Assembly: GCA_003222385.1 (NCBI GenBank)
Contig: QHVV01000047.1
Location: 12,576 to 46,224 of the forward strand
Length of the DNA stretch: 33,649 nucleotides
Direction of reading: 5' to 3'
Source: Acidobacteriota bacterium
Lineage (GTDB): Bacteria > Acidobacteriota > Thermoanaerobaculia > UBA5066 > Gp7-AA6
A program made the translations under genes and the position numbers. The stretch's first letter is position 1. Each line of letters opens with the position of its first letter. The notes beneath the pieces are model-generated. The model was not told the origin of the DNA. It did not search any database and worked only from the letters and a program-made list of their open reading frames with translations. This document shows positions 1 to 33,649 of this stretch, in pieces.

Positions 1-812
1 TAGCTCACGCGCACGGTCAGCTTGCCGCCGGCCCGGAGCTTTTCCCACGCGTCCAGGTCCCGGGCGTCTCCCGGCAGGTCCTGCACGGATGTGACCCCGT
101 TTTCCGCGGCGTGCCGGACCGCCGTCGACAGCGCCTCCTCGACCTCGGCTTCCGTGCGGGGCGGTCTCGCCGACGCGATCAGGTCCATCGCCGCGTCCTT
201 GAGGACGCCGGTCGGGTCGCCCGCCGAGTCCCGCACCACCACACCGCCCGGCGGGTCCGGCGTGTCGCGCGAGATCCTCGCGAGCTTCAACGCGATGCTG
301 CTGCACACCATCATGTGACCGTCGGTCCGCGAGAGGCAGGCCGGCCGATCTCCGGTCGCCGGATCGAGCATCGCGCGGGTCGGAAGGACGGGGTTCGCCC
401 AGACCTGGTGGTCCCACGCGCCGTCCGTCAGCCAGGCGCCGGCCGGCCGCGTCTTCGCGAACTCCGCCAGCTTCCGGGTGAAGTCGGCCGGGTCCTTCGT
501 ATGGCGCAGGTCCACGGCCAGGAGGTTGAAGCCTCCCATCGACATGTGCGTGTGGCAGTCGATGAATCCGGGGACGACGCGCCGGCCCTTCGCGTCGAGG
601 ACCACTGTCTTCGCTCCTCTCCACGCGCGGACCTCCTCGTCGCCGCCGACCGCGACGACGCGGCCGCCCCGAACCGCCATCGCCGTGGCCTCGGGCCGCG
701 CGCGGTCGCCGGTCCAGATCTTCGCCGACACGAGGACGAGGCCGGCCGGTTCGGAGGGAGCCGTCGTCGAGATGGCCGTTAGAAGGAGGAGCGCGGCGGC
801 GACACCGCTCAT
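1..812 (-). CDS. Amidohydrolase family protein (YtcJ-like), C-terminus cut by window edge
   Basis: My minus-strand translation from ATG at 812: MSGVAAALLLLTAISTTAPSEPAGLVLVSAKIWTGD...VVPGFIDCHTHMSMGG; open to position 1. Signal peptide and amidohydrolase GFIDCHTHM motif. Start overlaps the ppdK stop (ATGA). Confidence 0.85.
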   Translation of the reverse strand, partial: MSGVAAALLLLTAISTTAPSEPAGLVLVSAKIWTGDRARPEATAMAVRGGRVVAVGGDEEVRAWRGAKTVVLDAKGRRVVPGFIDCHTHMSMGGFNLLAVDLRHTKDPADFTRKLAEFAKTRPAGAWLTDGAWDHQVWANPVLPTRAMLDPATGDRPACLSRTDGHMMVCSSIALKLARISRDTPDPPGGVVVRDSAGDPTGVLKDAAMDLIASARPPRTEAEVEEALSTAVRHAAENGVTSVQDLPGDARDLDAWEKLRAGGKLTVRVS

Positions 813-3509
813 GCCGTCGAAGACGCGGCCGTTTCTTTCGACAGCGCCGCATGGGCGGCCGCGAGGCGGGCGACGGCCACGCGGAATGGAGAGCAGGAGA
901 CGTAATCCAGGCCCGCGCCGTGAAAGAACGTGATCGAGCGGGGATCTCCTCCGTGCTCTCCGCACACTCCCACCTTCAAGCCGGGTTTCGCCGCGCGGCC
1001 GCGCTCGGTCGCGATCGAAACGAGCTCGCCGACACCCGGCTGATCGATCGTTCCGAAGGGGTCGTCCGGCAGGATCCCGAGCTCGATGTACGCGGGCAGA
1101 AAGGAGGCCGCGTCGTCGCGGGAGTAGCCGTACGTCATCTGGGTCAGGTCGTTGGTCCCGAACGAGAAGAAGTCGCAGTTCGCCGCGATCTCCGCGGCCC
1201 GCAGAGCCGCGCGCGGGATCTCGATCATCGTGCCGACCCGGTACGGCACCGCATCGCCCGTCTCTCCCGCGACCAGACGGGCGGTCTCGTCGACCATGAT
1301 CTTCAGGCGGTCGAATTCCCCTTTCGTGCCGACGAGCGGGATCATGACCTCGGGGCTCGGTCGAAGCCCTTCGCGCCGGACCGCCGCCGCCGCTTCGAAG
1401 ATGGCGCGGACCTGCGTCTCGTAGATCTCGGGATACGTGATTCCCAGGCGGCACCCGCGGTGGCCGAGCATCGGGTTGGCCTCGGCCAGGGAGCGGACGC
1501 GCTCGCGAAGCTTCTCGGCGGTGATGCCGAGCTCCTCGGCCGTCTTCTTCACGGCGGCGTCCTCGTGCGGCAGGAATTCGTGGAGCGGCGGGTCGAGGAG
1601 GCGGATCGTGACCGGTCTCTCCCCCATTTCGCGGAAGATCCCGATGAAATCCTCGCGCTGCATGGGAAGGAGCTTCGCGAGGGCCTTCCGGCGATCGGCC
1701 TCCGAGTCGGCCACGATCATCTGGCGCACGGCCACGATCCGGTTTTCGCCGAAGAACATGTGCTCGGTGCGGCAGAGCCCGATGCCCTCCGCCCCGAAGA
1801 GCCTCGCGACGCGCGCGTCCGTGGGAGTGTCGGCGTTCGCGCGGACGCCCAGGCGGCGCGAGCCGTCGGCCCATTCGAGGAGCCGTTGGAAGGACGCGAA
1901 GAGCGGAGACTTCTCGGGCGGGAGGGTGCCGTCCACGAGGACGCGGAGGACTTCGGAGGGTTGCGTCGGGAGCTGTCCCAGGAGGACGTCGCCCGCGGTG
2001 CCGTCCACCGAGAGGAAGTCGCCTTCCTTCGCCGTGAGGTTGCGGGCGCGGAGTTCGTGCCGCCTCTCGTCCACCGTGATCTCGCCCGCGCCCACGACGC
2101 AGGTTTTGCCCATGCCGCGGGCGACGACCGAAGCGTGACTCGTGATCCCGCCCCGCGTCGTCAGGATTCCGACGGCCGCGTGCATGCCCGCGATGTCTTC
2201 GGGCGAGGTCTCGACCCGCACGAGCACGACCGGGTCTCCCTTGCGCGCCATCTCGACGGCCCGATCCGCGGTGAACGCGATCCGACCGCAGGCGGCGCCC
2301 GGGCCGGCCGGCAGCCCCCGGGCGAGGAGACGCCCTCCCTGGACCGCCGCCTCCTTCTCTTTCGCAGGAAACACCGGCGCCAGGAGTTGGACGAGCTGCT
2401 CCGGCTCGACCCGCAGCACCGCTTCCTTTTCGGAGATCAACCCTTCTGCGACCATATCGGTCGCGACCCGGACCGCGGCGAAGCCCGTCCTCTTGCCGTT
2501 GCGCGTCTGGAGCAGATAGACGCGCCCCTCTTCGATCGTGAACTCCAGGTCCTGCATGTCGCGGAAGCTCTTCTCGACGAGATCCCGAACCCGGACGAGC
2601 TCCGCGTACGCCGCAGGCATCGTCTCCTCGAGCGACTTCCCGGAGCCGTCCGCTGCCAGCGGGTGCGGCGTGCGGATCCCGGCCACGACGTCTTCCCCCT
2701 GCGCGTTCGCGAGGAACTCCCCGTAGAACTTCTTTTCGCCGGTCGCCGGGTCGCGGGTGAATGCCACTCCGGTCGCGGAGCGCTCGCCCCGATTGCCGAA
2801 CACCATCGCCTGAACGTTCACCGCGGTGCCCCACTCCTCCGGGATCCGGTAGAGCCGGCGGTACTCCTTCGCGCGGGGGTTGTTCCACGACCGGAAGACC
2901 GCGCCGATCGCGCCCCAGAGCTGCTCGCGCGGATCGTCCGGGAAGGACGCGCCGCGGCGCCGCACGACTTCCTCGTAGCGATCGACGACCCATCGCAGGT
3001 CCTCGGCCGAGAGCTCGGAGTCGAACTTCGCGCCATTCCTCGAACTCCTCGCGCGGAATTTCCAGGACGATGCCGGAGTACATCTGGAGGAACCGCCGGC
3101 GGCAGTCGAGCGCGAAGCGTTCCCCGGCGGACGCGGCGAGGCCGGCCATGGCCGCCCGCGTCAAGCCGAGGTTCAGGATCGTGTCCATCATGCCGGGCAT
3201 CGAAGAGCGCGCGCCGGACCGCACCGAGACCAGCAGCGGGTTCGAGGCGTCGCCGAACTTCCGGCCCGTCGATCGCTCGACACGCGCGAGCGCTTCCTCG
3301 ACTTCCGGCCGAACGCCGTCGAGGTTTCCCGTCCGCAAGTAATCCAGGCATACAGACGTCTCGATCGTGAAACCGGGCGGCACCGGAATTCCGAGCGCCG
3401 TCATCTCGGCCAGGCCGGAGCCCTTCCCGCCGAGGATTTCTTTCCCCAGCCCGGCTCCTTCGGCGTGGCCGTCACCAAAGTAATGCACTCGCTTAACTGT
3501 TGCTGCCAT
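809..3509 (-). CDS. ppdK: Pyruvate, phosphate dikinase, interrupted by a frameshift near 3030-3045
   Basis: N-terminal part from ATG 3509 (MAATVKRVHYFGDGHAEGAGLGKEILGGKGSGLAEM...SSMPGMMDTILNLG); C-terminal part is ORF 809..2965 (EQLWGAIGAVFRSWNNPRA, GGITSHASVVARGMGKTCVVG, VGVCGEHGGDP). The parts lie in different frames; 2701 nt is not a multiple of 3. Confidence 0.9.
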
Positions 3510-3526
3510 CAGCGGAGACACTGTCG

Positions 3527-3581
3527 CGCGGCCGGACGCGGACCCGGTCGGCGGGTCAACACTCATGGCCGTCCGGCCGCG
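3527..3581. repeat. 12-bp perfect inverted repeat with 31-nt spacer in the ppdK 5' leader
   Basis: CGCGGCCGGACG (3527-3538) and CGTCCGGCCGCG (3570-3581) in the glyS-ppdK gap. Confidence 0.7.
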
Positions 3582-3618
3582 AGGAGAGAGTGAAAGGCAG
3601 TTCGGCTTCGCACCATTG

Positions 3619-5697
3619 CTATTTCTCCACGACTATTTCTGAGAAGTCTGCGATTCTAGTGAATTCCTTCCGGATCGCGCCCAGGAGTGCCTGCCGGTTC
3701 CTCTTCAGGTCACCGTCCGGGCAGTTCACCAGGACCTCCACGAAGAACCGGTCGAGCGACGGCGAGATCGAAGCGATCGTCTCCAGAGCCTCCGAATACC
3801 GGCGCGCGGGAACGAGCTCCTCGAGCAGCGCTTTCGCCTGGAGAAAGTCGGCGGCCAGCGCCCGCTCCGCGTCCTCGCGATAGAACCGGGCGGATGGCTG
3901 GCCCGGATCCTCGGCCCCGAGGATGTTGCGGATTCGCTTGAAGGCGAGGACGAGACCCCGGAAGTCCAGCCGCCGGCGGGCCTCGGTGAGAGCCGCGGCC
4001 CGCTCCGCGGCGTCGGCGAAGTCCCAGGACCCCACGTTGACGACCGCGGAGATCTCGTCGTAGGACGAGCCCGCGCGCTCGAGCGCGTTGCGCAACCGCT
4101 CGGCGAAGAACTTCTCGAGCTCCGCGAGCGCGACCGGCGGCGAGAGCCCCGGCAGATCCGCCGGATAGAGCGAGATCGCCTTCTCGAGCAGACCGCTCCA
4201 GTCCACCCGCCACCGTCGCGACAGAGCAATCGCCACAGCGCCGGCCGCGGCGCGGCGGAGGCCATACGGGTCCTTTGACCCGGTCGGGACGAGGCCAAGG
4301 CGAAAAATCCCGGCCAGGGTGTCGAACCGGTCGGCCAGCGAGAGCACCGCTCCCACGTCTTCGCGCGGAGGATCGTCGCCCTGCCCCTGCGGCCGGTATT
4401 GATCGGAGATCGCTTTCCAGACCGGCTCGGGAAGGCCTTCCGCCCGCGCGTACAGGCCGCCCATCACGCCCTGGAGATCCGTGAACTCGCGGACCATCCG
4501 CGTGACGAGGTCCGCTTTCGAGAGCCGCGCGGCGGTCCGCGCCTGCCCGACGACGTCGGCGCGGCCGACCGCCGTCGCGATCGCCGCGGCGAGCTCCTCC
4601 AGCCGGATGGTCTTGGCCGCGTAACTCCCGAGCCGATCCTGGAACGACAGGCGTTCGAGCTCCGGCAACCTCGCCGCAAGCGGCTCCCGGGAGTCTTCCT
4701 GGAAAAAGAAACGCGCATCCGCCAGGCGCGCGTTCAAGACCCACTCGTTGCCCTTGCCGATGAAGCCATGGCGGTCGTCGGCGTTGTCCATGACCGCGAT
4801 GAAGTGCGGGAGCAGGCCGCTCGTTCCGCGCACGGGCAGGAACTTCTGGTGGACGCGCATCGCGGTCGTGGTGATTTCCTCGGGCAGATCGAGAAAGGCC
4901 GGGTCGAAAGATCCCCGCACGAGGCCGGGCCACTCGACCAGGTCCGCGAGCACCGCGGCGAGATCGGCGTCGGCGTCGATCCGCCCCCCGACCTGCGCCG
5001 CCAGGCGCCGGGCGGAATCGAGGATCGCGGAACGGCGGGCTTCGGAGTCCGGCTCGACGTAGGCGCCGCGCAGCTTCTGGAAGTAGTCGGCGGGACCGGT
5101 CACGGTGAGCGTTCCGTCGGAGAGAACCCGATGCCCCATTGTCCAGTCGGCGGAACGGGCGCCCAGGATCTCCATCGGAACCACCCTCGCGCCGAAGAGA
5201 GCGAGCAGGCCGCGGACCGGTCTCACGAACGACCGTTCCCCGGTCCCCCAGCGCATGGTCTTCGGAAAGGTGAGCTCGCCGATTACCCGGGGAACGGCCT
5301 TCGCGAGGACGTCGATCGCGTCGCGGCCCGGGACCCGACGCCGGACCGCGACCGTTCGACCCCGCGCGGAGTCGACTACTTCGAGCTCCGAAACGTCGAC
5401 CTTCTGCGCCCGGGCGAACCCTTCCGCCGCCCGCGTCGGCTTCCCGTCCCCTCCGAAGGCCGCCGAAGCGGGCGGTCCGAGCACCTCGCTTTCCGAGTCG
5501 GACTGCCTCTCCGGGATCCCGCGCGCCCAGACGACGAGGCGCCGGGGCGTTCCATACGACTCGACCGACTCGGCGGCGACCCCCTCCTGCTCGAGCGCTT
5601 CGCCGATGCCCCGCGCGAGGTCGCGCCGCGCCCCGGCCAGCGTCGCCGCCGGGATTTCTTCGGTGCGGATCTCGAAGAGGAAGTCGTCGCGTTTCAT
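3619..5697 (-). CDS. glyS: Glycine--tRNA ligase beta subunit
   Basis: 692-aa ORF, MKRDDFLFEIRTEEIPAATL start typical of GlyS; next to glyQ. Confidence 0.96.
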   Translation of the reverse strand: MKRDDFLFEIRTEEIPAATLAGARRDLARGIGEALEQEGVAAESVESYGTPRRLVVWARGIPERQSDSESEVLGPPASAAFGGDGKPTRAAEGFARAQKVDVSELEVVDSARGRTVAVRRRVPGRDAIDVLAKAVPRVIGELTFPKTMRWGTGERSFVRPVRGLLALFGARVVPMEILGARSADWTMGHRVLSDGTLTVTGPADYFQKLRGAYVEPDSEARRSAILDSARRLAAQVGGRIDADADLAAVLADLVEWPGLVRGSFDPAFLDLPEEITTTAMRVHQKFLPVRGTSGLLPHFIAVMDNADDRHGFIGKGNEWVLNARLADARFFFQEDSREPLAARLPELERLSFQDRLGSYAAKTIRLEELAAAIATAVGRADVVGQARTAARLSKADLVTRMVREFTDLQGVMGGLYARAEGLPEPVWKAISDQYRPQGQGDDPPREDVGAVLSLADRFDTLAGIFRLGLVPTGSKDPYGLRRAAAGAVAIALSRRWRVDWSGLLEKAISLYPADLPGLSPPVALAELEKFFAERLRNALERAGSSYDEISAVVNVGSWDFADAAERAAALTEARRRLDFRGLVLAFKRIRNILGAEDPGQPSARFYREDAERALAADFLQAKALLEELVPARRYSEALETIASISPSLDRFFVEVLVNCPDGDLKRNRQALLGAIRKEFTRIADFSEIVVEK

Positions 5698-5764
5698 GCA
5701 GAGAGAGGGCGCCGGTGCATCTTAGCGGGGAACCGGATGGTCCCCGTCCGTCGGGAAGGGCGTT

Positions 5765-6655
5765 TCAGACGGCGGTCGCGGGCTCGGGCTCGGTGGCCAA
5801 AACCGGAATCCCCGCGCGGCTCGAGACCCAGGCGCGGGCGCACGCGCACGCGAGATCGCGGACGCGCCGGATGAGACCGACCCGGTCGGTCGCGGAGACG
5901 GCTCCGCGGGCGTCGAGGACGTTGAACTGATGGGAGCAGGCGAGCGTCGCCTCGTACGCCGGAATGACGAGACCCGCCTCGAGCGCGCTCTTCGCCTCCG
6001 CTTCCCAGCGGTCGAGAAGGAGCGCGGCGAAGCCCGCGTCGGCGACCTCGAAGTAATAGCGGGAAAGCTCCTCTTCCTCGAGCTTCCGGAGCTGCCCGTA
6101 GCGGACCGACTCGCTCCAGAGGACGTCGTAGATCGAGTCCACCTTGTTCAAAAACATGGCGATGCGCTCGAGGCCGTAGGTGATCTCGGCCGACACCGGC
6201 GAGAGATCGATCCCGCCGGCCTGCTGGAAATAGGTGAACTGGGTGATTTCCATTCCGTCCATCACGACCTGCCAACCGACTCCCCAGGCGCCGAGCGTCG
6301 GAGATTCCCAGTTGTCCTCCTCGAAGCGGATGTCGTGCTCGGCGGCCGAGATCCCGAGCCGCTCGAGGCTGCGCAGGTAGACCTCCTGGACGTCGTCCGG
6401 AGAAGGTTTCAGCACGACCTGGAGCTGGAGATGTTTTGCGAGCCGGAACGGGTTCTGGCCGTAACGCCCGTCGGCCGGGCGGCGCGACGGCTGGACGTAG
6501 GCGCACCGCCACGGATCGGGCCCCAGCACTTTCAGGAAGGTCGCGGGATGCATCGTTCCCGCCCCGACCGGACCGTCGTACGGCTGCTCGATCAGGCAGC
6601 CCTCCGACTCCCAGAACGCGGACAGCTCCGCGATCAACTTCTGAAGGGTCAGCAT
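5765..6655 (-). CDS. glyQ: Glycine--tRNA ligase alpha subunit
   Basis: [71 protein letters not shown] is characteristic of GlyQ; start placed at ATG 6655, inside the longer ORF. Confidence 0.96.
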
Positions 6656-6705
6656 CGTCGAAAAGTGTACCCCACGGCCGCCGCGACGAAGGGCTGACCC
6701 GGACC

Positions 6706-7446
6706 TCAGGCTCCGAGCACCTCGGCTAACACCCGGTGAGACTTCAATTCGTGTCCCAGGAAGTTCCGACGGGCGCGGCGGGCGACCGAGGCGAGCTCCG
6801 CGACGCCGCCCGGCCGCGCTTGTGGATCGAGAGGGCTCGAGAGAAAGGTCCTCAGGGTCGCCGCCCCTTCGTCCGTCAGCCGGATCGCTTCGCCGTGGCG
6901 GCATTCGGCTTCGATGAAGCCTGGCCGGTTCTCGTCGAAGTAAAGCGTCGTCTTGCGCTCGAGCGGCCGGCCACAGCCGGCGCATTCCGCCGGGGACGGG
7001 AAGAGCCCCGAGAGCTTGAGAATCCAGACGTCGAAATAGGCCGCGACCGCCGGCGGCGGCGCGCCGGCGAAGAGTGAATCCATGGCGTGACGCGCGAGGC
7101 GGTAGAACGGCTCGGCCGGGTCCGAGTCCGACACGAACGTCTCCAGGCTCTCGGCGAAGGCCGAGAGGAGAAGCGCGCGCTCCAGGTCCTTCGAGAGAGG
7201 GAAGGACGGGCGGATCGGATCGATTGAGTCGATCGAGACGAGCTCGCGGCCCTCGCGCTCGAAAAACATCACCCGTGCCTCGGTCATCGGCTCGAGCGTT
7301 CCCAGGAAGGCGCTGCGGGCGCCGCGCGCCCGTCGGGCGACGCCCCGCCGCCGACCCGAATCGCGCGTCAGCAACGAGACGATCCGGTCCCGTTCCTTCA
7401 GGGGATGCGTTCCGAGGATGAAAGCGTCCGCCGTCTGCAACCGCAC
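6706..7446 (-). CDS. recO: DNA repair protein RecO
   Basis: 246 aa; [31 protein letters not shown]..., zinc-binding-like [21 protein letters not shown]-terminus. Confidence 0.9.
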
Positions 7447-7525
7447 CCCGCGATTATGATGGGCGCGCGCCTCCGAACCCTTCCCGAAGGAATTCAGGTA
7501 ATTCGACGTATTTCCCGAACGGATT

Positions 7526-8737
7526 ATGAAAAGCGATCCTTCGCGCCGATCGGTCCTGGCCCTGGGGTGGGTTTCGTTCCTGACGGACGTGTCGTCCGAG
7601 ATGATCTATCCGCTCCTCCCGGGTTTCTTGACGAGGAACCTGCGCGCCGGGCCCGCCGCGATCGGTTTGATCGAGGGGATCGCGGAGACGACGGCGTCAC
7701 TCGCGAAGATCGGATCGGGCGTCTGGTCGGATCGGGTCCGCCGGCGCAAACCGCTCGTCCTCCTGGGCTACGGGATCGCCACGGTTGCCCGGCCGCTCGT
7801 GGCGTTCGCGCGCGTCTGGACGCAGGTGCTGGCGATCCGGTTCGCGGATCGTCTGGGCAAGGGGATCCGCACGTCCCCCCGCGACGCGCTGCTGGCGGAC
7901 ATCGTGCCGGCGGACCGGAGGGGACGCGCATTCGGACTCCAGCGCGCCATGGACAACGCCGGCGCGCTCGTCGGACCGCTGCTGGCGACCGCGCTCCTCA
8001 AGCTGGCTCTCGCGGACGAGAGGACCGTGTTCCTCCTCGCCGCGGTGCCGGGCGTCGCGGCGATCGTGGTTCTCTGGCTCGCGGTCCCGGACACCGTCCG
8101 CCGGATCGATCCGGCGCCGGCGATCGCAGGACCGCGCAGCCGTCTTCCCAAGCAGTTCTGGAAAATCATCGCCGTCTTCGCTTTCTTCACGCTCGCGAAC
8201 TCGACGGACGCCTTTCTCCTGCTGCGCGCGCAGGACGCGGGCGTCCCGATCTGGCAGCTTCCACTTCTCTGGGCCTTCTTCAACGGGGTCAAGGCCGCCA
8301 CGGGCGTTCCGGGAGGCGCCCTCGCCGACCGCGTAGGAAGAGTCCCCGCGATCGTTCTCGGATGGATCGTCTACGCCGTCTCCTATGCCGGCTTCGCGTT
8401 CGTCTCGGGTCCGTTCGCGATCTGGGGCCTCTTCGCCCTGTATGCGCTCTTCTTCGGCTTGACGGAAGGCTCCGAGCGGGCGTTCGTCGCCGATCTGGTG
8501 CCGGTCGATCTGCGTGGCCGAGCCTACGGCGCGTTCTACGCGGCCGTCGGCATCGCGGCTCTGCCCGCTTCGGTCGCGTTCGGGATCCTCTGGAAGCGCT
8601 TCGGTCCGCGGCTCGCGTTTCTCGCGGGCGCGGCCGTCGCGCTCGCCGCGGCAATTGCTCTCTGGGGAATTTCGGCGAAGATCCGCTCCAAGCGGCCGAC
8701 GCGGGAAGTCTCTCCGACGGGCCCGGTGACGCCGTGA
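7526..8737 (+). CDS. MFS transporter
   Basis: 403 aa, about 12 hydrophobic segments; LTDVSSEMIYPLLPGFL and DRLGKGIRTSPRDALLAD are typical of this MFS subgroup. Confidence 0.9.
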   Translation: MKSDPSRRSVLALGWVSFLTDVSSEMIYPLLPGFLTRNLRAGPAAIGLIEGIAETTASLAKIGSGVWSDRVRRRKPLVLLGYGIATVARPLVAFARVWTQVLAIRFADRLGKGIRTSPRDALLADIVPADRRGRAFGLQRAMDNAGALVGPLLATALLKLALADERTVFLLAAVPGVAAIVVLWLAVPDTVRRIDPAPAIAGPRSRLPKQFWKIIAVFAFFTLANSTDAFLLLRAQDAGVPIWQLPLLWAFFNGVKAATGVPGGALADRVGRVPAIVLGWIVYAVSYAGFAFVSGPFAIWGLFALYALFFGLTEGSERAFVADLVPVDLRGRAYGAFYAAVGIAALPASVAFGILWKRFGPRLAFLAGAAVALAAAIALWGISAKIRSKRPTREVSPTGPVTP

Positions 8738-8865
8738 AGAAAAAAAAGAAAGTCTCGCTCGCGCGCATCCCTCTTCCCAAGAAGGGAGAGAAGCGGCACG
8801 GCGACCGGACCAAGTACGCGCGCGCCCGCGAGAAAGAGCGCCTGCGTCGCGACCTCGACCGCTGA
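8734..8865 (+). CDS. Very basic 43-aa small protein, GTG start overlapping the MFS stop
   Basis: VKKKKKVSLARIPLPKKGEKRHGDRTKYARAREKERLRRDLDR; GTGA junction at 8734-8737. Confidence 0.5.
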   Translation: MKKKKKVSLARIPLPKKGEKRHGDRTKYARAREKERLRRDLDR

Positions 8866-8881
8866 TACGATCATCGGTCCA

Positions 8882-9106
8882 ATGGGACCGGTCTGGAGGC
8901 TCATCCGTGGACAGAAGGACGTCTGCCACCGGTGTGGCCGCGAAATCGTGGATTTCCCCGCGGTCGGCCGCGTCGTAGACTTCCAGTTCCGGCCGGTCGA
9001 AAAATACTGCTGGGACTGTTACCGCTATATCCAGCCGTTCGTCGACGAGATCGCATCGGAGGCGCAGGACCCCTACCAGCCGGTGACGAAGCCGGCGATC
9101 CCTTGA
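8882..9106 (+). CDS. Small zinc-ribbon-like protein (two CxxC pairs)
   Basis: 74 aa: ...KDVCHRCGREIVDFPAV...EKYCWDCYRYIQPFVDE...; TTGA junction with mqnE. Confidence 0.7.
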   Translation: MGPVWRLIRGQKDVCHRCGREIVDFPAVGRVVDFQFRPVEKYCWDCYRYIQPFVDEIASEAQDPYQPVTKPAIP

Positions 9107-10283
9107 ACCGGCCCCCGCCCGACGCCTCCGACCGGTTGGCGGCGGCGTTCCGCGGTTCCGACCTCGGTCCGATCGCTCAGAAAATCCTTTCGGGGGAGCG
9201 CCTTTCCTTCGAAGACGGCGTGCGGCTCTTCGAGAGCCGCGACTTTCTCGGGTTGGGACGCCTCGCGAACCACGTCCGCGAAAGGCGCCACGGCAACGCC
9301 GCCTTCTACAACGTCAACCGCTATCTCAACCCGACGAACCTGTGCTGGGTCGACTGCGCCCTGTGCGCGTGGGCCAAGAAAGTGAACGAGCCGGGGGGCT
9401 ACGAGCTCGCGATCGACGAGTGCGTCGAGGAGGCGGGACGCGGATACAGCGAAGCGGTCACCGAGTTTCACGTCGTCGGCGGGCTCCATCCAACGTGGCC
9501 TTACGGCTACTACACGGGCCTCCTCCGCGCGCTAAAGAAGCGGTTCCCGAGGTGCATTTGAAGGCGTTCACGATGGTCGAGCTCGACTGGATCGCCCACG
9601 TCGGCCGGCGGCAGGTCGCCGACGCGATCCGCGACCTGCGCGAGGCCGGGATGGACTCCTGCCCCGGCGGCGGAGCCGAAATCTTCGAGCGGCGGGTCCG
9701 GGACGTCATCTGCAGGAACAAGATTTCGGGGGAGAGGTGGCTGGAGATCGCGCGGGAGTGCCATGCCCAGGGGGTCCGCACGAACGCGACGATGCTGTAC
9801 GGACACGTCGAGACGATCGAGGACCGCGTGGACCACCTCCTGCGCCTTCGCGAGCTGCAGGACGAGACCAGCGGCTTCACCGGGTTGATCCCGCTCGCCT
9901 TCCATCCCGAGAACACTCCCCTCTCGTATCTGCCGGCGACCTCCGGTCAGCTCGATCTCCGGGTGATCGCGGTCTCGAGGCTCCTCCTCGACAACTTCCC
10001 GCACGTCAAGGCGTACTGGATCCAGATCGGCACGAAGCTGGCGCAGGTGGCCCTCTTCTTCGGCGCGGACGACCTCGTCGGGACCGTCGTCGACGAGACG
10101 ATCACGCACGCCGCGGGAGCGACGACCGCGTCGGGCATGAGCCGGACGGAATTCGAGTCGCTCATCCGGGAGTCGGGCCGCGAGCCGTTCGAGCGCGACG
10201 CCGAATACCGGCGGGTCGTGCGCGGCCCCGGCTCGAGCCCGGTTCCGCGCGAACCTTCCCCCGGCGTTTCCGTTTCCGTTTGA
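9103..10283 (+). CDS. mqnE: Aminofutalosine synthase (radical SAM, menaquinone biosynthesis), frameshifted near 9545-9552
   Basis: N-part YNVNRYLNPTNLCWVDCALCAWAKK (CxxxCxxC) in frame of ORF 8932..9561; C-part HLKAFTMVELDWIAHVGR...GGGAEIFERRVRDVICRNKIS in frame of ORF 9342..10283. TTG start at 9103. Confidence 0.9.
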
Positions 10284-11230
10284 CCCGAGCCCGTTCCGCC
10301 GGCGTTCTCCTTCTCCTCGCCCTCGCTCTTCCGAGCGCCTGCCGGACGTCGGGATATCGCACCAAGCCGCGGATCGCTGTGGTCGACGGAGATCCGGTCG
10401 TCCAGATGGCTTCTCCCGCGACGTTCCGGTCGGCCGCCGATCCGCGCCGCGTCTCCGCGGCGGAGCACTCCCATCCACCCGGAGGGAAAGCACGACTGCT
10501 GGGGCTCGAGATCGCCGGAGTCGTCGTGGGTTATCCCATCGGCCTCCTCGATCGAGCCGAGGTGATCGACGACCAGGCGGCGGACCGGGCATGGGTCGTC
10601 GCCCGCTGCGCGCTCACGCACGTGGCGGCCGTCTTCGATCGGTCGGTCGACGGCCGGAAGCTGACGTTCGAGAACTCCGGGGCGCTCTGGCGGGACACGC
10701 TGGTCCTGAAGGACCGCGAGACCGGCACGTACTGGTCCGCGGCGACGGGCCTCGGCCTCGCGGGGCCGCTGGCCGGCCGGCGCCTCGACGCGATTCCCGC
10801 CGCGTACACGGATGCGGCGGCCTGGCGCCGCGCCTTTCCGGAATCGCTCTACCCCGACCTCGGCCTTCCCACCTCCGTGCCGCTCTCCATGCGGATCTAC
10901 GGCGCCTCTCCCTGGCAGGGCGTTTCCGGGCAGAAGACGAGCGACCGACGGCACCCCGCGAAGAAGGAGCTCCTTTCGGTGGCGGCGGGAGACGAGGCCC
11001 TCGCGTTCAATCCGGAGGAGGTCCGCCGGCGCGGCCCGGTGCACGCGACGCTCCGCGGCCGGTCGATCTCGATCGAATGGGATCCCGCCCGACGGGCCGT
11101 CCGAGCCTGGACCACACCTCCCGAAAAGCGCCGAGAGCTCGCGGTCGTGCCGATGTACTGGTTTGCCCTCGTCCGGCACTTCGCGGTCGTCCGAACATTT
11201 CCGGCGCCCGAACGAACTCCCGAGAAGTAG
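10280..11230 (+). CDS. DUF3179 domain-containing lipoprotein
   Basis: TTG start at 10280 gives lipobox-like LLLLALALPSAC; DUF3179-like VARCALTHVAAVFDRSVDGRKLTFENSGALWRDTLVLKDRETGTYWSAATGLGLAGPLAG. Confidence 0.8.
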   Translation: MTRARSAGVLLLLALALPSACRTSGYRTKPRIAVVDGDPVVQMASPATFRSAADPRRVSAAEHSHPPGGKARLLGLEIAGVVVGYPIGLLDRAEVIDDQAADRAWVVARCALTHVAAVFDRSVDGRKLTFENSGALWRDTLVLKDRETGTYWSAATGLGLAGPLAGRRLDAIPAAYTDAAAWRRAFPESLYPDLGLPTSVPLSMRIYGASPWQGVSGQKTSDRRHPAKKELLSVAAGDEALAFNPEEVRRRGPVHATLRGRSISIEWDPARRAVRAWTTPPEKRRELAVVPMYWFALVRHFAVVRTFPAPERTPEK

Positions 11231-11264
11231 ACTCGCGCGCAACAGCCAGCGAAAGGAGGGCGCG

Positions 11265-11879
11265 ATGTCCCGAACTCATGGAATCCTCGGTTTTCTCGGT
11301 ATTCTCGTCGCCGTTTCCGCTCCCGCGATCGGACAACAGCCCACACCGACCATGGCGGAAACTCCCGCCGCGCCCGTCACGCCCGCCGTGGCGGCGGCCA
11401 TGCCGGCCGGCCCGGCAGACGGCCACACGATCCACGTGACGGCCCCGCACGTCGTCGCGGGAAAGGTGATGGGCCCGTACCATCACTACTGCAAGGTCCT
11501 CTCTCCCGAACCGGTGATCGAGTGTCTCTGTTACCTCTCCGACGAGCCCAACGCCCGGCTCGAACAGGTCGAGTACATCCTGGCGAAGTCCATCACGCGC
11601 AACGGAGCGGTGACGCTCGCGAACTGGAACAAGAACTGGCACGATCACAAGCAGGAGATCGCGACCGGGCGCGTCCAGGTCCTCGACATGTCGCCCGAGA
11701 AGGCGAAGGAAGTGGCCGACCTCGTCTCGACGACCGACGGAATCATCTTCCACCTCTGGTCGCACGACGCGAAAGCTCCGAGCGGAAACGTCGTCATCGC
11801 ACAGTCGGTGGGGCACGTGAACCTGACCGCGGCCGAGCTCAAGAAGGGCGCGGAGGAGAAACCGCCCGCGCACCCGTAA
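11265..11879 (+). CDS. Secreted DUF1264 (OBAP-like) domain protein
   Basis: Signal peptide MSRTHGILGFLGILVAVSAPAIGQQ; HHYCKVLSPEPVIECLCYLSDEPNARLEQVEYILAKSI...WHDHKQEI...HLW; SD GAAAGGAGGG upstream. Confidence 0.75.
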   Translation: MSRTHGILGFLGILVAVSAPAIGQQPTPTMAETPAAPVTPAVAAAMPAGPADGHTIHVTAPHVVAGKVMGPYHHYCKVLSPEPVIECLCYLSDEPNARLEQVEYILAKSITRNGAVTLANWNKNWHDHKQEIATGRVQVLDMSPEKAKEVADLVSTTDGIIFHLWSHDAKAPSGNVVIAQSVGHVNLTAAELKKGAEEKPPAHP

Positions 11880-11900
11880 AACTGACGGGATGAAGAATGA

Positions 11901-11922
11901 CGGGCCCCGTTTCCGGGGCCCG
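11901..11922. terminator. Candidate bidirectional terminator hairpin between convergent genes
   Basis: CGGGCCCCG-TTTC-CGGGGCCCG: 9-bp stem, 4-nt loop, between stops at 11879 (+) and 11930 (-); no clear U-tract. Confidence 0.55.
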
Positions 11923-11929
11923 TCCGGTC

Positions 11930-12616
11930 TCAACCCCCCGGCCGATTTTTTCCGGACTCCGACGGCTTCGTCCAGACGTCGGGCGGCGTGATCCGCGTGC
12001 GGCGATCCGCCTCTTCCGTCGCCTCGTCGATCGCGGCGGAGATGCGCGCCGCGACCCCGGCCTCGTCCGCGTCTCTCGGCACGGGAAACGGCGCACCGTA
12101 CAGGACGACGTTCTTGGAAAAGGGCGCGGGCAGCAGATAGCGATCCCACGAGGCGAGGAAACGCGGCCGCGCGCTCGATGAGGTGATCGGCAGGATCCAT
12201 CCTCCGGTCAGCCGAGCGAGTTGAACGATGCCGGGCTGTACCTGCCGCGGCGGGCCGGTCGGGCCGTCGACGGTCAGCGCTGCCGCGCGTCCGGAGCGGA
12301 CGAGGCGCACCATTTCCCGCAGCGCCTGCGAGCCGCCGCGCGTGGAAGAGCCCCGCACGACCGAGTAACCGTTGGATTCGAGCCAGCCCGCGATGATCTC
12401 TCCGTCCTTCGAACGGGAGGCCATCGTCACGATGCCTTCGTTCCGGTGCGCCTGGATCGAAAGGAACATCCGTCCGTGCCAGAGCGCGAAGAGGATCGGG
12501 ACGCTCCGGGCCTTCAAATCCAGGTAGCGATCGAAGTGGATCCTCTCGACGGTGAGCGTCGCCCGGTGGAGAGAAACGGCCGCGCCCGCGAGTCGGGAAA
12601 GGATTCCCCGAGCCAC
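11930..12616 (-). CDS. DUF374 lysophospholipid acyltransferase family protein
   Basis: 228 aa; ILFALWHGRMFLSIQAHRNEGIVTMASRSKDGEIIA, RGSSTRGGSQALREMV, LTVDGPTGPPRQVQPGIVQLA. Confidence 0.88.
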   Translation of the reverse strand: MARGILSRLAGAAVSLHRATLTVERIHFDRYLDLKARSVPILFALWHGRMFLSIQAHRNEGIVTMASRSKDGEIIAGWLESNGYSVVRGSSTRGGSQALREMVRLVRSGRAAALTVDGPTGPPRQVQPGIVQLARLTGGWILPITSSSARPRFLASWDRYLLPAPFSKNVVLYGAPFPVPRDADEAGVAARISAAIDEATEEADRRTRITPPDVWTKPSESGKNRPGG

Positions 12617-12619
12617 GCC

Positions 12620-13588
12620 CTACCGGACGGCCGGAGCCGCGACGAGAAGAGAACCGACCTTCTCGTAGATCCGAGGGATGACGCCGGGCACCGTCCGCAC
12701 GCCTTTAGTGAAAGCGGCGATCACGAAGTCCGAACCGTTCGGAAGAACAGCGCGCGCCACCAGGTGGTGATAGTCGTATGCGTCGCCCGACTTCGACCAG
12801 ATGCGCGTGCCCGCCGGCAGCTTTTTCCCGGCGAGCCGGGCGTCCTCGAGCTCGAGGTCGTCGTACGGCTTCTCGGACGTGATGTCGCGAGCGAGCAGGC
12901 CGAGCATTTCCTGCGTCCCGGCGGCCCCGACGATCTCGCCCCGCGCGATCTCCTTGAACAGGCGGGCGACGTCGTCCGGCGTGAAGCGGTTGCGGTTGCG
13001 GCCTCCGTCCCGGAAGATCTGCTCGCGCCCGTAGGCGTCTTCGCAGAAGGTCTTCTGGTTCGCGTTGAAGTCACCGTAGCCGCGGGCGAGGAAGAACCGG
13101 TTCATGGCGTTTCGCCGTTTCTTCCACTTCTCCCACTTGCGCGCGCTCGTGATCTCCGGCCCGGACGTGGTGTCGGTGATCGCGTCCACGACGAAGCCCG
13201 TCGCGTCGTTCGAAGAAACCGTGATCATGTCGTGGACGGCGCGCACGATCTCCGGGGTGTCCTTCAAGCGGCCGGCTTCCTTCTCGCTCTCGTAGTAGAC
13301 GAGGTAAAACGCCTTGACGACCGAGGCCGGGTAATAGGCGACGTTTCCGCGGTACGAGCCGGCGGCGAGCGCGCCCCCGGAGCGCGGCGCGAGGTCGATG
13401 ACCGAGATCGAAAGCCCTTCGGGGGTCAACCCCGCCGATCCGAACTCGGCGACCACTTCGGCAGCGATCCGGGCGAGAGCGCTGTCGAGCTCCGGCAATC
13501 GCTCGATCTGAGCGCTGCGGGGCATTTCCGCCGCGCGGAGAAAAGTCGAAAGGAAGAAGAGGAGAAGAACGGAGACGGTCCGCGTCAG
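12620..13588 (-). CDS. Class A beta-lactamase-fold serine hydrolase, secreted; probable CTG start
   Basis: SxxK in YYPASVVKAFYLV, SSND (SDN-like), KSG (KTG-like). CTG at 13588 is preceded by GGAG and begins a signal peptide (TRTVSVLLLFFLSTFLRAAE). Confidence 0.75.
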   Translation of the reverse strand: MTRTVSVLLLFFLSTFLRAAEMPRSAQIERLPELDSALARIAAEVVAEFGSAGLTPEGLSISVIDLAPRSGGALAAGSYRGNVAYYPASVVKAFYLVYYESEKEAGRLKDTPEIVRAVHDMITVSSNDATGFVVDAITDTTSGPEITSARKWEKWKKRRNAMNRFFLARGYGDFNANQKTFCEDAYGREQIFRDGGRNRNRFTPDDVARLFKEIARGEIVGAAGTQEMLGLLARDITSEKPYDDLELEDARLAGKKLPAGTRIWSKSGDAYDYHHLVARAVLPNGSDFVIAAFTKGVRTVPGVIPRIYEKVGSLLVAAPAVR

Positions 13589-13878
13589 GATCGCGCTCCG
13601 CGCGAGTCCGGGACGAGGCGACCGACCCCGGTCGGGAGCGCCGCGCGCTCGCGCCGTCTCCGCCGGACGATCAGGAACGCGACCGTGCCGACGGCGGTCC
13701 ACGGCACCGCGATCAGGAGCAGGATCGAATAGTAGAAGCCGCGACCGAGAGAAGCGGACCCGCCCGGGTACTCGCCGTCCGAGGTGGCGTCCTTGCAGAG
13801 CGGACACGCGGAGAGCGCCGCGGGCAGTACCAGGGCGGCGAGCAGGAGGACGGCCGCGACGCGCACGCTCGGGCTCAC
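13585..13878 (-). CDS. Small membrane protein with CPLCKD motif, respiratory-cluster associated
   Basis: 97 aa: signal peptide then SACPLCKDATSDGEYPGGSASLGRGFYYSILLLIAVPWTAVGTVAFLIVRRRRRER. Confidence 0.75.
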   Translation of the reverse strand: MSPSVRVAAVLLLAALVLPAALSACPLCKDATSDGEYPGGSASLGRGFYYSILLLIAVPWTAVGTVAFLIVRRRRRERAALPTGVGRLVPDSRGARS

Positions 13879-13888
13879 GGAGGCGATG

Positions 13889-14314
13889 CTACCGAAACGG
13901 CCCGCGGCCGTAAAGGTGGTAGAGCATCACGTAGACGACGACGCCGGTGACCGAGACGTAGAGCCAGACCGGGAACGTCCACTTCGCGATGCGGCGGTGC
14001 TTGTCGTCGAATCGCTTCAGCCCGAGGTACAGCGTCCTCAGCACCAGGGGGAGGACCAGGATCGCCAGCAGCGTGTGGGAGCCGAGGATCGCGAAGTAGA
14101 TCGAGCGGACGGGCCCCACGCCGGCAAAGCGGACGGAACCCACGCGGGCGTGATAGGCCAGGTACGACACGAGGAAACAGGCGGATGTCCCGGCCGCGGC
14201 AAGCATCCAACGCCGGTGGCGTTCGATCTCGAGGCGTCGGATCGCCCGGTACGCGACGAGGAGGAACACGGCGCTGGCCGCGTTCAACGTCGCATTGATC
14301 GTCGGATGGATCAG
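13889..14314 (-). CDS. DUF420 domain membrane protein, probable CTG start
   Basis: (CTG)IHPTINATLNAASAVFLLVAYRAIRRLEIERHRRWMLAAAGTSACFLVSYLAYH...KWTFPVWLYVSVTGVVVYVMLYHLYG; CTGA overlap with subunit III stop. Confidence 0.85.
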   Translation of the reverse strand: MIHPTINATLNAASAVFLLVAYRAIRRLEIERHRRWMLAAAGTSACFLVSYLAYHARVGSVRFAGVGPVRSIYFAILGSHTLLAILVLPLVLRTLYLGLKRFDDKHRRIAKWTFPVWLYVSVTGVVVYVMLYHLYGRGPFR

Positions 14315-14910
14315 AAAAGGTAAATGATCGTGAAGAGGATGATCCAGACGAGATCGACGAAATGCCAGTAGAGGCCGATCGTTTCGACCCCCTGGTGGTG
14401 GGCCTGCGTGTACTTTCCGAGAAACGCCTTCCCCGTAACGAACGACATGCAGACGACGCCACAGAACACGTGGAAGCCGTGAAAGCCGGTCGTCGTGTAG
14501 AAGACGGACCCGAAGAGGGAGACGTGGGGGTTGAAGCCTTCGTGAAGCAGGTGGCGGTACTCGTAGGCCTGGATCGAGAGAAAAGTCGCGCCGAAGAGGA
14601 GGGTGAGCGACAGGAAGAGCTTCAGCTTCCGGAGATCCCCGTCGCGGACGGAGGCGAGGGCCTTGACCATCGTCACGGATGAGCAGATGAGGATGAACGT
14701 GTTGAACGCGGTCAGCCAGATGTTGAGCGTGTTGCCGGGGTGCGGCCAGGTGGGGCTCGCGAACCGCAGCACGATGTAGGACCCGATGAGCCCGGTGAAG
14801 AACATGACCTCGGAACAGAGGAAGACCCACATCCCCATCTTGTCGTGGGGAATCCCGGTCGCCGACGGAGGCTCGAGCGCGTGTTCGTGCGCGATCGCGT
14901 GGTTCGCCAT
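14311..14910 (-). CDS. coxC: Cytochrome c oxidase subunit III
   Basis: 199 aa; KMGMWVFLCSEVMFFTGLIGSYIVLRFASPTWPHPG, TTGFHGFHVFCGV, YWHFVDLVWIILFTIIYLF. Confidence 0.95.
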   Translation of the reverse strand: MANHAIAHEHALEPPSATGIPHDKMGMWVFLCSEVMFFTGLIGSYIVLRFASPTWPHPGNTLNIWLTAFNTFILICSSVTMVKALASVRDGDLRKLKLFLSLTLLFGATFLSIQAYEYRHLLHEGFNPHVSLFGSVFYTTTGFHGFHVFCGVVCMSFVTGKAFLGKYTQAHHQGVETIGLYWHFVDLVWIILFTIIYLF

Positions 14911-14919
14911 CGTCTGCCT

Positions 14920-15198
14920 CTAGGGCCTCGGGAGGACGTGCTCGCCGATCCCGACGGAGACCAGGATGGCTCCGAGGATCAGCGTCGACGCGACGATCAC
15001 GCCGAGGCTCTTCCTTTCGAACTTCAGGTGCATGAAGTACAGGGCGACCAGCAGCGCCTTGAAACCGGCGAGCGAAACGAGCCCCAGGATCAGGATCGGC
15101 CGCGGGACCTTGAGGGTCGAATACCCGACCTCCACGACCGTCACGGAGAGGAGAATCCAGAAGATCCCCATGTAGTTCGGGTGCTTGTGCTCGGTCAT
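14920..15198 (-). CDS. Cytochrome c oxidase subunit IV-type protein
   Basis: 92 aa from ATG 15198: MTEHKHPNYMGIFWILLSVTVVEVGYS...GFKALLVALYFMHLKFERKSL. Confidence 0.88.
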   Translation of the reverse strand: MTEHKHPNYMGIFWILLSVTVVEVGYSTLKVPRPILILGLVSLAGFKALLVALYFMHLKFERKSLGVIVASTLILGAILVSVGIGEHVLPRP

Positions 15199-15206
15199 GG
15201 CGCCTC

Positions 15207-15323
15207 CTACGTCTGCGCCCGCGAAATGATGAACAGGATCGAACCCACGAAGAGGGCCGCCGCCACGAGAACCAGGAAGAGGAGCACCCGCCGGTTGGCT
15301 CGGGTGGGGGCGGCGGCGTTCAC
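15207..15323 (-). CDS. 38-aa single-TM protein between ctaB and subunit IV
   Basis: GTG start overlapping ctaB stop (GTGA): VNAAAPTRANRRVLLFLVLVAAALFVGSILFIISRAQT. Confidence 0.6.
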   Translation of the reverse strand: MNAAAPTRANRRVLLFLVLVAAALFVGSILFIISRAQT

Positions 15324-16204
15324 CGGTCGAGCACCATGAGGCCGAGCAGCGCCGGGAGGTACAAAACCGAAACCAGGAAGACGATCCGGGCCGCCTGGAC
15401 GGATCGCTTGACCGCGAAGACGACGGAGCAGCCGACGAAGACCGCCCCGAGCCCGAGGGCGCTCCAGAGGTAGCCCGGCCCCGCCGCAGCAAAGGCACCG
15501 GCGGCGAGCGTCACCGGAATGAGCGCCGCCGCGTAAGCCACGGTCTGGCGGGCCGTGGACTTCCCGTCCGGGTCGGTCACCGGCAGCATCGGGAAGCCCC
15601 CGCGCGCGTAGTCGTCCCGGTAGATCCATGCGATCGAAAGGAAGTGCGGGAGCTGCCAGAGGAACAGCACCGCGAAGAGCGCCCAGGCCTCGCGGCCGAG
15701 CGCTCCGCGCGCCGCGGCCCATCCCATCATCGGCGGAATGGCGCCGGGTACGGCACCGACGAGCGTGCAGAGCGAGGTCACGCGCTTCAACGGCGTGTAG
15801 ACGAGAACGTAGCTCGCGAGCGAGATGGCGGCGAGCAGCGCGGTCAACCCGTTTACGGAGCCGGCGAGGAGCGCGATTCCGACGCCGGAGATCGCGAGCC
15901 CGAACGCGAGCGCGTCCGTCGGGGCGAGGCGGCCCGAGGGAAGCGGCCTCGAGCGGGTCCGCGCCATCCGCGCGTCCGCGTCTCTCTCCGCCCACTGGTT
16001 GAGCGCCGACGCGCCGCCCGACACGAACGCGGTCCCCACGAGCAGAGAAAGGAAGACCGCGGGATGGAACGACGGCCCGACCGCGAGCGCATACCCGACC
16101 GCCGTCGTCACCAGGACGAGAAAGGTGATCCGCGGCTTCGTCAGCTCGACGAAGTCGGAGATGCGCGCGGGCGACGCGGCGATCGCGGTTCCGGCTACTT
16201 GCAC
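15320..16204 (-). CDS. ctaB: Protoheme IX farnesyltransferase (heme O synthase)
   Basis: 294 aa; ELTKPRITFLVLVTTAVGY, NQWAERDADARMARTRSRPLPSGRL, YTPLKRVTSLCTLVGAVPGAIPPMMGW. Confidence 0.95.
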   Translation of the reverse strand: MQVAGTAIAASPARISDFVELTKPRITFLVLVTTAVGYALAVGPSFHPAVFLSLLVGTAFVSGGASALNQWAERDADARMARTRSRPLPSGRLAPTDALAFGLAISGVGIALLAGSVNGLTALLAAISLASYVLVYTPLKRVTSLCTLVGAVPGAIPPMMGWAAARGALGREAWALFAVLFLWQLPHFLSIAWIYRDDYARGGFPMLPVTDPDGKSTARQTVAYAAALIPVTLAAGAFAAAGPGYLWSALGLGAVFVGCSVVFAVKRSVQAARIVFLVSVLYLPALLGLMVLDR

Positions 16205-16205
16205 G

Positions 16206-17153
16206 TCACTGTTCAGAAAGCAACATTGAGACTGCGCCGCGGCGTTCGCTGCGCGAACGGCGGCTGAGAGATTTCAAACCGGGGCTTCCGATGGCCAGCG
16301 CCAGCGACGTCCCAAGCAGCAGAGCGCCGGTCGCGACGTGCGCCGTGGTGATCGCCACGTTCTTGCGGGAGACGACCGTCAGCGCCCCGAGCGCGATCTG
16401 CGCGAGAACGAGCGCTCCCAGAAAGAGGCCGGTCCTCCGGCGCCCCCCGCGGAACGCGGCGACGACCGTCGCGAAGACGAGAGCCGCGACGACGATCGCC
16501 CAGGCGCGATGCGCAAATGCGATCGCCACCGGAAACGAATCGAGCCGAGGCACGACGCGTCCGAGCGAAAGGGGGAAGTCCGGAATCGCGAGCCCGGCCT
16601 TCGTATGGCGCATGACCGCGCCGATCGCCAGCTGTAGGAAAACGGCGAAGACCGTGAGGGCCGCGAGACGCGTGAGCGGCTCCCGCTCCGCCGCCGCGGT
16701 CGGATCCCACCGGGGCGACGTGACCACGGCGATCGCGACCGTCAGGCAGAAGAAGGTCTGCGCCAGGCAGGCGTGCGCGACCGACACCGCCGTCGGCAGG
16801 AGGAAGATCACGGTCAAGCCGCCGAGGACGCCCTGTGCGACGACGGCGCCGACGGCGAGAAGGCCGAGGCGCCGGACCCAACGGCGCGGCTCCCGGCGTG
16901 CGAGCCAGACGGCGAGAACGACCGTCAGGATCCCGACGGTCGTCGCGACCATCCGGTGCCCGTGCTCGTAGAAGACGCCTCCGACCATCGGAGGCATGAC
17001 CTTTCCGTACGACAGCGGCCAGTCCGGGACGGAGAGGCCCGACTCGGTCGACGTCACGAGACCGCCCGCCACGATCAGCCCGAGCGTGGCGGCCGCCGTC
17101 ACGACGGCGAAGCGGTGCAGGGCGATGCTCCGCCCTTGGACGGCCTCACCCAT
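16206..17153 (-). CDS. ctaA: Heme A synthase
   Basis: 315 aa; GGLVTSTESGLSVPDWPLSYGKVMPPMVGGVFYEHGHRMVATTVG and second half-repeat RHTKAGLAIPDFPLSLGR...FAHRAWA. Confidence 0.93.
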   Translation of the reverse strand: MGEAVQGRSIALHRFAVVTAAATLGLIVAGGLVTSTESGLSVPDWPLSYGKVMPPMVGGVFYEHGHRMVATTVGILTVVLAVWLARREPRRWVRRLGLLAVGAVVAQGVLGGLTVIFLLPTAVSVAHACLAQTFFCLTVAIAVVTSPRWDPTAAAEREPLTRLAALTVFAVFLQLAIGAVMRHTKAGLAIPDFPLSLGRVVPRLDSFPVAIAFAHRAWAIVVAALVFATVVAAFRGGRRRTGLFLGALVLAQIALGALTVVSRKNVAITTAHVATGALLLGTSLALAIGSPGLKSLSRRSRSERRGAVSMLLSEQ

Positions 17154-18924
17154 GGGCGGTGACCGGCCTTCCCGACGGAGGCTCGTTCTGGGGCCAGTGG
17201 TCGTCGGCGCCGCGCTCCGGCGCGCTGTACTCGTACGGCCCGCGGTAAACGGTCGGGATGTCGTGGAAGTTCTCGTGGGGCGGCGGCGACGACGTCTGCC
17301 ACTCGAGCGTGTTCGATCGCCACGGGTTGTCCCCCGCGGGCTGCCCGCGCCGCATCGAGAGGAAGAAGTTCAGGACGAGGATCACCTGGCCGACTCCGAG
17401 AACGAAGAGGGAGATCGTCATGAACTGGTTCATCGGCTGCAGGCCCTTCAGGTGCGCATACTGCGAGTAGTCGTAGATGCGCCTCTGCATCCCGCGCATG
17501 CCGAGGAAGTGCATCGGGAAGAAAACGCAGTTGAACGTGATGAAGGTGATCGCGAAATGGACTCTTCCCCACCGTTCGCTCATCTTCCGGCCGAACATCT
17601 TCGGGTACCAGAAGTAGAGCCCTGCGAAGGCGCCGAAGAGAGATCCTCCGAAGAGCACGTAGTGGATGTGCCCCACGATGAAGTACGTGTCGTGGATGTA
17701 GATGTCCACGGGCGTCGACGCCATGAAAATGCCGGACAGCCCGCCGATCACGAACATCGAGACGAAGCCGATCGCGTTCAGCATCGGCGTCGTGAAGTGG
17801 ATCGTGCCTCCCCAGAGGGTCCCCAGCCAGTTGAAGACCTTGATGGCCGAAGGCACCGCGATGACCATGGTCGAGATCATGAAGGTCGTCCCGAGGATCG
17901 GGTTCATTCCGCTCTGGAACATGTGGTGGCCCCACACGATCCAGCCGAGGCCGGCGATCCCTAGGATCGAGTAGGCCATCGCGCGGTAGCCGAAGATCGG
18001 CTTGCGGGAAAAGACCGGCAGGATCTCCGACGTGATCCCCATCGCCGGCAGGATCATGATGTAGACCTCGGGATGTCCGAAGAACCAGAAGAGGTGCTGC
18101 CAGAGGAGCGCCTGTCCCCCTCCCGCGTTCGTCAGGGGCTGGCCCGAGATGATCAACCCCTTCGGCAGAAAGAACGTCGTGCCGAGCACGCGATCGAACA
18201 GCAGCATGATCATGGCCCCGGAGAGGACCGGCAGCGCGAGGAGGAGCAGCACCGCCGTCACGAAGAGGGCCCAGACGGTCAGCGGCAGGCGGAAGAACGT
18301 CAGCCCCGGCGCGCGCAGGTTCAACACCGTGGTGATGAAGTTGACCGCGGTCAGGAGCGACGAGATTCCCAGCACGAGGAGGGCGAGCAGCCATAGAGTC
18401 TGCCCCTTCGGCTGCACGGCGGAGAGCGGCGCGTACGACGTCCAGCCCGACTGGGCGGCACCCCCCGTCACGAAGAAGGACCAGAGGATGAGGACGGCGC
18501 CGGGCACGGCCGTCCAGAACGAGAACATGTTGAGCGTCGGAAACGCCATGTCGCGCGCGCCGATCTGCAGCGGCACGACGAAGTTGCCGAACGCGCCGAT
18601 CAGGATCGGCATGATCGCGAAAAAGATCATGATCGTCGCGTGCATCGTGAAGAGCGAGTTGTAGAACTCCGGGAGCATCTGCCCGTTCGGCATCCCCTCC
18701 GGGGCGAGCTTGCCCATGAACGCGATCGGTCGCCCGGGCCAGGCGAGCTGCCAGCGCACGAGCGTCGCGAGCAGTCCGCCGATGACCAGCATGAAGAGTG
18801 CATAGAACAGGTACTGCTTCCCGATGACCTTGTGGTCCAGCGAGAAGATGTACTTGCGCCAGAACGACGTCGGCTCCGGATGGACTCCCGGCGGGAGCTC
18901 TCGGACGACGGCAATACTGCTCAT
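17146..18924 (-). CDS. coxA: Cytochrome c oxidase subunit I (A-type heme-copper oxidase)
   Basis: Start ATG 18924 overlapping coxB stop; WQHLFWFFGHPEVYIMILP, GHHMFQSGMNP, DTYFIVGHIHYVLFGGSLFGAFAGLYFWYPKMFGR. Confidence 0.97.
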   Translation of the reverse strand: MSSIAVVRELPPGVHPEPTSFWRKYIFSLDHKVIGKQYLFYALFMLVIGGLLATLVRWQLAWPGRPIAFMGKLAPEGMPNGQMLPEFYNSLFTMHATIMIFFAIMPILIGAFGNFVVPLQIGARDMAFPTLNMFSFWTAVPGAVLILWSFFVTGGAAQSGWTSYAPLSAVQPKGQTLWLLALLVLGISSLLTAVNFITTVLNLRAPGLTFFRLPLTVWALFVTAVLLLLALPVLSGAMIMLLFDRVLGTTFFLPKGLIISGQPLTNAGGGQALLWQHLFWFFGHPEVYIMILPAMGITSEILPVFSRKPIFGYRAMAYSILGIAGLGWIVWGHHMFQSGMNPILGTTFMISTMVIAVPSAIKVFNWLGTLWGGTIHFTTPMLNAIGFVSMFVIGGLSGIFMASTPVDIYIHDTYFIVGHIHYVLFGGSLFGAFAGLYFWYPKMFGRKMSERWGRVHFAITFITFNCVFFPMHFLGMRGMQRRIYDYSQYAHLKGLQPMNQFMTISLFVLGVGQVILVLNFFLSMRRGQPAGDNPWRSNTLEWQTSSPPPHENFHDIPTVYRGPYEYSAPERGADDHWPQNEPPSGRPVTAHG

Positions 18925-19679
18925 GAGGCATTCTCCTTGGCTTGCTCCGCCAGCCAGCGCTCGAACTCCTCGGGCGTCTCGACGGTGACGAAGCCCTTCA
19001 TGCGGAAGTGACCCAGGCCGCACAGCTCGGCGCAGGCGATCTCCCAGTGACCGACCCGCGTCGCTTCGAGCCAGATCCGCGTCGTCATCCCGGGCACCGC
19101 GTCCTGCTTCACCCGGAACTCGGGCAGGAAGAACGAGTGGATGACGTCCTTCGAGTGAAGCTCGACCACGAGCGGGCGTCCGACCGGAAAATGGAGCTGG
19201 TTCAAGGTGACCAGGTCGTCCGGCGTGCCGAGCTTTCCGTCCGGCCCGGGATATCGGATGTTCCAGGAGAACTGCTCCCCGATCACCTCGACGTGCATCG
19301 CCCCCCGCGGCATGTTCTGCTTGATTTCCGCCCAGCTGCGCCGGGAGAGGAGAGCCAGGATCACGCAGATCACGGCGGGGACGATCGTCCAGATGACCTC
19401 GAGCCGGTTCGATCCGTGCGTGTAGTGAGCGCGCCTTCCCTCGCGATGTCGATACCGGAAGAGGAAGAAGAGCAGGAGCGCCTCGACCAGGACGAAGATG
19501 GAGCCGGTGATCCAGAGGATCAGGTAGAAGAGGCCGTCGATCTTGCTCCCGAACGTCGCGACGTTCTCGGGAAGGCGGAGCCAGAAAGGAAGGGCCGAAG
19601 CGAGCGACGGCACCGCCGCCGCGCCGAGGACGCCCGAAGCGACCCGGAGCACCCGGCCTCGCGGCGCGATGCTCGCCAC
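18921..19679 (-). CDS. coxB: Cytochrome c oxidase subunit II, CuA site present, no heme c domain
   Basis: 252 aa; CuA motif CAELCGLGHFRM; no CxxCH; ends soon after the CuA domain. Confidence 0.96.
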   Translation of the reverse strand: MASIAPRGRVLRVASGVLGAAAVPSLASALPFWLRLPENVATFGSKIDGLFYLILWITGSIFVLVEALLLFFLFRYRHREGRRAHYTHGSNRLEVIWTIVPAVICVILALLSRRSWAEIKQNMPRGAMHVEVIGEQFSWNIRYPGPDGKLGTPDDLVTLNQLHFPVGRPLVVELHSKDVIHSFFLPEFRVKQDAVPGMTTRIWLEATRVGHWEIACAELCGLGHFRMKGFVTVETPEEFERWLAEQAKENAS

Positions 19680-19689
19680 GGAGGCGGTC

Positions 19690-20502
19690 CTAACCCTTGA
19701 AGCTGAAGTCGACCGTCTTGGACTCCGATCCGCTGACCGTCACGTTCTGCGTCTGCGCGCCGTATTTCTCCTGCCAGGCCTCGATCACGTAGTTGCCGGG
19801 CGGCAGGTTCTTGATCTCGTACGTTCCCTGCTCGTTGGTGACCGCGAAGAAGGGATGGTTCAGGACGCCCGCGTAAGCCCCCATCCACTTGTGGACGTCG
19901 CACTTGAAGCGGACGGGCATCTCGACCGTGTCGAACTTCTTGATCGTCTCCATCCCCTTGAACGGCTGGCCGATGTTGAACTCCGGGTTCTTCTTCGGCA
20001 GCGCGTGGATGTTGTGGAGCGTCGAATCGCTGTTCAAGATCCTCAACGGCTGACCGGCCTGGATCCCGAAGATGTGGGGATGGTACTGGCATCCCTGCTG
20101 GTCGATCGTCACCGGCGTCGTGGGGGCCGGATAAGTGCCGGTCACCCCTTCCTTGACGTAGACGAACACCCACTGGAGCGTGTTGTTCGGATTGACCACG
20201 ACTTCCTGCGAGTAGACGGGAGTCGCGTGCGCCGACTTGCAGAAGGCGTCCGCCTCCATTTTGATCTTCTCCATGGTGGGAGCGGTTCCCGCGAATGAGA
20301 CCTTCCCGGTCACGGCCGCGCTGCCGGCGGCCGGCGCTCCGGCGGGCGCGGCGGCTGGAGCTCCCGCGGCCGGCGCTGCCGCGGCCGGCACCGGGGTCGC
20401 TTCCTCTTCGAGCAGGGCATCTTCGTCTTTTCCGCCGCCGCAGGCGACGAACGAGACGGGAACCGCGAGCGTCAGGAGCAGAACGAGCGCGCGCTTCGAC
20501 AT
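19690..20502 (-). CDS. Lipoprotein with cupredoxin-like copper site and carboxypeptidase-regulatory-like domain
   Basis: Lipobox VSFVAC; Ala/Pro linker; LHNIHALP and VRFKCDVHKWMGAYAGVL (type 1 copper-like C-x2-H-x2-M); C-terminal GTYEIKNLPPGNYVIEAWQEKYG. Confidence 0.8.
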   Translation of the reverse strand: MSKRALVLLLTLAVPVSFVACGGGKDEDALLEEEATPVPAAAAPAAGAPAAAPAGAPAAGSAAVTGKVSFAGTAPTMEKIKMEADAFCKSAHATPVYSQEVVVNPNNTLQWVFVYVKEGVTGTYPAPTTPVTIDQQGCQYHPHIFGIQAGQPLRILNSDSTLHNIHALPKKNPEFNIGQPFKGMETIKKFDTVEMPVRFKCDVHKWMGAYAGVLNHPFFAVTNEQGTYEIKNLPPGNYVIEAWQEKYGAQTQNVTVSGSESKTVDFSFKG

Positions 20503-20520
20503 CGGCTCTCCTTCGAGAAA

Positions 20521-20616
20521 GGGGACAGACTTATTTTCTGACTACCAGGCGCGCCGCACGTCGCTTCCCAGAGCCGGGCAGATCATCGAGAATGCCGGGA
20601 AAATAAGTCTGTCCCC
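20521..20616. repeat. Perfect 18-bp inverted repeat with 60-nt spacer (MITE/REP-like)
   Basis: GGGGACAGACTTATTTTC (20521-20538) and GAAAATAAGTCTGTCCCC (20599-20616), in the divergent gap between the cupredoxin gene and ccmA. Confidence 0.9.
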
Positions 20617-20726
20617 AAAAACCGCAATCCTGACCCCGCAAGACTCTGAACCGGGCGGATCATAGGAGAAGCGCGGACCGCATTTCAAGCCGAGCGAGGC
20701 GGGCTCTGGTATCGTGGCCCGGAGTC

Positions 20727-21374
20727 GTGGCTTCTGCGCGAATCGAGGCGGTCGACCTCTCGAAGTCGTTCGCGGGAGTCCCGCTCTTCGGCGGCGTTTC
20801 CTTCCTCCTCGACCGTGGAGTCCTCGCCGTCACGGGACCCAACGGCTCCGGGAAGACGACTCTCTTGAAGATCCTCGCGTCACTCATGCGTCCTTCGACG
20901 GGAACGGTTCGCGTCGAATCGGAAGGTCGAGAGCTCTCGCGCGACGAGCGGCGCTCCCGCGTGGGATGGTCCGGCCCCGATCTGGCCTTCTATCCCGAGC
21001 TGACCGCGGAACAGAACCTCGCATTCTTCCGGAGGGCGGCCGGCTTCGCCTCCGAGCGGCATGACCTCCGGACGCGCCTCGCCGCAGTGGGCCTCGACGG
21101 CTCCGGGACGGCGGTCGAACACTTCTCGACCGGCATGCGGCAGAGGCTGCGGATCGCGTTCTCGTTTCTTCTCGATCCCGATGTCGTGCTCTTGGACGAG
21201 CCGATGGCGGGTCTCGACGCCGACGGACGGGAGGCCGTCCACCGCGCCGTGGCGTCCGCGGCCCGAAGAGGTCCGGTGATCGCGGCCGCGACGGACCTGG
21301 AGGATTTGCCGCCGGCCGACGAGGTGCTCGAGATCCGCGGACGCGAAACGGTATCCGGAAAACCGAAACCGTGA
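20727..21374 (+). CDS. ccmA: Heme exporter ATP-binding protein CcmA
   Basis: 215 aa, GTG start; Walker A GPNGSGKTTLLK, signature FSTGMRQRL, Walker B VVLLDEPMAGLD; followed by ccmB/ccmC. Confidence 0.85.
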   Translation: MASARIEAVDLSKSFAGVPLFGGVSFLLDRGVLAVTGPNGSGKTTLLKILASLMRPSTGTVRVESEGRELSRDERRSRVGWSGPDLAFYPELTAEQNLAFFRRAAGFASERHDLRTRLAAVGLDGSGTAVEHFSTGMRQRLRIAFSFLLDPDVVLLDEPMAGLDADGREAVHRAVASAARRGPVIAAATDLEDLPPADEVLEIRGRETVSGKPKP

Positions 21375-22057
21375 CGCCGACCCGGCTCGGCTTCTGGTCG
21401 CGAGCGTGGGCCGTCTGCGCCAAGGATGCTGCGCAGGAGGGGAAGCGGCGCATCGCGCTCGGATCGATCCTCTTTTTCGCGGCGACCGCTCTCGCGCTCG
21501 TCTCCTACGCGGTCGGACCCTTCGGGCTTCCGGCGGACGCGAGGGCCAGTCTCGACGCTGCCCTCCTCTGGATCATCCTTTTCTTTTCGGCGGCGACCGG
21601 CCTGCCGCGGGCCCTCGTGAGAGAGGAGGAGACCGGCACGGGCCTTGCGCTGCGCGCGGTCGCACCGGGCGCCGTCGTGATCGCCGGAAAGGCGGCGTTC
21701 AACTTCCTCCTCTTCCTCGCGATCGCCGCGCTCTCGGTTCCGACTTTCGCCGTGCTCCTCGAGTGGCGCATCGAGTCGTCGGCCGCGCTGGTCGCCGTCG
21801 TCCTGCTGGGAGGCGTCGGGCTCTCGATCGTCTCGACGTTTCTCTCCGCTCTCGTGGCCCGCGCCGGCCAGCGCAACGTTCTTTTTCTCGTCGTCTCGTT
21901 TCCCCTTCTCGCGCCTCTCCTCCTGCCGGCGATCGCCGCCACGGTCGCCGCGTCGCAAGGATCTTTCGCGGCGGCGCCGCTGCGCGTCCTCGTGGCCTAC
22001 GACGGCGCAGCGACGTGCGCCGCGTATCTCCTGGCCGGAGCGGCGTGGGAGGATTGA
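21371..22057 (+). CDS. ccmB: Heme exporter protein CcmB
   Basis: 228 aa polytopic protein; ALLWIILFFSAATGLPRALVREEETGTGLALRAVAPGAVVIAGKAAFNFLLF; GTGA overlap with ccmA. Confidence 0.85.
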   Translation: MTPTRLGFWSRAWAVCAKDAAQEGKRRIALGSILFFAATALALVSYAVGPFGLPADARASLDAALLWIILFFSAATGLPRALVREEETGTGLALRAVAPGAVVIAGKAAFNFLLFLAIAALSVPTFAVLLEWRIESSAALVAVVLLGGVGLSIVSTFLSALVARAGQRNVLFLVVSFPLLAPLLLPAIAATVAASQGSFAAAPLRVLVAYDGAATCAAYLLAGAAWED

Positions 22058-22070
22058 CACTGCGAATGCC

Positions 22071-22101
22071 GCGGGGACAGGCCCTGCGGGCCTGCACCCG
22101 C
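22071..22101 (+). repeat. Dispersed hairpin repeat, copy 1
   Basis: GCGGGGA-CAGGCCC-TGC-GGGCCTG-CA-CCCGC in the ccmB-ccmC gap. Confidence 0.85.
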
Positions 22102-22119
22102 CGCAGTTCATGAGGAACG

Positions 22120-22767
22120 ATGAAACTTCTGAAACTTCTGCTCCTTCCCTACATGGCGGCGGTGATCGCGGGCGCATTCCTCTGGGTCGAGCCGGCGGAG
22201 GGATTCCTCGGCGAGTCGTCGCGGATCGTCTTCTTCCACGTTCCGTGCGCCTGGACGGCGGCGCTCGCGTTTCTGGTGGCCGCCGGATATTCGCTCGCCT
22301 ATCTTCTCTCGAGAAACGCCCGCTTCGACTCTGTCGCCCATGCCGCCGTCCGGCTGGGACTGCTCTTCGCGGCGCTGACCCTCGTGACCGGATCGCTCTT
22401 CGCGCGCATCATGTGGGGATCGTTCTGGAACTGGGACCCGAGGGAGTCCTCGTACCTGCTCCTCCTCTTTCTCTACGGGGCGTACCTCTTTCTCCGCGCG
22501 GCCGTGGATGACCCCGAGCGCCGTGCCCGAATCGCCGCCGCGTATGCGCTCTTCTCGGCGGTGCTGATGCCCTTCCTGGTGTTCGTGGTGCCGCGCGTGA
22601 CCCGATCGCTCCATCCCCAGACGGTCATCAACCCGCAGGGGAAGATCCTGATGGACACTCCGACGAAGACCGTATTCTTCGCCGGGCTCCTCGGGTTCAC
22701 CGCGCTCTTCCTCTGGCTGCTCGAGCTGGAAGCTCGCGGGGCGCGCGTCCGACAGCCCACGAATTGA
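22120..22767 (+). CDS. ccmC: Cytochrome c biogenesis protein CcmC
   Basis: 215 aa; FFHVPCAWTA, WWD-type motif MWGSFWNWDPRESSYLLL, VTRSLHPQTV. Confidence 0.95.
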   Translation: MKLLKLLLLPYMAAVIAGAFLWVEPAEGFLGESSRIVFFHVPCAWTAALAFLVAAGYSLAYLLSRNARFDSVAHAAVRLGLLFAALTLVTGSLFARIMWGSFWNWDPRESSYLLLLFLYGAYLFLRAAVDDPERRARIAAAYALFSAVLMPFLVFVVPRVTRSLHPQTVINPQGKILMDTPTKTVFFAGLLGFTALFLWLLELEARGARVRQPTN

Positions 22768-22833
22768 CGCCGACTCGAATCTCCGGCCGGCGAAAGCGTT
22801 GATTTCCAGAGGCAGAGAAGGAAGAATCGTTCG

Positions 22834-22944
22834 GTGAGCAGCCTGGGCTTTCTCGCGGCGGTCAACATCGTCATCTGGATCGGGCTCTTCTTCTACGTCT
22901 GGCGGCTCGACCGGCGCCTGACCGAACGGGAGCGGGACCGGTGA
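22834..22944 (+). CDS. ccmD: CcmD-like small membrane protein
   Basis: 36 aa from GTG: VSSLGFLAAVNIVIWIGLFFYVWRLDRRLTERERDR; between ccmC and ccmE; GTGA overlap with ccmE. Confidence 0.7.
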   Translation: MSSLGFLAAVNIVIWIGLFFYVWRLDRRLTERERDR

Positions 22945-23348
22945 AGAGGGGATACTGGATCGCGGCCGGGCTGGCGGTCGTCTTCGTCCTTCTGGGCGTG
23001 ACGTCCTTCACGAAAACGCTGACGCCGTACGTGACGTTCGACGAGGCGCGAAAGGCGCGCGGCGTCGTCCAGGTCATGGGCGGCCTCGACAAGACCAGCG
23101 ATCGGTACGACACCACCACGCAGCGGCTCTCGTTCGACCTCGTGGACGAGAAGGGCCGCCGGATGCCGGTCATCTACGGCGGCATTCGCCCCGCGAACTT
23201 CAAGGACGCGATCTCGATCGTGGCCATCGGTCGCTACCACGAGGGCCGGATCGACGCCGAGAAGCTCCTCGTGAAGTGCCCTTCCAAGTACCAGGGCGCG
23301 GAAGTCGAGAGAGCGTACCGCTCCGCGCGGCCGCCGTCGAAATCGTAA
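22941..23348 (+). CDS. ccmE: Cytochrome c maturation protein CcmE, CxxxY variant
   Basis: 135 aa; TM anchor, YVTFDEA...VQVMGGL, VAIGRYHEGRIDAEKLLVKCPSKYQG: Cys replaces the usual heme-binding His (23277-23291). Confidence 0.88.
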   Translation: MKRGYWIAAGLAVVFVLLGVTSFTKTLTPYVTFDEARKARGVVQVMGGLDKTSDRYDTTTQRLSFDLVDEKGRRMPVIYGGIRPANFKDAISIVAIGRYHEGRIDAEKLLVKCPSKYQGAEVERAYRSARPPSKS

Positions 23349-23362
23349 GGAGCGCTCTCGCG

Positions 23363-25682
23363 ATGTACTTCTGGCCGGGGGTCGCCGCGATCTGGGCCGC
23401 GCTTCTTTTCGGGCTCGCCTCTCTCATCGCCTACTTCCGCGTGGACCGGGGCCGAAGCGACCTCCTCCCCTTTGCCCGCGGCGCCTACGCCGCTTTCGCG
23501 ACGTCGATCGTCGCGTCGTCCGCGGTCCTCCTCGTCCTTCTCCTGCAGCACCGCTTCGACGTCTCCTACGTCAACTCCTACTCGAGCCGCGATCTCCCGC
23601 TCCACTTCCTGATCTCGACGCTCTGGGCCGGGCAGGAGGGCTCCTTCCTGCTCTGGTGCTTCTGGGGAGCCTTGATCGGGCTGCTGGTCTGGCGCAGCGC
23701 GAAAGAGCAGGAGGCGCCGGTCATGATCGTCTATCTCGCGACCTTTCTCGGAACGGTCGCGATCCTCTGCAAGCAGTCTCCGTTCAAGCTCCTGCCGCCG
23801 CCGGTTCCCGAGGACGGGGTCGGACTGAACCCTCTCCTCCAGGATCCGTGGATGGTGATCCACCCGCCCGTGATGTTCCTGGGCTTCGCGTCTCTCTCGG
23901 TCCCGTTCTCGTTCGCGATCGCCGCGCTCTGGAAGAAGCGGTGGGACGGCTGGGTCACGCGCGCGATCCCGTGGGCGCTTCTGACTTTCGTGATGCTGGG
24001 GACCGCGATCCTGATGGGCGGCTACTGGGCCTACAAGACGCTCGGGTGGGGAGGCTATTGGGGCTGGGATCCCGTCGAGAACACGAGCCTCGTCCCGTGG
24101 CTCTTCACCGCCGCGCTCGTGCACGGGATGTTTCTCCAGCGGGTGCGGCAGCGCCACCGGAAGATCAATCTGATCCTCGCCTGCTCCGCCTTCGCGACGA
24201 TCCTTTACGGCACTTTCCTGACGCGTTCGGGCGTGCTGGCGGATTTCTCGGTGCACTCGTTCATCGATCTCGGAATCACCGGGTGGCTCGTGGCGATCCT
24301 GCTCGCTTTCACCACTCTCTCGATCGGACTGATCGCGGTGCGGTGGAAAACGATTCCGGCCCTGGCCGAGGAAGAAACCGGACTGCTCTCTCGCGGCGTC
24401 CTCTTCGTTCTCGGGATTGCCACGTTCTGCGCGCTGGCGTTCGTGATCCTTCTCGGAACCTCGGCGCCGCTCCTGACGAGGCTGTCCGGCAATCCGTCGC
24501 AGGTGCAGACGTCGTTCTATGGGAAGACGGCGACGCCGGCGGCACTCGTGCTGCTCGTCCTGTCCGGGCTCGTGCCGTTCGTCTCGTGGAAGGCGGCGGC
24601 CGCCCGGATCGCTGGCGGTCGGCACGGGCGTGGTGATCCTCGCGCTGGCGCTCGGCGCGCGCGATCTCTCGAGCCTCGCCTTCCTCTTCCTGGCGGGTTT
24701 CGCGGCGGACATGAACCTTCGCGCCGTCCTGCGCAAGGCGAAGAACGGAAAGCTCACCGGAGCCGGCGGATATCTCGCCCACGTCGGCGTGGGCATCATG
24801 CTCGCCGGCATCGTGGTCTCCGGCGTCTACACCCGCTCCCAGCGGCTCACCCTCGTCCGGGACCGGCCGACGAAAGTCGGCGATAAGACGCTGACGTTCC
24901 TGCGCGTGGTGCCGGGAACCGCGACGCGCAAACAGGCGATGGAAATCCGGGTCGAGACGGCCGCCGGCAAGGTCGGATACGCCTATCCCAAGATGTACGT
25001 GAACACGAAGACCGGCCAGCTCATGGCGAACCCGGCGATCCGCCGATCGGCGGTGCTCGACGACTACATCTCCCCGCAGCAGTACGACCCCGGCCAGCCG
25101 GAGCGGGTCGGCCGCGACGTGGCCTTGCGGAAGGGCACGACCACGAACGTCGAGGGGACCGGCTTCACGTTCCGCGAGTTCAACGCCGACCGTTCCGCCA
25201 TGCTCCGGGGCGGAAAGGAAATTCTCGTGCTGACCGATCTCACGATCACGCCGCCCGACGGCGGCAGGCACGATGTGACGCTGCGCTACGTGTACCACAT
25301 GGACGGAGGCGAGCCGGAAGCGCCGGAGATCGAGATCCTTGGAAGGCCGGGCGCCTTCATGAAAGTCGAGGCAGTCTCGCCGTCGGACGGTTCCGTCGTC
25401 CTTCGCGTCCGCGGCCTGGCGAAAGACCCGCGCTCCGAGTTCCAGGCCGCGACACGCGAATCACTGTCCGTCGAGGTGACGAAGAAGCCGCTCATCAACC
25501 TGGTCTGGGCCGGCTTCTACGTGATGATGGCGGGAGGGCTGCTCGCGCTCGTGAAGCGCGCGCGCGAGGCGCGCCGCGCCGTCTTCGTCGCGGAAGCGTC
25601 CCGGGAGAAAACGAGCGCGCCTCTGCCGCCCGCCGGGCGCCCCGTTACGGCGCCCGGTTCGAGCCTCCCGACAGAAGCCTGA
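23363..25682 (+). CDS. ccmF: Heme lyase CcmF, apparent frameshift near 24595-24620
   Basis: N-part MYFWPGVAAIWAALLFGLASL...LLWCFWGALIGL...GGYWGWDPVENTSLVPWLFTAALVHG; C-part SLAVGTGVVILALALGARDLSSLAFLFLAGFAADMNLRAVL... in another frame (ORF 24519..25682). Confidence 0.92.
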
Positions 25683-25695
25683 CCCTTAATCGCCT

Positions 25696-25724
25696 GGGGG
25701 ACAGGTTCAACGAACCTGCACCCC
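25696..25724 (+). repeat. Dispersed hairpin repeat, copy 2
   Basis: GGGGGA-CAGGTTC-AAC-GAACCTG-CA-CCCC, just after the ccmF stop. Confidence 0.85.
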
Positions 25725-25865
25725 ACACCTAATCTTCCACCGGGACGGCGGCCGCTCATCCATTCGAACCCCTTCCAGCAAAAGGGGATGGGCGCCGGAA
25801 CGGATCCTGCAACGTTTTTTCTACCGTATGAGGTATTGCGACCGATTTTCACGAGGTAAGAAACC

Positions 25866-26627
25866 ATGAAGACGAAAGTTCTCGTTCTTGCACTGTTCTC
25901 GCTTGGCGTCCTCGCCGCGACGACCGGGGCTCAGACGAAAACGATCACGATCTCGGGCTCCGGAAACCAGGTCGTGCTCGTGAGCGGCAACCTGGCCGCG
26001 TCGAAGGGGACGGCGATTGCGCTCGCCTCGACCCGGTCGTCCTTCTTCGTGCCGGGCTCCGGGAAGATCGGGCTTCAGCCGGGGCAGGTCCTCGTTCTCG
26101 GTTCGACCGGCGGGGCAACGACCGCGGCCTCCGCGGACACCGTGATCGTTTCACCGAGGATGGGGTTGACGCCGCTTTCCGCGACGGTCACGCAGCAGGT
26201 GTTTCCGGGTGATCTCGTGCGGGGGACTCCCACCGCCACGGGTCTGACCGACGCGACCGGCGGTTTCGTCATCGGGCCCAACGGGTTCCCGGTCGCAATC
26301 ACGCCGGCGGCTCAAACCGTTCCGACGACGATCGGAGCGAACGGCTTCCCGACGCTCGGATCGCCGAACGCCGCTCCGACGATCGACACGAACGGCTTCC
26401 CGGCCGGAACCGGGACGGCGTTCGCGCAGACCGGCGTGACGGCGGGCACGGCGTCGACGGCGACGACCGCCACCAGCGCGACGAGTACCGCCACGACGAT
26501 CCGCGTGCCGGCCACGGTCGGCACGGTCTCGACGGCGCCCCGCGCGGCTGCTTCGGCGGCGACGGCTTCGGGCATGACGGCGACGGCCGCCCCGGCAACC
26601 GCCGCGACTTCGGCATCGCCCCGCTGA
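25866..26627 (+). CDS. Secreted Ala/Thr-rich protein with three NGFP repeats
   Basis: Signal peptide MKTKVLVLALFSLGVLAATTGAQT; NGFP at 26280, 26340 and 26391; low-complexity A/T-rich C-terminus. Confidence 0.65.
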   Translation: MKTKVLVLALFSLGVLAATTGAQTKTITISGSGNQVVLVSGNLAASKGTAIALASTRSSFFVPGSGKIGLQPGQVLVLGSTGGATTAASADTVIVSPRMGLTPLSATVTQQVFPGDLVRGTPTATGLTDATGGFVIGPNGFPVAITPAAQTVPTTIGANGFPTLGSPNAAPTIDTNGFPAGTGTAFAQTGVTAGTASTATTATSATSTATTIRVPATVGTVSTAPRAAASAATASGMTATAAPATAATSASPR

Positions 26628-26634
26628 TCGCCGT

Positions 26635-27363
26635 CTAGACCTCGATCGTCGCTCCGTCGCCGGCGACGGATACGTCGGCTCCCGGCAGGCGCTCGGATGC
26701 GAGCTTCTCGAGCGCCTCCCGGAGAGCTTTCTCCCCCATCTCGATTGCTTCCTTTCCGAAATGCGAGAACACCGCGCGCCGGATTCCGTGCTTCGCGAGC
26801 CAGCCGAGTTGCGCGCGCACCGTGGTATGGCCGAGCAGGGTCCCGCTGGGGTGCCGGCGCACGAGCGTGCCTCGAAGCGTGGAGCCGTCGCCGACGTAGA
26901 CGTCCGCGCCGGCGAGCGCTCCGTCCGGATTCTCGAAGGAGACGATGTCCCCGGAGTAGACGAGAACCCGCCCCGCGACCTCGAGGCGGGCGGCGATGCC
27001 GGGACAACGGACCGAGTGGACGACGGGAAACGCCGTCACGCGCCACGGGCCCACGGAAACGGTCCTCTCCGGCTCGAGGACGACGCGCTTCGCGATCCCG
27101 AACTTTCCGGTCAGCGAGTGCGTGATCTCCGACGCGTATACGGCGGCGGCGGTCCCCTCCTCCAGCCCCCAAGCGTGATCTGGGTGCGCGTGGGAGACGA
27201 AGATCGCGTCGGGACGGATCTTTCCGAGCAGCCCTTTGCGGTTCTCGCCGAAGTCGCACAGCAGTCGGAACCCCTCCGCCTCGATCGTAAAAGCGGAATG
27301 CCCGGAGTGCTCGGGCGAGGACTCCTCGACGTAGCCTTTCGTGCCGTAGAAGTTGAGCTTCAC
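26635..27363 (-). CDS. MBL-fold metallo-hydrolase
   Basis: VKLNFYGTKGYVEESSPEHSGHSAFTIEAEGFRLLCDFGE...FVSHAHPDHAWGLEEG; GTG 27363 preceded by AAGGAG. Confidence 0.85.
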   Translation of the reverse strand: MKLNFYGTKGYVEESSPEHSGHSAFTIEAEGFRLLCDFGENRKGLLGKIRPDAIFVSHAHPDHAWGLEEGTAAAVYASEITHSLTGKFGIAKRVVLEPERTVSVGPWRVTAFPVVHSVRCPGIAARLEVAGRVLVYSGDIVSFENPDGALAGADVYVGDGSTLRGTLVRRHPSGTLLGHTTVRAQLGWLAKHGIRRAVFSHFGKEAIEMGEKALREALEKLASERLPGADVSVAGDGATIEV

Positions 27364-27372
27364 GAGACTCCT

Positions 27373-27503
27373 TGTCATCTCGAGCGACCTTTCCATTGTC
27401 ATCCCGAGCGCAACGAGGGATTTGACCGCGTCGCGGTCATCCTGAGCGAAGCGATGCTCGTGAGGACGACGGATTCCTCGTCGCTTCGCTCCTCGGAATG
27501 ACA
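27373..27503. repeat. REP-like repeat cluster (GTCATCCCGAGCG family)
   Basis: TGTCATCTCGAGCGA, TGTCATCCCGAGCGCAACGAGGGAT and GGTCATCCTGAGCGAAGCGA, plus an inverted TCGCTTCGCTCCTCGGAATGACA, between two divergent MBL genes. Confidence 0.75.
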
Positions 27504-27514
27504 AGATCCCGCTC

Positions 27515-28354
27515 GTGAGGCTCGGGTCTCTCGAGCTCGACATCGTGCGCGGCTCCGGCTTCCGTCTGGACGGCGGGGCGATGTTCGGCATCGTTCCGAA
27601 AGTTCTCTGGGAGAAAAAGTTTCCGGCGGACGAACGAAACCGGATCCGGCTCGCGACGAACTGCCTCCTCGTCCGGGGAGGCGGTTACACCGCGCTCGTC
27701 GAGAGCGGCCTGGGAGAAAAGTGGGACTCGAAATCCCGGGAGATCTACGCGATCGACGGCGCGAGGACGATCGAAGACAGCCTCGCGGAGAAAGGCGTCC
27801 CTCCCGGGGACGTGGACGCGCTCGTGCTGTCGCACCTGCACTTCGACCACGCCGGCGGCTCCACACGCCGGGAGGATGGCCGGGCGGCGCCGGCCTTTCC
27901 GAACGCGACCGTCTATGTCCAGTCGGAAGAGCTGTCTCATGCGCGGTCCCCGAACGAGCGGGACCGCGCGTCTTATCGCCGCGAGGACTGGGAGCCGTGC
28001 GCCGACGCCGGTCTGCTCGCGGAGGTTTCGGGCGAAGTCGAGGTCCGGCCGGGACTGACGGTCGTCCCCGTCCGTGGCCACAACGCCGGCATGCAGGCGA
28101 TCCGGATCGACTCGGGCGGCCGGACCGCGTTCTACTTCGCCGATGCACTCCCGACGACCGCGCACGTCGCGATCCCCTGGATCATGGGGTATGACCTCTA
28201 CCCCGTCGATCTGATCGAGAACAAGAGGCGGCTCGTCGCGCAGGCGGTCGCCGAGAAGTGGCTGTGCATCTTCGAGCACGATCCGGAGGTGCCGTGGGGC
28301 ACGATCGTGGAGGACGAGGAAGGAAAGAGGCTGGTCGAGGCCGCGAGCGTTTAA
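27515..28354 (+). CDS. MBL-fold metallo-hydrolase (lactonase-like)
   Basis: 279 aa; VLSHLHFDHAGGSTRREDGRAAPAFPNATVYVQ; C-terminal CIFEHDPEVPWG. Confidence 0.85.
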   Translation: MRLGSLELDIVRGSGFRLDGGAMFGIVPKVLWEKKFPADERNRIRLATNCLLVRGGGYTALVESGLGEKWDSKSREIYAIDGARTIEDSLAEKGVPPGDVDALVLSHLHFDHAGGSTRREDGRAAPAFPNATVYVQSEELSHARSPNERDRASYRREDWEPCADAGLLAEVSGEVEVRPGLTVVPVRGHNAGMQAIRIDSGGRTAFYFADALPTTAHVAIPWIMGYDLYPVDLIENKRRLVAQAVAEKWLCIFEHDPEVPWGTIVEDEEGKRLVEAASV

Positions 28355-28360
28355 GGCTTT

Positions 28361-29533
28361 TCAAATCTCCCGCAATGCCGTCGTGATCTTCAGCCGCGCC
28401 GCCCGGGCCGCCGGGAAGAACCCTCCGATGAAGCCCATCGCCAGGGAGAAGGCGAGGCCTCCCAGGACGAGCGGAGGCGTCAGCCGGAAGTTGAAGAGGA
28501 TTTCCGAGAAAGTGCGGAAGTTCATCGTCCCGGTCGGTTTCGTGATGACCAGGTTGAAGAGAACGAATGCGAGCGCGGTCCCCAGGATCCCCCCGATCAG
28601 GCACAGGAGGAGAGCCTCCACGACGAACGAGACCAGGACCGACCGGCGCGAGAAGCCGATCGCGCGGAGCGTGCCGATCTCGCGGATGCGCGCGGAGACC
28701 TGCGCGTACATCGTGTTCATGGCCCCGAAAGACGCCCCGATGGCGGTGAAGACGCCGACCAGGATCGCCAGGACCTTGATCGGGGCTCCCGTCACCATCT
28801 GCTCCTCGAAGTACTTCTTCTCCGTTTTCCCTTCGAGCTTCAGCCGCTGATCGCCTTTGACGGCCTCGATGTAGCGCCGCGCGCTCTCGGCGTCCGTCGC
28901 GCGAACGTACACGATCGAGTAGATCGGACGCTTGCTCTGCGCCTGCAGGTCCGCGACGTCCGTCCAGATCTCGGAGTCGTACGCGGATCCCGAGGCGTCG
29001 AAGTAACCGACGATCTTCCAGCGGTAGCTCCCCGACTTCAGCGTGTCGCCGATCGAGACCCCCGCGATCCGCGACGGAAGGACTTTCGAGACGATCGCCT
29101 CGTTCGTGCCGGGCCGGAACATCTGCCCTTCGACCATTCGGATCGACGGCCGCAGCGCCATCCCGGCCGAAGACGTTCCGCGAACCTGGACGTTGGTGCT
29201 CTTGCCGTCCGCCTTCGGAATGTTGACGAGCGTCAGGAGCTCGGCGGAAACGAGCGGCTGCCCGCCGGCGTCGCGCTCGATGCCGGGCAGAGAACGGATG
29301 AGATCCGCGGAGTCGCGGGTCACGACGCTCTGCATCTCCGCCTGCGACCCGACGCGCATCGTGACGACGTTCCTGTCCGAGGCGTTGGTCGAGAGCGTCC
29401 GCGTGACGCCGCTCCAGAGCGACAGGACGAAGAGAAAAACCGTGACGACGAGACAGATGACGAAGACCGTCATCCCGGTCGACACCTTGCGGACCATCAG
29501 GTTTCGGAGGTTGTACTTGAGCGGGATAGCCAT
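28361..29533 (-). CDS. ABC transporter permease (FtsX/MacB type)
   Basis: 390 aa; N-terminal TM, periplasmic domain, C-terminal FtsX-like TMs with AQVSARIREIGTLRAIGFSRRSVLVSF. Confidence 0.9.
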   Translation of the reverse strand: MAIPLKYNLRNLMVRKVSTGMTVFVICLVVTVFLFVLSLWSGVTRTLSTNASDRNVVTMRVGSQAEMQSVVTRDSADLIRSLPGIERDAGGQPLVSAELLTLVNIPKADGKSTNVQVRGTSSAGMALRPSIRMVEGQMFRPGTNEAIVSKVLPSRIAGVSIGDTLKSGSYRWKIVGYFDASGSAYDSEIWTDVADLQAQSKRPIYSIVYVRATDAESARRYIEAVKGDQRLKLEGKTEKKYFEEQMVTGAPIKVLAILVGVFTAIGASFGAMNTMYAQVSARIREIGTLRAIGFSRRSVLVSFVVEALLLCLIGGILGTALAFVLFNLVITKPTGTMNFRTFSEILFNFRLTPPLVLGGLAFSLAMGFIGGFFPAARAARLKITTALREI

Positions 29534-29544
29534 TTCACCCTTCT

Positions 29545-29568
29545 GGGGACAGGCTTAAGCCTGCACCC
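29545..29568 (+). repeat. Dispersed hairpin repeat, copy 3 (loopless)
   Basis: GGGGA-CAGGCTT-AAGCCTG-CA-CCC in the 42-nt gap between the two permease genes. Confidence 0.85.
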
Positions 29569-29575
29569 GCGACTT

Positions 29576-30742
29576 TCACACCACCTGTCGCAGGCCGTCG
29601 ACGATCCGGAGCTGGGAGGAACGGATCGCCGGGACGAAGCCGGCGAGGACTCCGACCCCGACGGAAATCCCGAAGGCAGCGAGAAGCACCTGCCAGGTCA
29701 CCCGGAAGTTGATGAGAAAGGGGGCCATGGGCGTCGTCTGCATCCCCTTCACCATCCCCGGAATGATGACGAACTTCGCGAGCACGACCCCGACGAGCCC
29801 GCCCAGGAGGGACATCAGCACCGACTCCGACAGGATGAATGAGAGGACGTGACTCCTTCGGAAACCGAGCACGCGCATGACGGAGATCTCGGTCACGCGC
29901 TCGCGAGCCGACATCGCGACGGTGTTCGCGACGATCAGCGTCACCGCGAACAGGATCACGAGCGAGATCCACCGGATCAGGCCCTTGATGTTCCCCATCA
30001 TCTCCATGAACTGGGCCTGAAACTGTTTCTCGGTCATCGTCTTCGTCGGCGCGTCGCTGTTCTCGAACATCCGGTCGATCGCCGCCGCGACCCGCGGCAG
30101 GTCCTGCGTCGAGGCGACCTTCATGTAGTAGATCCCGGTGACGCGATTCGCTCCGAACCACTTCGACTGGTTCAGATACTCGTTGTGAAAGAAGATGTTC
30201 GACTCGTCGCCCGCCCTGTACTTGCCGATGTAGATCAGGTCGAGCGTGACCGGGATGTAGGTCCCGCGGAGCTGTACGTGGTCCCCTTTCTTCCAGCCGA
30301 ACTTCGTGACGAGGTTCTGCCCCGCGACAAACCCGTTGCGCGTCGCCTTCCACTCGGCGTTGGCCGCCGGATCGATCATGGCGTCGTCGAAGATCTTGTC
30401 GAAGAAGATCTGCGGGTCGGCGGACAGCTGTCCGAAGAAGTTCTCCGGCCGGTCGTCCTTGTAAACGCCTCCGAACCAGATCTCGGGCGAGACGGCGACG
30501 ACCCCCGGGATCTGCTCGATCCGCTGACGCTGCGAGAGAGGCAGAAACGACGCGAGCCCCGTCGCGTGCTGGACGACCAGGCGATTCGCCCCCCGGCCCC
30601 CCGAAGGGTCGGCTTCCATCGCGTTCAGGAGCGACACCAGCACGACGATCAGGACCAGCACGAGAACGATCGAGCCGGTCGTCAGGACCATCCGGGTCTT
30701 CTTGCGGAAGACGTTCTTCCAGATCAGGCGGAAAAACTTCAT
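29576..30742 (-). CDS. ABC transporter permease (FtsX/MacB type)
   Basis: 388 aa; FRLIWKNVFRKKTRMVLTTGSIVLVLVLIVVLVSLL; AMSARERVTEISVMRVLGFRRSHVLSFILSE. Confidence 0.9.
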   Translation of the reverse strand: MKFFRLIWKNVFRKKTRMVLTTGSIVLVLVLIVVLVSLLNAMEADPSGGRGANRLVVQHATGLASFLPLSQRQRIEQIPGVVAVSPEIWFGGVYKDDRPENFFGQLSADPQIFFDKIFDDAMIDPAANAEWKATRNGFVAGQNLVTKFGWKKGDHVQLRGTYIPVTLDLIYIGKYRAGDESNIFFHNEYLNQSKWFGANRVTGIYYMKVASTQDLPRVAAAIDRMFENSDAPTKTMTEKQFQAQFMEMMGNIKGLIRWISLVILFAVTLIVANTVAMSARERVTEISVMRVLGFRRSHVLSFILSESVLMSLLGGLVGVVLAKFVIIPGMVKGMQTTPMAPFLINFRVTWQVLLAAFGISVGVGVLAGFVPAIRSSQLRIVDGLRQVV

Positions 30743-30749
30743 GGCTGCT

Positions 30750-31484
30750 TCAGACGCGCCGCAGATGTCCGGTCTCGGTGAGCTCGTCGGACTCGAGCAC
30801 GCCCTTGTCCAGGTGGATCATCCGGTGCGCCCGCGATGCGGCCTTCGGATCGTGGGTGACCACGACGATCGTCTTGGCGAACTCTTCGTTCAGCCGCTTC
30901 AGAAGAATCAGGATTTCTTCCGCCGACTTCGCGTCGAGATCGCCGGTGGGCTCGTCCGCCACGAGGATGGCGGGATCCGAGACGATGGCCCGGGCGATCG
31001 CCACGCGCTGCTCCTGGCCTCCCGAGAGCTGTCGCGGGTAGTGATCCATCCGGTCGGAGAGGGCGACGATCGAGAGCGCGGTCTCGACGTGTCGGCGCCG
31101 CTCGGCCCGCGAGAGCCTGGTCAGGAGCAGCGGCAGCTCGACGTTCTCGAAGGCGGTCAGAACCGGGATCAGGTTGTAGAGCTGGAAAATGAACCCGATG
31201 GTCTGCGACCGCCACTTCGCGAGCCGGGTCTGCGAGATCGTCGAGATGTCGACACCCCCGACGAGGATGCGGCCGCGCGTGGGCTGATCGATTCCGGCGA
31301 TCAGGTTCAGGAGAGTGGTCTTGCCCGAGCCGGAGGGGCCCATGAGCGCGAGGAACTCCCCCTGCGGCACCCGGAGGGCGATGTCTTTCAAGACCGGGAT
31401 TTCGAGCGCGTCCCGGTGATAGATCTTTTCGACGTGATCGAGAACGATGATGTCGCTCATTTCTTTTTCTCCGGCCGAGCTCAT
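30750..31484 (-). CDS. ABC transporter ATP-binding protein (MacB/LolD-like)
   Basis: 244 aa; GPSGSGKTTLLNLIAGID, LSGGQEQRVAIARAIVSDPAILVADEPTGDLD. Confidence 0.95.
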   Translation of the reverse strand: MSSAGEKEMSDIIVLDHVEKIYHRDALEIPVLKDIALRVPQGEFLALMGPSGSGKTTLLNLIAGIDQPTRGRILVGGVDISTISQTRLAKWRSQTIGFIFQLYNLIPVLTAFENVELPLLLTRLSRAERRRHVETALSIVALSDRMDHYPRQLSGGQEQRVAIARAIVSDPAILVADEPTGDLDAKSAEEILILLKRLNEEFAKTIVVVTHDPKAASRAHRMIHLDKGVLESDELTETGHLRRV

Positions 31485-32641
31485 GATTTCTCTCCTTCGA
31501 CCCGCACCCGGTCGCCGTCGTGGATCTCGCCCGAAGAGGTGGAGACGAGCCGCTCCCCTCCCGAGAGACCTTCCACGATCTCGACCTGCCCCTGGGTCTC
31601 CGCGCCGGCCTTGACCGGCTGAAACTTCGCGCGCCCCTCGACGATCCGGAAGACGCCCGTCCGGCCATTCACCGTCCGGATGGCCGACCTCGGGATCAGG
31701 ACCCGCGTGCGGCCGGTCCTCCCCTGCGTCGGCTCCGCCGTGAACGAAACTCGCGCCGAAAGATCCGGCAGGATCTTCTCGTCCGCGTCGAGGAACGCGA
31801 CCTTCACGCGCACCGTCGCCTTCTGGCGGTCGGCGGCCGGGACGATCTGCCTCAGAAACCCGTGATACGTCTTGTCGGGCACCGCGTCGAGAGTAATCTC
31901 GGCCGGCTGTTTCGGGCCGAGCTTCGAGAGGTTCGCTTCATTCACGTCCGCCCCGACATAGAGCGTCGAGAACTCCACGAGCGTGACGATCGCGCCGCCC
32001 GAGCCTCCGCCCGAGGGGGATGAGCCGAACGGCGAGACCGCCTCGCCGACGAAAGCGCGCTTCGCCGTCACGACGCCGGCGAACGGCGCCCGGATCACGG
32101 TGTAATCGAGGAGCGCGCGGACGTACCGGACGCCCGCCCGGCTCGTCGCCTCCGCCGCCACGGCGGCGTCCAGCGCCTGTTTCGGCGAAAGCCCCTGCGC
32201 GTGCAGGGAGCGCTGCCTCTCGAGCTCCGCGCGCGCATTGACCCACGAGGCCTCTTTTTCGGCGAGCTGCGCGTCCAAGTCGGTGTGGTCGAGGCGCGCG
32301 ATGACGTCCCCGGTCTTGACCCTCGAGCCTTCGGTCACGCTCAACTCCGTGATCCGGGAAGTGATCTTCGGGGAAAGATCCGCCTTGCGCTCCGCCTCGA
32401 CGTAGCCGGTCGACGTCAGGAGGGTGGTCGCCTGGCCCTCGGTCAGGAAAGACGCCGTCACCGCCTCGACGGTCCTCGGGCGAAGGGTCCTTCCCGCCAG
32501 CAGCCAGGCGGCGGCCCCGGCCGCGACCACCACGATCGCGCCGCCGAAGAGCCATCCCTTCGGCCGGCCGGACTTCTCCGGCTCCCTCCGGATTCGGAGG
32601 GCCGAGAGATCCGGGGCGGGACGGGGGTTCTCCTGGCTCAT
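31481..32641 (-). CDS. Periplasmic adaptor subunit (HlyD/MacA family)
   Basis: MSQENPRPAPDL...TM...GYVEAERKADLSPKITSRITELSVTEGSRVKTGDVIARLDHTDLDAQL...VIRAPFAGVVTAKRAFVGEAVSPF; ATGA overlap with the ATPase. Confidence 0.92.
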   Translation of the reverse strand: MSQENPRPAPDLSALRIRREPEKSGRPKGWLFGGAIVVVAAGAAAWLLAGRTLRPRTVEAVTASFLTEGQATTLLTSTGYVEAERKADLSPKITSRITELSVTEGSRVKTGDVIARLDHTDLDAQLAEKEASWVNARAELERQRSLHAQGLSPKQALDAAVAAEATSRAGVRYVRALLDYTVIRAPFAGVVTAKRAFVGEAVSPFGSSPSGGGSGGAIVTLVEFSTLYVGADVNEANLSKLGPKQPAEITLDAVPDKTYHGFLRQIVPAADRQKATVRVKVAFLDADEKILPDLSARVSFTAEPTQGRTGRTRVLIPRSAIRTVNGRTGVFRIVEGRAKFQPVKAGAETQGQVEIVEGLSGGERLVSTSSGEIHDGDRVRVEGEKS

Positions 32642-32688
32642 TTCTCGGAAGCCGCCCATTCTATTCACTCCCCGGACGGAATAAGGAT

Positions 32689-32717
32689 GCGGGTGCAGGC
32701 CCGCGGGACCTGTCCCC
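32689..32717 (-). repeat. Dispersed hairpin repeat, copy 4 (opposite orientation)
   Basis: Reverse complement reads GGGGA-CAGGTCC-CGC-GGGCCTG-CA-CCCGC; between divergent adaptor and hypothetical genes. Confidence 0.85.
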
Positions 32718-32757
32718 ACGACATGCTCTCGGCGCGGAACGTGCAACAATCCGGGGT

Positions 32758-33342
32758 ATGCGGCTTCTGGCACGCATCGTCGCCGTCGCGATCTTCGCCG
32801 CGCTCCTCGCGCCAGGGCCAGGCCGTGCCGCGGGCGCCGGTGAGGCGATGGTTTACCGGATCGAGCTCGCCGGCGGGCAGCAAATCCTGGCGCGCACTCC
32901 GCCCGTTCCGCGCGCGACGCGGCTCGTTTTCGCGCGGTATCCGGACGGCGCGCTCATGAGCTTGAAGCGCTCCGACATCGAGCGCGTCGTCAGCGTCCCG
33001 GTCCCGAAGACCGCCGTGGTGCGCAAGTCCCGGCCCGGAGAATTGATCGTCCTCGGTCCGACGGGTGAACGCGGAACCGGCACGGCCGGGTCTCAAGCGC
33101 CCGGAACCACCCGACCCGGAGAAGCCGCGGACGGAAAGGCTCTCTTCAACCCGGCGCGCGACTATCGTCCGGACTGGGATTCGAAGCAGATTCCGGGACA
33201 GAACCTCGCCTTCCCGGCGTCGGCCAACGACTACCGGGAAGGTCGTTCGTTCGCCTACCCGCCCGGCACGGCGGTGCAGACGGCCCCGGGGCAGCCTCCG
33301 ACCGGCGTGCGGAGCGGGGAGCCTCCGAAGTCCCCTCAGTAG
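32758..33342 (+). CDS. Secreted hypothetical protein, paralogue of next gene
   Basis: 194 aa; signal peptide MRLLARIVAVAIFAALLAPGPGRAA; MVYRIELAGGQQILARTPPVPRATRLVFARYPDGALMSLKRSDIERV. Confidence 0.7.
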   Translation: MRLLARIVAVAIFAALLAPGPGRAAGAGEAMVYRIELAGGQQILARTPPVPRATRLVFARYPDGALMSLKRSDIERVVSVPVPKTAVVRKSRPGELIVLGPTGERGTGTAGSQAPGTTRPGEAADGKALFNPARDYRPDWDSKQIPGQNLAFPASANDYREGRSFAYPPGTAVQTAPGQPPTGVRSGEPPKSPQ

Positions 33343-33344
33343 TC

Positions 33345-33374
33345 GCGGGGACAGGCCCTGCGGGCCTGCAGCCG
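33345..33374 (+). repeat. Dispersed hairpin repeat, copy 5
   Basis: GCGGGGA-CAGGCCC-TGC-GGGCCTG-CA-GCCGC, between the paralogous genes. Confidence 0.85.
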
Positions 33375-33440
33375 CCTCCTTATCGTCCCCCGGCTTCCTC
33401 CTGCGGCTTCGTGATAATTTCTGCGGGGGAAGTGCAAATC

Positions 33441-33649
33441 ATGTTCAAACGTCTCGCAGTCGCCGCGGCTCTTCTTGTCTTCGCATTCGTACTCGGCGCC
33501 GAGGAAACGAGCCCGGTGCTGTACCAGATCGATCTCGTTCCGTCGGGCAAGCTGATCTCGCGCGATCTCCCCGTGCTGAAGGGGACGAACTACCTTCTTC
33601 ACCAGTACCCCACCGGAACGCTCTTGAGCGTGCGCAAGTCGACCGTCAA
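33441..33649 (+). CDS. Secreted hypothetical protein, C-terminus cut by window edge; paralogue of preceding gene
   Basis: MFKRLAVAAALLVFAFVLGAEETSPVLYQIDLVPSGKLISRDLPVLKGTNYLLHQYPTGTLLSVRKSTV..., open to the end. Confidence 0.7.
   Translation, partial: MFKRLAVAAALLVFAFVLGAEETSPVLYQIDLVPSGKLISRDLPVLKGTNYLLHQYPTGTLLSVRKSTV

Follow-up and report, generated by a model that had tools for sequence, protein, structure and literature searches.

The CcmE protein encoded in the window (here the whole stretch of DNA that was analysed, 33,649 nucleotides of an Acidobacteriota genome) is very likely the CcmE of a System I* apparatus for cytochrome c maturation. It departs in nothing from the known Cys type, and is a known variant in a new place. 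Allen et al. 2006 and Goddard et al. 2010 described System I*; according to the review of Stevens et al. 2011 (PMC3601427) it occurs in archaea, delta-proteobacteria, chloroflexi and firmicutes, and its most frequent motif is CPSKY. To judge from sequence comparison, the two CcmE types found within the class Thermoanaerobaculia are different operons, exchanged as units.

Cys-type CcmE and its heme-binding motif

The preliminary description of this DNA had read the heme-binding segment as CxxxY instead of HxxxY, and the codons at 23277-23291 agree with this reading (Table 1). LVKCPSKY of the window CcmE aligns with LAKHDENY of E. coli CcmE (8ce8_E, 1sr3), which places Cys113 on His130; a profile built from 30 relatives likewise pairs Cys113 with the KCP segment in CcmE of D. 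vulgaris (NMR structure 2KCT). The heme position is occupied by Cys, with no His there, and Cys113 is the sole cysteine of the protein. Five residues (K112, C113, P114, K116 and Y117) do not vary among the 30 aligned Cys-type relatives, and S115 hardly varies; since the motif is conserved in these relatives, and every Cys-type genome of the class (44 of 44) has CPSKY, it is not a matter of chance. In the AlphaFold model (pLDDT 90.7), one N-terminal helix is followed by a beta barrel, with the motif immediately past the last strand, and the top matches in the PDB were CcmE structures (8ce8, 1j6q, 1sr3, 2kct). To judge from its sequence, the product is a membrane-anchored OB-fold protein, and it is encoded within ccmABCDEF. 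The PF03100 search of the whole genome, a draft of 231 contigs and 95.3% completeness in which absences are not proof, gave a single match, and no second CcmE of the HxxxY type was found beside it.

Table 1. Features of the ccm operon in the window
Feature	Position	Strand	Basis
ccmA, heme ABC transporter ATP-binding subunit	20727-21374	+	TIGR01189, top NCBIfam match, 112.7 bits, under the cut-off of 131.6; position at the operon head
ccmB, membrane subunit	21371-22057	+	PF03379, 62.9 bits
ccmC, WWD-domain protein handing heme to CcmE	22120-22767	+	PF01578, 97 bits; TIGR01191, 116 bits; product contains WGSFWNWDPRE
ccmD-like small membrane protein, 36 aa	22834-22944	+	TIGR04391, 39 bits, over cut-off
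ccmE, Cys-type heme chaperone, N-terminal TM helix and OB fold	22941-23348	+	GTG start at 22941, stop codon ending at 23348, 135 aa; PF03100 (residues 35-118, 58 bits, E 1e-15); AlphaFold model
C-P-S-K-Y heme-binding motif (Cys113, Tyr117)	23277-23291	+	codons TGC CCT TCC AAG TAC; alignment on E. coli His130
ccmF, heme lyase, two frames (23363-24592, 24612-25682)	23363-25682	+	PF01578, PF16327; continuous in relatives
Enlarged CcmF periplasmic part, conserved His to last TM helix, 236 residues	24780-25490	+	

By analogy with the characterised systems, from which the following steps are drawn, CcmABCD would load heme onto Cys113, probably through a thioether bond with a vinyl group of the heme, Tyr117 being the axial ligand, and the heme-loaded CcmE would carry the heme to CcmF, which would pass it, without CcmH, to CXXCH apocytochromes that would be kept reduced by a DsbD-type protein. 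The contribution of the sequence itself to this scheme is Cys113 in place of His and the retained Tyr117. Another view of the chemistry, that Cys113 holds heme by axial ligation only and without a covalent bond, CcmE being a carrier of ferric heme, is in our estimate improbable. For the OB-fold domain of D. vulgaris CcmE, the Cys of which aligns with Cys113, heme was reported to be bound non-covalently (PMC3884852), but this work was performed on the isolated domain; against it stand the covalent heme on Cys reported for the Cys-type CcmE of D. desulfuricans (PMC3601427) and the finding in M. acetivorans that heme attachment depends on Cys and that neither His nor Cys can take the place of the other (PMC9084895). 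A covalent bond may not be general to Cys-type CcmE; for the window CcmE we retain a probable thioether bond.

The ccm operon and the split ccmF

The operon runs in the order ccmABCDEF from 20727 to 25682, with CcmA, B, C, D and F all present and the stop of the ccmD-like gene overlapping the start of ccmE, and a cytochrome c oxidase cluster, assigned from translations, lies head to head with it on the minus strand (ORFs at about 13585-20502). No PF03918 (CcmH) match over cut-off was found in the draft genome (95% complete), nor a ResB, the one sub-threshold match being located on CcmF itself, and the ccm operon holds no CcmG-type gene. The genome does encode one DsbD-type membrane protein, and its 7 matches to PF13442 are candidate cytochrome c substrates. 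Besides CcmF, only CcmC and one HemX-like protein of the genome belong to PF01578; the latter was considered as a second lyase and rejected, being HemX-like and adjoining hemA and hemC (names from translations). Downstream of the operon lie a gene at 25866-26627 for a secreted-looking, Ala/Thr-rich protein of 253 aa with NGFP-type repeats and no Pfam or NCBIfam match, and a gene at 27515-28354 for a protein with a metallo-beta-lactamase fold and a relationship to the quorum-quenching lactonases of the YtnP family (match of 223 bits, under the family cut-off).

The two frames of ccmF meet at 24593-24611, a place at which the window lacks about 23 nt in comparison with its relatives, three of which (L095, L091 and L068) carry a continuous ccmF; the encoded CcmF keeps the WWD domain and four conserved histidines. 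Two other genes of the window are likewise divided between two frames, that of pyruvate phosphate dikinase (PPDK; 809-3566, minus strand) near 2965 and that of aminofutalosine synthase, mqnE (8932-10283, plus strand), near 9550. Three split genes within 33.6 kb suggest that indels arose in the assembly of this draft genome, and the frameshift in ccmF is probably an assembly error. Decay of the system in this strain, with ccmF broken and the operon left as a relic, would also account for the two frames, and the genome offers no PF01578 protein besides CcmC and the HemX-like one to take over from CcmF; this is nevertheless very unlikely, as ccmA to ccmE are intact, seven cytochrome c domain matches are present in the genome, and the split PPDK and mqnE genes point to assembly indels.

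Two operon lineages in Thermoanaerobaculia

From the class, 81 genomes were drawn, of which 78 carried CcmE; the motif was read in 77, the 78th CcmE being a fragment that ends before the motif and was left out. The 77 genomes divide into 44 with CPSKY, among them that of the window and 43 others that were fetched, and 33 with HxxxY, and PF03918 CcmH was found in 33/33 His-type and 0/44 Cys-type genomes. Records of the closest relatives were named Thermoanaerobaculia or Acidobacteria. On the CcmF tree, the His-type and Cys-type operons of the class lie across the deepest split (SH-aLRT 100, quick tree), and a constraint to one clade, applied to the class rows together with the small number of Acidobacteriota records grouping with them, cost 444 log-likelihood units and was rejected (p-AU 6.6e-5). 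Because these are two separate operon lineages, the difference in CcmE type reflects operon replacement and not a point change, and the correlation between CcmE and CcmH in the class goes back to two lineages and does not amount to 77 independent observations. Both types occur in one family of the class (f13), G318 being His-type and G326 Cys-type.

The window operon, as judged from sequence, belongs to a deep lineage of its own, with a short CcmE and a doubled CcmF periplasmic loop, which is common to Thermoanaerobaculia, Zixibacteria, Calditrichota, Eisenbacteria, Armatimonadota and some Bacillota. The close CcmE relatives share the short N-terminal region and LVKCPSKYQ; outside Thermoanaerobaculia they were found in these groups, with Pelosinus among the Bacillota, and in Ignavibacterium. 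Outside Acidobacteriota, PF03918 was over cut-off in 3 out of 46 genomes of this lineage, and the sole strong match among the 46 is of the CxCGC kind. Two Calditrichota (L298, L299) show a weak CcmH-family match in proteins with zinc-ribbon-like N-termini and CxCGxC, a stretch that one of them carries twice. A search for a conserved neighbour that could replace CcmH gave no candidate, since no non-ccm gene, antisense ORFs apart, occurred in more than 8 of the 85 lineage loci.

The enlarged periplasmic loop of CcmF

The CcmF loop measures 212-331 residues in 40/40 CcmF of the window's lineage, which lacks CcmH, versus 115-173 residues in 17/17 CcmF from CcmH-bearing genomes, and the loop is predicted, with good confidence, as an all-beta domain in the model of CcmF from the relative L095; compared as a whole with the PDB, that model gave CcmF (6zmq) as its single significant match. 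Both the loop length and the predicted domain would agree with the doubled loop having replaced CcmH in the window's lineage. We nevertheless hold this replacement to be unlikely, because in 17 Cys-type genomes of the other lineage, with no CcmH found, the loop is near normal, 117-131 residues. CcmH can therefore be missing without a big loop, so that loop size tracks the lineage and stands for one deep event. The enlarged loop as a general substitute for CcmH was rejected on this ground; such a role could apply within the window's lineage only. A ResB-like C-terminus of CcmF was also considered as a special feature and rejected, with ResB matches being present in both lineages (15/40 and 6/17).

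CcmE ligand and CcmH cysteines across Acidobacteriota

For the phylum, 396 Acidobacteriota genomes were drawn, 242 of which carry CcmE. The CPSKY pattern was found in 146 of these 242, and a PF03918 match in 95 of the 146; CcmE fetched from 13 genomes outside the class that lack CPSKY has CASKY, also Cys-type, in 12 cases and His in one (G385). From the CPSKY count together with CASKY in 12 of 13, Cys-type CcmE prevails among the Acidobacteriota examined that carry CcmE. The preliminary description had assigned the Cys variant to archaea and some bacteria and taken it to define a System I variant. The type is indeed a known one, and a recognised variant matching the published System I* (PMC3601427), yet it is common among these Acidobacteriota, and Cys alone does not define a system without CcmH: the rule that Cys-type means no CcmH holds in the class and fails in the phylum, where 95 CPSKY genomes carry PF03918. 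Stevens et al. 2011 (PMC3601427) had made this point before, and give CcmH for about one third of bacteria with Cys-type CcmE.

The cysteines of CcmH differ between the two CcmE types. In the His-type genomes they are RCxxCQ (15/15), and in 38 Cys-type genomes (41 sequences) they form CxCGC or similar, PCC, or another arrangement, with RCxxCQ at the aligned position in 0/38; one sequence (L238) has an RCxxCQ string about 18 residues beyond that position. Proteins of PF03918 with CxCGC or PCC were seen in the Cys-type Acidobacteriota L225, L226, L242, L245, L249-L254 and L263-L294; some are fused to CcmF within a single frame of about 830 aa. Some PF03918 genes are unlinked to ccmE. A single clade of His-type operons was not rejected (p-AU 0.8); the His type may therefore have a single origin in the sample, so that the independent joint switches may number one. 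With somewhat less than even confidence, we propose from these motifs, read within Acidobacteriota, that the heme residue in CcmE and the cysteine motif in CcmH switch jointly, His going with RCxxCQ, and Cys with either no CcmH or CxCGC or PCC. We found no paper stating this pattern, in a search mostly of literature outside subscription.

If the co-change is true, the step of heme transfer would require a partner that suits the heme ligand. The E. coli CcmE variant H130C reportedly fails to pass heme on, and a ligand-matched partner would fit this failure. The window alone is an ordinary case of a known pathway variant, and it is the comparison it opens that could matter: Thermoanaerobaculia hold both CcmE variants, and Acidobacteriota add a third state, in which Cys-type CcmE is accompanied by an unusual CcmH. 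With these states, it can be asked which partner of CcmE must change with the heme ligand, a question raised when System I* proved to work without CcmH. The joint change of CcmE ligand and CcmH motif is the part that may interest specialists.

Comparison with known systems

The window agrees with canonical System I, E. coli CcmABCDEFGH, in CcmA-D, in the OB-fold CcmE and in CcmF with its WWD domain and conserved His, but differs in having Cys instead of His at the heme ligand position and in lacking CcmH: neither an HxxxY CcmE nor an RCxxCQ CcmH over cut-off was detected. Assignment to System II (CcsBA/ResBC) is not indicated either, as ResB was not found. The CcmF loop is 236 residues in the window versus about 117 in His-type relatives. 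The Ccm machinery of M. acetivorans shares with the window the CXXXY CcmE and the lack of CcmH (PMC9084895), but the archaeal machinery is without CcmD and the window has a CcmD-like protein. The closest agreement is with System I* of Desulfovibrio, for which PMC3601427 gives the same combination, a Cys-type CPSKY CcmE with CcmABCDF kept and no CcmH found. In comparison with the Desulfovibrio system, the window represents a sequence lineage of its own with a short CcmE and with an enlarged CcmF loop, which may be a further difference.
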